Part shown: in pieces, positions 1 to 41,822 of the stretch | How the letters are laid out: every line of letters begins with the position of its first letter | Position numbering within the stretch: the first letter of the stretch is position 1 | Origin: a virus | Length of the DNA: 41,822 nt | Strand: one strand, 5' to 3' | IMG/VR virus record: IMGVR_UViG_3300007760_000034 | Coordinates: 1 to 41,822 of that record | Notes under the pieces: model-generated | Seen by the model: the letters and a program-made list of their open reading frames with translations, nothing else | The model's database searches: none | What the model was told of the DNA's origin: nothing | Made by a program: the position numbers and the translations under genes

Positions 1-119
1 GCTGTCATTGCGTCACGATATCGACGCGAGAATACGTCGCAGCATGCAGCGAATCAGGTTCGGCTCAACGGGATAGCGGACGATATCACTGAGATTGGTA
101 AAGATATTCGGTCTGTACG
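1..119. repeat. Terminal direct repeat (circular-assembly overlap), left copy
   Basis: Bases 1-119 are identical to bases 41704-41822 at the other end of the window. A reading frame continues across the join without interruption, so the two ends are the same stretch of a circular map. The length of exactly 119 equals a k-mer size used by common metagenome assemblers, which favours an assembly overlap over a true packaged terminal repeat. The unit genome would then be about 41703 bp. Confidence 0.95.
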
Positions 120-171
120 AGAGTGGCAGCACAGGCATTTGGAGTGGCACGCGGAGCAGGGCAGTGGCTGA
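1..171 (+). CDS. Small membrane protein, 3' part (holin/spanin-like), continues from 41647
   Basis: This is the downstream part of a gene that starts at ATG 41647 and crosses the circle join; the joined product is 75 aa. The N-terminus (in the other part) has one membrane span of about 20 residues followed by RYRRE. The part here is hydrophilic and helical, rich in charged residues and Trp (EWQHRHLEWHAEQGSG at the end), and looks like a short coiled coil. One span plus a charged tail, immediately before an endolysin two genes downstream, suggests a lysis role such as a holin-like or anti-holin protein, but this is inferred from context. Its TGA (169-171) overlaps the GTG start of the next gene. 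Confidence 0.7.
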   Translation, partial: AVIASRYRRENTSQHAANQVRLNGIADDITEIGKDIRSVREWQHRHLEWHAEQGSG

Positions 172-568
172 GCAGCAGAACCCGTTGGGTATCCAGTATG
201 CGAACCCTCAGCGGGACACCGTTCGGAAAGTTTTTTACCGGGGCAATCTGCCTGCTACGGACACGTTGTTGTATACGTCTCCGAATCTGCCGGGTGCCCG
301 GTCTGAGGTGTTGCAACTCATTTTCTGCAACACGTCTGCGGGTGCTGAGACGATCAGGTTGCATTCGGTTCCGAAGGGTGGCACGTCGGGGATAGATAAC
401 GCCGTGTTTTACGATTATTCGTTTGCGGCGAAGGCGACGGGGATCACGGATTCTTTGTCTCTGATTTTGGAGGAGGGAGACATGTTGCGTGGGTTGGCTT
501 CGACTACCGGCAAGTTCTCTGTGATTATTACAGGGTTGGTTGAGTCGAGGCCCGGAGGTTTGGCCTAA
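164..568 (+). CDS. Small virion-associated beta-sandwich protein
   Basis: The product is 134 aa, read from GTG 164, which overlaps the preceding stop by 8 bases; an upstream in-frame ATG at 95 would run deep inside the previous gene and is not used here. The pattern YRGNLPATDTLLYTSP, then LQLIFCNTSAGAETIRLH, then LSLILEEGDMLRG is the alternating-strand signature of small phage structural proteins that decorate fibres or capsids: a beta-sandwich with a 'cell-contact' style NTS turn. The protein at 37668-38030 has the same style (YDEIWLYAQNTSASDVKLTVEW). Its position between a membrane protein and the endolysin suggests a late structural protein. Exact location in the virion is unknown. Confidence 0.6.
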   Translation: MAEQQNPLGIQYANPQRDTVRKVFYRGNLPATDTLLYTSPNLPGARSEVLQLIFCNTSAGAETIRLHSVPKGGTSGIDNAVFYDYSFAAKATGITDSLSLILEEGDMLRGLASTTGKFSVIITGLVESRPGGLA

Positions 569-595
569 CCGCATCCGTAGGCTAACCTTTGGTGC

Positions 596-769
596 ATGGT
601 AGTAGACCATGAAATCAAGACGTTGCCTGTTCTGCTGGGTGCCGGACTCGTATCTAAACGCTACGGCGTGTTCGAGAACGGCAACCTCGTTGACCTCGCC
701 TACGAGTACGAGTCTGCTAAGATAATCGTCGAGTCCCGTAAGGACATGTGGGCAGATCACGGCGAATAG
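596..769 (+). CDS. Hypothetical small protein, 57 aa
   Basis: An ATG frame of 57 codons fills the space between the beta-sandwich gene and the endolysin and ends 7 bases before the endolysin start. The sequence (begins MVVDHEIKTLPVLLGAG, ends MWADHGE) is mixed hydrophobic and acidic with no recognisable domain; the segment LPVLLGAGLV is short for a membrane span. No clear Shine-Dalgarno precedes it, but a -10-like TAACCT lies 8 bases before the ATG, so the start may be leaderless. Function unknown. Confidence 0.6.
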   Translation: MVVDHEIKTLPVLLGAGLVSKRYGVFENGNLVDLAYEYESAKIIVESRKDMWADHGE

Positions 770-776
770 GTGGTTG

Positions 777-1499
777 ATGATTCCAGTAACCGGCGGCCAT
801 GTTGACTTGAGCCTGCTTCATCCGCTGTTCAAGGAACGGCTCGAGCATTTCTTTTCTGATGGCCGTATAGCCAACAAAGTCAAGGTGGTGTCGGCGTGCA
901 GGTCGTATGCGGCACAGAAATGGTTATACGAGAGGTATAAATCGGGGAAGGGCAATCTTGCCGCCAACCCTGACTGGCAGCGTCCCGATGGTTATTTCCG
1001 GGGGTCGTTTCATCAGGAACAACCAGACGGGTTCTGCTACGCCGTCGATTTGCGTATTACGAAATGGAACGGCATTTCCCAGAAGTCGGTTACTGAGGTG
1101 GCGCGCCGGTACGGGATACGACCCACTGTCCGTGGCGAATGGTGGCATTTTCAGCCTCGGGACGCAGCCGGTTGGTTTCCGTGCAACGCGTACCCGGATA
1201 CGAAACAGGTTGACGCTGCAACAGATTGGAACCAGATCACGTTGGCGGTGGCCGACGTGGGTCGCAGGATTTCGATGTCGCCGCTGCGGAGGGGTTCAAG
1301 GGGGGAAGATGTAAAGGTGGTGCAGCACCGGTTGAATGATTTGGATTTCGACTGTGGTACCGCTGATGGTGTGTTCGGCAGGAAAACTAGGCGTGCGGTG
1401 AAAGGACTTCAACGGGCGTGCCTTCTCGTTGTTGATGGTGTGGTGGGTGCCAAGTCGTGGACGGCTATGTGGAAACCGGAGGTGCCGTATGGCCTCTAA
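777..1499 (+). CDS. Endolysin: M15 (VanY-type) peptidase with C-terminal peptidoglycan-binding domain
   Basis: This is the probable cell-wall-degrading lysis enzyme, about 240 aa. Residues 1-130 carry the M15 zinc-peptidase motifs: SACRSYAAQ, then SFHQEQPDGFCYAVDLR giving the HxxxxxxD-type ligands (about H79 and D91), then GEWWHF giving the catalytic E (about 121) and third ligand H (about 124). Residues about 170-235 form a PG_binding_1 repeat (LRRGSRGEDVKVVQHRLNDL, DGVFGRKTRRAVKGLQ, DGVVGAKSW). M15 enzymes cleave peptide bonds in cross-linking stems. ATG 777 is preferred over TTG 774 because AGGTGG ends 3 bases upstream. It lies next to two small late genes, one a membrane protein, as in a lysis cassette. 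Confidence 0.9.
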   Translation: MIPVTGGHVDLSLLHPLFKERLEHFFSDGRIANKVKVVSACRSYAAQKWLYERYKSGKGNLAANPDWQRPDGYFRGSFHQEQPDGFCYAVDLRITKWNGISQKSVTEVARRYGIRPTVRGEWWHFQPRDAAGWFPCNAYPDTKQVDAATDWNQITLAVADVGRRISMSPLRRGSRGEDVKVVQHRLNDLDFDCGTADGVFGRKTRRAVKGLQRACLLVVDGVVGAKSWTAMWKPEVPYGL

Positions 1500-1704
1500 G
1501 CAGCAGACGTTGGAGGAGTTCGCCGACGCTTACCGTCGTCCTACGACGATGTGGGCGGAGACGGAACTTCCCGACGACGTGAAGGAACAGATTCTAAGTA
1601 TGAGTCATATCGGCACCCGCAAGGTTGTTCATTGGCTTCACTTGATCGGGTTCGACGCGGCTACGGATGCCAAGATTGAGCACTTCAGACGACGCCACGC
1701 CTGA
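1489..1704 (+). CDS. Small helical protein of unknown function, 71 aa
   Basis: The frame starts at ATG 1489 inside the last codons of the endolysin and ends inside the phosphoesterase gene, so the three are translationally packed. The sequence begins MASKQQTLEEFADAYRR and continues with DDVKEQILSMSHIGTRKVVHWLHLIGFDAATDAKIEHFRRRHA. It is all-helical in character with a possible helix-turn-helix-like arrangement in the second half, but no family is recognised. Coupling to the phosphoesterase suggests a shared role. Confidence 0.6.
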   Translation: MASKQQTLEEFADAYRRPTTMWAETELPDDVKEQILSMSHIGTRKVVHWLHLIGFDAATDAKIEHFRRRHA

Positions 1705-2749
1705 TCTCGCCGACTTTGTGTCCGCCACTCAGGTGGCGCAGGTTCGGGCTGAACGCGATGTCGCTAAGGCGGCGTTGTCGAAGGCCGAAGATGAACTGGT
1801 GGCGTTGTCGAAGGAACTGCGGATTTTCCGTGGGTTGCAGTCGAAACTGTCCGGGGCGCCGAAGTGGTTGACGCCCCGTCGGGCGAAGAAGGATTCTGTC
1901 GGCACGATCTGTGTCGTGTTGTCGGACTGCCATTTCGACGAGGTGGTGCGCCCGGAGGAAATGAACGACGTAAACGCCTACGACCGCAAGATAGCAGTAA
2001 AGCGATTACGAAGGTTTTTCGACAAGACGGTGGTGTTGACCCGCGAGTATTTGTCGGGTCTGGAATACGACGGCGTGGTGTTGTTCTTAGGGGGGGACAT
2101 TTTCTCGGGAGACATCCACGACGAACTAACTGAAACCAACGAGGACACCATGTTGGGGTCGTTGTTGTTTTGGTCGGAACATATCGCTTCCGGTATAGCG
2201 ATGTTGGCCGACGAGTTCGGCAAGGTTCATGTGCCGTGCGTTGTCGGCAATCATTCTCGCCGAACCCGTAAGCCTCGGTCGAAACTGCGGGCACGAGACA
2301 ACTTCGACTGGTTTCTGGCACACCAGTTGGCTCTCATGTTCAAGTCGGATGATCGTGTATCGTTTCAGATACCGGAGTCAACCGATGCGATCGTCCCGGT
2401 GTATGACACGACGTATTTGTTGACGCACGGCGATCAGGCGCGGGGCGGTCAGGGGATCGGTGGACTCTGGCCGCCCCTGCTACGGATGCGTGCAAAGAAA
2501 CTTCAAAACTATGAGGCTATGGGGAAGCCGTTCGACATCATGGTTTGCGGCCATTGGCATCAGTTGATTCAGGCGGCGTCGAACGGGTTGATCGTGAATG
2601 GTTCAACAAAAGGGTTCGACGAGTTTGCTTCGACAATGAACTTCGGGTTTGAACCTCCGCAGCAGGCTCTTTGGATTACCGTTCCCCGCAACGGTGTAGT
2701 GTGGCAAGCGCCTATACTCGTCGGGGATCGCAAATCTGAACGCTGGTAA
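1667..2749 (+). CDS. Calcineurin-like metallophosphoesterase with N-terminal coiled coil
   Basis: The 360 aa product has all five metal-binding blocks of the metallophosphoesterase superfamily: SDCH (D87, H89), LGGD (D144), GNH (N195, H196), THGD (H254) and GHWH (H296, H298). Residues about 20-62 form a heptad-like coiled coil before the domain. In the third block the usual GNHD/E is GNHSRR, so the outer acidic residue is missing. Substrate is not predictable: family members act on nucleotides, nucleic acids or phosphoproteins. The start overlaps the previous gene by 38 bases (ATG 1667; TTG 1676 is an alternative). Lying between the lysis and head-tail genes, it is probably late expressed. 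Confidence 0.85.
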   Translation: MPRLSTSDDATPDLADFVSATQVAQVRAERDVAKAALSKAEDELVALSKELRIFRGLQSKLSGAPKWLTPRRAKKDSVGTICVVLSDCHFDEVVRPEEMNDVNAYDRKIAVKRLRRFFDKTVVLTREYLSGLEYDGVVLFLGGDIFSGDIHDELTETNEDTMLGSLLFWSEHIASGIAMLADEFGKVHVPCVVGNHSRRTRKPRSKLRARDNFDWFLAHQLALMFKSDDRVSFQIPESTDAIVPVYDTTYLLTHGDQARGGQGIGGLWPPLLRMRAKKLQNYEAMGKPFDIMVCGHWHQLIQAASNGLIVNGSTKGFDEFASTMNFGFEPPQQALWITVPRNGVVWQAPILVGDRKSERW

Positions 2750-2758
2750 CATGGCTGC

Positions 2759-3445
2759 ATGGCTACTCTCACTTCGCTACTAACAGACGTACGAAACAAA
2801 CTCGACGAAACAACTTCGGGTCAATGGACCGACGCCGAGTTGCGTACATGGATAAACGAAGCGGCCCGCGACATGTCGCGCCGGTCGGAAACTTTGCAGT
2901 CCACTTCGTCTGTTTCGGTGTCTGCGGACACGCAGGAGTACACGTTGCCTACTGACACGTTGCGTGTCCACAGGGTTGAGTGGCGGCCCACAGCGTCGTC
3001 GAATGTGTACCCACTTGAGTACAGGGATTTCAACTCGATGGACACGGTGTGGTGGTCGTCGCAAACCACGTCAAAAGGGTATCCCACGTTTTACACAATG
3101 TGGGGGTATCCGCCGTCGTTGAAGATCGTGTTGTACCCGACTCCTTCTGAGGCGGGCACGTTGAAGGTGTATTACTACCAGCATTCCACCGATTTGGCGA
3201 CTGACGGTACTGCTGATTCTTCAACGGTGCCTGTTCCGGCTGGTTACGAAGACTTATGCACGACGTACTGCGAAATGGTTGCGTTGCGTAAGGACCGCGA
3301 TCCTCGGTGGCAGGAAGCCCGTGCGTTGTATATGGATTCGTTGACCGAAATGCTGGATCGGACGCGGCGTTGGACCGATCAGGGAGATTTTATTCAGGTT
3401 GGTCAAACGTATGTGCCGGGCTGGTTGTGGGGTAGCGAATGGTAA
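2759..3445 (+). CDS. Head-tail adaptor protein (SU10-adaptor type)
   Basis: A 228 aa protein with the layout of the phage SU10 adaptor family: an N-terminal helix pair (LTSLLTDVRNKLDE, then WTDAELRTWINEAARDMSRR), then QEYTLPTDTLRVHRVEW, a central beta region rich in aromatic residues (GYPTFYTMWGYPP, LKVYYYQHST) and a C-terminal helix (YEDLCTTYCEMVALRKDRDPRWQEARALYMDSL). These proteins form the ring joining the portal to the tail nozzle in podoviruses. Unusually, the gene is not beside the portal (28712-30490) but beside the ejection proteins. The start ATG 2759 has no clear ribosome site; TAACAT lies 6 bases upstream. Confidence 0.75.
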   Translation: MATLTSLLTDVRNKLDETTSGQWTDAELRTWINEAARDMSRRSETLQSTSSVSVSADTQEYTLPTDTLRVHRVEWRPTASSNVYPLEYRDFNSMDTVWWSSQTTSKGYPTFYTMWGYPPSLKIVLYPTPSEAGTLKVYYYQHSTDLATDGTADSSTVPVPAGYEDLCTTYCEMVALRKDRDPRWQEARALYMDSLTEMLDRTRRWTDQGDFIQVGQTYVPGWLWGSEW

Positions 3446-6063
3446 AACGTGATCTCGGCCGTCAACTGTTGAACACCCCGGCGATCCCGCCGGGTGCTTC
3501 GGAGGCTCCGGATGGCACTCTGCCTGCGGCTGGCGCCCAGCCTCCGACTGACCCACCTCCGGGTAGTTTCTGGGAAGCACAGGTCAACTTCGGGACCGAG
3601 ACTCCTACTAATCAGTGGGTTGATCTCACCGCGGGTCTGCTGTCGGGGTCGATGACGCCTGCTGATCCCGCGGTGATCGGTTCGATAGCGCAGGACCTTG
3701 TTTCTTCGGCGACAGATTTGGCGGTTGATTCGACTGCGCTCGACATTGCTGCGCTGTCTTCGCTCACAGAGTACGAGTCGGCGGCGCAGGCGGCCACTGA
3801 ACCTGTCGATTTCACCAACTGGGAGGAACGCACCCGTCTTTTAGACGACAGAGAGAAGAACATTCTCGCTGCGGCTACAGCGAACATGGACTTGTCGGCG
3901 ATAACCGGCGAGGAACTGGATTTGCGTCTGCGACAAGTTGGGTTGGATAAGGATGAGGCCGCCAACATGTTGGGCCGTGTCGGGTTGGCGCGTGCGGGTC
4001 TCGGCATCGAGCAGGAACGCATCGATTTAGACGCGGCGGGTGTCGGCGAGGCCATCGACTTTCTGACGCAAACACTTGGCGATGTCGATTTGGACGAGGC
4101 TTCGTTGAACCGGAATCTAGCCACAATCGCTGACCAGATTTCGATGACCGATTTGCAGAAGTCTGAGATTGGTTACCAGAAGGAAGACGTTGGTGCGTTG
4201 GATGAAATCACCAAGTCTTTGCTCGCTGCCCGCGAAACCTTGCTGGGTGAGGAATCAGGTGTCGGACAGGAACGCATAAGTTTAGAGAGGCAGCAAATCG
4301 ACTTGGAGGAGGAGGCGACTGAACTTCAGGCTGATCGGGCTATGAAGGCTGCTTTGCGAGACGCTTACGCCCGTGGGGCGTCGTTCACGACCGGTTTGCG
4401 TGAAGACGTAACAGACTTGGATCGTTCTCGTGAACTGGCGTTGGACGAGTTGGCGTTGCGCAACACGGGTCTCGATTTGGCGTCGCGTGAACTGCTGGCC
4501 CGTACCGGCTTCCAGTCCGAGGAACTCGAAGCGGCCCGCCAACGAGCCGACATCGACTTGGATCAGAACCTGCGTGCGTTGGACATGGATTTCGCTGAAG
4601 TCGAGTTCATGGCTGACCGGTTGGGTAGGTCTGCTGCGGATGTGACCGATGCGATTACCCGGTTGGACACGGAGCGGCTGGGCATCCAGTTGGAGATTTC
4701 CGACCAAACTCGTCGGCTTTCTGAACTCGGGTTGGATAGTGAAGACATCGCTAACCAACTGGCCGGGTTGGATTACGACGCTGCCGACATTCAGTTGACG
4801 CTGGATGCCCTCGAGTTGCAGGAGAAAGGCATCGGTCTTGACCGTCGAACCCTCGCTGCGGACGAGTTGTTGCAGCAACTCGCTGTTGAACGCCAAATAG
4901 ACGAAATCGATTTGCAACGGATCGGGTTCACCGAGGAGCAGGCAAAGGCAGAGGCGGCGCACGAAGAGTGGCGCAAGGTAACCGATGCGAAACAGTCGTA
5001 CCGCGCTGACCAAATGGAACAGGCAGCGGCCCGCGGCGGCATCGCCGCTAGTTTGGCGGCGCAGCAGGCGATCGAACAGTGGGCGCCTGTGCTGGCTGGC
5101 ATGTCGCAGGCTGACGCTGAACAAATCACGTCGGCGTTCGACCTGTTCGACGAGGTTGCGTATCCGGGTGCCACCAGCGACCTCGGCTCGGCGTACATTC
5201 CCGGCGTCGGCGACATCTTTATCAACGCCGACATCGACTTCCCCGACCCTGAAGGCATGTATCCGTCGCCGGAGATTCCCGGCGGCGGATATGTCCCTCC
5301 TGCCGGTCCAGGTGAGGAAGAGGAAGACGATGGCTTTGTCCCCGACTTCCCCGGCGATGTCCCCCCCGTCCCGCCTGCCGGTCCAGGTGAGGAAGAGGAA
5401 CCCGAGAGTTCTCTGCCGCCGAGTTTCGAACCCGACGAAGAACCCGAGAGTTCTCTGCCGCCGAGTTTCGAACCCGACGAAGACGAAGTATTTGTTCCCG
5501 ACTTTGACCCTGAACTGTTCGAAGAGTTTGATTTCGACGAAGCGTTCGACGGTTTGTTTGGTGCGGCCCCCGGACCGTCCAGTTACACGATGGACCCCGG
5601 CCAACGGAGAACAACATCAGATCGTCTGAGTAACCAGATCAACCAGTCCCCCGATTTTGCGACAGCGTTGCTGAATCAACTCGGTGCACCTGTGTTGGCG
5701 AATAATCTGGAAACGATCGGCGACTGGATCGTTGCTGAGGGTACGACGGCAGCGTTCAACCCGTTGGCTACCACGAAACAGGGTGGAAACCCGGGTGACG
5801 CGAACCGCGACCAGTACGATTCGTTCAACTCTGTCGGTGTGAAGAACTACCCGGATTTCGCTACCGGTGTGGATCGCACGGCCGCGACGTTGCGGGATTC
5901 GTTTGCGTTGCCGGTGTTGGAGGGGTTGATGGCGAACATTCCTGCTTCTGTGATGAACACCGACCATTTGGTAAATCAGGCGCTGTCTACATGGTCTGGT
6001 GGGGGTTACACCGAGTTCCCCGACGTGGCTACACCGGGGCCTGCTTATGGCCCGCCGAGATAG
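3439..6063 (+). CDS. Internal/ejection virion protein with coiled coil, Pro-Glu repeats and C-terminal muramidase-like domain
   Basis: An 874 aa protein in three parts. Residues about 90-560 are a long, very acidic alpha-helical region of degenerate LD-rich repeats, like an internal core or tape-measure protein. Residues about 615-710 form a Pro/Glu/Asp linker with tandem repeats (PPAGPGEEEE twice, PESSLPPSFEPDEE twice). Residues about 717-874 hold a domain of the style W..AEG...FNPL.TT followed by FNSVGVKNYPDFATGVDRTAATL, which resembles lysozyme-like cell-wall hydrolase domains of phage tail proteins, with E767 the likely catalytic acid. A role in piercing the peptidoglycan during ejection is inferred. 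It overlaps the adaptor stop by 7 bases. Confidence 0.7.
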   Translation: MVKRDLGRQLLNTPAIPPGASEAPDGTLPAAGAQPPTDPPPGSFWEAQVNFGTETPTNQWVDLTAGLLSGSMTPADPAVIGSIAQDLVSSATDLAVDSTALDIAALSSLTEYESAAQAATEPVDFTNWEERTRLLDDREKNILAAATANMDLSAITGEELDLRLRQVGLDKDEAANMLGRVGLARAGLGIEQERIDLDAAGVGEAIDFLTQTLGDVDLDEASLNRNLATIADQISMTDLQKSEIGYQKEDVGALDEITKSLLAARETLLGEESGVGQERISLERQQIDLEEEATELQADRAMKAALRDAYARGASFTTGLREDVTDLDRSRELALDELALRNTGLDLASRELLARTGFQSEELEAARQRADIDLDQNLRALDMDFAEVEFMADRLGRSAADVTDAITRLDTERLGIQLEISDQTRRLSELGLDSEDIANQLAGLDYDAADIQLTLDALELQEKGIGLDRRTLAADELLQQLAVERQIDEIDLQRIGFTEEQAKAEAAHEEWRKVTDAKQSYRADQMEQAAARGGIAASLAAQQAIEQWAPVLAGMSQADAEQITSAFDLFDEVAYPGATSDLGSAYIPGVGDIFINADIDFPDPEGMYPSPEIPGGGYVPPAGPGEEEEDDGFVPDFPGDVPPVPPAGPGEEEEPESSLPPSFEPDEEPESSLPPSFEPDEDEVFVPDFDPELFEEFDFDEAFDGLFGAAPGPSSYTMDPGQRRTTSDRLSNQINQSPDFATALLNQLGAPVLANNLETIGDWIVAEGTTAAFNPLATTKQGGNPGDANRDQYDSFNSVGVKNYPDFATGVDRTAATLRDSFALPVLEGLMANIPASVMNTDHLVNQALSTWSGGGYTEFPDVATPGPAYGPPR
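5401..5482 (+). repeat. Tandem 42-bp repeat in the Pro/Glu linker of the ejection protein
   Basis: A 42 bp unit encoding PESSLPPSFEPDEE occurs at 5401-5442 and again, nearly complete and identical, at 5443-5482. A second repeated unit encoding PPAGPGEEEE flanks it (about 5296-5325 and 5371-5400). The near-perfect DNA identity indicates recent slippage or recombination expansion of a linker. Confidence 0.85.
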
Positions 6064-6077
6064 GTTAGGATTCTGAT

Positions 6078-7718
6078 ATGGCTACTCCCGCTGATCTGTT
6101 AGGCCAGTTGGCGCAACAGTTCGAAGCCGCTGGTCAACCACAGGTCGCTCAACAGTTCCGGTCTATGGCTGGTGGCGGGGCGCCGACTGCTGCCGCGGTG
6201 CGTGCCGGTGTGTCTGTTCCTTCGCCGTTGGCGGGTCAGTTGGGCCGTACTGTGGTTCAGCCCGGTACTGGTGCTGGCCGTCCGAATCTTCTTTCTGGCC
6301 ATTATGGCTCTGCGGCGAATGTGCCGGGTCCGGGGTCGGCACAGGTTGCGGGACGCGGTGTCACGGGTGCGGTGCCGAATCCGGCGTTGAAGTCCCGTCC
6401 AATGTTGCAGGTGCCGAAGTTGGCGCAGCAGGTTGGTGGAGTGGTGAAGGACCCGGCGATGTCCGGGTTGGGTGACGCGTTTTCCAAGTTCGCCAACCAG
6501 ATCGCCGCGAAGGTGCCTTCTCGCACGGCGGCGGCTGGCGGCGCTGGTGCTGGTCGTCCGAGGATTCCGACTGGTGCCGGTTTCAGCACCGGTAAGGGGC
6601 CGTTTGAGATGGGCCCGGTTGGTTCTACTGGTCCGGGTCGTCCGATGGGCAATCCGCAGACTGTTCGTGCAGCAGCGTCTGCTTTGAAAGTCGACCCGAC
6701 TTCAGCAAAGCCCGGTCCGACTTCAGTAAAGCCGACTTCGGGTGGTCCTGTGCCGCACACGGCTTACGCGGAGTCCCGGTTGGGTTTGCAGAACTGGGCG
6801 AAGACGTTCCGCAACCCAAAGAAGATTTACGAGTATGCACAGGCGACCGCTAAGAGCAGCGGCGGTCGCCTTGCTAGCACAGCGACTGGTTCTCGGGCTG
6901 TTGGTTTGTTGAGGGCTGCGAACCCGGCGATGGCCGTCGCGATTGTCGGCAACCTGATGGGTGTTCCCCGAATGTACGAGGAGGGCACAACTGGAGATCA
7001 GATCGCGGAGGGCGTTCTTATAGGGGCGTCGTTTGGTGCGTCGTTCGGCGGGGTTGGCGCTTTGGTGGGTGCACCTGTCGGCATGGCGTTGAACATTATG
7101 ACCGACGGCAAGGCGGCGAACTTTATTCAGTCGCTGCCGGTCCTCGGCGGGTTTTTCGGCGGCACCGAGGAGGAGAAGGCCAACACAACGCAGATGGCTG
7201 CTGACATGTTCGCTACAGCCGCCAAGGTTCAGGGTGTAGAAAACCCCGACGAGGTGGCTGCTGCTGCTTCGGCTCAGTTTGATGTGTTCAACTCGATGAT
7301 GGAGTCGGGGATATTGGACCCGGATCAGGCGTTCCAGATGATTCTCACAGCGGGCCGTATGGCTGGTTTGACTGGTTTCCCGTGGAACCCGGATGAACTC
7401 ACCCCGATTTATTCAGCGGAAGACATTTCAGCGATCACTCGCACGGTCAGCGAGGAAATGAAGCCTATTCACGATGTCGCTACCGGGTTGATGGCGCAAG
7501 ATTTCAGCCATATCGCAGATGAGGACACTCGCGCAAGGTTGATAACGGCGGCGCAGCGGGCTGCCGGTGACTTGGAGGAGTCGTTCGGGTCGGCGTTGCG
7601 TGCCCCTGCACAGTCGGCGATCTTGGCTGGTGCTCAACGCGGTCAGACTTCTCAGTCTCTGGGCGGCCAGTTGGGTGGTTTAGACGAGTTCGAGGCGCTT
7701 TTGTCCGGCGTGGGTTGA
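6078..7718 (+). CDS. Internal virion (ejection) protein with central hydrophobic segments
   Basis: A 546 aa protein. The N-terminal 200 residues are low-complexity Gly/Pro/Ala (for example MAGGGAPTAAAVRAGVSVP). Residues about 275-340 contain two hydrophobic, Gly-rich stretches (AANPAMAVAIVGNLMGV and LIGASFGASFGGVGALVGAPVGMAL) that could insert in a membrane. The C-terminal third is helical. Flanked by the 874 aa and 1930 aa proteins, it fits the middle member of a three-protein ejection set as in podoviruses, where such proteins form a channel through the cell envelope; this is inferred. A weak TAGGAT element lies 6 bases before the ATG. Confidence 0.65.
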   Translation: MATPADLLGQLAQQFEAAGQPQVAQQFRSMAGGGAPTAAAVRAGVSVPSPLAGQLGRTVVQPGTGAGRPNLLSGHYGSAANVPGPGSAQVAGRGVTGAVPNPALKSRPMLQVPKLAQQVGGVVKDPAMSGLGDAFSKFANQIAAKVPSRTAAAGGAGAGRPRIPTGAGFSTGKGPFEMGPVGSTGPGRPMGNPQTVRAAASALKVDPTSAKPGPTSVKPTSGGPVPHTAYAESRLGLQNWAKTFRNPKKIYEYAQATAKSSGGRLASTATGSRAVGLLRAANPAMAVAIVGNLMGVPRMYEEGTTGDQIAEGVLIGASFGASFGGVGALVGAPVGMALNIMTDGKAANFIQSLPVLGGFFGGTEEEKANTTQMAADMFATAAKVQGVENPDEVAAAASAQFDVFNSMMESGILDPDQAFQMILTAGRMAGLTGFPWNPDELTPIYSAEDISAITRTVSEEMKPIHDVATGLMAQDFSHIADEDTRARLITAAQRAAGDLEESFGSALRAPAQSAILAGAQRGQTSQSLGGQLGGLDEFEALLSGVG

Positions 7719-7724
7719 TGATCC

Positions 7725-10700
7725 GTGGCGACGTTCACGACGCCGGTACTGCCCGGTAGAACTAAGGGCCTAGATACTTCTAAGGATCGGTGGCGACGCA
7801 GGTCTGCGATCGCTATGCAAAACAATGTTCCGTTGGACATTGTTCGAGAGGTTTACCTTTACGATCAGGAGCGCGTGAACCGCGGCGGCAGCCCAATGTC
7901 TGACCGTGAGGCTGCGGTAGCGATCCTTGGCGCTCAGGGCAAGGGGGGTGAAACGGGTCGTATCGGCGGGTTTGTTGAGAACGCCGCGTCGGATTTGAGA
8001 GACATCGTTTTGGGTTTGCCGCAACTACCGGGGTTTATTTTGAAGGAACCCGCGGAGATGGGCGACCCGGAAACTGGTTTGGGTCCGTCGGTGTCGGCTG
8101 GGTTTGAAGCCTTGTCGGAGGGTGATTTCGGCAAGGGGATAGCGAAGATTGCTGGTGCTCCCGGTTTGCGTCTAATCCCCGGTTCGTTCACGGCGGAGAT
8201 GATCGGCGGTGGCTACGAGGGAGATAAGGGTCCGGGGGAACTGGCAAAGCATCCGTTGTTCACGTTTCTGGATTTGTTGCCGGTGGCGTCCAAGGCTGGT
8301 TTGACTGATGCTGCGTTGAGTCGTCTCACCGGGTCTAGCCCGTGGAAGCGGGCTGCTCAGAATCTGGAGAACCGTGGTTGGGGTCGTTCGGCTACGGCTA
8401 CGGCTCGCGAGTTCCGTAAGGGTCAGCGGCTCGCTGAGGAGGGTGTGATCGGCGAGTCTTCGTTGGGTCGCACCGGTGTTGGTACTCACAGCGAACTACA
8501 GCAACATGTTCTCAACTGGATCGACACGTTCGACGATGCTGAACTGACTGCTACGTGGGATTATTTGGAGCAGGGTCGTTGGAAGTCGGGTGATCCTCCT
8601 CCTAAGTGGGCGACGGATTCCGGCCGGGGTGATCAGTGGGTTTCGATGGCTGAGGACGCTAAGGCGATGGGCGACTGGTACGCCAAGCACGGTGAAACAA
8701 CCTCTGGCGAGGTGTTGTTGGTCAACGGGGAGCCGTATCCGAACACGCCGGGTGTCAGGAAGCATCTGAAAGACATTCAGGACGCTAAGGCTGGGAAGAA
8801 GCGAACCGGCAAGTCGAAGGAAACAACCGAGTCGAAGCGTGTCCGCGCTGAAACTGTTCATGCGGAGAAGACCGCGCAGATCGCCGATTTGGAAGCCGGG
8901 TTGTCTGTTGTCGATGTGGTCAGGTTCTCAGATGAGATAACCGAAGCGGTGTCTGCGACTGAACGGTTGTCGATGGTCGAGTTGGGTCAAGCCGACGACG
9001 TGGCTAAGGCTGAACGGGTTTTGAAGTCTGATACTGCGGCTGCTGAACGGTTGGCTCCGAAGCGTTCTCAGGTTGTTGAGGAGTCGCCGTGGCCTGAGGA
9101 TGTTCCAGCGTTGCGTCGCGGCGAGTCGGAGTGGTTGGAGGGCAGCCGTTCCCCAACTGTTGAGGGCGAAGTGGTTGCTACGAAGCAGACTGGTCGTGCC
9201 CCCACCACCGAGGAAGGCAAGTTGTTGGTGGTGCGTCAGAGGTTGGATGGCGAGGTTGTTGCGGAACGTGCAGCCGAGTTGATTGAGCGGCGTGTCGCGG
9301 CGCAGGAACACTTGAATCGTGTTGTGGCGTTGCGTCGGCTGACTCCGGCTCAGGCTCGTAATGTGAAGACGGCAGCGGAGGGCCGGTTGCATACGGGTTC
9401 GTTGGCGGATCGTGTCCGCGCTTTGAACGCCCAGATGGGTGACGCTGCCGTGAATCTGGATGAAACGATAACGGTTCCGAAGTTGGATTCGGTTGGCCGT
9501 CCGGTCGATGTGGAGATGACCCGGTTGGCGTACGAGGTCGACGAGTTGAAGGTCAAGGGTTGGGAAGAAAAGGTTGTTGACGGGACGACGTTTTCGAAGG
9601 AGCCGTCGAAAACGCGTGTAGCGAAGATGGTTCGCCGGTCGTTGAAGAAGCGCCGCAGTTCGCTGTTGGCTTCTGCTGAGGAGGCTGGTGCTTTCAGGGT
9701 TGGGACACCTGAGGCGGCTGAGGCTGTTCGTGTCAGGATTGGTCGGACAATCAACGACGAAGTTGTCGACTTGTTGGACAGGCATTTGACCGACGAGGCG
9801 ACGATTCGGGTTGCGAAGGGCCACGACCCTTCCGATTACCGCATCGACCATGTAACCGGCAAGACTCGCCCCGGCGACAGTTATCCGACTCGGTTGACGA
9901 CACGGGAACGTGACCTGATTCGAACGAAGCGGGGTACCCGCAAGGTTGTCGATGAGGGTGGCACCGAGTGGGAGATTTACGAGTTTGATTCAACGGTTGA
10001 GGCTAGTTGGGGTGCTCGCCGCACTCTCAGCAAGGAGTCTCCTGCTGCTGAGGGTGAACTGGTTCACGGCAACACGGCGTTCAAGAACTTTTCTGACGAG
10101 GCGTTGGAAAAGTTGGCGGTGATCGACGAGTGGATTGAGCGTGACGCCGCCCAGTTTGTCGAATCGGAACGCGCCGGTTTGACTGCCGAGGCTGCTGATC
10201 AGATAACGGTTGATTTGTTGGATGCTGCGAACGTGGATGCTGCCGAGGCGTTTGTCATGGTTGGTGGTCGGCCGGTGTCGGTTGCTGCTCTGCGTGTGTT
10301 GGATCGTGCTGCCGAGATTCTTCCTGAACGGTTGTCTGCCGGTGTGTCTCGTAGCCCGGAGTGGGAACCGATCCGTCAGATGGCTGAGGGGGATTTTGTA
10401 AAGCCCGGTGTTGCCATCGTTGAGTCTTCTTCTGAGCAGGCTGGCCGGTTGGCGGAGAACACGGTTCATTTGAATCAGATCGATGAACGGATCGCTGCGT
10501 TGGAGGCTGGCGCTAAGGCGGCTTCTGTTCCTGCTGACGAGGTGTTGTCTGCGGAACTGGCGTTGAATCGTCTCACGCAGTTGGAGTCGCAACTTCAGGA
10601 CCGTATCGCACGGGTGAAAGCGGGTGAAACTAAGCCGGGTTTGCGGGAAGTGAAAGAAACTTTGAAAGCGCACCCGGATGAAGCCGAGTTGCGAAACTTG

Positions 10701-13517
10701 TACGACCAGTTGGACGCCATTGATTCGCAGGGCACAGCGCACCCGTTGTTCAGCGTTAGGGACGATCTGGCTGCTGCTGCGGCCGCGTTGGAGGATGCTG
10801 GTATACGCGTCAAACCGACGCAGGCTAAGGCGAAGTCGGCTGCTGGTACTCGCCGGGTTCGCACGGTTACAGAACCCGGCGACCCGGCGGCTTACGCTGT
10901 CGCTAAGTCTCGTAGAAAGTCAACGGCCGGTAAGGTTGATTCGGCTCGGAAACGCAAGGCGCGGATCGACACGGCGTTCTCTACTCTCAAAGCGGCGATA
11001 ATCGGCACGGTGAAAAACCCCGGTCCGTTGCGTAAAGCCGAGATCGCTGCCCGTACCGGCGATTTGACAGCGGCTCGGAACCATCTTCGCGTAGCGCGAA
11101 ACAAACTTGATTCGAAGACGATGCAGGAGGTTCGCCGTCTGGCTGAAGACAAGTCTCCGAAACTGGCTAACGAGATTGCTTCTATCGAGGCACGCATCGA
11201 CGCTGTGTATGCAGATATGCCTACTAATCAGGCGCTCAAAACGTCGCGGAACCAGTTGGCTGGTGCCCGGCTCAGCCAAGCGAAGGCGGCTAGGGCCATC
11301 GAGTTGAACACGTCGGAGGAATCCCGGCTGGCCGCGAAGATTGCCGACGAAATGTCGGAAGCGGAGATCGCTGCCGCTAAGTGGGCTGACAATGTGCGTA
11401 ACTTGCCTGCGCGGCTGCAACCGATGTATAACCGGGTGCTTAGTTCGTTGTTGGCTAAGCGGCTGTCGGCTCCAACGGTGCCGGATAACGCTACCCGCAA
11501 GTTGACGTTCGGGAAGTACAAGGAGGCTGCTAAGGCTGCCGGTGTCGCAGACAAGGAGTTCAGGCTTCTTGAACGGGAGGCGTTTGAAACGGTTCATTCG
11601 CTGCGGGCGGCTGGTTACGAACCGGTGTGGTTGCCGCACCGTCAGGTCGGCAACCGGGGCCGCGCTCCCGGCAAACTGTTCGGTCAAAAGATTGTGACTC
11701 CGCAGGCGTTCAAGCAGCGGTACCTCAACCCGGAGCCTTACATCCGCAACCTCGCTGTCGCGTTTGAACAGAACTCCGCTGACTTTATTAGGCGCACAGC
11801 AACCGAAGCCTTGTATTTCGGCGACGAAGCCGCTGGGTTGGATGGTTTGTTCAACATGTTCGGTAAGACGTGGGACGACCTGATGGACATGTATTCGGAT
11901 GAGATAGCGGCTCAGCGTGCCGCTAACCCGCATGTTCCTCCACAAAACATTGCTCAACGGGTTATCCGTAAGGACTGGGCGACAGTCAACCCGACGAAAT
12001 GGGGGTTGAGTGAGAAGTGGGCACCGCAGTCGAAAATCAAATACAAGCGCCGGGGTTTGGGTGTCGACCCTGAGGATTCTGTGTTGGCGATCGAGAACAT
12101 TTACATGCCGCGCGGTGTGTCGGCAACGGTCGAGGGGATGCAGAAAACTGGTGGGCTGATCCCGTTTAGAAATACTTACGACCAGATCATGGACGTGTTC
12201 CGCGTGTCCGCGTTGGCGCTGTCTCCTCGGTTCTTGGTTTACAACGCTATCGGTGGTCTGGCGATGCTGATGGTCCGCACCGACCCGACGGTGCTGACGC
12301 AGTTGCAGCGCGCCAAGCAGTTTGTCGACGAGGGCAAACTGCCACCGGAGATTTCTACCGGTGCTGCGATGGTCGACCCGGATTTGACGAAGGCGTTCAC
12401 GCAGGACATTTCAAGGCTCGCGACCGACAAGCGCACCGGGTTTATGTGGGGCATCGGCGAGGGCCGATGGTTGGGGGAAACAATCCGCAACGTGCAGAAG
12501 GCTGCGAACAGGTCGTTCCAGATCAACGAGTGGTTTGACAACGTGTTCCGGGCCGCTGCTTATCTCCACGAGTCAGACAAGGCGCTGGCGCGGGGGGCCA
12601 CGGCAGCCGAAGCCGCTGAGTCTGGTATCAAGTTGGCAAACAAGATTCTGCAAGATTGGGACGCGATGCTTCCGTGGGAGCGCACCATCATGCGGCGCAT
12701 CTTCCCGTTCTACGGTTGGATGAAGCATGTGTTGAAGTACACGTTCACGTTGCCGTATGACCATCCGACACGGGTGGCGGTGCTCACCAACTTTGCTGCC
12801 AACGAGATGGAGGATTACCGCTCCGGGATTCCTCAATGGATGGCATCCACGTTCTTTATCGGCAAGGAAGGCCCGGATACGAAGCAATGGTCGGTGAACA
12901 TGCGGTCGATGAACCCGTTCGCGGACGTGGCCCGGTATGCCGACTTTGATTCACGCGAGTACGGGTCTGGTGTGGTCCTCGGGTTTTTGACGCAGATGTC
13001 TCCGATCGCGTCGTCGGTGATGGAGTCGATGGGTGTCAGCCCGATGTCTGGCCGCGCCCGGTTGTACCCGGAGATGACGTACGACCCGGAGACGGGGCGG
13101 CTGCGGTCTATGGCTCCCAACATTCTTCATTCGTTGCCGAAGTCGATTGTTCCTCAGGTAGAGGGGTTCGCTGGGCTGGTTGAACTGTCTGGCGTTCGGT
13201 CTACCAGCAGGGAACTACGCAACATGCGGGTCAACAACCCGGATGCGTTCGTGGGTCGTATCTGGTCGTCGTTCGGTTTGCCGTTTGCGCCTCGTAAACG
13301 GTCGCGTACGTTCGAGTTGCAGAGGTCTGCGCTGGCTCGTGAGCAGGCTGCGGGTGATGCTGTAAACCGGGCGTTGCGTACAGGCGACTGGGGAGATGCG
13401 CTAGGATACGAACAGGCGCGGATACGTGGCCAAGTGTTCAAGGTCGACAATCTGTACGCGCTGGCAAAACGCAACCCAGAACTATTGGAGGTGATCTTGA
13501 GTGCCTCGGGTCGGTAG
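7725..13517 (+). CDS. Very large internal virion (ejection) protein, 1930 aa
   Basis: The largest gene, read from GTG 7725, 6 bases after the preceding stop. Residues about 30-170 contain a compact N-terminal part (ASDLRDIVLGLPQLPGFILKEPAEMGDPETGLGPSVSAGF). Residues about 350-1300 are mostly charged helix and coiled coil. Residues about 1440-1830 are a conserved-looking block with aromatic and hydrophobic motifs (SPRFLVYNAIGGLAMLMV, WDAMLPWERTIMRRIFPFYGWMKH, NPFADVARYADF) that resembles a segment of other giant phage internal proteins. No catalytic motif was recognised. In tail-less-core podoviruses such proteins are packed in the capsid and ejected with DNA. Codon use matches the neighbouring late genes. 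Confidence 0.7.
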   Translation: MATFTTPVLPGRTKGLDTSKDRWRRRSAIAMQNNVPLDIVREVYLYDQERVNRGGSPMSDREAAVAILGAQGKGGETGRIGGFVENAASDLRDIVLGLPQLPGFILKEPAEMGDPETGLGPSVSAGFEALSEGDFGKGIAKIAGAPGLRLIPGSFTAEMIGGGYEGDKGPGELAKHPLFTFLDLLPVASKAGLTDAALSRLTGSSPWKRAAQNLENRGWGRSATATAREFRKGQRLAEEGVIGESSLGRTGVGTHSELQQHVLNWIDTFDDAELTATWDYLEQGRWKSGDPPPKWATDSGRGDQWVSMAEDAKAMGDWYAKHGETTSGEVLLVNGEPYPNTPGVRKHLKDIQDAKAGKKRTGKSKETTESKRVRAETVHAEKTAQIADLEAGLSVVDVVRFSDEITEAVSATERLSMVELGQADDVAKAERVLKSDTAAAERLAPKRSQVVEESPWPEDVPALRRGESEWLEGSRSPTVEGEVVATKQTGRAPTTEEGKLLVVRQRLDGEVVAERAAELIERRVAAQEHLNRVVALRRLTPAQARNVKTAAEGRLHTGSLADRVRALNAQMGDAAVNLDETITVPKLDSVGRPVDVEMTRLAYEVDELKVKGWEEKVVDGTTFSKEPSKTRVAKMVRRSLKKRRSSLLASAEEAGAFRVGTPEAAEAVRVRIGRTINDEVVDLLDRHLTDEATIRVAKGHDPSDYRIDHVTGKTRPGDSYPTRLTTRERDLIRTKRGTRKVVDEGGTEWEIYEFDSTVEASWGARRTLSKESPAAEGELVHGNTAFKNFSDEALEKLAVIDEWIERDAAQFVESERAGLTAEAADQITVDLLDAANVDAAEAFVMVGGRPVSVAALRVLDRAAEILPERLSAGVSRSPEWEPIRQMAEGDFVKPGVAIVESSSEQAGRLAENTVHLNQIDERIAALEAGAKAASVPADEVLSAELALNRLTQLESQLQDRIARVKAGETKPGLREVKETLKAHPDEAELRNLYDQLDAIDSQGTAHPLFSVRDDLAAAAAALEDAGIRVKPTQAKAKSAAGTRRVRTVTEPGDPAAYAVAKSRRKSTAGKVDSARKRKARIDTAFSTLKAAIIGTVKNPGPLRKAEIAARTGDLTAARNHLRVARNKLDSKTMQEVRRLAEDKSPKLANEIASIEARIDAVYADMPTNQALKTSRNQLAGARLSQAKAARAIELNTSEESRLAAKIADEMSEAEIAAAKWADNVRNLPARLQPMYNRVLSSLLAKRLSAPTVPDNATRKLTFGKYKEAAKAAGVADKEFRLLEREAFETVHSLRAAGYEPVWLPHRQVGNRGRAPGKLFGQKIVTPQAFKQRYLNPEPYIRNLAVAFEQNSADFIRRTATEALYFGDEAAGLDGLFNMFGKTWDDLMDMYSDEIAAQRAANPHVPPQNIAQRVIRKDWATVNPTKWGLSEKWAPQSKIKYKRRGLGVDPEDSVLAIENIYMPRGVSATVEGMQKTGGLIPFRNTYDQIMDVFRVSALALSPRFLVYNAIGGLAMLMVRTDPTVLTQLQRAKQFVDEGKLPPEISTGAAMVDPDLTKAFTQDISRLATDKRTGFMWGIGEGRWLGETIRNVQKAANRSFQINEWFDNVFRAAAYLHESDKALARGATAAEAAESGIKLANKILQDWDAMLPWERTIMRRIFPFYGWMKHVLKYTFTLPYDHPTRVAVLTNFAANEMEDYRSGIPQWMASTFFIGKEGPDTKQWSVNMRSMNPFADVARYADFDSREYGSGVVLGFLTQMSPIASSVMESMGVSPMSGRARLYPEMTYDPETGRLRSMAPNILHSLPKSIVPQVEGFAGLVELSGVRSTSRELRNMRVNNPDAFVGRIWSSFGLPFAPRKRSRTFELQRSALAREQAAGDAVNRALRTGDWGDALGYEQARIRGQVFKVDNLYALAKRNPELLEVILSASGR

Positions 13518-13614
13518 TAAACACTTTCCGTACACGACGGCGGGACGCAAGGCAGCGAAGGCTGCCGCTAAGAAGTCAGGTAAAAAGGTCACCCATAAGA
13601 GAGGATCTTACTAA
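13501..13614 (+). CDS. Small basic phage peptide, 37 aa (PRVGSKHFPYT family)
   Basis: A GTG frame that starts inside the end of the giant protein gene (17-base overlap) and ends TAATG, sharing one base with the holin start. The peptide begins PRVGSKHFPYTTAGRKAAKAAAKKSGKKV and is very rich in Lys and Arg. Peptides of the same pattern (PRVGxKxFPYTxAGxKAAK) are common beside structural genes of aquatic phages, with no known function; nucleic-acid binding in the capsid is a guess. Too short for standard gene callers, but the sequence pattern and the tight spacing support it. Confidence 0.75.
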   Translation: MPRVGSKHFPYTTAGRKAAKAAAKKSGKKVTHKRGSY

Positions 13615-13802
13615 TGAACTATCGAGACGTACTTGAACGGGCTGTAGTCACGTTCCTTCAGGCGTTCCTCAGCGTGTTCGCTGTAGCGGACTTGGCTTCG
13701 GCGAAGGCGGCTGCGATCGCTGGCGCTGCTGCGGTGTTGTCACTCGCTAAGAGTGTCGTCGCTTCCCAGTTCGGTGACGGTACCCCATCTGCCCTGTCGT
13801 AA
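13614..13802 (+). CDS. Holin, r1t-like
   Basis: A 62 aa protein with the short charged start MNYRDVLERAVVTFLQAFLSVFAV and a second hydrophobic stretch AAAIAGAAAVLSLAKSVVAS, ending in a polar tail. ERAVVTFLQAFLS followed by a second span is the pattern of phage r1t-type holins of actinobacterial and Gram-positive phages, which form the membrane lesion that releases endolysin. It is translationally coupled (TAATG) to the basic peptide. The last 63 bases overlap, on the opposite strand, the 3' end of the WhiB gene. Confidence 0.75.
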   Translation: MNYRDVLERAVVTFLQAFLSVFAVADLASAKAAAIAGAAAVLSLAKSVVASQFGDGTPSALS

Positions 13803-14069
13803 CTTTGCGGCAGCGTAATGCTTTAGTTCGCGGCGGTACCTGACCCGTTGACGGGCCGTGTATCCGCCCCATATTCCGAACTCTGATTCGAACTCTAGGG
13901 CGTAGTCAAGACAACAGTTGTTGACTGGGCACGTTTGACAGGTGGCGACGGCTGTCTGCTTGGTGTGGACGGAGAAGAACAACTCCGAGTCCATGTTCTT
14001 GCAGGATGCCTGTTCACGCCACCAGTCTCCGTCGGCTATCGCCCGGAGTCGGCGTTCAGAAAGGTTCAA
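13740..14069 (-). CDS. WhiB-family iron-sulfur transcriptional regulator
   Basis: A 109 aa protein with the complete WhiB signature: Cys23 in ASCKNMDSELFF, then C44xxC47 and C53 in CQTCPVNNCCLDYALEFE, which bind a [4Fe-4S] cluster, followed by the turn FGIWGGYTARQR and a basic C-terminal tail for DNA or sigma-factor contact. WhiB proteins are confined to Actinobacteria and their phages, so this gene is the strongest host marker in the window. Phage WhiB proteins are known to interfere with host WhiB function (mycobacteriophage TM4). It overlaps recT by 14 bases upstream and the holin by 63 bases at the convergent ends. Confidence 0.92.
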   Translation of the reverse strand: MNLSERRLRAIADGDWWREQASCKNMDSELFFSVHTKQTAVATCQTCPVNNCCLDYALEFESEFGIWGGYTARQRVRYRRELKHYAAAKLRQGRWGTVTELGSDDTLSE

Positions 14070-14835
14070 TCTTCGCCGTCCTGTCTTTCACCCATGCGAG
14101 GGCGTCGTCCAGTTCCGGGTAGGTGAGGTTGTCGACGTTCCCGAATATGCCCTTGAACTCGTCGCGCATTTCTCGCGTCACTCCGGGTGCTGTCATCCGT
14201 GACCTGATTTCCCGATGGTCGGCTGTGACGGGTTGAACCTTAGTGACGGTTGTGTCTGGCTGTAGGGATTCCCGCGCTTTTTCGATGGACGCCTTCGGTG
14301 TGGGGGGTGGCGGGGGTGGTGCGAACGCTTCTGCCACATCTGATTCTCTGATTTCTTTGACCGGTTCGGGTGGTGTGTCCCACCGTTCCTCTACGGTGGG
14401 TAGGGACACGTCGAACGCACGCCTGAGGGACATGACTTCAGCGCATTTGACTGCCATCTCGGGTCCGTACTGTTTGTTGCTTCCCGATTTGGGGTACCGG
14501 CCCTTGTAGCGGAACGGGTGCATCATGTCTTTGCGGTACACCTCGACAACTGCCCACCATTCTTTGTCGGTGTCGCCTTCGTCTACGACGACGATGCCGT
14601 TGAGTTGGTGCGATTGGTGCGCTAGGTGCAGCAGCCCGTCTCTGGTGACGTATGTGCTCTTGCCGCTTTTGTTGCCTATGAGAACAACGTGTTTGAGCAG
14701 GGGGTCGAAGCCGTACCGGTTGCAGACTTCGACGAGGGCGTGTGTCGCCGTGTCGTTCGGGTTGAGTCCCAGATATTTGAGGACTTCTTCCTGCTTCTCT
14801 GGTGTTATCACCGGTGCTCGTACTATTTCAGTCAT
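14056..14835 (-). CDS. recT: RecT/Bet-like single-strand DNA annealing protein
   Basis: A 259 aa protein. Residues about 30-145 carry the RecT-family core: ALVEVCNRYGFDPL, then YVTRDGLLHLAHQS, then WWAVVEVYRKDMMHPF, then YGPEMAVKCAEVMSLRRAFDVSLP. The C-terminal half has a polyproline linker (about residues 167-175) and a small charged helical domain. RecT-type proteins anneal complementary single strands in recombination-dependent replication and repair. No partner exonuclease (RecE or lambda-exo type) was recognised. The ATG at 14835 is preceded by GGAAGG, and the gene diverges from an XRE-like gene across 43 bases. Confidence 0.8.
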   Translation of the reverse strand: MTEIVRAPVITPEKQEEVLKYLGLNPNDTATHALVEVCNRYGFDPLLKHVVLIGNKSGKSTYVTRDGLLHLAHQSHQLNGIVVVDEGDTDKEWWAVVEVYRKDMMHPFRYKGRYPKSGSNKQYGPEMAVKCAEVMSLRRAFDVSLPTVEERWDTPPEPVKEIRESDVAEAFAPPPPPPTPKASIEKARESLQPDTTVTKVQPVTADHREIRSRMTAPGVTREMRDEFKGIFGNVDNLTYPELDDALAWVKDRTAKIEPF

Positions 14836-14878
14836 TAGTTTCCTTCCATTTGTCTTGGGTTGATGATAATATGGGGTT
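14836..14878. promoter_or_regulatory. Divergent promoter region recT / XRE gene with leaderless -10 element
   Basis: The 43-base gap separates the start of recT (leftward) from the start of the HTH gene (rightward). GATAAT at 14865-14870, a near-consensus -10 box, ends 8 bases before the GTG at 14879. A transcript from it would begin at or next to the start codon, a leaderless mRNA as is common in actinobacteria. The HTH protein is the natural candidate to bind here. Confidence 0.5.
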
Positions 14879-15133
14879 GTGACAGAGCCACAGCGTTTAG
14901 GTCAGTCCATGCCGGTTATCGCCACTCGTGGCAGACCGTCTGCTCTACGGCAGATGATCGCCAAGTCGGGCGCCCCCATGTACTTTGTCGCGGGGTTGTC
15001 GGGGATAGACCCGTCAACATTGTCGAAGTACGCGAACAGGCGGCTCCCGATTCGCCACCATCACATGATTGCTTTGTGCGGGGTGTTCGAATGTGAGCCG
15101 GAGGACCTGTTGGATGAGGACGACTCCGAGTAG
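14879..15133 (+). CDS. XRE/Cro-like helix-turn-helix regulator
   Basis: An 84 aa protein, GTG start. Residues about 23-80 fit the Cro/CI helix-turn-helix fold: LRQMIAKSGAPMYFVAGLSGIDPSTLSKYANRRLPIRHHHMIALCGVFECEPEDLL, where AGLSGIDPSTLSKYANR is the recognition region and the ending resembles host-type XRE proteins. It likely controls the divergent recT promoter or its own. With no integrase in the genome, a classical lysogeny repressor role is doubtful. The rusA-like gene starts within its last codons. Confidence 0.75.
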   Translation: MTEPQRLGQSMPVIATRGRPSALRQMIAKSGAPMYFVAGLSGIDPSTLSKYANRRLPIRHHHMIALCGVFECEPEDLLDEDDSE

Positions 15134-15497
15134 TTGGGAAGTCGTTCATTACGAACGGCCGTTCACTCAAAACACCCTGTACGGCCACGGCAACCATTAC
15201 ACCCGTGCGAAACTGGTGAAGCCGTGGCGTGAGTCGTTTGCGTGGCTCGCGTTGAAGGCCCGCATCCCGCACATGGACAGGTGTCTGATTGTTGCCACAC
15301 CTCATTTGTCTGACAACAGGTTGCAAGACACCGGGGCCTGTTTCCCTGCTGTCAAGGCTGCAATAGACGGGCTGGTCGACGCAGGGGTTCTCGATGATGA
15401 CGGACCTGAGCATGTCACCGAGTTACGTTTCTTCCGGCCAGTCGGCAAGTCCGACCTCGGCAACGCTCTGGTTGTAGAGGTCCACCGACTCGCGTAA
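15114..15497 (+). CDS. RusA-like Holliday-junction endonuclease
   Basis: A 127 aa protein from ATG 15114, overlapping the HTH gene end by 20 bases. The family pattern is GNHYTRAKLVKPWRESFAWLA, then LSDNRLQDTGACFPAVKAAIDGLVDAGVLDDD followed by a beta strand (VTELRFFRP); the acidic residues in RLQD, AAID and LDDD correspond to the RusA metal site. RusA enzymes cut four-way junctions and would resolve the intermediates made by RecT annealing or prepare concatemers for packaging. Its 3' end overlaps a small leftward gene by 75 bases. Confidence 0.72.
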   Translation: MRTTPSSWEVVHYERPFTQNTLYGHGNHYTRAKLVKPWRESFAWLALKARIPHMDRCLIVATPHLSDNRLQDTGACFPAVKAAIDGLVDAGVLDDDGPEHVTELRFFRPVGKSDLGNALVVEVHRLA

Positions 15498-15605
15498 CGA
15501 ACAGCAGCACTCAAGTCTGCCTTCGTTGTCGTAGCAGGCTGTCTTATGCGCCCACTTCGCTGAGTGCGATCTCCATTCCGAGTCCACAGATTTGTTCTTC
15601 GACAC
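15423..15605 (-). CDS. Hypothetical Cys-containing small protein, 60 aa
   Basis: A GTG frame on the left strand preceded by AAGGAG with 9 bases spacing, a strong ribosome site. It starts inside the previous leftward gene (62-base overlap) and ends inside the convergent rusA-like gene (75-base overlap). The sequence begins MSKNKSVDSEWRSHSAKWAHK and has four cysteines (one in TACYDNEG, three adjacent in ECCCSL). No family recognised. It would be the last gene of its operon; the overlap on both sides makes it less certain. Confidence 0.45.
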   Translation of the reverse strand: MSKNKSVDSEWRSHSAKWAHKTACYDNEGRLECCCSLRESVDLYNQSVAEVGLADWPEET

Positions 15606-15867
15606 TTAGCATCGCTCCTTCTTCGTTGTCCACGTTGGAGATCCACTCCATTTGTTCGAGCATCCACACGGTTTGCACGGCTGCTACCTGTGCTAGTTGG
15701 GTGGCGTCTAGGTCTTCTAACAGTCTGCGTGTACCTGATCGGCTGAAATCGTTGTCGTTGTCCCACGCTGCCCGCAGCAACCCGACCGCTACTTTCCCGG
15801 CCTGTATCACAGGATGTCCAGAAGGGTGGGTTCTTCCCGGGTTTCCTGAGCCTTCGGGTTCAGCCAT
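15544..15867 (-). CDS. Hypothetical protein, 107 aa
   Basis: An ATG frame with AGAGGA upstream, starting within the last 61 bases of the methylase gene. The product is acidic and helical (for example RRLLEDLDATQLAQVAAVQTVWMLEQMEWISN). It is not recognised. Coupled expression after the methylase suggests an accessory early protein. Most of its length is not shared with any other likely gene, which supports it. Confidence 0.6.
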   Translation of the reverse strand: MAEPEGSGNPGRTHPSGHPVIQAGKVAVGLLRAAWDNDNDFSRSGTRRLLEDLDATQLAQVAAVQTVWMLEQMEWISNVDNEEGAMLSVEEQICGLGMEIALSEVGA

Positions 15868-16703
15868 ACTACTTCTGTCCTCTTGCCTCGTGGTTTGATG
15901 TCACGGGTCCAGTCGTCACCCTTGCCCCGTTGACTTGCTGTCATTGTAGTAACCCGGTCGAACTCGACCCGGGTCCAACCTGATGTATCAAACTTGTTGT
16001 AGATGGGGTGGTCGTAACCGGATACTACGACATACCCGTTTGCGCTGATCAGGGCGTCGATCATGGTTTCGTGCTGGTCGTTACTCATTTCGTGGGCGTA
16101 GTACTCGTCTTCGACGCGGGTGTCGTGAACGTACGGTGGGTCAACGTAGAACACCGTGTCGGCCCCGTCCCAGTAGTTGATCGACTCGATGGCGTCTCTC
16201 TGTTCTACCTGAACGGCGCTGAGGCGGTCGTAGATGGCACCCAACCGGTTGATGAGGGATTTCCACCCCGCTACGACAGCGGACTCGCCAGAGACGCTTA
16301 TAGCGGCTCTGGACCAGTTGCCTTGTGTGCGGTATACGCGGCCTACGACGCTCTGGTTCATGTTGACGAACATCGCCCACGCCTGTTCCACGGGGTCCAG
16401 AGGATCGGTTTCGCCTTTGACGATGGCGATTGCTTTGACGAACTCGTCTTTGGAGTACAGCGTTGACCGGAGTCGACGTTCGAGTTCGATGGAGTGTTCG
16501 GGGTGCTGGATGACCCGAAACAGGTTGACGAGGTTGCCGTCGAGGTCGTTGTATACCTCCACGGGTGAGGGTTTGCGGTTGAGCAGCACCGATCCGCCGC
16601 CTCCGAATACGTCAACAAAGAGTTGGTCGTAAGGTATGAGAGGAAGCAGTTCGTCCAACATGCCGCCTTTACCTCCCGGCCACTTCAGCAGCCGGAGACT
16701 CAC
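15807..16703 (-). CDS. dam: DNA adenine methyltransferase (Dam/D12 class)
   Basis: A 298 aa enzyme with the D12-class order of motifs: LKWPGGKG at residues 6-13 (AdoMet-binding motif X), FVDVFGGGGSVLLNR at 29-43 (motif I) and VDPPY at 187-191 (catalytic motif IV). The central region (about 60-180) would be the target-recognition domain. It transfers methyl to adenine N6; the recognised sequence cannot be read from the protein, though Dam-type members often use GATC. In phages such orphan methylases protect DNA from restriction or mark it. No cognate endonuclease is adjacent. ATG overlaps the upstream stop (ATGA). Confidence 0.9.
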   Translation of the reverse strand: MSLRLLKWPGGKGGMLDELLPLIPYDQLFVDVFGGGGSVLLNRKPSPVEVYNDLDGNLVNLFRVIQHPEHSIELERRLRSTLYSKDEFVKAIAIVKGETDPLDPVEQAWAMFVNMNQSVVGRVYRTQGNWSRAAISVSGESAVVAGWKSLINRLGAIYDRLSAVQVEQRDAIESINYWDGADTVFYVDPPYVHDTRVEDEYYAHEMSNDQHETMIDALISANGYVVVSGYDHPIYNKFDTSGWTRVEFDRVTTMTASQRGKGDDWTRDIKPRGKRTEVVWLNPKAQETREEPTLLDIL

Positions 16704-17212
16704 TCGGTTAGTCCATCAAGGTGCGCTGCTGCGATTTCAACCCAGTTGACTCGCCACACAGAACCTACGTCACGAAGCACCGACTCAACCGTTTCGTCAG
16801 GTGTGTCCGATTCGTCTACCACGTCGTTGAATACCTGTTTGACGGCTTCTGCTGTCGCGTACTTGGTGTCGCCCTCTTTGTGCGACGCGAGCACCTGATC
16901 CCGTAGGTGCGCATCCCACCCGTAGTCGTTGGTCATGTGCAGGTTCGCTGCCCATGTTTCACGGTTCGACCACCCGTTGTATTCCTCGGGTCTAACCGAT
17001 CCTCTCCCGGCTTCGTAGCCTGTCCTGTACGCCTGATCCAACGAATCGTCGACAGGTTCGTCAGAGGCACAGTCGGTGCATACGTATACCTGATGTTCAG
17101 GGAACCGGCAGCCTTCCATGTCGCAGGGTCTTACTTCGTCCACCGAGCCTTCGTTGTCGCAGTAGTCACACTTGCGCCACTCAGGGAACCTTTCTATTTC
17201 ATGTCTGGGCAC
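16700..17212 (-). CDS. Zinc-ribbon protein with NGWSNRETW domain (DUF7249-like)
   Basis: A 170 aa protein. The N-terminal 50 residues hold six cysteines in pairs (C15/C18, C30, C35, C45/C48), a likely zinc ribbon. Residues about 78-100 read YNGWSNRETWAANLHMTND, the core of a widespread phage and plasmid domain of unknown role (NGWxNRETW). The C-terminal part is helical. It overlaps the methylase start by 4 bases (ATGA) and follows a small gene by a 14-base overlap, so it belongs to the same operon. Confidence 0.75.
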   Translation of the reverse strand: MPRHEIERFPEWRKCDYCDNEGSVDEVRPCDMEGCRFPEHQVYVCTDCASDEPVDDSLDQAYRTGYEAGRGSVRPEEYNGWSNRETWAANLHMTNDYGWDAHLRDQVLASHKEGDTKYATAEAVKQVFNDVVDESDTPDETVESVLRDVGSVWRVNWVEIAAAHLDGLTE

Positions 17213-17429
17213 TTCCGTCTCCTTCCATTATTTGCTTGGCTGCCGTGTAGCCCTCGTTGAGCATGTCCTCAACGACAGCGAACACTTGTTCTTCTGAGCA
17301 GTCGTGGATGGCTGCTGCTTCCATGATGGAGAAGCCTACGTCTACCCAGTCGATAGGGGTGCCGAGTTTACGTAACGCTGTCGCGACTTCTTCTTGTATT
17401 TCGAGGTGCAGGTCACTCATCTTCGACAT
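17199..17429 (-). CDS. Hypothetical helical protein, 76 aa
   Basis: An acidic helical protein (HLEIQEEVATALRKLGTPIDWVDVGFSIMEAAAIHDCSEEQVFAVVEDML). It starts at ATG 17429, with GGAG close upstream, or at ATG 17420, which overlaps the preceding stop as ATGAGTGA. Its end overlaps the zinc-ribbon gene by 14 bases. No family is recognised; it is one of a run of small overlapping early genes. Confidence 0.6.
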   Translation of the reverse strand: MSKMSDLHLEIQEEVATALRKLGTPIDWVDVGFSIMEAAAIHDCSEEQVFAVVEDMLNEGYTAAKQIMEGDGSAQT

Positions 17430-17634
17430 GGGACTCCTCTAGTTTCTCGTAGAGGTGGGCGCAGAGGTCGCGTACGGACTGTATTTCGGCTTCCAGTTCC
17501 GGGCCTTCCGGCTCGTTGTCCGCCGGGTAGTCGTGTTGCGATTCTTGCAGGATGCCTAGGTCCTCAGCCATCCAACCCAACGCCGTGACGAGTGTGCCCA
17601 CGTCCTGTTTTGTAAGTTCGAGGCTGATGTTCAT
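17413..17634 (-). CDS. Hypothetical acidic helical protein, 73 aa
   Basis: Starts at ATG 17634, overlapping the stop of the preceding zinc-ribbon gene by 4 bases (ATGA); this coupling decides the start over longer in-frame options. The product begins MNISLELTKQDVGTLVTALGWMAEDLG and ends with a charged helix (AEIQSVRDLCAHLYEKLEESHVEDE). It looks like a two- or three-helix bundle. Function unknown. Confidence 0.65.
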   Translation of the reverse strand: MNISLELTKQDVGTLVTALGWMAEDLGILQESQHDYPADNEPEGPELEAEIQSVRDLCAHLYEKLEESHVEDE

Positions 17635-17882
17635 TGGGCCACACTCCATTCCAAGTGCTGGCGCCTCATTTCTCTTATCTCTGGCTGGTAGGTGCGGGCT
17701 GTGACCGGCCACTCTGTTTGAGGGGTGGCAAACCCGAAGTATTCTTCGAGACCCTCGTCTGTTCCACAGTCGGAGCAGACGTACACGGGGTCGTCTTGTA
17801 TGCCTCTCGTTGTTCTACTCAAAGCATTTATTTCGCGCGGCTCGCGCATGTTTGCTTCGCCGCATCTCGGGCATTTCTTCAC
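17631..17882 (-). CDS. Small zinc-ribbon protein, 83 aa
   Basis: Begins MKKCPRCGEANM and has a second pair in VYVCSDCGTDEG (C4/C7 and C36/C39), a four-cysteine zinc ribbon. The rest is polar with a helical tail (EIREMRRQHLEW). The fold suggests nucleic-acid or protein binding; no specific family is recognised. It is coupled to the next gene by ATGA. Confidence 0.65.
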   Translation of the reverse strand: MKKCPRCGEANMREPREINALSRTTRGIQDDPVYVCSDCGTDEGLEEYFGFATPQTEWPVTARTYQPEIREMRRQHLEWSVAQ

Positions 17883-17904
17883 GTAACTCTCCTTTGTTTG
17901 TTGG

Positions 17905-17997
17905 TTATATGCCTAGAGGTTCTGTAATCACGACCCAGATGACGTAAACGAGGCCCCATATGACAAGCCACATGATCGCCCCTGACAACTCATCCAC
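17905..17997 (-). CDS. Putative single-span membrane peptide, 30 aa
   Basis: A GTG frame that begins in the last codons of the VWA-protein gene (GTG overlapping its stop) and reads MDELSGAIMWLVIWGLVYVI and on to a TAA at 17905. Almost the whole second half is one hydrophobic span rich in Trp, Val and Ile. An internal ATG at 17973 would give a 22 aa version preceded by AGGGG. It fills a gap in an otherwise gap-free operon, and the membrane pattern is not expected by chance, but its size keeps the call tentative. Confidence 0.4.
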   Translation of the reverse strand: MDELSGAIMWLVIWGLVYVIWVVITEPLGI

Positions 17998-20248
17998 GGA
18001 TCGAGTCGGATATGCGGTCGGCTAGACCTTCCACAACCTCGACGACACCTGCTTCGGTGTCGTAGAGGTTGACCGCTATGGTGTCTAACCCATATTCCTT
18101 CGGCGAGTCGGTTCCTACACCTACTCCGACGACGTGGAGTCTCCGGTCTGGGAGTTGCGCCATCGCTTTCGCCCGTCTGCACTGTGCTTCGAGCATGACC
18201 CTCTGGTTGTCATGGTCCTCGGCGGGCATCGCACCGTCGGTGTAGTAGAGCAAGATCCGGTCGGTTGCCCGTTGCGTGCAGAGCATGTCAATGTAGGTTC
18301 GCATCGTCAACCCGTCGAGGTTCTGATGGGCGGCATGGAGCGAAGCGACACCCGATTTGGCTGCTTCGTCCCACGGTTCCGCAAAGTTCTTGACGAGTTG
18401 GATGGTCGCAAGCGACGCCACATTTGATCCGACCCTACCCCGCAAATCGTCGGCCACTTCTGGGTCACAGTCGACGTTGTGATCGTCTTCACCCACCAGG
18501 TACCGGCCTCCGGTGTGCCCGGCTACCGCAAACGCAATACCTAGCCGCGCAAGCAGCGTTGCTTGCGCGTACGCGAGTTCCACGAGGTATTCGTTGACAT
18601 CTCCAAGGGTTGAACCGGATTGGTCGACTCCGATGAGTACGGCATAGGATCGTTTCCGGGGTTTGTCGATCCGGCGAAATGCTCGACGGTTACCGGTCGG
18701 AACTCGTGCAAGTTTGCTGCCATGCAGCCTTCCTCGCACAAGGTTCGGTGTCGACGCTGACCTCCTGTTCATGCCGAGTGCGTCCGCCAACTTGCGTTGC
18801 GATTTATGAACCGGCGCTTGAACTTTCACTTCGAGGTCGCTGGATTGGTCGAACCCGCCTCCTGCCGGGAACTTGTAGTCGGCGAGCAACTTCACCCCGT
18901 CACCGTATACCGGTACTTTTTCGTAGTCGGGTCGCAGGATCAGAGGCACGTAGCGGCCTTCACCCGAATCTCCAACCAGTCCACTTCCGCCCGGCATTTG
19001 CATCAGGTCGTCGAGGTGTTCCGAGGTGTCCCCGGCTCGGGACTCGTTCATCGCTGCTTGTATCTCAGCCAGAACGGGTTCGAGACTCTCGACGGGTTTA
19101 TCGGCTCCACGGTCAGTCCATTTGGCTCGACCGAACGCCTCTGCTCGAGCAGATCGGTCTGACCGTGCGACAAGTTCCGACCTTTCTTGTTCGAGTTTCT
19201 TTTTGTCTCGAAGCCGTTGGCTTTCTTTCAACTTGCCGTCGTCGCCGAGGTCTTTACCGGACTTGATCGGCTGGGATGCTGCCCGACCGTTTCCGGTGCG
19301 GGAGGTGTCCTCCCCGGTCTGCTCGGGTTGCATACTTTCGAACAACCCGTATGTTTCTCGGGCGTATTCGGCGAGCACAATCCCGGCAGCGACCGCTTCG
19401 GCGGTGGTTTCGAGTTTGAACTTGTCGAGAACACGTTTGACGTTCGGGTCGTTGAGACAGGCCAGAACCGTTTCCGACTTCAGCACCGGTTTCAGGTCGA
19501 GATCGTGTTCGACCTCCAAGTTGACTGCGACACCTACTTGGTATCCGACGGGGCCTTCGACGATGCCTTCACCGGCAGCGGCCCGCACGACGAGCCCTTC
19601 GGCGAGCCGCGCCATCTGTTGACCTAAAGCGGATCGGCTATCGCCGACTGCTTTGTTGATGCGGGCGTCTTCGAAGGCGTTGGCCAGCAGGGGTGCGTCG
19701 GGGTTGAACCATGACGCAACTTCCAACCCTGATCTCGCCAAAACCCGTGGCCCGTTTACACATTGCCGGATGTAATACAACCCTGCGTCGTCGTGCCTGT
19801 CTATGAACGCTTCGGAGAACTCTTCCGGCATACCTTCCATCAGTTTGGCGATGCCGAGTTCTACTCGTTGGCAGAACTCGACATCAACGGGTTTCGTTGA
19901 GCCTTGGCTGATGTGGGCTGCTTCGTGTAACAGCACCCCGACGGTGATGTGGTAGAGGCACGATTCGGGTTCTTCGTCGCATACGCACGGGTTGTCCGGG
20001 TCTATGTCGGCGAAACCGGGGTCTAACGGTAAGTGAACCGTGGCTCCGTCTGTGCAGGGTCCCTGCGAGTGTTGGTTGATTGATACCCGCAGCCCGTTGT
20101 CTCCTGCTGAGGTTCTCACTATGTCTGTGAGCCTCGGCAGGAGACGGGCCGCTACCCGTGCCGCTTCTGCGTAGGATTCGGCCGTGGCGGGCTGGTTGAC
20201 GGGTAGTTCTATACCGGGGTGTTCGACGCTACTCAAGTTCCACCCCAC
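17990..20248 (-). CDS. VWA-domain protein with HEAAH metallopeptidase-like motif (DUF2201/CobT-like)
   Basis: A 752 aa protein, GTG start, partner of the AAA+ gene just upstream (20-base overlap). Residues about 100-118 read YHITVGVLLHEAAHISQG, an HExxH zinc-peptidase motif (H108, E109, H112). Residues about 330-420 are a charged Lys/Glu/Asp linker. From about 535 comes a von Willebrand A domain with an intact metal-ion site: DQSGS (D542, S544, S546), a Thr near 649 and YTDG (D671). A metallopeptidase-like domain plus VWA next to a MoxR ATPase is the layout of DUF2201-type bacterial proteins; CobT-like phage proteins share the VWA part. Substrate unknown. Cysteines at CVCDEEPESC lie just before the HEAAH motif. 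Confidence 0.82.
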   Translation of the reverse strand: MGWNLSSVEHPGIELPVNQPATAESYAEAARVAARLLPRLTDIVRTSAGDNGLRVSINQHSQGPCTDGATVHLPLDPGFADIDPDNPCVCDEEPESCLYHITVGVLLHEAAHISQGSTKPVDVEFCQRVELGIAKLMEGMPEEFSEAFIDRHDDAGLYYIRQCVNGPRVLARSGLEVASWFNPDAPLLANAFEDARINKAVGDSRSALGQQMARLAEGLVVRAAAGEGIVEGPVGYQVGVAVNLEVEHDLDLKPVLKSETVLACLNDPNVKRVLDKFKLETTAEAVAAGIVLAEYARETYGLFESMQPEQTGEDTSRTGNGRAASQPIKSGKDLGDDGKLKESQRLRDKKKLEQERSELVARSDRSARAEAFGRAKWTDRGADKPVESLEPVLAEIQAAMNESRAGDTSEHLDDLMQMPGGSGLVGDSGEGRYVPLILRPDYEKVPVYGDGVKLLADYKFPAGGGFDQSSDLEVKVQAPVHKSQRKLADALGMNRRSASTPNLVRGRLHGSKLARVPTGNRRAFRRIDKPRKRSYAVLIGVDQSGSTLGDVNEYLVELAYAQATLLARLGIAFAVAGHTGGRYLVGEDDHNVDCDPEVADDLRGRVGSNVASLATIQLVKNFAEPWDEAAKSGVASLHAAHQNLDGLTMRTYIDMLCTQRATDRILLYYTDGAMPAEDHDNQRVMLEAQCRRAKAMAQLPDRRLHVVGVGVGTDSPKEYGLDTIAVNLYDTEAGVVEVVEGLADRISDSIRG

Positions 20249-21326
20249 TCAACTCTTCCGGTATCCGTGTCAGCAGGTCCCCTATGGGGTCGCTGGAGTC
20301 TTGGACAAGTTCGGCTGCTGTTGGCTTGGAGTACTTCGCCCAGTCGTGATGGTCGAGTACGTGTACGACTTTGCTGAACGATTGGGTGTCCATCCGTTCG
20401 TACACTTTCGACATGGCTTCACGCACCGGGTGGTATTGGAGAAGTTCCACGAAGTTCATCAACGAACGTGTACCTGCGGTGATACCGAGGTTTCCTTCGT
20501 CGATTGACTTGCGTAGGTCCTTCCATGCCATCAACCCGCACACCACCTGCCACGCCGGAACCCTGTCTAGTTCCCTAGACTCGATGTGGTTGAGGAGTAT
20601 CTCCGCTTCGATCTTCGAGTCCGGCCACCCGACGGCGATGTGCGACAACCTGTCGGCATCTGCTTCGGATAGTGGCAGCAAACCTGCGTACTGGGGCATC
20701 CAGTCGGGGTTTCCTGTTGCGATGATGAAGTTGTGTGCGTGCTTGAGCAGGATGCGTCCGTCGTAGGCGTCTAACGCGAGTTGCGCTGAGTCGTCGAGGA
20801 CGGGTCGTGCCACATGCAGCACAGCGGGTGGTGCAGCGTTCCACTCGTCGATGCAGATAACTCCCGGTCGCCCGAATGATCGGGCTAGACGGGACTGCAC
20901 CCACTCTGTTGTGGAACCTTTCAGTTCGTAGTGACCTGTCACGTCTTCCCGTTCGCTTGTCTCTCCGAGCGGGATGCGCTCGAATGGGACTCGCATCAGG
21001 AAGGCCATGTGGCGGGCCAACTGTGTTTTCCCTACCCCTGACGGACCCCACATCATTGGAACCTTTCCTCGTTGGAGGTCGACGGCCACCGAGTAGACGA
21101 GGCCGTCGTGGTCAATGAAGGTGGATTCGTTGGGTATCTTGATCCGATCCGACTCGGGAAACGATTCGGGGTCGTACTTTGGTAGTTCCACTCCTTTTGG
21201 CCCGTATGTGAACGAGTCAGGGGTGGGTACTGTTACGACACCCGATTGTTTCCCGATCTTCTCGGGGTGGACCACGATGGGTTCGAGAACTTCCCGTGGT
21301 TCCTCATGTTCGGGTTTTCTTAGCAC
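20229..21326 (-). CDS. MoxR/CobS-type AAA+ ATPase
   Basis: A 365 aa protein. After about 75 variable residues comes the ATPase: Walker A GPSGVGKT (94-101), the MoxR-type loop ETSEREDVTGHYEL (122-135), Walker B VICIDEWN (156-163), sensor 1 ATGNP (203-207) and an Arg-containing region ADADRLSH (223-229). MoxR ATPases form hexamers that remodel a substrate delivered by a VWA partner, here the overlapping downstream gene. GTG 21326 has GGAAGGAG upstream. Annotation as cobalt chelatase CobS would be misleading because no corrin genes are present. Confidence 0.87.
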   Translation of the reverse strand: MLRKPEHEEPREVLEPIVVHPEKIGKQSGVVTVPTPDSFTYGPKGVELPKYDPESFPESDRIKIPNESTFIDHDGLVYSVAVDLQRGKVPMMWGPSGVGKTQLARHMAFLMRVPFERIPLGETSEREDVTGHYELKGSTTEWVQSRLARSFGRPGVICIDEWNAAPPAVLHVARPVLDDSAQLALDAYDGRILLKHAHNFIIATGNPDWMPQYAGLLPLSEADADRLSHIAVGWPDSKIEAEILLNHIESRELDRVPAWQVVCGLMAWKDLRKSIDEGNLGITAGTRSLMNFVELLQYHPVREAMSKVYERMDTQSFSKVVHVLDHHDWAKYSKPTAAELVQDSSDPIGDLLTRIPEELSGVELE

Positions 21327-21420
21327 TTCTCTTGCTCCTTCCAGTCAAGAGTTGGTGGCTGGATACCACCCCAAGCGGCCCCACCCAAGGGGAGGGACGG
21401 TGAGGCCGCAAGGGCTGGTG
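21327..21420 (-). other. Intergenic leader of the AAA+/VWA pair
   Basis: This 94-base gap is the largest between 15.5 and 22.0 kb. It can fold: GCGGCC (21375-21380) pairs with GGCCGC (21404-21409), and inside the loop CCCC (21379-21382) can pair with GGGG (21389-21392). No consensus promoter was seen. It may be a terminator or attenuator after the winged-helix-like gene; weakly supported. Confidence 0.3.
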
Positions 21421-21804
21421 TCAGAAGTTCTCGACTGTGCGGGCCGAGATCACCAGCAGGTTGTCGTCGGAGTCGATGGCGAGGACCTTTCCTCCCCGCA
21501 CAAACACGACTTCCAACAAGTCTCCTACACGTAGGGTTTCTCCGCGGGTGATGCGTTCCACTTTCTCCACGAGTTTGTTCGTGGAGCGGTACAACGTGCA
21601 AGCGTACCTTCCCGGAGCGACCCGTTTGACTGGGTACTGCGACTTGCGGTGCAGTTCAGAGAGTGTCGAGTTGATCGAATCGAGGTTGTCGTGCCCGATC
21701 CGTTCCCGCACCTCTATCGCTGTCCACTCGCGGTCCGCCTCGCGTTGGAGGAGTTCGAGCACCGGAGTGCGTAGCCAGTCACGTTTCTTGGTGGGTGTGT
21801 CCAT
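21421..21804 (-). CDS. Winged-helix-like DNA-binding protein, 127 aa
   Basis: Starts at ATG 21804 because GAAGGAGGTG lies 6 bases upstream, a near-perfect ribosome site. An in-frame GTG at 21927, overlapping the previous stop, would add 41 residues and cannot be excluded. Residues about 10-60 (WLRTPVLELLQREADREWTAIEVRERIGHDNLDSINSTLSELHRKSQYPVKRVAPGRYAC) fit a winged helix. The C-terminal half (LRVGDLLEVVFVRGGKVLAIDSDDNLLVISARTV) looks like a small beta barrel. It could be an early regulator of the leftward operon; role inferred. Confidence 0.65.
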   Translation of the reverse strand: MDTPTKKRDWLRTPVLELLQREADREWTAIEVRERIGHDNLDSINSTLSELHRKSQYPVKRVAPGRYACTLYRSTNKLVEKVERITRGETLRVGDLLEVVFVRGGKVLAIDSDDNLLVISARTVENF

Positions 21805-21917
21805 AAGTTTCACCTCCTTCCGCAACTTCAGGCCGCTGCGCTTTACGCTCGCGGCTCCCGGTAGGTCGGTGAACCCGAATCGTTCGTCTAAGGCCGATTC
21901 GAGACTGCGCGTGGGGG

Positions 21918-22061
21918 TCACAGCCACTCGGACAGGACCTGAAGATGCGGGGCATCGGCACAGTCGCAGTCAACTTCGATCCACACTTTGTCGATGTCGA
22001 CGGTTCGACCTTCGTCAAACTCGACTGTTACAGGGTCGGACATGTTGTAGTCCACTTTCAT
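21918..22061 (-). CDS. Hypothetical small acidic protein, 47 aa
   Basis: First gene after the strong promoter at 22094-22122. ATG 22061 follows GGAGGTTCCG, the ribosome-site cassette shared by several genes here. The product begins MKVDYNMSDPVTVEFDEGRT, has VWIEVDCDCADAPHL and ends SEWL. It looks like a single beta-sheet protein with two closely spaced cysteines. No family is recognised. Confidence 0.65.
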   Translation of the reverse strand: MKVDYNMSDPVTVEFDEGRTVDIDKVWIEVDCDCADAPHLQVLSEWL

Positions 22062-22093
22062 CGGAACCTCCATTCCTAGTTCTCACCCCTTCA

Positions 22094-22122
22094 TTATACA
22101 CGAGGTAGACGGGGTTGTCAAG
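22094..22122 (-). promoter_or_regulatory. Consensus sigma70-type promoter for the leftward operon
   Basis: On the left strand TTGACA (22122-22117) is followed after exactly 17 bases by TATAAT (22099-22094), both perfect matches to the vegetative consensus. Transcription would begin near 22087 and read the small gene at 22061 and then the winged-helix, AAA+, VWA, zinc-ribbon and methylase genes. It is the best promoter in the window. Confidence 0.88.
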
Positions 22123-22140
22123 AGTACGATTCGAGGTCTT

Positions 22141-22254
22141 TCACACGCCGAGGGGGTTGGCGTGGTCAATCAACCACCCTGCCGCGTAGCCCAGCAGCAC
22201 CCCGGCGACGGCAAGCATGAACAACCAGCCAACGTAGGTGGCGAACTTTGCCAT
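22141..22254 (-). CDS. Single-span membrane peptide, 37 aa
   Basis: ATG 22254 shares a base with the preceding stop (TGATG) and has AAAGGAG 5-6 bases upstream. The peptide MAKFATYVGWLFMLAVAGVLL continues GYAAGWLIDHANPLGV: one membrane span with a short polar tail. Small membrane peptides of early phage operons often modulate host envelope proteins or superinfection; no specific role can be read here. Confidence 0.65.
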   Translation of the reverse strand: MAKFATYVGWLFMLAVAGVLLGYAAGWLIDHANPLGV

Positions 22255-22406
22255 CACGACTCCTTTCCTTGTAGGACCCGCGTGTTGTGCCTCGCAGCAG
22301 CAAGGGTTTCGCGCATTGCTTCCAGCATGATTTTCACATGCTCGGGTGACGCCGACCCGTCGTCAAGGTCGGCCATCCCGTCGAACACCTGTTGTTCGTC
22401 AGTCAT
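22254..22406 (-). CDS. Hypothetical acidic helical protein, 50 aa
   Basis: Starts at ATG 22406 after GGAGGTTCCG, overlapping the previous gene end by 8 bases. Begins MTDEQQVFDGMADLDDGSAS and continues as an amphipathic helix (EHVKIMLEAMRETLAAARHNTRVLQ). Upstream in-frame starts lack a ribosome site. Unknown function. Confidence 0.6.
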   Translation of the reverse strand: MTDEQQVFDGMADLDDGSASPEHVKIMLEAMRETLAAARHNTRVLQGKES

Positions 22407-22545
22407 CGGAACCTCCGTGTTTGAGATCTTCAAACTCTGAGACGGTGACCTGTCCTCCGTAGTACGAACCCGAAGGTTTTTCACTGAGGGCTTTCTCGAT
22501 GAGGAAGGCGACCACCTCCTTCATCAACTCTTCATGCTCTGTCAT
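22399..22545 (-). CDS. Hypothetical small protein, 48 aa (MTEHEELMKEVVA family)
   Basis: ATG 22545 follows GGAGGTTCCG. The product begins MTEHEELMKEVVAFLIEKAL, then a polar middle (SEKPSGSYYGGQVTVSEFEDL). Its first 13 codons and its ribosome site are duplicated at 22732-22786, where they form the tail of another small gene. Function unknown. Confidence 0.6.
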   Translation of the reverse strand: MTEHEELMKEVVAFLIEKALSEKPSGSYYGGQVTVSEFEDLKHGGSDD

Positions 22546-22562
22546 CGGAACCTCCATTCCTT
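22508..22562. repeat. 55-bp direct repeat, copy 1 (gene-start duplication)
   Basis: Bases 22508-22562 match 22732-22786 at 53 of 55 positions. The repeat holds a ribosome-site cassette and the first 13 codons of the 48 aa gene (MT[E/D]HEELMKEVVA). Two substitutions separate the copies, one of which changes Glu to Asp. Confidence 0.9.
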
Positions 22563-22578
22563 CCTTGACCGTTTCCCC

Positions 22579-22731
22579 TCACCCTTCCTCCTCCTCGAAG
22601 TCGCGCCCGCAGTCCCCGCACCAGAGGTCAAGATACGTGTCCGACTTGGGGTCGTCGTCGTAGAACATCTCGTGGGTCACGGGGTATCTGACCTTGCATT
22701 TCTTGCAAGCAAACTGCATAACTCGCCTCAT
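22579..22731 (-). CDS. Small zinc-ribbon protein, 50 aa
   Basis: ATG 22731 overlaps the previous stop (ATGA) and uses AAGGAGG that lies inside the upstream coding repeat. The protein begins MRRVMQFACKKCKVRYPVTHEM and has a second pair in LWCGDCGRDFEEEEG (C9/C12 and C38/C41): a minimal four-cysteine zinc ribbon with an acidic tail. Likely a nucleic-acid or protein adaptor; no family assigned. Confidence 0.65.
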   Translation of the reverse strand: MRRVMQFACKKCKVRYPVTHEMFYDDDPKSDTYLDLWCGDCGRDFEEEEG

Positions 22732-22841
22732 GCGACCACCTCCTTCATCAACTCTTCATGATCTGTCATAGGAACCTCCATTCCTTGTGGGTTTGGACCT
22801 TTCCAGAACATGGTCACGGTCCCTTTTACCTTGCCTCGCAT
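22728..22841 (-). CDS. Small chimeric peptide, 37 aa, ending in a duplicated gene start
   Basis: ATG 22841 has AGGAGGT 5 bases upstream. Residues 1-24 (MRGKVKGTVTMFWKGPNPQG and on) are unique; residues 25-37 are MTDHEELMKEVVA, encoded by the second copy of the 55-bp repeat. The old ribosome site and ATG (22769) remain inside the frame, so a 13 aa internal product is also possible. It appears to be a remnant gene captured by the duplication, now mainly linking a leader to the zinc-ribbon gene. Confidence 0.5.
   Translation of the reverse strand: MRGKVKGTVTMFWKGPNPQGMEVPMTDHEELMKEVVA
22732..22786. repeat. 55-bp direct repeat, copy 2
   Basis: Second copy of the 22508-22562 repeat (53 of 55 identical). 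Here it supplies the 3' end of the 37 aa gene and the ribosome site of the zinc-ribbon gene at 22731, so the zinc-ribbon gene sits between the two copies. Confidence 0.9.
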
Positions 22842-22871
22842 ATCGCACCTCCTCTCGTGCATAGGCGTAGT

Positions 22872-22927
22872 TCCCCACTACGGAATCGAACCGTAGGTAA
22901 ACCGTTAGGGATTGTGACGGTAGGGGA
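22872..22927 (-). ncRNA. tRNA-like fold lacking a D-arm (degenerate tRNA or tRNA mimic)
   Basis: The left strand has TCCCC (22927-22923) and GGGGA (22876-22872) as acceptor-like ends. Between them are a stem ACCGT/ACGGT and a T-arm with a 5-bp stem TACGG/CCGTA around TTCGATT, which matches the conserved TTC-R-A T-loop of tRNA. Total length is 56 bases, too short for a full tRNA, no D-arm is visible and the middle loop is 11 bases. It may be a decayed tRNA, an old attachment-site relic or a tRNA-like regulatory element, or chance. Confidence 0.3.
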
Positions 22928-22951
22928 CCGACCGGCGCACCGGCCGGTCCC
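22924..22951 (-). terminator. GC-rich 12-bp hairpin downstream of the 22964 gene
   Basis: GGGACCG-A-CCGG (22924-22935), loop CGCA, CCGG-C-CGGTCCC (22940-22951): a 12-bp stem with a single A:C mismatch. It begins 12 bases past the stop of the leftward gene and has no U-tract, like many actinobacterial intrinsic terminators. Confidence 0.5.
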
Positions 22952-22963
22952 GTACCGTATTTA

Positions 22964-23545
22964 TTAGAAGGAAACCGCCACCGTATAGACGGGATCGGTC
23001 CCGACGGTAAAGATTCCTTCTCTGCCGGAATAAACGGCATTCTTGATTTCCTTCCGCAAGGGATCCCAATCCCTCTTGGTCAGTTCCGTGTTGTCCCTCA
23101 AGTATTCCCATACGGGATAGTAGAGGGAAGAAATCGCACCGGGATTCCTAGAATGCCGTTGCAGTTCCCTACCGGAACTATCGGAAACCGTGATGCACGT
23201 CCATACCGGATTATCGGTTTCCTTGGATTCCCGTGTACCGTTCGAAGAACGTCCACGGTTGGCTGGCCGGACGGATTCCCACCGTTCTACCGTTTCCTTG
23301 GCCACGTCATCGTCGTCGGAGGCAAGGACGGTAATCGTCTTTGCTATCGCGTCGGCGGCATCGGTGTCCACGGAAACCGTTTCCGGGATTCCTTCCTTCA
23401 CGGCGGTCCAATCAATATCAAAGGAATCCGGGACGGTTTCCATGATTTTGTCAAGACGCCGTATCCAGAGTACGTCGTCACGTTTTACCGTTTCGGCGGT
23501 CTGAATGTAGCCATCCAAGGAATCGACAAGGACGGTAATGTCCAT
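22964..23545 (-). CDS. Orphan protein of aberrant codon use, 193 aa
   Basis: Starts at ATG 23545 (AGAGAGGA 8 bases upstream; an in-frame extension to 23608 is less likely). The product is hydrophilic: MDITVLVDSLDGYIQTAETV, an acidic middle (ASDDDDVAKETVERWE), then WTCITVSDSSGRELQRHS and a basic-aromatic end (YPVWEYLRDNTELTKRDWDPLRKE). No family is recognised. All 14 Glu codons are GAA and 11 of 16 Ser codons are TCC with one TCG, whereas neighbouring genes mix GAG/GAA and favour TCG. The 12-mer CCGGCCGGTCCC occurs on both sides (22940-22951 and 23581-23592). These point to recent acquisition. It is the first gene of the leftward direction. Confidence 0.7.
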   Translation of the reverse strand: MDITVLVDSLDGYIQTAETVKRDDVLWIRRLDKIMETVPDSFDIDWTAVKEGIPETVSVDTDAADAIAKTITVLASDDDDVAKETVERWESVRPANRGRSSNGTRESKETDNPVWTCITVSDSSGRELQRHSRNPGAISSLYYPVWEYLRDNTELTKRDWDPLRKEIKNAVYSGREGIFTVGTDPVYTVAVSF

Positions 23546-23773
23546 GACGTTTTCCTCTCTATGTATGACAGCCGGTATCTCCGGCCGGTCCCTTTCCCCT
23601 GTCCTCACAGGAGGGACAGAAACAACAATAGCCGACCCGAGACATTACCGGGATTATTGACCGGCTAGACACCACCAGTCCCGGTTTGACCACCAACCGG
23701 CACATAGGGGGGGGATGGCGCAGTCAGAATCCGCACTGTGAAAAAAATCAATGGATTCCGTTCTTGGGTGTGC
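23546..23773. promoter_or_regulatory. Divergent control region between leftward and rightward blocks
   Basis: About 230 bases without a convincing gene separate the two transcription directions. It contains a hairpin CTGTCC (23599-23604) / GGACAG (23614-23619), the 12-mer CCGGCCGGTCCC (23581-23592), several CCGG-rich words in both orientations, a run of eight G (around 23710) and an A7 run (around 23744). A leftward promoter is expected here but no consensus pair was found. Confidence 0.45.
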
Positions 23774-23779
23774 TACACT
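23774..23779 (+). promoter_or_regulatory. Extended -10 promoter for the rightward block
   Basis: TGCTACACT (23771-23779) is a TGn-extended -10 element, 32 bases before the ATG at 23812. The -35 position has no good match, as expected for extended -10 promoters. It would start the early rightward operon. Confidence 0.45.
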
Positions 23780-23811
23780 ACCAACCTAGATGTCGTAGAA
23801 AGGTGGCTTGG

Positions 23812-24138
23812 ATGCCTTGGAGTGTGGTTGTGGTGGTGGTTGCGGCGTGTGCGTCGGTGTTGTCAACGTTGTGGTTGGCGTTGATGCTGTTGGATCGTGC
23901 GTTTGCGTCGATCACGGCGATGTGTACGTCTGTTGTGCGTACGCTTTTGGGTCAATCTGACCCGGATTCTGCACAGATTGAGTTTGAGGACGATGTGGGG
24001 TCGTCTTCTGGCCTGTTTGAGACGCTTCCGGCGTGGCAGTATTGGGGTAGGGACGCTGAGGGGGAGGCTTTGGAGCCTTCTGAACCGTTTTTTCCGGGGG
24101 TGGAGGAAGAAGAGTCTGTCGAGGGGGACGAGGAGTGA
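23812..24138 (+). CDS. Membrane-anchored acidic protein, 108 aa
   Basis: ATG 23812 follows AAAGGTGG; the longer in-frame extension upstream runs through the promoter region and is not used. Residues 1-30 are a strongly hydrophobic N-terminal segment (MPWSVVVVVVAACASVLSTL and on), likely one or two membrane spans, and the rest is very acidic (ALEPSEPFFPGVEEEESVEGDEE). It could expose an acidic tail to the cytoplasm near the start of infection. Unknown family. The next gene starts within its stop (GTGA overlap). Confidence 0.65.
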   Translation: MPWSVVVVVVAACASVLSTLWLALMLLDRAFASITAMCTSVVRTLLGQSDPDSAQIEFEDDVGSSSGLFETLPAWQYWGRDAEGEALEPSEPFFPGVEEEESVEGDEE

Positions 24139-24413
24139 GTCCGAAGGCTGCTGGGCGGCCTGATCCGGGTCCTTCTAAGGACGAGGTGTTGTCTGAGCGG
24201 CGTTCTGGTGTGAAGCCGTCGTTTGATCAGACAATGTTTTCTGCGTCGATGCGGGACATGCGGTTCACGGCCAACGGGGATGTGTTGTTGACGTTGGTGG
24301 TGCCGTTTTCAGACAAGCATCTGGTGGTGCCGGTGTCTGATGCGTACGGAATCTCGTTGGATGTGGATGTTCGCCGTAAGAAGCGGCTGAAAACAGGAAC
24401 GGGGACCGGGTGA
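24135..24413 (+). CDS. Hypothetical basic protein, 92 aa
   Basis: A GTG start overlaps the previous stop by 4 bases. The N-terminus is polar (MSPKAAGRPDPGPSKDEVLS), the middle is beta-like (MRFTANGDVLLTLVVPFSDKHLVVPVSDAYGISLDVDV) and the end basic (RRKKRLKTGTGTG). No family is recognised. Genes with this layout in early phage operons are often small regulators or inhibitors, but nothing in the sequence shows it. Confidence 0.6.
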   Translation: MSPKAAGRPDPGPSKDEVLSERRSGVKPSFDQTMFSASMRDMRFTANGDVLLTLVVPFSDKHLVVPVSDAYGISLDVDVRRKKRLKTGTGTG

Positions 24414-24451
24414 TTCCTCATCCCGGCCCCCGTTCTGGAAGGAGGTTCCGT

Positions 24452-24544
24452 GTGATTACGGTCGTGGACTACCGCAACGGGAATCAACATATCAAAGGAG
24501 ACACGGTGTGTCAACACGAAAGATCAGGACGTTCACGGCGTTAG
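24452..24544 (+). CDS. Possible short leader ORF, 30 aa
   Basis: A GTG frame preceded by GGAAGGAGGTTCC, the same ribosome cassette used in the leftward operon. It reads MITVVDYRNGNQHIKGDTVC and ends in a basic tail, overlapping the start of the next gene by 37 bases. It may be a true small gene or a leader whose translation influences the downstream DNA-binding gene. Confidence 0.35.
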   Translation: MITVVDYRNGNQHIKGDTVCQHERSGRSRR

Positions 24545-24822
24545 ATGGCGATACGTGGGATGCGTTGGCTACGAACGCTGAACGCGTGAATGGGTCGTGG
24601 CAGGTAGAGATGTCTAATCAGGAGTTGGGAAACATTCTGGGTGGTGACCGGAGTCGGCGGGTTGCGTCGTTTCGTGCGAAGCGGCTCATCGAGTTCGGGA
24701 TGGTTCACGCGGAGTATTCGGAGAAGAACGGTCGTCCTCAACCGAAGGTGTACGTGATCGACTCTGAGTGGGTGGGGAAGTCGCCGAAGGTTGGTGACTA
24801 TTACCCGGTGGAGGCGGGCTGA
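24508..24822 (+). CDS. Putative winged-helix DNA-binding protein, 104 aa
   Basis: GTG 24508 has AAAGGAG 7 bases upstream. The core TWDALATNAERVNGSWQVEMSNQELGNILGGDRSRRVASFRAKRLIEFGMVHAEYSEKNGRPQPKVYVID has helix-turn-helix character (SNQELGNILGGDRSRRVASFRAKRLIEFG) followed by a beta wing. It lies directly before, and overlaps by one base, the replication-initiator candidate, so it may regulate it or assist at the origin. No family named. Confidence 0.6.
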   Translation: MSTRKIRTFTALDGDTWDALATNAERVNGSWQVEMSNQELGNILGGDRSRRVASFRAKRLIEFGMVHAEYSEKNGRPQPKVYVIDSEWVGKSPKVGDYYPVEAG

Positions 24823-25274
24823 TGTCTATTCGTGTAATGTCGGATGTGTGGGACCTGTCTGAGTCCACGGGGTCGGCCAGATTGGTTTTACTGGCTATTG
24901 CAGACTCCTGTGACCATGATGGAACTAACGCTTGGCCCGCTATCGAAACGATCGCAAAGAAAACTAAAGTTTCACGGTCGACTGTCAAGCGGGCGATCAA
25001 GGAACTGGTTGCTTTGGACGAGTTGCGTGTTGTGCCTGGTCCTGTTCATATTCGTTCTGATCATCGGCCGAACGGTTATGAAATCAGTTTTTCACGGGGG
25101 CTCAATCTGAACCCTCGTGAGTCCACGGGGGTTCAATCTGAACCTCACGGGGGTTCATTTGAGCCTCCACGGGGGTTCACCCATGAACCCCAACCCGTCC
25201 TTACCCGTCCAGACCCTAACCGATTCTCAGAGTTTCTCAATAACGCAAGGGAGTCTTTGAAGAATGGGGATTGA
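24822..25274 (+). CDS. Helix-turn-helix replication initiator candidate with in-gene origin
   Basis: A 150 aa protein starting at ATG 24822. Residues about 5-75 are a helix-turn-helix domain of the type found in phage replication initiators (VWDLSESTGSARLVLLAIADSCDHDG, then AWPAIETIAKKTKVSRSTVKRAIKELVALDELRVVPG). Residues about 90-125 are low complexity (Gly, Pro, Glu) because the DNA beneath is four palindromic repeats. The C-terminus is short and polar. In lambda, the O initiator gene likewise contains the origin iterons. No helicase or loader gene is nearby, so it would recruit host factors. It follows the winged-helix gene with a one-base overlap. Confidence 0.65.
   Translation: MSIRVMSDVWDLSESTGSARLVLLAIADSCDHDGTNAWPAIETIAKKTKVSRSTVKRAIKELVALDELRVVPGPVHIRSDHRPNGYEISFSRGLNLNPRESTGVQSEPHGGSFEPPRGFTHEPQPVLTRPDPNRFSEFLNNARESLKNGD
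25093..25191. repeat. Four iteron-like palindromic repeats: candidate replication origin
   Basis: Units beginning CACGGGGG start at 25093, 25124, 25146 and 25168 (spacing 31, 22, 22). Each contains a dyad: GGCTCA-ATC-TGAACC (one mismatch), GGTTCA-ATC-TGAACC (perfect), GGTTCA-TT-TGAGCC (one mismatch) and GGGGTTCA-CCCA-TGAACCCC (perfect). The 22-base spacing is two helical turns, so the units lie on one face of DNA. They sit inside the initiator gene and are followed by an unusually AT-rich stretch (about 25220-25430), as expected for an unwinding element. Confidence 0.7.
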
Positions 25275-25431
25275 CTGGAATCGTGTTAGAAGAACAAATG
25301 CTCCGCTATCTGAGGAGGAAATGAAAGAAATAGTTGAACGGTTGAACAAATATGTTGAACAACACCGATCCATCGACGAAAAGTATTATGAAGAAGACGA
25401 TGGGTGGGACTACCGGAAGGAAGAAGAATGA
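25264..25431 (+). CDS. Hypothetical acidic protein in the AT-rich region, 55 aa
   Basis: ATG 25264 overlaps the initiator stop by 11 bases, and the TGA overlaps the next ATG (ATGA). The product begins MGIDWNRVRRTNAPLSEEEM and continues as a charged helix (KEIVERLNKYVEQHRS) with an acidic end. Codons are AT-rich (AAA, GAA, ATA, TAT), unlike the rest of the genome, matching the supposed unwinding region. Coding is supported by the tight overlaps. Confidence 0.65.
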   Translation: MGIDWNRVRRTNAPLSEEEMKEIVERLNKYVEQHRSIDEKYYEEDDGWDYRKEEE

Positions 25432-25781
25432 CTGTGAAGGAACGCACCGGTCCGACTTTCAAGTCTGGAACGACGTGGCATGTATCGATTGCGATACAGC
25501 AAGCGAAGGAGTACATACCGTGTTACGAACTGGTGTGGGATGAGAACGGCAAGGTGAACCGAACCGGCAACTACGCGTTGCTGTCAGCGTCCGACGCTGC
25601 AAAAACGCAGCAGCCGGGAGAATCATGGTCCGTGAACGATATTGCCGACGATGATCAACGAAGGGTCACCTACGAGGAGTTCAAGGCCCGGAAACTGGCG
25701 TTGGATCACGGAAAGTTCTACGATGCGGTACCCGACCATGTGGTCCCCGGCCGGGTGCCGATGCCGGAAGATCCGTTCTAA
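25428..25781 (+). CDS. Hypothetical protein, 117 aa
   Basis: ATG 25428 overlaps the preceding stop (ATGA), with GGAAG upstream; the end overlaps the small-terminase start (TAATG). The N-terminal half is beta-like (WHVSIAIQQAKEYIPCYELVWDENGKVNRTGNYALLS), the C-terminal half polar. It is part of the tightly coupled run leading to the terminase. No family recognised. Confidence 0.65.
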   Translation: MTVKERTGPTFKSGTTWHVSIAIQQAKEYIPCYELVWDENGKVNRTGNYALLSASDAAKTQQPGESWSVNDIADDDQRRVTYEEFKARKLALDHGKFYDAVPDHVVPGRVPMPEDPF

Positions 25782-26194
25782 TGGCTCGTGCCCCTGCACG
25801 GACCGTCCTTGCGCGGCTAGCAACGTATGGGCTGTCTCCTACGACGATTGCGACGATTTTTGACATCGACGTGGAGAAGGTTCGTAACGCAGTCGACGAC
25901 GTTCCCGTTTCTTCGGCGGTACGGGACGACGAGGACCTCCGTGTAGGGGTGCGTCGCGTCGCATGGCGTGTCATCGAAGAAACCATGTTGATGCTCGACG
26001 AGGGTTCACCACAGGTCAAACAGAAGATGATCACCAACCTGTTTACCAAAATGATGGCGATGCTCGGCGAGGAATCATCGGAGGACATGTCGGCGTTGCG
26101 GGGCGACATCCAAATCATGCTGGAAGAAATGGGAACCAGCGCCGCTGAACCCGTCCCAGATCAACCTGAACCGGAACAAGACGGCCCGGCGTGA
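25781..26194 (+). CDS. terS: Terminase small subunit (candidate)
   Basis: A 137 aa protein immediately before the large terminase, overlapping it by 4 bases. Residues about 1-40 form a helix-turn-helix (ARLATYGLSPTTIATIFDIDVEKVRNAV), residues about 60-120 helices suitable for oligomerisation, and the C-terminus is acidic (PVPDQPEPEQDGPA), possibly the TerL contact. Small terminases bind the packaging start on DNA. The assignment rests on position, size and HTH. Confidence 0.7.
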   Translation: MARAPARTVLARLATYGLSPTTIATIFDIDVEKVRNAVDDVPVSSAVRDDEDLRVGVRRVAWRVIEETMLMLDEGSPQVKQKMITNLFTKMMAMLGEESSEDMSALRGDIQIMLEEMGTSAAEPVPDQPEPEQDGPA

Positions 26195-27816
26195 ACTTCG
26201 AACCGTTCGTTTCGCGGCTGTCGATCCGCACGAAACAGCAAACGGTTGAGCCGCTGCATCCCAACTGGGCGCAACGCCAAGTGTTGGATGCTGTCAACAC
26301 TCAATACAGCGAAGGCAAACCGGTTCGCATCGTGGTGCTCAAAGCCCGCCAGTTGGGAATCTCAACGATTTCGGAAGCCCTCATGTTCTCGTGGGTGGTG
26401 TTGCACGAGAACACGTACGGCCTTGTCATCGCCCACGAAATCGACGCATCCGAATACTTGCTGAACATGACCAAACTGTATTGGGAAACATTCCCATTCA
26501 AGGATCTGTATACAACCAAGTATGTTTCCCGCAAAGAACTGGCGTGGGAAGAAACCGGTTCCAGCATCCGCATAGCGACAGCGAAAAACATGCGTGCCGG
26601 TCGTTCACGAACCATCAACGCCATGCACGGGTCGGAAATAGCGTTCTGGGATCGGCCAGACGAAATGATGCTCGGGTTGCGGCAAACCATCCCCAACCAC
26701 CCGAAGTCGATGATCATTCTCGAATCAACCGCCAACGGTGTCGGCAACTGGTTCTACGACACATGGCAAAACGCGGTAACCGGCGACAACGACTTCAAAC
26801 CGCTGTTCTTCCCGTGGTGGGAACACCCCGAGTACACGGCATCGTTTTCCAACTTGAAGAAAGAAACGCTGTCTCATCTCGACGAAGACGAACGGGTACT
26901 CAAAAAGATGGGGGTTGACGACGACCATCTCGTGTGGAGACGGTGGGCGATACGCAACCTCGCCGATTCCAACATCGAACGGTTCATGCAGGAATACCCG
27001 GCGACCCCGGAAGAAGCCTTCATAGCGTCCGGCACCAACGTGTTCCCTGTCGAAAACCTGAAGCAGGTGTACGAACCCAAAAACGGTGTCAAAGGGTTTC
27101 TGCAACGCAAAGGCAACTCGGTCGAGTTTATTCCCGACCGGTCAGGGTCCCTCACCATTTTCCGCAAACCCTCATCGGATCTGTCGTGGGGAAAATACTT
27201 TGTTGGCGCAGACCCCACCCACACCACGATGGGAGACAACGCGTGTGCTCAAGTCATCAACCGCCGCACCTACGAACAGGTAGCGGTCTGGAATGGCAAA
27301 ATCGACCCGATGACGTTCGCTGAGGAACTCGCCAAACTGGGTGCGTTCTACAACCACGCAACAATCTCAACTGAAGTCGAAGGACCCGGGTATGCGACCA
27401 TCGGCCGACTCGTCGAAATCGACTACCCGCACATTTGGCGCAACAGGTGGGCTGACAAGACACCCGGCAAGATTTCAGAAACAATGGGTTGGTCAACAAC
27501 GTGGAAACGCAAAGAATGGGCGATCGGCTGGTTGATCAAACTCATAGCCGACCGCGACATGACCATCCACGACGCGAAAACGTATGACGAGATGCGAACC
27601 TACGTCACACTCCCCAACGGCGGCTACGGCCCCGCAGACGGCTCTGGGCGGTCTTACGACGACTGTGTGATGGCTATGGCCATAGCGTGCATCTGCGCCT
27701 CTACAGAGGGACCTGTGACCGGCTACGAGGGACCTATGGGCGGCAGCGAAGACGCAATCGACGATCTGCCGATTCAACCTGCATGGGAACAATGGGAAGA
27801 ACAGGTGACAGCATGA
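26191..27816 (+). CDS. terL: Terminase large subunit
   Basis: A 541 aa packaging motor, GTG start. ATPase: Walker A-like KARQLGIST (51-59), Walker B region AMHGSEIAFW with E149 (144-153), coupling motif ILEST (177-180). RNase H-like nuclease: GADPTH (D341), TEVEGPG (E395), and YDDCVMAMA (D490/D491) provide the metal-binding acids. It translocates DNA into the prohead through the portal and cuts concatemers. The circular assembly suggests circularly permuted or cohesive ends, not decided by sequence alone. Confidence 0.93.
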   Translation: MNFEPFVSRLSIRTKQQTVEPLHPNWAQRQVLDAVNTQYSEGKPVRIVVLKARQLGISTISEALMFSWVVLHENTYGLVIAHEIDASEYLLNMTKLYWETFPFKDLYTTKYVSRKELAWEETGSSIRIATAKNMRAGRSRTINAMHGSEIAFWDRPDEMMLGLRQTIPNHPKSMIILESTANGVGNWFYDTWQNAVTGDNDFKPLFFPWWEHPEYTASFSNLKKETLSHLDEDERVLKKMGVDDDHLVWRRWAIRNLADSNIERFMQEYPATPEEAFIASGTNVFPVENLKQVYEPKNGVKGFLQRKGNSVEFIPDRSGSLTIFRKPSSDLSWGKYFVGADPTHTTMGDNACAQVINRRTYEQVAVWNGKIDPMTFAEELAKLGAFYNHATISTEVEGPGYATIGRLVEIDYPHIWRNRWADKTPGKISETMGWSTTWKRKEWAIGWLIKLIADRDMTIHDAKTYDEMRTYVTLPNGGYGPADGSGRSYDDCVMAMAIACICASTEGPVTGYEGPMGGSEDAIDDLPIQPAWEQWEEQVTA

Positions 27817-28190
27817 AACGCACCCGACTGAAGCGTAAAACACCGTTACGGCGCGTATCGAAGAAACGGGCGTTGATCAACAAGAAACGAGCCGAGTTTG
27901 TCAAATGGGAACTCGGCCTGCGGCCGTGGTGCGAAGCCGGAGACGCCATACGACTCCACCGGATGCAGTCATTCGGAATAGAGTACGGCAAACGACTCGA
28001 CAAAGGATCGTACGCGTGTTCGAGACGATCCACCGAACTACACGAACCACTCACACGGGCAAGAGGCGGCGACATCCTCGACAAACACAACACAGTCGCC
28101 ATCTGCCGCAACTGCCACCGATGGATACACGACCACCCCGACTCCGCAACCCGGATAGGTCTTCTCAAAGCGTGGACACACGATGACTGA
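27813..28190 (+). CDS. HNH endonuclease
   Basis: A 125 aa protein from ATG 27813, overlapping the terminase stop (ATGA). A basic N-terminus (MKRTRLKRKTPLRRVSKKRA) precedes the HNH fold: ELHEPLTRARGGDILDKHNTVAICRNCHRWIHDHP, with His-Asn-His positions in ELHE, DKHNT and CHRW and cysteines at AC and CRNC for structural zinc. HNH nucleases beside terminase are needed for efficient cutting and packaging in several phages. Alternatively it might be a homing enzyme, but its coupled position argues against this. Confidence 0.85.
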   Translation: MKRTRLKRKTPLRRVSKKRALINKKRAEFVKWELGLRPWCEAGDAIRLHRMQSFGIEYGKRLDKGSYACSRRSTELHEPLTRARGGDILDKHNTVAICRNCHRWIHDHPDSATRIGLLKAWTHDD

Positions 28191-28344
28191 CAACCTTGAC
28201 CCTGTGAAAACAACTGAAACCAACAAGGTAGACCTTGTAGGACACGACCTTGCTGAACACGACCCCTTGCAGGAATATCGTCCGCGGGAGTGTTGGATGT
28301 GCGGTGATACGTGGTGCAAGTGTGAAGAACTACACTACCGCTGA
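28183..28344 (+). CDS. Small zinc-knuckle-like protein, 53 aa
   Basis: ATG 28183 overlaps the HNH stop by 8 bases and its own stop overlaps the next ATG (TGATG). The N-terminus is polar (MTDNLDPVKTTETNKVDLVG); the C-terminus RECWMCGDTWCKCEEL has four cysteines within 9 residues. It could bind one zinc ion. No known family; coupled to packaging genes. Confidence 0.6.
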   Translation: MTDNLDPVKTTETNKVDLVGHDLAEHDPLQEYRPRECWMCGDTWCKCEELHYR

Positions 28345-28721
28345 TGCCTGTCTACTTGTACCGGTGCCGGGGTTGCCAAACTCACGGCGAAAAGTTTCAG
28401 CACCACAACGACGACCCGATGTTGGATTGCCCCGATTGTGGTAAACCGATGTTGCGCCGCGTCTACTCGTTCAAGCCTGCGAAAGTCATGCACGAACATT
28501 TCAACCACACGGTCGGCAAAGTCATTTCGGACAAGAAACAGTTCGCGGCGGAACTGGACCGCAAGTCCGCTGAGATGACGGAACGAACCGGTACTCCACA
28601 CAACTATGTGCCTGTCGATTTATCCGACAAGGAATCGCTTAGAGTAAGCGACGAGGGTATGGATAGTACGCTGAGGCGGCAAACCGAAACCGGTCAACGA
28701 GAAGTGAAGCAGTGGCTGTAG
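28344..28721 (+). CDS. FmdB-type zinc-ribbon protein
   Basis: A 125 aa protein. The N-terminal 45 residues match the FmdB/CxxC small-regulator pattern: MPVYLYRCRGCQTHGEKFQ, then MLDCPDCGKPMLRRVYSF, with C8/C11 and C29/C32. The rest is a polar helical extension. Such ribbons occur in many bacteria and phages, usually near head genes in phages, without a settled function. It overlaps the portal start by 10 bases. Confidence 0.75.
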   Translation: MPVYLYRCRGCQTHGEKFQHHNDDPMLDCPDCGKPMLRRVYSFKPAKVMHEHFNHTVGKVISDKKQFAAELDRKSAEMTERTGTPHNYVPVDLSDKESLRVSDEGMDSTLRRQTETGQREVKQWL

Positions 28722-30490
28722 CCGAACGGGTAGAACACGCACAGGGTGAAGACCATGTTGTAGCAGGCCGCATCAACGGGCTGTACGGCAACGCTAAACG
28801 CGAGATGTCTCGCCGTCACGACCGGTGGCGCAAAGCGTACCGGCTTGTCCACAACCGCGGCTGGTCCAACACCCGCGACGCGTGGATGCCGTCTCCGACA
28901 GCATCCGAGATTTACCCGATCGTGTCGGCGCTTGTCGGATGGATGACCGATCAGCGCGTCAAGTTCCAAGCGGTACCGTCAGCGGACCCGCATTCGCAGT
29001 ACGCCAACTTTCAGCAGAAACTCGCTCAAGACCTCGAAACCGTTTTGGATTCTCTGTGGGTCAACCACAACTTTGAGGGCGAAGTAGAGAAAGTTCTGTT
29101 CGACGCGTTCATCTACGGCACCGGGTTTTTCAAATGCGTGTACGACCCGGGCGCCGACGGCGGTGCAGGCAACGCGCTGATGCGCCGCTGCGACCCGTTC
29201 TCGCTGTTCGTCGACCCAGCGGCAACTTCGCTGACTGACGCCAACTACATCATTGAGGCGCGGGAACTGTCGATCACCGAGTTTGAACGCCGGTTCCCGA
29301 ACCGCGGCGACGTTATCGAAGCCGACATGGGTGCAGGGTTTTCGCTTCCCGACCGGGAATCCAACGAAACCGGTTCCAAATCACCTATGGCGAACCTTGC
29401 AGCCCATTCGGGGGGGTCAGGAACTGTTCCGCCTGTGTACGGCAAGCCGGGTCAAAACGGCCGGGTTTCCGATTCTGCGTACTACGACGGGTCGATCACG
29501 GTGTTCGAAGCGTGGATCAAAGAAAACACGTTATACACCCCCGCTGAGGGAGACGAAGAAGAAGAACCGTTCAACGTGTCCGAATGGCGGGTCATTATCA
29601 CAACTGGTTCGCATGTCCTCGTCAACGAACGCGCTATCGACATGTGGGAACACGGCAACCATCCGTACGTCCGGTACGTCAACCACGACATCGGAGACAT
29701 GTGGGGGATAGCCCTCGTAGACCATTTGGCAGACCCGCAGATGGCGATAAACCGTTTGCTGGCTGCGTTGCAGCAGCACGCCGAACTGGTATCCAACCCG
29801 ATTTTCATGGAGGATTCCCGGTCCGGTATTCCTCGCACAAAGATTGTGAACCGTCCCGGTCAACGCATCACGAAAGGTGCGGGGTCCGAGGCTGGTTGGC
29901 TTGTGCCGCCACAAATGCCGAACGACGTGCAGGAACTGATCCAGTTTTACATCAACGAAATGGAGAGGATCAGTGGACTCTCGGGGGTCGTACGGGGGTT
30001 CTCACCAACGGGACGAAACTCGCAAGGTGTCATCGACTCGGTTGCCGAGTCCGCATTTGTACGAATCCGTCTGGCACTACGGAACCTCGAAAGAAGCCTG
30101 TCCAAGGCCGGTAGCCTGCTGGCTAACCTCGTGGTGGAGAACTACTCGCTGCCACGGGTCATGTCGATTGTGGGACCCGACGGGGAGCGGTCGATGCTGG
30201 CTTTGCGGGCACGCCACTTCTTCGTCCCGAACGACGAGGGGGCAGATCCGATGAGGTTCTCGCTGTATGTGCGTGCAGGTTCGGCGATGCCGATTTCTCG
30301 TGCCGCTCGTATAGCCGAGGCGGAAACATTGTTCGCTATGGGTGCTTTGGACGCCCAAGCGGTGCTCGAAGCCCACGATTACCCGAACCGCGAACAGATT
30401 CTGCAACGAGTCAACGCAGGCGGTGTGCTCGGCATCGGCGGCGACGGGAAACCAAATCCGAACATGGGCTCACGTAATAGACAACGCTGA
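28712..30490 (+). CDS. Portal protein
   Basis: A 592 aa protein, GTG start, located after terminase and before scaffold and capsid as in standard head modules. The N-terminal region shows the portal pattern: RRHDRWRKAYRLVHNR, then WMPSPTASEIYPIVSALVGWMTDQRVKFQAVPS, then LFDAFIYGTGFFKCVYDPG, and CDPFSLFVDPAATSLTDANYIIEARELS. The central part (NPIFMEDSRSGIPRTKIVNRPGQ) would form the wing and tunnel loop. Twelve copies form the DNA gate and the docking site for the terminase and adaptor. Confidence 0.85.
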   Translation: MAVAERVEHAQGEDHVVAGRINGLYGNAKREMSRRHDRWRKAYRLVHNRGWSNTRDAWMPSPTASEIYPIVSALVGWMTDQRVKFQAVPSADPHSQYANFQQKLAQDLETVLDSLWVNHNFEGEVEKVLFDAFIYGTGFFKCVYDPGADGGAGNALMRRCDPFSLFVDPAATSLTDANYIIEARELSITEFERRFPNRGDVIEADMGAGFSLPDRESNETGSKSPMANLAAHSGGSGTVPPVYGKPGQNGRVSDSAYYDGSITVFEAWIKENTLYTPAEGDEEEEPFNVSEWRVIITTGSHVLVNERAIDMWEHGNHPYVRYVNHDIGDMWGIALVDHLADPQMAINRLLAALQQHAELVSNPIFMEDSRSGIPRTKIVNRPGQRITKGAGSEAGWLVPPQMPNDVQELIQFYINEMERISGLSGVVRGFSPTGRNSQGVIDSVAESAFVRIRLALRNLERSLSKAGSLLANLVVENYSLPRVMSIVGPDGERSMLALRARHFFVPNDEGADPMRFSLYVRAGSAMPISRAARIAEAETLFAMGALDAQAVLEAHDYPNREQILQRVNAGGVLGIGGDGKPNPNMGSRNRQR

Positions 30491-30513
30491 CGGAAAGAGT
30501 GTAAGGTAACCAC

Positions 30514-30678
30514 ATGGCCGAGAAGTTCACGTCCAATAACGTCCCAACTCCGCGAGGCTGGAATGGCCCCGACGAGAAGGGTTCGGTGGTTCGACAACTC
30601 GACGGTAGACTTTCTGCTAACAAGGCAGAAGGCGACGATACAGAACAGAACCAACGCAGAAACGCGTTGGACCTCTAA
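30514..30678 (+). CDS. Hypothetical small protein, 54 aa
   Basis: ATG 30514 follows TAAGGT at 6 bases (a weak ribosome site or -10-like element). The polar product starts MAEKFTSNNVPTPRGWNGPD and ends RNALDL. It shows disordered composition and no domain. A second polar peptide follows. Both lie between portal and scaffold, where small head-completion or minor capsid proteins are often found. Confidence 0.6.
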   Translation: MAEKFTSNNVPTPRGWNGPDEKGSVVRQLDGRLSANKAEGDDTEQNQRRNALDL

Positions 30679-30692
30679 ACAAGGAGCATCAG

Positions 30693-30827
30693 ATGCCCGG
30701 TCCCGCTTCAACTTCGGGGAAGAACATCAAGGTTCACAAGTTGGGTCAGACCGCTGGCCGCGACTACGGATCAAACGTGTCTTCCAAGAAGTCACAGTCA
30801 CCACGCGATCTGTCAGCAAAGAAGTAA
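30693..30827 (+). CDS. Hypothetical basic peptide, 44 aa
   Basis: ATG 30693 has AAGGAG 7 bases upstream. The peptide begins MPGPASTSGKNIKVHKLGQT and is rich in Ser and Lys (SSKKSQSPRDLSAKK at the end). Disordered and basic, it could bind DNA or capsid; unknown. It ends 3 bases before the next gene. Confidence 0.6.
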   Translation: MPGPASTSGKNIKVHKLGQTAGRDYGSNVSSKKSQSPRDLSAKK

Positions 30828-30830
30828 CAC

Positions 30831-31169
30831 ATGGCTGGTGGCACTCGCCAGAACAACACGATGTCGGAGGGGTTGCATCAACTCCTGTCTTCGCTCGCCC
30901 AACTAAAGGCAGCACCTGACGCCGACCTCGCGTATCTGTCGAGCATCGAAGCCACTGTTCTTCAAAAGTTGCGTGAGCCGCTGCAACAGGCGGCGCAGGC
31001 GCTGGCGCAGGCTGGTGGTGTTGTTCCTCCCGGCATGGCTGGTCAAATCGGAGCAGCCGCACAGGGCGGCGTGGGTCAAGCAGCGGCCCAACGGGCACCC
31101 GGCCCGAACCGGGTGTCACCTAACCCTGACGAACTACGGAGACTGGTGGCGTCTAGGGGACTCCGGTAG
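30831..31169 (+). CDS. Hypothetical head-region protein, 112 aa
   Basis: Helical Ala/Gln-rich middle (YLSSIEATVLQKLREPLQQAAQALAQAGG) between a polar start and a Pro/Gly-rich tail. It lies between portal and scaffold in the head operon, so a minor structural or assembly role is plausible. No family recognised. Confidence 0.65.
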   Translation: MAGGTRQNNTMSEGLHQLLSSLAQLKAAPDADLAYLSSIEATVLQKLREPLQQAAQALAQAGGVVPPGMAGQIGAAAQGGVGQAAAQRAPGPNRVSPNPDELRRLVASRGLR

Positions 31170-31214
31170 CCGCACTTCACGACATAACTGATTCCAACGG
31201 CGGAGATGAGGTAA

Positions 31215-32150
31215 ATGGCCGACGAAGAACTTTCGCAGGAAGAAATAGATGACTCTCTGAAAGAGCAGGGGTTCGAACCCGAGTACGGGTCTGACCGTTG
31301 GGTGTCGGATCTTGAGTCACAGTTCGCGACTGACGACGATGAGCCTGTAGAGGCGGTAGAAGAAGTCGCTGAAGAAGTCGCCGTCGGGGGTGGCGATCTC
31401 CAAGCCGCCGATGGGGATACCCCGGCCCCCGGCGGCGACACCCCGGATTACGTCCAGTTGGGGGATGTGCGTGTCCCGCAGGATGAGGCGGAACGTGTTG
31501 CACGGTTCTGGGATTGGATGAACACCAACCCGGATGAGGCAATGCAGTTCGTCGGGTACATGTCTGGCGAGTATGACCTTGTTCCCAAGGGTCAGCAGCC
31601 GCAGCAGCAACCGGCGCAGCCGTCAACACCTGTTGACGAGGCTGATCCGTATGAGGATTGGGATTTGTTGCCTGATTCGGTGCAGGACCGGTTGAAGAAG
31701 GTTGACAAGTTGGAGGGCTATTTGGCGGCGCAGCACAAGCAGCAGCAGGCTGTTGTGCAGCAGCAGAACTTGAAGTCTGTGGAGACAGCGCAGGCCCAGT
31801 TTGCCAACACGTATGATCTCAACTCGTCGGAGGTGGCTCGTCTCGCAGATGAGGCAGCAAGACTAAACATAGTCCCCGCTCTGGTTCAGGAAACTGGTGA
31901 TCCTGTCAGAGCCGTAGAACGTGCACTTGAGATAGTGTATCTGCAATCCGAACAAGGCCGTGATCGGGAGTTCAATAAGCGCATCGCCCAAACAGAAGCC
32001 GAAAAGGACAAGCAACGTAAGATGGCTGCTGTCGGGGGTACTGCCGGGTCTGTACCTAGGCAGGAACCTGATGCGGTGCCGAGTAACGCAACGGAGCGTC
32101 GATCAGCGATGGTCAACGAAATCGCTGCGGCACTCGGAAAAGTAACGTGA
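31215..32150 (+). CDS. Scaffolding protein (candidate)
   Basis: A 311 aa, strongly acidic protein immediately before the major capsid gene. It starts MADEELSQEEIDDSLKEQGF, has acidic and Pro/Gln-rich stretches (KGQQPQQQPAQPSTPVDE), then a helical region with QHKQQQAVVQQQNLKSVETAQAQ, and a basic-helical C-terminus (RKMAAVGGTAGSV). Composition, length and place match scaffold proteins that guide capsid assembly and leave or are cleaved afterwards. Confidence 0.75.
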   Translation: MADEELSQEEIDDSLKEQGFEPEYGSDRWVSDLESQFATDDDEPVEAVEEVAEEVAVGGGDLQAADGDTPAPGGDTPDYVQLGDVRVPQDEAERVARFWDWMNTNPDEAMQFVGYMSGEYDLVPKGQQPQQQPAQPSTPVDEADPYEDWDLLPDSVQDRLKKVDKLEGYLAAQHKQQQAVVQQQNLKSVETAQAQFANTYDLNSSEVARLADEAARLNIVPALVQETGDPVRAVERALEIVYLQSEQGRDREFNKRIAQTEAEKDKQRKMAAVGGTAGSVPRQEPDAVPSNATERRSAMVNEIAAALGKVT

Positions 32151-32173
32151 CCAACCAACAGGAGACATAACAC

Positions 32174-33157
32174 ATGGCAACGCCAATCGGCTCCGATGTG
32201 GTCACCTCTATCGCGCGTCGGTACATCCTCCCGGAAGTCACCGATAACGTCTACAACTCGAACCTTCTGCTGTTCCGCCTGAACTCGGCGAACAAGAAGA
32301 TTGTTCGTGGTGGGACGCAGATCGAGGTGCCACTCATGCACAGCCGTCTGGCAGCAGGTGGTGCCTACTCGGGATTCGACCTTCTGGACGTAACCCCGTC
32401 GGACACCATCAAGAATGCTGCATGGGACTGGAAACAGTATTACGTCCCAGTGACGGTAGATGGGCTGACCCTGATCAAGACCGATTCGCCGGAATCTGTC
32501 GCCGATTTCATTCGTCTGTACTTCCAGCAGGCAGAGATGGAAATGGCGGAGATCCTCGGAACGGGACTCTGGTCAGACGGGTCAACCGACACCAAGCAGA
32601 TCGACGGCATCGAAGGTGCTGTCGACGATTCAACGGTTCTCACCACATACGGTGGGATCAGCCGTTCGACCAACACATGGTGGCAGTCGCAGTACGACGG
32701 CTCTACCTCAACCCTGAGTCTGGCAACGATGCAGACGATGTTCGGCAACTGCACCAATGGTGGCCGACATCCGACCGTGTTGGTGACAACGCAGACGAAC
32801 TACAACCGGTTCTACTCACTGAACCAGTCCGACGTGCAAATCAACGTCGGACAGGGCGCTGTAGACGAGCAGTTGGCGAACGCAGGGTTCACAAACCTGT
32901 TGTTCAACGGCGTTCCGCTGTGCGTCGACTCGCACGTACCCACAGACGGTCCGTCCGGCTCGGGTTCAGGGCACCACATCTATTTCCTCAACGAAGATTT
33001 CATCCACTTTGCGGTTTCGCCGAGGGCTGACTTCTATCTGGAGGATTTCCAGACACCCATCCAGCAGGATGCGATGGTCGCCAAACTGTTCTGGGCTGGT
33101 AACCTCGTCATCAACAACTGCCAGTTGCAGGGCAAAATGTCCGCACTGACGGCTTAG
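32174..33157 (+). CDS. Major capsid protein
   Basis: A 327 aa protein after the scaffold. It has an N-arm-like start (VVTSIARRYILPEVTDNVYNSNLLLFRL), an E-loop-like stretch (GGTQIEVPLMHSRLAAGG), a spine-helix-like helix (SPESVADFIRLYFQQAEMEMAEILGTGLW) and an A-domain with HPTVLVTTQTNYNRFYSL and LFNGVPLCVDSHV. This order is that of HK97-fold capsids. Hundreds of copies would form the icosahedral shell. No protease gene was found, so cleavage of an N-arm is not supported. Confidence 0.85.
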   Translation: MATPIGSDVVTSIARRYILPEVTDNVYNSNLLLFRLNSANKKIVRGGTQIEVPLMHSRLAAGGAYSGFDLLDVTPSDTIKNAAWDWKQYYVPVTVDGLTLIKTDSPESVADFIRLYFQQAEMEMAEILGTGLWSDGSTDTKQIDGIEGAVDDSTVLTTYGGISRSTNTWWQSQYDGSTSTLSLATMQTMFGNCTNGGRHPTVLVTTQTNYNRFYSLNQSDVQINVGQGAVDEQLANAGFTNLLFNGVPLCVDSHVPTDGPSGSGSGHHIYFLNEDFIHFAVSPRADFYLEDFQTPIQQDAMVAKLFWAGNLVINNCQLQGKMSALTA

Positions 33158-33167
33158 GAGAGACGAC

Positions 33168-33629
33168 ATGGCTAATCAGGTAATCACCAACCCACTCGGT
33201 GCATTCGGTCTGACGACCGGTGCGTCCGGCAACTTTCAGGTCGTCGCTCCTTTCAAGGCTGCGTCGGCTGTATCCGCCAACGACCTCGTTGCAATAGCAG
33301 CGTCCGTCGACACCGACACGACCACGGTTACCGTTGAGACACTCGATGTGTCCGACAGCCTGCCGGAGCGTGTCATCGGTGTAGCCAAGAACGCAGCAGC
33401 CGCCAACGGGGTGGTTGAGGTTGTCGTGTTCGGCTACGCAGTTGTCAACATTGGCGACACGGCCCCTGCTCTCGACGATCTGGTGACGCTCCATGCGACC
33501 ACCGACGGCGCGGCAGCGAAGGTGTCTCCAGCGGACGCGACAGCGATTGTCGGCGACCAGTTCGGCATCTACCTCGGGACGGAGATCGGCACCACGAACA
33601 CGGCTGCCATCTGGTTCTCGAAGTTGTAA
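33168..33629 (+). CDS. Capsid decoration/head protein
   Basis: A 153 aa protein directly after the capsid gene. It is beta-rich with repeating small residues (ASGNFQVVAPFKAASAVSANDLVAI, VIGVAKNAAAANGVVEVVVFGYAVV, TNTAAIWFSKL), like the DUF2190-type or head-fibre-type proteins that bind capsid surfaces. GAGACGAC precedes the ATG. Assignment rests on position and composition. Confidence 0.65.
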   Translation: MANQVITNPLGAFGLTTGASGNFQVVAPFKAASAVSANDLVAIAASVDTDTTTVTVETLDVSDSLPERVIGVAKNAAAANGVVEVVVFGYAVVNIGDTAPALDDLVTLHATTDGAAAKVSPADATAIVGDQFGIYLGTEIGTTNTAAIWFSKL

Positions 33630-33658
33630 CCCATTCACAATCGAAAGGCAGCGGCGGC

Positions 33659-34165
33659 ATGTCAGTAGTGCGTGTCAAGAACCTACGAGACGTGGCTTTC
33701 GTCGATTCGTTCGACGGAACCACGTACTCGGTCAACCCGGCTGGTACAGCCATTGTCCCTGTCGAAGCAGCGAAACTCTGGTTCGGCAACTGGGATCTGG
33801 TTGACAAGCCGTCGAGAGCGATGCGGGAACGCAGCGACGAGTTGCGACGGTTGCAGGTCAGGTACGGGTGCAGCGACGACCCTGAACGGTGGGAAGAAAC
33901 AAAACCCATCGTTGAGGTGTCAGATGTTGACGAAGATGAACGCTTTGTCACCGTGATCGACGATCCTTCTGGAACCAACATTTCAGAGGCGTCGGTCACG
34001 GTGGACGAGCATGAAGACATGTTGACGATGATCCGCCAGCAGGCCAAAGACTTGGACCGGTTGAAGAAGGATTACCAGAAGCAGATCCGCACGGAGCAAC
34101 CTGATTCTGATGCCGATGAAGACAAGCCTGAGCCGGTCGCGTCGAAACGCGCTCGGCGACAGTGA
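33659..34165 (+). CDS. Structural-region protein with C-terminal coiled coil, 168 aa
   Basis: The N-terminal half (MSVVRVKNLRDVAFVDSFDG, TAIVPVEAAKLWFGNW) is compact; the middle contains ERSDELRRLQVRYG; residues about 110-145 are a helix (MLTMIRQQAKDLDRLKKDYQKQ) and the end is charged. It lies between decoration and nozzle genes, so a head-completion role is plausible. No family recognised. Confidence 0.65.
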   Translation: MSVVRVKNLRDVAFVDSFDGTTYSVNPAGTAIVPVEAAKLWFGNWDLVDKPSRAMRERSDELRRLQVRYGCSDDPERWEETKPIVEVSDVDEDERFVTVIDDPSGTNISEASVTVDEHEDMLTMIRQQAKDLDRLKKDYQKQIRTEQPDSDADEDKPEPVASKRARRQ

Positions 34166-34491
34166 ACCACGACTTCACCGGTTACCATCTTCTTTCCGTA
34201 GAGGAACTAACTGCCCTTTATTGCGCTGTGGCAGGGAACCTCGCCAACTTGCACGAAGAGTCGGCGATGGTGTTCTCCACGGAACGCCGTGCCAAAGTCG
34301 AAGGTTTCGTGCGGTCGCAGGAAACTTCTGTTGCGGGGCGGGAACGCGAGGCAGATTTCCACGCATTAGAGTCAACTACGACACTGTTCGAGTTGCGGGG
34401 CGAAATAGCAGCCCAGCAAGAAGAACTGGCCACGTTGAAGTTACTACTGGGTGTGAAACATGCCGGAACTGAAATACTTTCAGATAACTGA
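34162..34491 (+). CDS. Helical protein in the tail operon, 109 aa
   Basis: GTG 34162 overlaps the previous stop by 4 bases. Almost entirely helical with charged heptads (HEESAMVFSTERRAKVEGFVRSQETSV, LFELRGEIAAQQEELATLKLLLG). It ends inside the nozzle-like gene (32-base overlap). Unknown role; possibly a tail or head assembly factor. Confidence 0.6.
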   Translation: MNHDFTGYHLLSVEELTALYCAVAGNLANLHEESAMVFSTERRAKVEGFVRSQETSVAGREREADFHALESTTTLFELRGEIAAQQEELATLKLLLGVKHAGTEILSDN

Positions 34492-36310
34492 TTTCAGTCC
34501 CGGCATCCGAGACAAGTATTCTCCGACGCAACCTCCGGGCACGGCACAGACAACTGATACGTGGGGTTGTGTGGCGTTGCCGACGACGGGGTTGTCGCCG
34601 TTGCCGAAGATGCAGACGGTTCGTACGGCCACACAGTTGAACCGGGTGTCTGGCTCCGACTATTTGTTGGATTCGGCGTCAGGGTGGCATTACAACGGCA
34701 ACGCACCGAAGTCTGGTTCCAACTTCGAGGTGTGCGGGTTTGCTTCACAGGGCGGGTTGGGTGGCCCGTCTGAGTCGTATTCGTACCCGGTGGAACTCTA
34801 TGTAGGGGTGCAATGGTTGGAACACGATGGTGCGTCTACATACCGTCGCAACGTCCACGTTGAAGCCGTCAATCTGGCCGACGACTTGAACTACGAGATT
34901 TTGGACCGCAGTATGACTACTGGTCCGTCTCCGATTTCTTCTGAACTGTGGCGTCCAATCACGTTCGCGTCGACCCGCGAGAAGCGTTCCGGCACGTTTA
35001 GCGAAGACGACCAGTTTCGTCCCGGCGAACCGGTTGTGGTCGCGTCGTGGATGTCTCACGACCTGTCCGACTGGGACACGGTGGCGTACCCGGATGCGGT
35101 TGACGGCACGGGTGGTGCGTCACCTAAGTATTTGATGTCGGAATCGACAGGTGTTGGGTCGCCGACAACGAACAAGCCGTCTGAAATCTTGTCTCATCAG
35201 AACAGGGTTGTAGCAATGGTCGTGTCGGAGTTCACTCGGGTCAACGGACCCAACTTGACTTCCAACGAAAACATCGTGTTCTCAACTCCGCCGGGCGTTT
35301 TGTTTGATTTCGAGTCGTCTGGAGCGAACACGTTTGGTGAGCAGATCACGTTCGAGATCCAAAACGCCACCGGATACACGGCGTGGGCGTCGATCACAGC
35401 CAACCAGTTGCTGCTCATCAAAGGCCGCGGAGCGGTGCTGATCACGGGTTCGTTGGAATCGCCAACAGTTGTGGCGTTGCCGAAAGTAACCGGTAACGCC
35501 ACCTGTCTCGGCGCAATGTCGATTCTTGGTTACATCTACCCAACAGCGAAAGGCAGCGTATACGCGTGGCAAGGCGACGACGTTTCAGCGAACATGTCCC
35601 CGTTTTTGGCCACAGGGTTCTGCGATTACGACGACGCTTCAAAACGCAAGGGCCACACCGGGTCGTGTGTCGCTTGGAACGACTTCGTGCTCATGCCGAA
35701 CGAATGGGTGCTCGATGAACGCACCGCTGCGTGGTGGAGGGTTTCCGACCCGGTGCAGGAAACAGGTTTCGATAACCGCATCAGGTATTGGGATGTCCCT
35801 GCTGGGCAGGTGTTCAACAACACCGACGCCGTGTATGGGTCGGTCGGCAAGTACCAAGAACCCCACGAGGGGGTTATTTGCCGGTTGGAGGCTGACACGT
35901 TGGCGTCCACGTTTTATTGGAGGTCTGCTCCGATAGTTCTCGATTCGTCGCAGTACGTTCAGTTGCGGGAAATCGGGTTGACGTTCAAGGGCCGTGGCAC
36001 TGTCCATGTCGACGTGTTCCGCGACGAAGCAGGCGACGACGACCCGATCGGTTCGTTCGTGTTTGATGCGACCGATGCAGGTAACGAAACGATCACTCAT
36101 GTGGTGCGGGAATCCGGCGGGTTTACGATGCGGTCGTTCAATGTTCGCATCCGTTCGTATTCTCACGACGGCACATCTGAAGCACCGACTGTGTACGGGC
36201 TAAACTTCGGGTACTTCTTGAAGCAGCACATACCTAACCACGATGTTTCGCACCGTGGTTTGGTGCTCGACAGGACAGACGACAAACTCGACGAAGCGAA
36301 GTTGGGATAA
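34460..36310 (+). CDS. Tail nozzle-like structural protein, 616 aa
   Basis: Begins MPELKYFQITDFSPGIRDKY, typical of podovirus nozzle and tail-tubular-B type proteins, whose N-termini carry a short 'FSPGI' segment and then Gly/Pro-rich loops. The body is beta-rich, with repeated Trp/Gly strands suggesting a beta-propeller or jelly-roll build. The end (GLNFGYFLKQHIPNHDVSHRGLVL) is polar. With the adaptor (2759-3445) it would form the lower tail. It lies between head genes and fibres, which fits. Confidence 0.6.
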   Translation: MPELKYFQITDFSPGIRDKYSPTQPPGTAQTTDTWGCVALPTTGLSPLPKMQTVRTATQLNRVSGSDYLLDSASGWHYNGNAPKSGSNFEVCGFASQGGLGGPSESYSYPVELYVGVQWLEHDGASTYRRNVHVEAVNLADDLNYEILDRSMTTGPSPISSELWRPITFASTREKRSGTFSEDDQFRPGEPVVVASWMSHDLSDWDTVAYPDAVDGTGGASPKYLMSESTGVGSPTTNKPSEILSHQNRVVAMVVSEFTRVNGPNLTSNENIVFSTPPGVLFDFESSGANTFGEQITFEIQNATGYTAWASITANQLLLIKGRGAVLITGSLESPTVVALPKVTGNATCLGAMSILGYIYPTAKGSVYAWQGDDVSANMSPFLATGFCDYDDASKRKGHTGSCVAWNDFVLMPNEWVLDERTAAWWRVSDPVQETGFDNRIRYWDVPAGQVFNNTDAVYGSVGKYQEPHEGVICRLEADTLASTFYWRSAPIVLDSSQYVQLREIGLTFKGRGTVHVDVFRDEAGDDDPIGSFVFDATDAGNETITHVVRESGGFTMRSFNVRIRSYSHDGTSEAPTVYGLNFGYFLKQHIPNHDVSHRGLVLDRTDDKLDEAKLG

Positions 36311-37660
36311 ATGGCAGGCGCAGGTTATAGAACATGGTCGGCTTTGCAGTCGGTCCCGGCGGCGACTCTGCAAACTTACCTTCAAGATCAGGTTGTGATG
36401 GTGTTCGCCGATGCGACGGCCCGCGACGCAGGTGTCACTTCCCCAACAGAGGGGATGGTCTGCTACCTGAAAGACATAGATCAGATTCAGTCGTACAACG
36501 GCGCATCGTGGGCGTCGGTCACGTCGGTGTTGACTGGCGATGTGTTGACCGAGGATTCCACCAATCTGCGTGTCGGCATCAACGAATCGTCTCCGGGTGC
36601 AGCGTTGCAGGTCGAAGCCAAGGCCGCATCGTCGGATCAGATGGTGCGGATCTATTCGCTAACCGGGTCGGAACACGACGCTGATCTGTCGTTCGCTCTC
36701 GATAACGGTACTGGTGAGACGTTCACGATCGGTATAGACGACTCCGATGCCGACAAGTTCAAGATTTCAGACGCAGCCACGCTGGGTACCAACGACCGGT
36801 TGGTGATCGACTCGGCAGGGGATGTCACAGTCGCTGGCGGTGTCACAGCCGATTTGACTGGAAATGTGACAGGCAACGTCACAGGTGATGTGACAGGCAA
36901 CGTCACAGGTGATGTGACTGGAAATGTGACAGGCAACGTCACAGGTGATGTGACTGGCGACGTGTCAGGTTCTGCTGGTTCAGCAACCGGCAACGCCGCT
37001 ACCGCTACGGCGTTGGAAACAGCCCGCACCATTGGTGGCACGTCGTTCGACGGTACAGCGAATATTACCCCAGCGAATATCACGGTTGCCGACACAAACG
37101 ATGCGACTTGCAATGTTGCCTTGTTTGAGTCGGCCACAGGGGATCTCCCCCCGAAAACCGATACCGGACTCACTTACGATGCGTCGTCTGGCACTCTGAC
37201 CGCCACAGCCCTCGCAGGACCCGTGACAGGTGACTTGACCGGAAACGTCACAGGCAACGTCACAGGCGACGTGACAGGCGACGTGACAGGTGACTTGACC
37301 GGAAACGTCACTGGCAACGTCACAGGCGACGTGACAGGCGACGTGACGGGTGATTTGACAGGCAATGCGTCAGGGACCGCTGCGACAGTCACAGGTGCCA
37401 CCCAGTCCGCTATCACCGCTGTAGGCACCCTCACATCTCTGTCCGTGACAGGACAGATAACAGCGTCCGACGACATCTTCTTGGATGGCACCGATCAGCG
37501 GATCGTGTTCGAAGGGTCCACAGCCGACGCCTACGAAATGTTCTTCCAGTCGACCAACCCGACGACAGCCGACAGGGTTATAACCCTCCCCGACGCGACC
37601 GGCACGGTAGCGTTGGCAGATAGCGCAAACCTCATAATCTCAACCCAAGTATTCTCATAG
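36311..37660 (+). CDS. Tail fibre with TG[D/N]V repeats
   Basis: A 449 aa protein. The N-terminus (GYRTWSALQSVPAATLQTYLQDQVVMVFADATARDAGVTSPTEGMVCYLKDIDQIQSYNGASW) is a virion-attachment head of a kind common in phage fibres. Two blocks of tetrapeptide repeats follow (GNVTGDVTG; residues about 181-220 and 305-355), which form a slender beta-helical or collagen-like shaft. The C-terminal part (YEMFFQSTNPTTADRVITLPDATGTVALAD) is a common fibre motif that links to the tip. The ATG follows the preceding stop directly. It would bind the host surface. Confidence 0.8.
   Translation: MAGAGYRTWSALQSVPAATLQTYLQDQVVMVFADATARDAGVTSPTEGMVCYLKDIDQIQSYNGASWASVTSVLTGDVLTEDSTNLRVGINESSPGAALQVEAKAASSDQMVRIYSLTGSEHDADLSFALDNGTGETFTIGIDDSDADKFKISDAATLGTNDRLVIDSAGDVTVAGGVTADLTGNVTGNVTGDVTGNVTGDVTGNVTGNVTGDVTGDVSGSAGSATGNAATATALETARTIGGTSFDGTANITPANITVADTNDATCNVALFESATGDLPPKTDTGLTYDASSGTLTATALAGPVTGDLTGNVTGNVTGDVTGDVTGDLTGNVTGNVTGDVTGDVTGDLTGNASGTAATVTGATQSAITAVGTLTSLSVTGQITASDDIFLDGTDQRIVFEGSTADAYEMFFQSTNPTTADRVITLPDATGTVALADSANLIISTQVFS
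36853..36972 (+). repeat. Fibre shaft repeat block 1
   Basis: About ten tetrapeptide-coding units of the type ACAGG(C/T)AACGTC and ACAGGTGATGTG lie in tandem, encoding (TGNV)/(TGDV). Some are identical in DNA over 12-24 bases, indicating recent expansion. Confidence 0.85.
37223..37368 (+). repeat. Fibre shaft repeat block 2 (60-bp period)
   Basis: A 60-bp unit (encoding five TG[D/N][V/L] tetrapeptides) occurs about two and a half times with few changes: positions 37223, 37283 and 37343 begin equivalent units. A higher-order unit of five tetrapeptides has been duplicated as a block. Confidence 0.88.
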
Positions 37661-37667
37661 GAGCCAC

Positions 37668-38030
37668 ATGGCTACATATTCCAAATCTAAACTGTCAGGG
37701 TCAACTGACGGCCGGGCAATCAAAGTGGCTGCTACCGCTTCGGCTGGGACCACGATCCACACCGGGTCGTCTACGGCTACAACCTACGACGAAATCTGGC
37801 TGTACGCCCAGAACACTTCCGCATCTGATGTGAAGTTGACGGTTGAGTGGGGTGGAACAACTTCCCCTGATGACCTGATCGAGTTGACGATTACGACGGA
37901 GGCCGGGTTGACGCTTGTCGCTCCCGGTTTGTTGATCAAGGGCAATGCGACCCCGTTGGTCGTGAAGGCGTTCGCTGCTTCAGCGAATGTGGTCACCCTG
38001 CACGGCTACGTCAACCAGATTACGGCTTAG
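37668..38030 (+). CDS. Small beta-sandwich virion protein, 120 aa
   Basis: Begins MATYSKSKLSGSTDGRAIKV and carries YDEIWLYAQNTSASDVKLTVEW, then VAPGLLIKGNATPLVVKAFAASANVVTLHGYVN. This is the same strand-turn pattern as the 164-568 protein, so the two are probably distant relatives. It sits between two fibre genes and may cap or decorate the fibre. Function unproven. Confidence 0.6.
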   Translation: MATYSKSKLSGSTDGRAIKVAATASAGTTIHTGSSTATTYDEIWLYAQNTSASDVKLTVEWGGTTSPDDLIELTITTEAGLTLVAPGLLIKGNATPLVVKAFAASANVVTLHGYVNQITA

Positions 38031-38039
38031 GAGGTTCTG

Positions 38040-39107
38040 ATGCCGAGGATTGAACGGTTTTTCGCTAATCAGAACGTCGCTGACTGGACATCCGGTTCTC
38101 TCGGTGGTGGTGGCGGCGGCGGTGACATCATCACCGAAGGCGGCGAGATGTCCGTCTACCCGAATCCGAGCGGTGGTTACTACACCGTCCACTGGATGAC
38201 TTCCTCCACGACGTTCTACGTCCACTCCGGCGAGGTTGAGGCAGAGGTTCTCCTCCTCGGCGCAGGAGGCACCTCCGGATTGTCAGACAGGATTCCAGTG
38301 GCGCCCACCACGTCATCGGTGCAGGCAGGCGGTGGCGGGGCTGGCGCTTGGGTTGAGTTGCCTGCTGAACCTCTCACTTCGACCGGTGGACCTTCCGGTA
38401 ACGGTTCGTACCCGATCGTTATTGGTGCCGGATCTCATTCATACAACACAAAGGGAGGAGACACGACGGGTTTCGGGAGCACCGCCCCCGGTGGCGGTAA
38501 GGGTGGCACTTCACCGTCCAGTCCATTTACTTATTCGGCACCCGCTTTGGACGGAGGGTCGGGAGGCGGTTCGCCCGGTTGGGCGTTTCCCACCCCGACT
38601 TCTTGGCCGCAGACGAAACCGACCAGCGGGTACGGGACCGCTGACCATCCTTCCGGCAACCCCGGTGGTTACGGGAACTGGAACCCCGGCAGCAGTACCA
38701 GTTATTACGTCTACATAGCGGGGGGTGCTGGTGGAGGTTCAGGACCGACTGGTACGGCCGGATCTCCGGCTACTGAGTGGCCGTCCCATCCATCGTGGGC
38801 GTTCGGCGGTGTTCGGGGAGCGGGTTCACCAAACTCCTTCCGAACCGGTAGCCCACAGTTGTACGCCGGAGGTGGCTACGGCGGCGGCTCTTATCAAGGC
38901 CCGTACCCCGATCAGATGGGCAATCACACCGATTACCAGTATCCGGGGCCAGAAGGCGGTACTCCCACTTCTTCGACACAGAGGCGGAACCGGGAAGGTT
39001 CTGCGGGTAATGGCAACGCCTACGGTCCCGGCGGTTGGCCGACTACGGATCGCGTCTACGACTCTGCACCCGGTGTGGTGATTGTCCGGTACACGGTAGG
39101 AGCCTGA
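38040..39107 (+). CDS. Glycine-rich tail fibre/adhesin protein
   Basis: A 355 aa protein with a Gly-rich run near residue 22, then MSVYPNPSGGYYTVHWMTSSTTFYVHSG and VEAEVLLLGAGGTSG, the start of glycine-rich phage adhesin domains. Most of the remainder is Gly/Pro/Ser/Thr/Tyr in irregular repeats (GAGSHSYNTKGGDTTGFGSTAPGGGKGG). It ends with PGVVIVRYTVGA, the closing strand of this family. Such proteins bind host receptors at fibre tips. The abundant Gly-Pro is of interest because three 2OG oxygenases follow. Confidence 0.8.
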   Translation: MPRIERFFANQNVADWTSGSLGGGGGGGDIITEGGEMSVYPNPSGGYYTVHWMTSSTTFYVHSGEVEAEVLLLGAGGTSGLSDRIPVAPTTSSVQAGGGGAGAWVELPAEPLTSTGGPSGNGSYPIVIGAGSHSYNTKGGDTTGFGSTAPGGGKGGTSPSSPFTYSAPALDGGSGGGSPGWAFPTPTSWPQTKPTSGYGTADHPSGNPGGYGNWNPGSSTSYYVYIAGGAGGGSGPTGTAGSPATEWPSHPSWAFGGVRGAGSPNSFRTGSPQLYAGGGYGGGSYQGPYPDQMGNHTDYQYPGPEGGTPTSSTQRRNREGSAGNGNAYGPGGWPTTDRVYDSAPGVVIVRYTVGA

Positions 39108-39109
39108 TC

Positions 39110-39574
39110 ATGGCCGGTTACACCCCGATGTGGCATTACGCAAAGGTCAACGACGACAACATCGTCGTTGCTGTGATGACGCTCAACAACCAAGACGGCG
39201 AGGACGAGGCTCACGGCGCTGCGATCTGCGAGCAACTAACAGAAGATCCCGGCCCGTGGATCAAGGGCGCTCACACCGACGACCTGTTCAGAAAGATCGG
39301 CCCCGGTATCGGTATGACTTGGGACGAGGCTCGGGATGGGTTCATTCCGCAACTGCCCGGTCCTCCGTCAGATCCGTGGATGTCATGGGTGATAAACGAA
39401 ACGACTCTCCGGTGGGAGCCACCGAACGGCTACCCCGACGGCTACGACCTATACACAACGTGGACGAGCAACGAGTGGCTCTGGGATGAGGAGAATGTGG
39501 CTTGGGTCAACGTCCCGCAGCCAGACCTATCGAATCGACCATTCCCACCCGGTGAAGAACCACCGAGTTCCTAG
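39110..39574 (+). CDS. Hypothetical tail-region protein, 154 aa
   Basis: Starts at ATG 39110, 2 bases after the previous stop; a longer in-frame extension is rejected because it runs into the fibre gene. The sequence MWHYAKVNDDNIVVAVMTLN, IGPGIGMTWDEARDGFIPQLPGPP and LRWEPPNGYPDGY matches a family of small cyanophage-type tail-associated proteins (YAKV.DNIVV ... FIPP.P ... W.PP). Probably a fibre-associated protein; function unknown. Confidence 0.65.
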   Translation: MAGYTPMWHYAKVNDDNIVVAVMTLNNQDGEDEAHGAAICEQLTEDPGPWIKGAHTDDLFRKIGPGIGMTWDEARDGFIPQLPGPPSDPWMSWVINETTLRWEPPNGYPDGYDLYTTWTSNEWLWDEENVAWVNVPQPDLSNRPFPPGEEPPSS

Positions 39575-39577
39575 CCG

Positions 39578-40219
39578 ATGTCGTACAGGTTTCTCCATAA
39601 TCCCAAGTCGCCCGAATACTTGGAGTGGAAGTCCCAAGTTCTCAGCCCGACGTTCCCGTGGTATTGGAACCAGTCAACTGCGGGACCGGTATGCCTCACA
39701 GAACTAGGGCTGACCGCAGATGACGACACATCCTTCTGGGGTCACTGTGTGCTGTCACGCCCTGACTCGGCTCCCTACTGGGACGGGGTGAGTTCTCCGG
39801 TCTGCTCCGAACTGTTTGAGCAGACCGTGTGGGTGATGAATGAGATCGCCACCGTCAACAATGTCTCGTTCCAGCCGATACGAATGGCGTTCAACTGCGT
39901 GGTACCCGGCGAGGTGCCCATGTCGATCCCGCATGTTGACCACTACTTCCCGCACGACACCTTCATCATCTACCTGTCTGAGTTCACGGGTGGCAACACA
40001 TGGTTGGAGGGACTTGGAGAAGTCGAACCGGAGGAGGACATGATCCTCATGTTTGACGGAGATGTGCGCCATGCCGGTTGCAGGCCCACGGGAAGCAACG
40101 AGCGCCGTGTTGTGTTTGTCGGAACCAGCGGATTCGTCCCTGAGCACAAGATCCACCGCACCCCCGACGCACGCGCCCAATACTTTGAACCCCTATTACC
40201 CGACAACCATAAGGAGTGA
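39578..40219 (+). CDS. 2OG-Fe(II) oxygenase, first of three
   Basis: A 213 aa protein with the cupin-type iron site: IPHVDHYFPHDTF supplies H119 and D121, MFDGDVRHAGCRP supplies H165, and ERRVVFVGTSG supplies the Arg (176/177) that binds 2-oxoglutarate. The strand LSEFTGGNTWLEG between them is typical. Such enzymes use 2OG and O2 to hydroxylate a protein side chain, nucleobase or small molecule; substrate unknown. It lies directly after the fibre genes and before two further oxygenases. Confidence 0.82.
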   Translation: MSYRFLHNPKSPEYLEWKSQVLSPTFPWYWNQSTAGPVCLTELGLTADDDTSFWGHCVLSRPDSAPYWDGVSSPVCSELFEQTVWVMNEIATVNNVSFQPIRMAFNCVVPGEVPMSIPHVDHYFPHDTFIIYLSEFTGGNTWLEGLGEVEPEEDMILMFDGDVRHAGCRPTGSNERRVVFVGTSGFVPEHKIHRTPDARAQYFEPLLPDNHKE

Positions 40220-40224
40220 CCTAA

Positions 40225-40848
40225 GTGTCCATTGCAACTGACCTAGCCGAACCTCAGACCACTATGAGTGCAGAACCCATCTGGGTTGATCCGTTCATCT
40301 GCCAGTACCAGATGACAGACACGTCGTGTTGTCCTGAAGCAATCGTGAATGCGAACCGGTCTACCCGGTGGGGCATCTCCGGCACAGCGGGCGGAACAAA
40401 CGCTTACATGCGCGACTCAGACCAGTTGCATTTCTTGGAGGCATCGCCTCCGGTGGAGCATGAACCAATCCTCGCTTTCGCTCAAGAATGCTTGGACCAT
40501 TACGTTGGTGAACGTAAGCAGGCCGGGGAGGTGCCCCGGTTCGGGTACACGGAGGGCTACAACATTCTCCGCTACAAGCCCGGTCAGGCATACCACGCCG
40601 TCCATTCAGACCAAGGCCCGGCTTCCCCGATAGGCAACAGGCATCTCACGTTCTGCATGTACCTGAACACGATCACCGACGGCGGTGAGACAGACTTTCC
40701 GACGCAGGAAGCAAAGGTGTCACCGGTGGAGGGTCGGGCTGTGATCTTCCCGGCTGTCTGGACTCATGCCCACCGGTCGCTGCCAGCGAAGGTTGACCGC
40801 TACCTGTTCAACGTGTTTTGGGGATTCTTCCCACCACAGGCAGCATGA
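40225..40848 (+). CDS. 2OG-Fe(II) oxygenase (prolyl-4-hydroxylase-like), second of three
   Basis: A 207 aa protein, GTG start (ATG 40264 is an alternative). It has the prolyl-4-hydroxylase layout: YNILRYKPGQAYHAVHSDQ with H127 and D129, LTFCMYLNTITDGGETDFP, then VIFPAVWTHAHRSLPAKVDRYLF with H183 and a basic residue (R192) for 2-oxoglutarate. GGETDFP is a hallmark of the P4H group. In phages these enzymes' targets are unknown; hydroxylation of Pro-rich fibre proteins encoded just upstream is a testable idea. Confidence 0.85.
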   Translation: MSIATDLAEPQTTMSAEPIWVDPFICQYQMTDTSCCPEAIVNANRSTRWGISGTAGGTNAYMRDSDQLHFLEASPPVEHEPILAFAQECLDHYVGERKQAGEVPRFGYTEGYNILRYKPGQAYHAVHSDQGPASPIGNRHLTFCMYLNTITDGGETDFPTQEAKVSPVEGRAVIFPAVWTHAHRSLPAKVDRYLFNVFWGFFPPQAA

Positions 40849-41438
40849 TGGGCACCAAGTTTGCTGCGTGGACGAAACCCGACAAGGGGACTTGGTACAC
40901 GTCGGTCAAGTCAGGTATCCCCGCTGACGATCTTGATTTCATCACCCGGTATGCGCTGTGGCGTGAAGCCACCGAAGAATGGGAAGGTGACGACCAATCA
41001 CCCGGCATGTTCGCCGCCTACAAAGACCCGGTGTTCATGTTCAACCAGCACAGGTTGCATCCTGTCATGGAGGAAGTCACCGGGCTGCGGCTGCATCAGA
41101 CGTACAACTACTTCAGGGTGTACCGGCCGGGTGCGATTCTGGAGAAGCACACCGACCGGCCAGCGTGCGAGATTAGTTGCACAATGCTGATCGGTTCCAA
41201 CTACGGCGGCGCATGGCCGATTCTTGCCGACCATCCTGCACATGGTGAAACGTCGGTGACGCAGCAACCCGGCGACATGGTTGTGTACCGGGGCAACGAG
41301 GTGGAACATTGGCGCGACCCGTTCGACCCAGCCCTGTACGGCGGCGGGCTGGACTCGTACCATGTGCAGGTGTTCACTCATTATGTTGATGCTGACGGCC
41401 CGTATGCCATGTGCGCCGGGGACGAGGTGCGGCTGTGA
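40845..41438 (+). CDS. 2OG-Fe(II) oxygenase, third of three
   Basis: Begins ATG ATG at 40845, overlapping the previous stop. The 197 aa product has GAILEKHTDRPACEIS (H102, D104), the double-stranded-helix strand QQPGDMVVYRGNEVEHWRDPF (H155) and YHVQVFTHYVDADGP at the end. This is the pattern of phage and bacterial oxygenases related to clavaminate/phytanoyl-type enzymes. It differs from the other two, so the three are a cluster of divergent members, not recent copies. Confidence 0.8.
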   Translation: MMGTKFAAWTKPDKGTWYTSVKSGIPADDLDFITRYALWREATEEWEGDDQSPGMFAAYKDPVFMFNQHRLHPVMEEVTGLRLHQTYNYFRVYRPGAILEKHTDRPACEISCTMLIGSNYGGAWPILADHPAHGETSVTQQPGDMVVYRGNEVEHWRDPFDPALYGGGLDSYHVQVFTHYVDADGPYAMCAGDEVRL

Positions 41439-41460
41439 CCGATCCGAATAGAATGAGGCT

Positions 41461-41643
41461 ATGGGTTTAGCCCGTGACGCTGCGTCAGCGTATGGAGTGT
41501 TGGCAGGCCACACCGCTGAGGAATGGGCCACATACAGGCAAGCCCTCAGGGATTTGCCGTCCGTGTATTCCCGCGTGTCTGAGGTTGTGTGGCCGAACGA
41601 CCCGCCGACGCAGGCAGCCATCGACGCAGAAGCAGCCGCATAA
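41461..41643 (+). CDS. Tail fibre assembly chaperone-like protein, 60 aa
   Basis: The protein contains WATYRQALRDLPSVY and EVVWPNDPPT, the conserved 'W..YRQALRDL...V.WP..P' core of phage tail-fibre assembly proteins, and an Ala-rich end. The family helps fold or attach fibres. TAGAAT lies 6 bases before the ATG, and no clear ribosome site is seen. Position at the end of the fibre cluster fits. Confidence 0.75.
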   Translation: MGLARDAASAYGVLAGHTAEEWATYRQALRDLPSVYSRVSEVVWPNDPPTQAAIDAEAAA

Positions 41644-41646
41644 CAC

Positions 41647-41822
41647 ATGGAATGGATCGGATTCGCAGGGCTAATCAGTGCCGCAATGGTCAGCGGAGTA
41701 TTCGCTGTCATTGCGTCACGATATCGACGCGAGAATACGTCGCAGCATGCAGCGAATCAGGTTCGGCTCAACGGGATAGCGGACGATATCACTGAGATTG
41801 GTAAAGATATTCGGTCTGTACG
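41647..41822 (+). CDS. Small membrane protein, 5' part, continues at 1-171
   Basis: ATG 41647 begins MEWIGFAGLISAAMVSGVFA, one hydrophobic span, followed by VIASRYRREN and a polar helix. The frame runs off the window end and continues exactly at base 1, giving 75 aa in total. It starts 3 bases after the chaperone-like gene stop. Holin-like or another lysis accessory is inferred from the one-span layout and the nearby endolysin. Confidence 0.7.
   Translation, partial: MEWIGFAGLISAAMVSGVFAVIASRYRRENTSQHAANQVRLNGIADDITEIGKDIRSV
41704..41822. repeat. Terminal direct repeat (circular-assembly overlap), right copy
   Basis: Identical to 1-119; see that entry. The two copies should be counted once in the real genome. 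Confidence 0.95.

Follow-up and report, generated by a model that had tools for sequence, protein, structure and literature searches.

A MoxR-type ATPase and a VWA protein with a conserved HExxH domain form a viral and plasmid gene pair that is probably mislabelled as vitamin B12 biosynthesis

Here we describe a pair of overlapping genes in the virus record IMGVR_UViG_3300007760_000034, a record of 41,822 bases from a non-jumbo type of phage, which was analysed over its full length (hereafter the window; G+C 57%). Read along the minus strand, the ATPase gene comes first and the gene for a VWA protein follows, the two open reading frames sharing 20 bases (20229-20248). The coordinates of both genes, of their motifs and predicted domains, and of two genes that lie downstream are collected in Table 1.

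Table 1. Genes, domains and motifs of the ATPase-VWA locus in the window.
Feature	Coordinates	Strand	Residues	Remarks
MoxR-type AAA+ ATPase gene	20229..21326	-	365 aa	GTG start; ORF, Pfam and PHROG
Walker A, GPSGVGKT	21024..21047	-	94-101	ATPase
Walker B, VICIDE	20844..20861	-	156-161	ATPase; catalytic Glu 161
Zincin-like and VWA protein gene	17990..20248	-	752 aa	GTG start; ORF and phrog_5298
N-terminal zincin-like domain (predicted)	19337..20206	-	15-304	AF2 model and structural comparison
Cys/His cluster, C88-x-C90-x6-C97-x2-H100	19949..19987	-	88-100	Before the HExxH helix; putative structural zinc site
HEAAH motif	19913..19927	-	108-112	Within helix 98-114
E193-D194 of EDAR	19667..19672	-	193-194	Candidate third metal ligand; helix 185-204
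Charged linker	18854..19336	-	305-465	Low confidence (mostly low pLDDT)
VWA/MIDAS domain	17993..18853	-	466-752	Fold comparison
MIDAS motif DQSGS	18611..18625	-	542-546	D542, S544 and S546 invariant
MIDAS motif YTDG	18233..18244	-	669-672	T670, D671 and G672 invariant
DNA methyltransferase	15807..16703	-		Downstream, same strand; phrog_56, 4.3e-60; order kept in L001, L022, L023 and L052
Bet/RecT-like ssDNA annealing protein	14056..14835	-		Downstream, same strand; phrog_252, 2.6e-9; kept in L001, L022 and L052

The ATPase matches AAA_5 in Pfam (1.3e-18) and the ATPase family phrog_5424 (1.2e-48). Across an alignment of 16 members, G94, G97 and K100 of the Walker A motif show no variation, and the Walker B E161, the sensor N206 and R226/R272 are likewise invariant. 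The AAA_5 P-loop, the Walker A motif, the Walker B Glu, the sensor Asn and the adjoining VWA/MIDAS gene together mark it as a MoxR-type AAA+ ATPase, and the annotated isolate phages that were examined likewise have an ATPase gene together with the VWA gene. An earlier sequence-only reading of this DNA had noticed the 20-base overlap, the intact Walker and sensor motifs and the MoxR-VWA pairing, and it is borne out on all of these by the ORF coordinates, by the motifs and invariant residues just listed, and by the AAA_5 match of a gene that overlaps one with a VWA fold and invariant MIDAS residues.

Residues 21-745 of the partner protein match phrog_5298, a family annotated as a 'cobalamin biosynthesis protein' (2.1e-58). 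Its C-terminal domain aligns closely in VIA with the MIDAS domain of Rea1 (midasin; Z 22.5) and with the VWA domain of NorD (Z 20.7), and when the full-length model is used as the structural query only VWA matches are returned, because this domain fills the list. The VWA metal site had been described as intact, with DQSGS, a Thr and YTDG; the first and last of these stand, while the Thr is doubtful, since the family carries an invariant Asp-Gly (D645-G646) at that place. We infer that this Asp-Gly is the fourth MIDAS position, like the NIDG of CobT, with no obvious Thr.

The N-terminal domain was modelled within the full-length protein (pLDDT 73, with the HExxH in helix 98-114 and the VWA domain at about 466-752) and by itself with AF2 (pLDDT 89.8, pTM 0.88). 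Its predicted order is a helix, two strands, the HExxH helix, an insert and the helix that bears the ED motif. Sequence searches of the PDB found no zincin relative, and Foldseek found no significant match to the domain in the PDB; when the 289 best Foldseek candidates were realigned with VIA, the top place went to BepA at Z 5.3 (6sar, 3.8 A over 127 residues). Metallopeptidases and the related ArdC take up about 29 of the top 31 rows from these 289 candidates (BepA, selecase, abylysin, M1 enzymes and thermolysin among them), all at Z values of 5.3 or below, a range that VIA itself grades as ambiguous. What points to a zincin-like fold in the model is the concentration of a single superfamily at the head of the list, each Z being modest. 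The best matches in BFVD are Gordonia phage 'von Willebrand/CobT-like' proteins, followed by Caudovirales 'CobT', haloarchaeal tailed viruses and then weaker 'metallopeptidase' entries.

A second possible metal site precedes the HExxH helix. Most relatives have H85-x4-C90 and, immediately before the helix, C-x2-C; the window protein and its relatives L022 and L023 have neither H85 nor the first Cys of the CxxC, and carry C88/C90, C97 and H100 instead. That nearby residues stand in for the missing ligands suggests that the cluster is a structural zinc knuckle.

The metallopeptidase motif itself was followed through relatives drawn from isolate phages, IMG/VR, plasmids and one haloarchaeal virus. 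All 16 proteins of the isolate set and all 31 IMG/VR loci have the HExxH. In the combined set of 45 relatives, which spans actinophages, cyanophages, Vibrio, Rhizobium and enterobacterial phages, the haloarchaeal virus and IncC plasmids and forms 33 clusters at 50% identity (14 at 40%), H108, E109, H112 and D194 are each conserved in 45/45 and E193 in 42/45. It is also found in a further 96 of 96 intact IMG/VR proteins (69/69 of cyanophage type and 27 of SSU5 type), many of which resemble one another closely (at 50% identity they fall into 9 clusters); this wider sample includes S-PM2 a second time, as L074, and brings the total to about 140 proteins. Three SSU5-type ORFs lack the motif, all of them cut or broken upstream of it, 12 further loci gave no ORF under the filter used for the wider count, and a scan with the CRP-810 protein as query gave no matches. 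Only eight columns are invariant in an N-domain alignment of 30 sequences, half of them being the H, E, H and D; even the haloarchaeal virus HCTV-2 (Saparoviridae) has HEMEH and EDQYID. On these alignments the HExxH is conserved far beyond chance and is present in every relative with an intact N-terminus. Since the catalytic Glu is kept as well, selection appears to act on more than metal binding. The sequence-only reading had placed an HEAAH at 108-112, where we find it, and had made its case depend on the conservation of H108, E109 and H112 and on a third ligand; the three residues are conserved throughout the 45 relatives and D194 is a candidate for the ligand, the motif lies in a helix of the predicted structure, and metallopeptidases head the realigned, low-scoring matches to the N-domain model.

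How this family relates to CobT was examined with profiles. The CobT equivalog TIGR01651, with a cut-off of 759 bits, does not match the window protein at all; the SSU5 protein scores 84, and Cereibacter CobT, at 808, is the sole protein to pass among those scanned. CobT_C stays below threshold in the window (15.9 bits against a PF11775 gathering score of 21), and the window protein does not match PF06213, the CobT N-terminal family. Matches to PF06213 are given by SSU5 (2e-37), CRP-810 (2e-15) and IncC (5e-6), and their N-domains are therefore homologous to that of CobT. Profiles of window-type N-domains align with the SSU5/IncC/ICP2 type at E 1e-12, an alignment that pairs the HExxH and ED columns of the two types, and a profile of the latter type aligns with CobT at E 1e-5 (hhalign). 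Aligned directly with CobT alone, window-type N-domains give no significant hhalign result (E 0.065), so the link between the window and CobT goes by way of the SSU5/IncC-type proteins.

At the HExxH column true CobT has SMALR or AFALR, and at the ED column EQ or EA, so that the H, E, H and the D of the ED motif are all absent and the E of ED is kept; the CobT side of this contrast consists of three sequences (Cereibacter, Methylobacterium and PDB 9uka). When all N-domains are aligned globally with MAFFT, CobT is gapped at the HExxH; a compact alignment and hhalign concur in placing SMALR/AFALR there. D194 is the better candidate for the third ligand, ahead of E193, because it is conserved in 45/45 and because CobT keeps the E and loses the D. 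CobT would thus be a distant homologue of the viral family that has presumably lost the metallopeptidase residues. The label 'vitamin B12 biosynthesis' is probably wrong for these genes, and the doubt already raised about the cobalt chelatase annotation gains ground from the unmet equivalog cut-off and from the absence of the HExxH residues in CobT. The suggested relation to DUF2201_N did not hold up, as PF13203 gives no match in the window even at E 10, in a search that returned matches in 3 control genomes; the family proved to be a distant homologue of CobT instead. A defence system was also considered and set aside, PADLOC yielding only weak P-loop matches.

We consider that the pair is an ATP-driven metallopeptidase or a chaperone-peptidase machine and no cobaltochelatase, a reading to which we give a probability of about 0.6; conservation is what the alignments show, and zinc binding and activity would follow from it. 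The ATP-driven protease or maturation machine acting during infection that the sequence-only reading had proposed is, on the same footing, a plausible proposal. Both genes would encode one machine, a MoxR-family AAA+ ring coupled to its VWA partner. The C-terminal VWA/MIDAS domain may dock on the ring or on the substrate, by analogy with NorQ-NorD and midasin, while the N-terminal domain would act as a zincin-type metallopeptidase with the HExxH and an acidic third ligand, most likely D194. ATP hydrolysis would then remodel a target protein and either present it to the peptidase or gate the peptidase. The target is most likely a factor in recombination or replication, or else a protein bound to the DNA of the phage or its host, and not a capsid or tail protein, because the genes sit in recombination and replication modules; this is guilt by association.

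A zincin fold could also serve without proteolysis, as a metal-binding co-chaperone in which it merely stabilises a platform for docking the ring, much as the degenerate domain of CobT would. CobT offers a case of such a domain serving without an active site, and MoxR-VWA pairs such as NorQD and RavA-ViaA are not known to work through proteolysis. The Glu of the HExxH, however, varies no more than the ligands do (45/45), and metal binding alone would not require it; we regard the co-chaperone as unlikely, albeit the least so of the rival explanations.

The gene neighbourhoods bear on the kind of target. The order of ATPase, VWA protein, methyltransferase and annealing protein, with other genes in between, is the same in L001, L022 and L052, and L023 keeps it up to the genes adjoining the annealing protein, where the locus ends. 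Cyanophages have gp47-gp46-VWA-CobS-gp45-gp44, and IncC plasmids have AAA-x-ssb-bet-exo-DUF3150-VWA, in which the pair frames ssb-bet-exo; a DNA polymerase gene follows the pair by one to four genes in SSU5 and in Rhizobium phage N1_15, and a primase and a helicase follow it in ICP2. Around 16 IMG/VR loci the PHROG and Pfam families listed include RecT/Bet, DNA methyltransferase, integrase, Ku, HNH and pyrimidine-dimer glycosylase, and none of the families listed (25 of 43 for PHROG) is a head or tail family. Nearly all neighbours in Gordonia phages are hypothetical, and those that are annotated elsewhere are mostly genes of DNA recombination, replication or repair. This argues against a role in assembling and processing structural proteins of the virion, which has been proposed for the MoxR-VWA-metallopeptidase of group 2.2 jumbo phages on the model of the ATV tail system (Iyer et al. 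2021, PMC7824862). In the window the pair lies on the strand opposite to the terminase, portal and capsid genes, and the homologue on conjugative IncC plasmids belongs to elements that make no virions, so that virion assembly seems to us improbable for these genes.

Least probable of all is a viral CobST that joins with host CobN in a cobaltochelatase and raises B12 output (Liu et al. 2021, PMC8651126): the N-domain and VWA domain are distantly homologous to CobT, and the ATPase shows a weak similarity to CobS, but the equivalog scores fall far short of true CobT, the HExxH residues that are invariant in viruses are all missing from CobT, HCTV-2, whose family those authors name, carries the motif, and CobN is absent from 23 of 23 viral and plasmid records in a search that detects it in 5 control genomes, though a hijacked host CobN would need no viral copy.

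The preferred reading, that of an ATP-driven peptidase machine, can be set beside several known systems. The architecture itself is already published: in group 2.2 jumbo phages MoxR is paired with a vWA protein that carries a metallopeptidase domain at its N-terminus (Iyer et al. 2021, PMC7824862; their example is ASV44728.2). The likeness is one of architecture, a MoxR AAA+ adjoining such a vWA protein; their pair belongs to jumbo phages with a proposed role in virion assembly, whereas ours is found in a 42-kb non-jumbo record and in DNA-metabolism neighbourhoods. CobS-CobT (PDB 9uka) is likewise an AAA+ and VWA pair, with N-domain and VWA homologous by profile, but CobT is without the H, E, H and D, and the window falls below the equivalog cut-offs. 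In NorQ-NorD, midasin and RavA-ViaA, too, an AAA+ part (MoxR or dynein-like) goes together with a VWA domain that bears a MIDAS, the aligned solved chains covering the VWA part alone. The M48-type enzymes and minigluzincins (BepA, selecase, abylysin) share with the predicted N-domain a two-strand core, the HExxH helix and a later acidic helix; the similarity is weak (Z at most 5.3), and the third-ligand motif of the window, ED-x-R, differs. The predicted metallopeptidases of DUF2201_N/COG3864 also fuse an HExxH-type domain to a VWA-like domain; they give no HMM match to the window and only weak fold matches, to viral VWA-like proteins.

New here are a test at the level of residues, over viral and plasmid proteins, between the CobT and peptidase readings, the proposal that CobT is a relative whose active site has degenerated, and neighbourhood evidence against a primarily structural role. 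The phage 'cobS/cobT' genes belong to the cyanophage core genome (PMC8651126), and viral genomics treats them as auxiliary genes of B12 metabolism; for the VWA gene the literature disagrees, making it a chelatase subunit (PMC8651126) or a peptidase (PMC7824862). An HExxH and D that are invariant in viruses and plasmids and missing from the solved CobT suggest that many auxiliary-metabolism annotations may need review. A wider and more doubtful conjecture, to which we lend only slightly more credence than to the co-chaperone, is that AAA+-driven metalloproteases widespread in viruses and plasmids, and long annotated there as B12 genes, clear or cut DNA-bound proteins during recombination and replication, in a logic like that of p97 with SPRTN/Wss1, and that CobT is their derived, catalytically dead cousin. 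The DNA-recombination neighbourhoods that the genes have in common are a place to seek a substrate; when bet, exo, s067, s068 and s070, among which the VWA gene may lie, were deleted in SXT, transfer fell by at most 10-fold (PMC2791158).

The operon of the window is also borne by a 17.8-kb contig (L052) that had been binned as a Pacearchaeota MAG, with identities to the window of 64% for the VWA protein, 88% for the ATPase and 90% for the methyltransferase; this contig is probably viral and mis-binned. On IncC plasmids the gene order is AAA ATPase-x-ssb-bet-exo-DUF3150-VWA, and the plasmid VWA protein carries both HEAAH and EDCRIE. In the 16-member ATPase alignment (A2), the ATPases of Gordonia, Rhodococcus and Tsukamurella phages (L003-L012, L017) bear a Cys-rich N-terminal extension, which the window ATPase (365 aa) lacks.

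Downstream of the VWA gene, at a distance of about 1-2.5 kb, a phrog_5406 member lies close to the ATPase/VWA pair in 10 of 16 IMG/VR loci (L024, L026, L032-L035, L037, L041, L047 and L051); none was seen in the window. Its product, an uncharacterised protein of ~250 aa in which a cluster of Cys/His residues and a C-terminus resembling an HTH can be made out by eye, is a candidate third component beside the ATPase and VWA protein.

Coordinates of the IncC plasmid loci and of two further window ORFs
Feature	Sequence	Coordinates	PHROG matches
IncC plasmid locus	L056	2516-3793	
IncC plasmid locus	L062	6855-7823	
Two adjoining ORFs	Window	39578-40219 and 40225-40848	endonuclease V / 2OG-Fe(II) oxygenase and DNA endonuclease

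Follow-up and report, generated by a model that had tools for sequence, protein, structure and literature searches.

The locus considered here raises the question of whether a virus carries its replication origin inside the gene of the protein that would act on it and, if so, what sets the specificity of such an origin. The window analyzed is a full virus record of 41,822 bp (IMGVR_UViG_3300007760_000034), which is possibly incomplete. In it the unit CACGGGGG occurs exactly four times, at 25093, 25124, 25146 and 25168, always on the plus strand and always within a single helix-turn-helix gene, that of the initiator (Table 1). These are exact matches, at the positions and the spacings of 31, 22 and 22 given in the original prediction, and there are none elsewhere in the window. 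It had also described dyads of the GGTTCA...TGAACC type, two of them perfect, and this too is borne out: perfect dyads are found at 25130 and 25174 and nowhere else in the window, and the first (GGCTCA-TGAACC) and third (GGTTCA-TGAGCC) are each off by one base, the spacers of iterons 1-4 being 3, 3, 2 and 4 bp. A 76-bp segment of the gene holds six copies of the half-site GGTTCA/TGAACC, three per orientation, a number reached in none of 1000 codon shuffles and none of 1000 dinucleotide shuffles of the gene; likewise, none of 2000 dinucleotide shuffles of the gene yielded two or more copies of CACGGGGG. The same detection method recovers the known iterons of lambda. The array sits after the DNA-binding domain, inside the initiator gene, which is the lambda-type arrangement.

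The product of this gene matches PF13730 (HTH_36) in a Pfam scan (E 1.2e-13; 51.1 bits against a curated cut-off of 25), and in PHROG profile searches it matches phrog_1032 (E 2.8e-22, 81 bits, residues 1-142) and phrog_391, labelled 'O-like' (E 1.1e-14). Overall, nine phrog families of replication-initiation or primosomal character constitute its best and broadest matches; weak matches to the GntR and MarR families are also present in the Pfam scan. An AlphaFold2 model, built from a 10-sequence alignment, shows an N-terminal winged-helix HTH_36 domain (residues ~1-90) with helices at 3-12, 18-28, 41-48 and 52-64 and strands at 68-72 and 84-88, a disordered linker at 92-129 (pLDDT<50) and a short C-terminal helix at 132-147. 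The linker is the portion encoded by the iteron DNA. The protein stops at residue 150 and lacks a long C-terminal domain, the profile of length 281 being covered over 1-144 only; this truncation is common to L003-L012, and the long domain is present in L014, L015 and most HTH_36 initiator relatives but absent from the clade of the window. Solved structures yielded no match when searched by sequence with the HTH profile, and a Foldseek search of the model against the PDB gave generic winged-helix matches only, none with E <0.001, the top ones including the Rep/initiator entries 4pql, 5kbj and 4pt7 at weak E-values. Directly 5' of the initiator, a 104-aa gene (24508-24822) resembles a second small DNA-binding protein, with no significant family match.

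Table 1. Features of the initiator gene and the adjoining DNA, in window coordinates
Feature	Position	Strand	Basis
Initiator gene, 150 aa	24822..25274	+	PF13730 (HTH_36) and phrog_1032 matches, AlphaFold2 model
Recognition helix codons, residues 52-64, RSTVKRAIKELVA, including Lys56	24975..25013	+	AlphaFold2 helix limits; helix/half-site association
Iteron 1, CACGGGGGCTCA-ATC-TGAACCCTCGTG, extended dyad	25093..25119	+	Sequence
Iteron 2, CACGGGGGTTCA-ATC-TGAACC, perfect half-site dyad	25124..25144	+	Sequence
Iteron 3, CACGGGGGTTCA-TT-TGAGCC	25146..25165	+	Sequence
Iteron 4, CACGGGGGTTCA-CCCA-TGAACC, perfect half-site dyad	25168..25189	+	Sequence
Second conserved element, CAACCCGTCC-TT-ACCCGTCC-AGACCC, AACCRTC copies in 10-bp phase	25191..25216	+	Conservation, phased pairs, adjacency to last half-site
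AT-rich stretch, 58.5% AT, possible unwinding element	25223..25422		Highest 200 bp of window
Small ORF, 55 aa, occupying the AT-rich stretch	25264..25431	+	Sequence, relatives alignment, AT3

Relatives of the initiator on viral contigs (L002-L015, 40-100% identity) allow the constant and the variable parts of this arrangement to be told apart. Loss of the repeats from close relatives that conserve the protein would speak against an origin; the opposite is observed, with the 31/22/22-bp repeat frame kept at the same place in every close relative. The repeat sequence itself differs between genomes and is largely uniform across the copies within one genome. Thus, the window and the distant L015 have the half-site GGTTCA, L003 and L004 have GTGTCA (with one GGTTCA arm retained in their first iteron), L005-L008 and L014 have GTGACA, and L010 has GCGTCA. 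The window and L003 are 96% identical in the DNA-binding domain and differ at 3 of 72 N-terminal residues, including K56Q in the recognition helix; their iteron-coded linkers differ at 13 of 34 residues, as counted by eye on the alignment. They hence constitute a near-minimal pair, with one recognition-helix change and nearly all half-sites switched. Judging by these alignments, the constraint is on the iteron DNA rather than on the encoded peptide, because the repeats occupy different reading frames.

The half-site also follows the DNA-reading helix across more distant initiators. Of 57 gene pairs that have the same helix class at <60% identity, 48 share it; of 464 pairs that differ in helix class, 67 do. 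Lys56 goes with GG[T/G]TCA in six of eight representatives, as against none of the 43 that have no Lys there, and in the remaining two with Lys56 this is the joint-top or second half-site. Among other T-x-x-R helices, Arg53 is found with GTGACA (13/15) and Ser53 with GTGTCA (8/10). The Lys rule holds in Bacillota genes that were fetched later (L283/L284; helix SRATVKR, half-site GGTTCA). On the tree, Lys56 and the GG half-site change four times each, with only two independent pairs on well supported branches; a formal phylogenetic test of co-variation was dropped since the 55-column tree is too poorly resolved. A strict one-to-one recognition code was also rejected, GTGTCA being common to helices of several kinds; the relation thus amounts to an association. 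Across the relatives compared, site and helix change together, so that origin specificity could be predicted from sequence. The binding specificity of initiators is usually learned protein by protein; here each sequenced phage presents a natural protein-DNA pair, and the prediction of origin specificity and of phage and plasmid compatibility becomes directly testable.

A survey of loci from viral contigs, bacterial genomes and named phages indicates how widespread such arrays are. Of the initiator-like genes recovered, 153 were long enough to test and 73 carry a significant GNNNCA half-site array; removal of near-duplicates left 51 representative array genes. In these, successive half-sites are mostly 21-23 bp apart, i.e. 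two helical turns, and 43 of the 51 have their copies in more than one reading frame. A blind, iteron-first scan of all viral contigs with a pattern of the GTGTCA type (ACGGGGTGTCA-N2-5-TGACAC) placed the site within an HTH_36 initiator ORF in 27 of 36 matching contigs, in 26 of them on the same strand, and 25 of these 27 contigs were new. The GGTTCA type is rare, being found in six contigs, two of them with the site in an HTH_36 initiator gene, one of which is a record with an identical protein; an additional scan for relatives with one longer query found nothing. The array-bearing gene recurs amid quite different neighbor genes, including those of prophages and cultured phages, and in named phages it adjoins genes for a helicase, a primase/helicase or replication protein P. 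The negative controls, short HTH_36 proteins of ~85 aa from Clostridia, have essentially no repeats. As a separate observation, many of the stand-alone ~85-aa HTH_36 proteins of L055-L089 (mostly Clostridia genomes), which are devoid of repeats, have the helix SRSTVKRAI; this is the same helix as that of the window, apparently with no origin role.

Beyond the iterons, an alignment of eight sequences shows the DNA at 25191-25216 to be better conserved than any other block in the region. Its core, AACCRTC (more exactly [AC]CC[AG]TC), is repeated every 10-12 bp immediately after the last half-site in many HTH_36 initiator genes that are unrelated to one another, starting mostly 3-8 bp, or approximately one more helical turn, from that half-site. 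Of 99 representative genes, 22 have phased pairs, where the remainder of these loci predicts 0.48, and the copies number 133 in the forward orientation against 47 in the reverse and 48.7 in codon shuffles. They occupy all three reading frames; in Arthrobacter phage Andrew, one run reads RTV-LEPS-LNRP-VNRP when translated by eye. Of the 25 initiator genes retrieved by the repeat-first scans, 12 have the element as well; loci with copies phased at 10-12 bp after the iterons include L209, L222, L224, L225, L220, L216, L211 and L212. None was found in the Bacillota genes examined. Three of these (L283, L290 and L292) show, by eye, dense intragenic dyads followed by AATACCCAT/AATAACCA-like repeats ~15 bp apart, which are perhaps the counterpart of the second element. 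Two identifications of AACCRTC were rejected: as a feature of lambda, since lambda O has no phased pair, and as the DnaD recognition element (5'-TnnT-3' pairs; PMC10201434), since the GTC variants by eye do not fit. A literature search of open-licence papers returned none that describes the element.

The element stays constant while the half-sites change and, therefore, we infer that its reader is not the recognition helix; the simplest guess is a host factor, and a different second element in Bacillota would fit this. Extending this, we tentatively propose, as a possibility that we consider less likely than not, that HTH_36 phage initiators share a two-part intragenic origin, which would combine variable dyad iterons, whose half-site is set by a few recognition-helix residues, with a fixed, one-turn-phased AACCRTC element read by a host replication factor and not by the initiator. 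If this were true, the sequences of thousands of uncultured phages would reveal the specificity of their origins and which of them are compatible. The conserved AACCRTC element points to a shared step in the loading of the host replisome.

Downstream of this element, the claim of a 200-base AT-rich stretch unlike the rest of the genome was confirmed, as no other 200 bp of the window are as AT-rich as 25223-25422 (mean of 200-bp stretches 42.7%, sd 3.3). It is occupied by a small ORF whose start position is kept in close relatives and whose AT3 is 0.59 against a mean of 0.36 (sd 0.06); the amino-acid make-up is thus not the sole cause of the AT excess, because third codon positions are also AT-rich. 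The stretch is clear in the window and L003/L004/L008/L010; L005-L007 and L012 show it weakly and farther relatives do not have it, and an AT-rich element was, therefore, rejected as a general part of these origins. Local composition and GC skew had both been suggested as checks on the origin: the AT content came out in favor, and the skew, with no clear switch at 25 kb, is uninformative either way.

How else might the array be explained? One could see in it an operator, with the helix-turn-helix protein as an autorepressor of its own gene that has no role in replication. HTH_36 is a generic DNA-binding domain, the weak GntR/MarR matches lean in this direction, and even a downstream intragenic array could serve as a roadblock. 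We nevertheless consider this unlikely, because the top and broadest matches of the protein are to the nine replication-initiation and primosomal families, the array follows the domain instead of lying at a promoter (no plus-strand promoter was found there), its spacing and position are those of the lambda ori, and replication genes are its neighbors in named phages. It is more improbable still that the array binds the protein as a partition, incompatibility or packaging-related site while the main lytic origin lies elsewhere; the terminase right downstream (26191-27816) and a RecT/Bet-like annealing protein (14056-14835), which could support other modes of replication, would accommodate such an arrangement, but the array stays in a gene of a replication-initiation family despite the quite different neighborhoods of the relatives.

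Least probable of all, to the point that we rejected it, is the view that the linker simply contains a repeated peptide, or the product of a recent tandem duplication, with no function at the DNA level. A disordered linker that tolerates many substitutions could host such repeats, but the copies lie in differing frames (spacings of 31, 22 and 22 here; 43/51 genes in the survey), so that the encoded peptides differ, and relatives have another half-site in every copy, a replacement that entails numerous changes of amino acid. A tandem duplication would, moreover, not be expected to give inverted half-sites.

Thus, we consider it very probable that the region from 25093 to ~25420 is the replication origin of an uncultured phage and lies within the gene for the initiator that acts on it, as originally predicted; the prediction is supported by the conservation of the array in relatives, the initiator families matched by the protein and the retrieval of initiator genes by a search with the repeat alone. 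In the mechanism that we propose, dimers of the 24822-25274 protein would read the GGTTCA/TGAACC half-sites through helix 52-64, with Lys56 among the specificity residues, and conserved parts of the fold might recognize the constant ACGGGG flank. The bound dimers, two helical turns apart, would form a nucleoprotein core that opens the adjoining AT-rich DNA, following which the host replisome (helicase and polymerase) would be loaded, the AACCRTC element possibly being a docking or opening site during this loading. As both are in one gene, the site and its reader are predicted to be inherited and exchanged together. The recourse to host enzymes was earlier linked to a phage without its own helicase or polymerase; DnaB_C and PolA have no match in the record, which may be incomplete, and this is only compatible with that view.

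The remainder of the record offers some unrelated observations. Three adjoining genes at 39578-41438 match overlapping PHROG families that bear the conflicting labels endonuclease V, 2OG-Fe(II) oxygenase and ferrochelatase; all three may belong to a single family that was duplicated. On the minus strand, at 17990-21326, a cobalamin-labelled protein and an AAA ATPase form a CobT/CobS-like pair; the leftward cluster to which they belong also includes a DNA methyltransferase (15807-16703) and the above-mentioned annealing protein, and a perfect sigma-70 consensus, TTGACA-17-TATAAT, lies ahead of this cluster (22121-22093, minus strand). At 3439-13517, proteins of 874, 546 and 1930 aa have no Pfam or PHROG match (the last searched in two pieces, the second against PHROGs only).

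For lambda, P22 and phage L, an origin inside the initiator gene, with iterons specific to the type, has been established or proposed (PMC8022706; for lambda and the Stx phages, PMC7466680; also PMC5043065). As in lambda O/ori and the gp18 genes of P22 and phage L, the iterons of the window lie mid-gene in their own initiator; as in lambda and P22, where they are of ~20 bp, there are four; and as in lambda, the array is beside an AT-rich region. In the lambda-type phages, too, the iterons of related phages differ and match their own initiator. In contrast to lambda, the iteron sequence is unrelated, the initiator has only 150 aa, and there is an additional phased AACCRTC element. Further, no lambda P-like loader was recognized among the window genes searched, and Phage_rep_O, the Pfam family of the lambda O N-terminus, is not among the nine HTH families obtained up to E 0.1 in the Pfam scan. 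Of the description 'lambda-O-like', then, the way of working stands and close family membership does not, the best match being HTH_36/PHROG_1032.

Parallels in domain and layout are also provided by plasmids. In pSK41 Rep, a winged-helix N-terminus reads four boxes central in the rep gene and the ori-coded part is a dispensable linker; in pPR9, a phage-type pfam13730 N-terminus with the adjacent DNA replaces the pSK41 origin region, and its rep region supports replication and is compatible with pSK41 (PMC5703833). The iteron-encoded linker of the window resembles the ori-coded linker of pSK41 Rep, and the window protein, whose gene carries the repeats, has a pfam13730 N-terminus like that of the pPR9-type Rep (here taken from the review account). 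The plasmid Rep, however, has a DnaG-binding C-terminal domain; the protein of the window ends in no more than a short helix, and it has no RepA_N match in the Pfam scan. Among phages, HTH_36-type genes with intragenic iterons include Gordonia phage DatBoi gp84, Arthrobacter phages Andrew gp47, Orcanus gp44 and LittleTokyo gp44, Bordetella phage PHB09 O and others, all annotated only as HTH protein, O or hypothetical. Several of these have AACCRTC repeats after the iterons; they differ from the window in their longer proteins and in half-sites of GTGACA, GTGAAC/GTGCAC or GGTGCA rather than GGTTCA. Neither the breadth of the arrangement across HTH_36 initiators nor the helix/half-site correspondence was found described among open-licence papers. 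Thus, the intragenic iteron origin is already known as a kind, and the AACCRTC element and the correspondence between helix and half-site are its new parts.

Follow-up and report, generated by a model that had tools for sequence, protein, structure and literature searches.

Organization of the Gene Module

The window is the whole stretch of 41,822 nucleotides of the viral record IMGVR_UViG_3300007760_000034 and belongs to a water-dwelling phage. It contains a fibre module on the plus strand which is opened by fibA (36311–37660), encoding a repetitive fibre protein of 449 amino acids with GDVTGNVTG repeats (PHROG tail fiber, phrog_30742, E=2e-18). The next gene, f120 (37668–38030), encodes a small protein of phrog_30535 and precedes the Gly-rich fibre in relatives too. 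It is followed by fibB (38040–39107), the gene of a Gly-rich, predicted receptor-binding fibre of 355 amino acids including 35 Pro, whose match to PF21722 (E=8e-4) stayed under the cut-off. This protein is the proposed substrate of the enzymes encoded downstream. Between fibre and enzymes, in the window as in relatives, lies g154 (39110–39574; phrog_7759, E=2e-22), which encodes a small fibre-module protein. The enzyme genes are OG1 (39578–40219; 213 aa; phrog_274), encoding an oxygenase with a prolyl-hydroxylase-like fold in its model, OG2 (40225–40848; 207 aa; PF13640, E=2.4e-11), encoding a 2OG-Fe(II) oxygenase of the prolyl-4-hydroxylase type, and OG3 (40845–41438; phrog_2954, E=2e-41), encoding an oxygenase-like protein. 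The start of OG3 was re-assigned and is most likely the ATG at 40845 and not the TTG at 40818; this ATG overlaps the stop of OG2 as ATGA. A gene for a short tail fibre assembly chaperone of the Phage_tail_APC type (41461–41643; PF16778, E=2.7e-9; phrog_4912, tail fiber assembly) closes the module. With intergenic gaps of 2, 3, 5 and -4 nt between fibB, g154, OG1, OG2 and OG3, the genes from fibB to OG3 form a tightly packed operon, and the chaperone gene comes after OG3.

The first-pass annotation had placed three consecutive oxygenase genes directly after two fibre genes. The run of three was borne out, since OG1, OG2 and OG3 are consecutive on the plus strand after the fibre module and each carries an HxD motif. 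The fibre module is indeed upstream, but it consists of four genes (fibA, f120, fibB and g154), and the immediate neighbour of the enzymes is g154.

Assignment of the Three Predicted Oxygenases

Each enzyme contains one HxD motif (HVD119 in OG1, HSD127 in OG2 and HTD102 in OG3). The residues H119, D121, H165 and R177 of OG1 were conserved in six of six aligned sequences, as were H102, D104, H155 and R157 (in a WR pair) of OG3. The alignment of OG2 revealed H127 and H183 in all eight sequences, D129 in six with E in the remaining two, and R or K at position 192 in all eight. The HxD/E...H facial triad of the 2OG-Fe(II) oxygenase superfamily is present in all three proteins, which are candidate Fe(II)/2-oxoglutarate oxygenases. 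An iron site and a probable 2OG-binding Arg had been postulated for each of them; the iron motif is found in all three, and from the alignments an anchoring Arg can plausibly be assigned in OG1 and OG2 only.

The OG2 profile matched solved prolyl-4-hydroxylase (P4H) chains (3itq and 5hv0, E=1e-11; 2jig, E=3e-7). By profile OG2 is a P4H relative, and together with PF13640 these matches support the earlier view that one of the enzymes is of this type. A model of OG1 (pLDDT only 68.8) gave PHD2 and the Pseudomonas putida P4H among its best Foldseek matches, which suggests a fold resembling that of the HIF/P4H prolyl hydroxylases. Bacterial and algal P4Hs (5hv0, 3itq, 2jig) and PHD2 share with the window's enzymes the OG2 profile, the OG1 fold and the HxD...H...R/K residues, at low identity. 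The P. putida enzyme, to which the likeness of OG1 is one of fold, was solved with EF-Tu (4iw3); the substrates of OG1 and OG2 are only proposed. OG3 retains the iron motif and is linked to the superfamily by its PHROG and by a homologue in S-CREM1 (match 64253–64762) annotated as a 2OG oxygenase; profile searches gave neither a Pfam nor a PDB match for it.

OG1, OG2 and OG3 belong to different PHROGs. The hhalign probabilities were 0.3% for OG3 versus OG2 and 7.9% for OG1 versus OG2, the comparison of the OG profiles being uninformative overall. The separate PHROGs and these values, which indicate no or almost no relation, rule out three copies of a single gene, as the first reading of clearly different sequences without simple duplication had stated. 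The PHROG names "DNA endonuclease V" for OG1 (phrog_274) and "ferrochelatase" for OG3 (phrog_2954) were rejected because both sequences contain HxD...H and the OG1 model has a prolyl hydroxylase fold.

The Gly-Rich Fibre fibB

The model of fibB (pLDDT 76.7, pTM 0.78) consists of an N-terminal helix, a beta-sandwich and a Gly-rich domain. Its best PDB match in Foldseek was the fibre of cyanophage Pam3 (7ypx), with modest scores (E=7e-4, TM 0.32/0.43), and in BFVD it matched Gly-rich phage proteins with E values down to 2e-16. According to the model, fibB is built like the solved receptor-binding fibre of Pam3 (gp24 type) and probably grips the host as a receptor-binding fibre. The Pam3 fibre and chaperone gp24/gp25 and the S16 adhesin gp38 likewise combine an N-terminal helix, a beta-sandwich, a Gly-rich lattice and variable distal loops, and there too the chaperone is phage-encoded (PMC9608196). 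A modification enzyme is not described in the passages considered from that report. Unlike the Pam3/S16 type, fibB contains 9.9% Pro, mostly in variable columns.

The fibre had been described as rich in Gly-Pro. It is rich in both residues (Gly 23%), but only five "GP" steps occur and the longest G-x-x run is five, so fibB is not collagen-like. No Collagen Pfam match was found in fibB either, and a collagen-like substrate was discarded.

Enzymes behind Gly-Rich Fibres

The complete trio OG1, OG2 and OG3 was found in this phage only, namely in the window and in the contig behind loci L002, L017 and L027 (99.5–100% identical proteins). In relatives, OG2 and OG3 remain behind the fibre and the OG1 slot is empty or occupied by a sulfotransferase; relatives of OG1 are found at a distance from fibres as well (e.g., L018). 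That the three oxygenases always travel together, a point for which the first-pass annotation had proposed a survey, is not supported.

The wider arrangement was analyzed in 16 aquatic phage records with a Gly cut-off of 17%. The records were picked for matching the enzymes, so that the number of enzymes per record does not represent the population; the adjacency test is independent of this choice. For the gene-order tests, genes were called with a purpose-made caller, and four family matches fell in no called gene. The enzyme list excludes weak phrog_274 matches and one match at the extreme start of record W06, and W02 was used minus its last 96 bases.

Of the 234 enzymes, 67 lay up to 10 genes downstream of a Gly-rich gene versus 14.2 expected (circular shift, p=0.0005), and 44 lay within six genes. 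All 14 records having a Gly-rich gene showed at least two enzymes within 10 genes downstream. For halogenases, 9/19 were located within three genes of a Gly-rich gene versus 0.4 expected. Carbamoyltransferases showed no enrichment near Gly-rich genes in these records (1/17) and are unsupported as regular cassette members. In the fibre-marker loci (L118, which duplicates the window's relative, left out), enzymes made up 16 of 789 near genes versus 8 among 1370 genes elsewhere (p=0.004, Fisher test). Thus, enzymes behind a Gly-rich fibre are a general arrangement among aquatic phages. Most Gly-rich fibres need no oxygenase, since of the 136 loci that were ascertained by their fibre and have a Gly-rich gene, just 12 show one within six genes.

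Related phages carry up to nine such enzymes plus halogenases behind the fibre. The nine oxygenase-type genes of S-CREM1 are tightly coupled, and the Syn10 cassette includes a JmjC_2 protein (E=1.3e-16). The Syn10 halogenase VirX1 (6qgm) belongs to the same kind of cluster, in which Gly-rich genes and two halogenases are followed by many oxygenases; the window itself has no halogenase. Some Gly-rich fibres have glycosyltransferase-like and methyltransferase genes nearby, and NUMOD3/GIY-YIG homing-type genes adjoin such fibres. The Pfam tallies covered 117 of the 130 near genes left after removal of redundancy, namely those of 100–450 aa, and a sample of 117 drawn from the 455 far genes.

The fibre locus might simply be a hot spot of gene gain at which unrelated auxiliary enzymes pile up without acting on the fibre. 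The homing-type genes and the OG1 relatives found off-fibre fit this explanation, which we nevertheless judge unlikely: the enrichment is limited to some enzyme classes, the S-CREM1 genes are tightly coupled, proline co-varies with the enzymes (see below), and no enzyme excess is seen at large genes remote from Gly-rich ones. For the latter control (genes of at least 700 aa that lie more than 12 genes away from any Gly-rich gene) the counts were 37 versus 49.9 expected within six genes and 66 versus 73.3 within 10; when those near Gly-rich genes were included, a slight excess appeared at 10 genes (107 versus 90.1, p=0.044).

The 167 of 234 enzymes located elsewhere than in the 10 genes that follow a Gly-rich gene count against a fibre explanation, as does the small share of fibre-ascertained loci with an oxygenase. 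Published proposals for such enzymes concern host metabolism, DNA repair or antibiotic synthesis, that is 2-oxoglutarate/nitrogen signalling, repair beside uvs genes and pyrrolnitrin-type chlorination (PMC3037559, PMC9146016, PMC9964418), and most oxygenases of the 16 records indeed lie outside fibre modules. A general 2-oxoglutarate sink, however, would have no need of numerous divergent families crowded together behind Gly-rich fibres, and we regard these roles as very unlikely here.

Proline Content of Enzyme-Linked Fibres

For contig loci the Gly cut-off was 18%. Proteins above 600 aa and fibres near contig ends were excluded from the composition tests, and proteins below 180 aa also from the background-corrected, GC-stratum, pair, in/out-region, halogenase-locus and clustering tests. 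Gly-rich fibres followed by enzymes contained 6.1% Pro (n=41) versus 2.5% in those without (n=130; p=6e-12). The difference persisted after correction for proteome background (p=8.5e-11), was significant in three of three GC strata and was positive in 32 of 41 matched nearest-neighbour pairs. Inside the Gly-rich region the enzyme-linked fibres had 6.5% Pro versus 2.2% in the others, and outside it 4.6% versus 3.5%. The proline excess thus sits mostly inside the Gly-rich, proposed receptor-binding region.

Oxygenase-only loci (n=34) have proline-rich Gly-rich proteins, whereas those linked to halogenases (n=9) are His/Trp-rich and proline-poor, a pattern which comes mostly from a single homologous family. 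OG2 alone does not predict proline and is not supported as the cause of its abundance, because the near-identical contigs L011, L013, L014 and L015 have OG2 and only 1.9% Pro. Loci with OG3 showed 8.1% Pro versus 4.0% without (9 versus 19 loci, p=1.5e-4), in a post hoc comparison including several near-duplicate loci.

The enrichment could be an effect of lineage, if marine T4-like phages and pelagiphages combined proline-rich fibres and many oxygenases with no functional link. Many of the fibres used for comparison belong to other phage groups, and few independent units are left after clustering: linkage at 35% joins nearly all sequences into a single cluster, and with the 40 clusters obtained at 45% the contrast between the unmixed ones weakens to p=0.027. 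We consider this extremely improbable, as the effect survives GC stratification, background correction and pairing and is seen within the window's own lineage (L002, L003, L004, L008), with 7–10% Pro versus 0.7–3.4% in the nearest partners. Lineage effects may still contribute to some extent.

Proposed Function

We lean, with some reserve, towards a post-translational modification of the fibre tip by the enzymes, which would alter receptor binding or stability. The operon would then be a fibre-maturation cassette in which fibB provides the tail fibre with its Gly-rich, receptor-binding tip and f120, g154 and the APC protein serve as its partners or chaperones. OG1, OG2 and OG3 would act on fibB before assembly, most likely on prolines, possibly on other side chains, in variable loops between the Gly-rich strands. 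Such modification may adjust how the receptor is recognised, how stable the fibre is or how well the phage withstands changes in the host. Alternatively, the enzymes may modify the host surface (LPS, exopolysaccharide or outer-membrane proteins), e.g., to block superinfection or readsorption of virions, and adjoin the fibre because both would be concerned with one receptor. The identical adjacency data fit this explanation, as do the glycosyltransferase-like and methyltransferase genes near some Gly-rich fibres. It seems unlikely to us, since it leaves the proline enrichment of the Gly-rich region unexplained and since, among solved proteins, OG1 and OG2 have prolyl hydroxylases as their closest relatives. 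The first-pass idea of a modification module beside the fibre gains from the specificity for Gly-rich fibres and the proline co-variation, and fibre hydroxylation stays the leading reading, with a host surface molecule as the other candidate target.

Chlorella virus PBCV-1 encodes a prolyl-4-hydroxylase thought to act on viral proteins. PBCV-1 is a virus of eukaryotic algae with collagen-like repeats, whereas the window belongs to a tailed phage with a non-collagen Gly-rich fibre. RiPP pathways, which serve as an analogy only, likewise pair a gene-encoded protein with tailoring enzymes whose set varies. They differ from the window, for which neither a leader peptide nor export is shown and in which the modified product would be part of the virion structure. 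The idea that these enzymes modify fibres was not found in the open-licence literature, which for this work also included parts of PMC10452541, PMC8407142, PMC9301287, PMC9004378 and PMC9602691.

Relatives have cassettes enlarged by further oxygenases, JmjC-type protein hydroxylases and flavin halogenases, in rare cases also by sulfo- or carbamoyltransferases. The fibre tip may therefore carry decorations made by enzyme sets that differ between phages. As a broader and distinctly tentative proposal, aquatic tailed phages might hypermodify their fibre tips with such variable cassettes, giving non-standard residues on the Gly-rich loops, and the natural substrate of VirX1 might be the adjoining Gly-rich protein. 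The idea is directly testable on virion proteomes, and such datasets are reported for S-CREM1, S-SCSM1 and S-SZBM1.

The numerous oxygenases and halogenases of cyanophages lack an explanation and are classed among the auxiliary metabolic genes. If many of them decorate receptor-binding fibres, the reading of these genes changes and VirX1 gains a candidate substrate. Our results suggest that the attachment fibres of phages may be chemically decorated by the phages' own enzymes. If true, host recognition would have a chemical layer that is invisible from sequence alone, and its chemistry would be wider than the 20 amino acids.

Organization of the fibre module

The IMG/VR virus record comprises 41,822 bases, and an identical 119-base direct repeat is found at both of its ends (window 1-119 and 41704-41822). 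Given this terminal repeat, the window probably represents a whole phage genome that was assembled as a circle. Portal and terminase genes are present. The fibre module is encoded on the plus strand at the right end, where fibA (from 36311) is followed by f120 (from 37668), the Gly-rich fibre gene fibB (from 38040), g154 (from 39110), the oxygenase genes OG1 (from 39578), OG2 (from 40225) and OG3 (best start ATG 40845), and the gene of a Phage_tail_APC protein, a tail fibre assembly chaperone (from 41461). The intergenic gaps from fibB to OG3 are 2, 3, 5 and -4 nt, which fits a single operon. Elsewhere in the window, two paired minus-strand genes (17993-21323) match the PHROGs of a CobT-like cobalamin biosynthesis protein and a CobS-like ATPase. 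The 1930-aa and 874-aa proteins encoded at 7725-13517 and 3439-6063 had no PHROG match at E ≤ 0.001.

The three enzymes

OG2 matched PF13640 (E = 2.4e-11), and its profile matched solved prolyl-4-hydroxylases (P4H) at about 1e-11. A Pfam search of OG1, a member of phrog_274, gave no match. The motif HVD...H...R was kept in all six aligned OG1 sequences, and the predicted model (pLDDT 68.8) matched PDB structures with E-values from 1.8e-5 and TM-scores up to about 0.5; PHD2 (HIF prolyl hydroxylase) and the P. putida P4H were among the best. OG3 belongs to phrog_2954 (E = 2e-41) and retained HxD...HWR in 6/6 aligned sequences. It had no Pfam match, and a PDB profile search gave nothing credible. 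Its placement in the oxygenase superfamily is based on this motif and on a homologue in the S-CREM1 record annotated as 2OG oxygenase. The PHROG labels "DNA endonuclease V" (phrog_274) and "ferrochelatase" (phrog_2954) are misleading for these oxygenase-type families. These labels are now carried in RefSeq phage records.

The Gly-rich fibre

FibB contains 23% Gly and 9.9% Pro. Its predicted model (pLDDT 76.7, pTM 0.78) consists of an N-terminal helix, a beta-sandwich and a Gly-rich part. Among solved structures, it was matched best by the fibre of cyanophage Pam3 (E = 7e-4; the TM-score was modest). According to extracts of its description, the Pam3 fibre has helix, TNF-like and Gly-rich domains and a dedicated chaperone, and receptor binding is proposed to reside in variable distal loops (PMC9608196). 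When 40 such fibres were aligned, the glycines occupied conserved columns (mean 0.81), and the prolines of fibB fell into variable, often gapped columns (0.47).

Linkage of enzymes and Gly-rich genes

A search with OG2 yielded 15 loci, one of them from the same phage as the window. Ten of the 12 other loci with enough upstream sequence carried f120 and a Gly-rich fibre upstream of OG2; L012 breaks off at the fibre, and in L010 a chaperone and further small genes lie in between. OG3 followed OG2 throughout L003 to L010 and was absent behind OG2 in L012 and L014; contigs L011, L013, L015 and L016 end before the position where it could be seen. The OG1 slot of L003, between g154 and OG2, holds a sulfotransferase (L003:3196-3933, PF13469, E = 2.7e-16), and L025 has four consecutive oxygenase-type genes. 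L029 encodes two Gly-rich fibres with oxygenases after each, and its arrays include a flavin halogenase (PF04820, 5.6e-102) and a NodU-type carbamoyltransferase (PF16861, 7.6e-56) at 5493-6983 and 10160-11638. By eye, the protein of L148:2693-3265 resembles the L003 sulfotransferase, and proteins encoded just 3' of Gly-rich fibres (L102:3480-5286, L160:13487-14062) look glycosyltransferase-like. NUMOD3/GIY-YIG homing-type endonuclease genes adjoin Gly-rich fibre genes; they were assigned to L032, L034 and L039 by eye.

Sixteen phage records were searched for PF13640, PF13759, phrog_274, phrog_2954, PF04820, PF16861 and PF13469; mapping of the matches to genes left 234 enzymes, and there were 39 Gly-rich genes. 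Of the enzymes, 67/234 lay at most 10 genes downstream of a Gly-rich gene, versus a mean of 14.2 expected (p = 0.0005; highest value 38 in 2000 circular shifts preserving enzyme clustering), and 15/234 lay upstream. The excess was seen for halogenases (9/19 within three genes, 0.4 expected), the OG3 family (7/11 within 10 genes, 1.0 expected) and the OG1 family (11/38 within 10 genes, 2.4 expected; no excess within three). Carbamoyltransferases showed none (1/17), nor did enzymes around control genes of at least 700 aa more than 12 genes from Gly-rich genes. In two of these records no gene qualified as Gly-rich by the definition used, yet both carry many oxygenases. When loci were fetched with the non-enzyme markers g154 and f120 instead, 136 had a Gly-rich gene, 12 of them with an oxygenase within six genes downstream. 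Oxygenase density was 16/789 in near genes versus 8/1370 elsewhere (Fisher p = 0.004). Pfam tallies agree: 117 near genes gave PF13640 five times and PF13759 twice, and 117 far genes gave PF13759 once, with PF13640 not among the matches listed (25 of 52 families). The adjacency is real and specific, and it extends from the lineage of the window itself to pelagiphages and T4-like cyanophages.

Known phages carry the same kind of arrangement. In S-CREM1, a "collagen-like" Gly-rich gene stands ahead of a halogenase gene and nine oxygenase-type genes in a row, of which one is JmjC and most overlap by 4-8 bases. In Syn10, three Gly-rich genes precede a pair of halogenases and a series of oxygenases, with one JmjC_2 protein (E = 1.3e-16) in the cluster; syn9 shows this order after a gene annotated as tail fibre. 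The second Syn10 halogenase (L352:10497-12089, minus strand) is VirX1 (6qgm residues 1-530, E = 0), which to our knowledge has no known natural substrate. Its position between Gly-rich fibre-like genes and the oxygenase run suggests that the former encode a candidate natural substrate. Extracts of published work assign such genes to nitrogen/2-oxoglutarate metabolism or DNA repair (PMC3037559; PMC9146016), host metabolism reprogramming (PMC9602691) or pyrrolnitrin-type antibiotic protection (PMC9964418); for viral P4H, a possible tie to tail-fibre collagen is mentioned, its use being called still cryptic (PMC9301287). A proposal that such enzymes modify Gly-rich receptor-binding fibres was not found in searches of the open-licence literature.

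Proline signature

Where an enzyme lay at most four genes downstream, Gly-rich fibres contained 6.1% Pro (n = 41, non-redundant) versus 2.5% without such an enzyme (n = 130; p = 6e-12); per locus the values were 5.9% (n = 39) and 2.4% (n = 97). The difference persisted after subtraction of the same-contig proline level (p = 8.5e-11), in three GC strata (p = 0.024, 0.00016 and 0.00019) and in 32/41 nearest-neighbour pairs (p = 4.5e-6). It amounted to 6.5% versus 2.2% inside the Gly-rich region (p = 7e-11) and 4.6% versus 3.5% outside (p = 0.027). Clustering at 45% linkage left 20 only-with versus 19 only-without clusters (p = 0.027) and 35% linkage left no power, so that phylogenetic independence is limited. 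Seven of the 10 proline-rich fibres scored as "without" come from loci or records that do have oxygenases. Exceptions with little proline were the L011-type contigs, which have OG2 only, as well as most halogenase loci; halogenase-linked Gly-rich proteins (n = 9) had 2.8% versus 0.4% His and 1.5% versus 0.6% Trp.

From the proline signature, the putative substrate would be the fibre itself. We favour, by a narrow margin, a predicted main role of OG1, OG2 and OG3 in fibre modification. A wider reading, in which fibre tips would be hypermodified combinatorially, including by halogenation, is put forward more tentatively.
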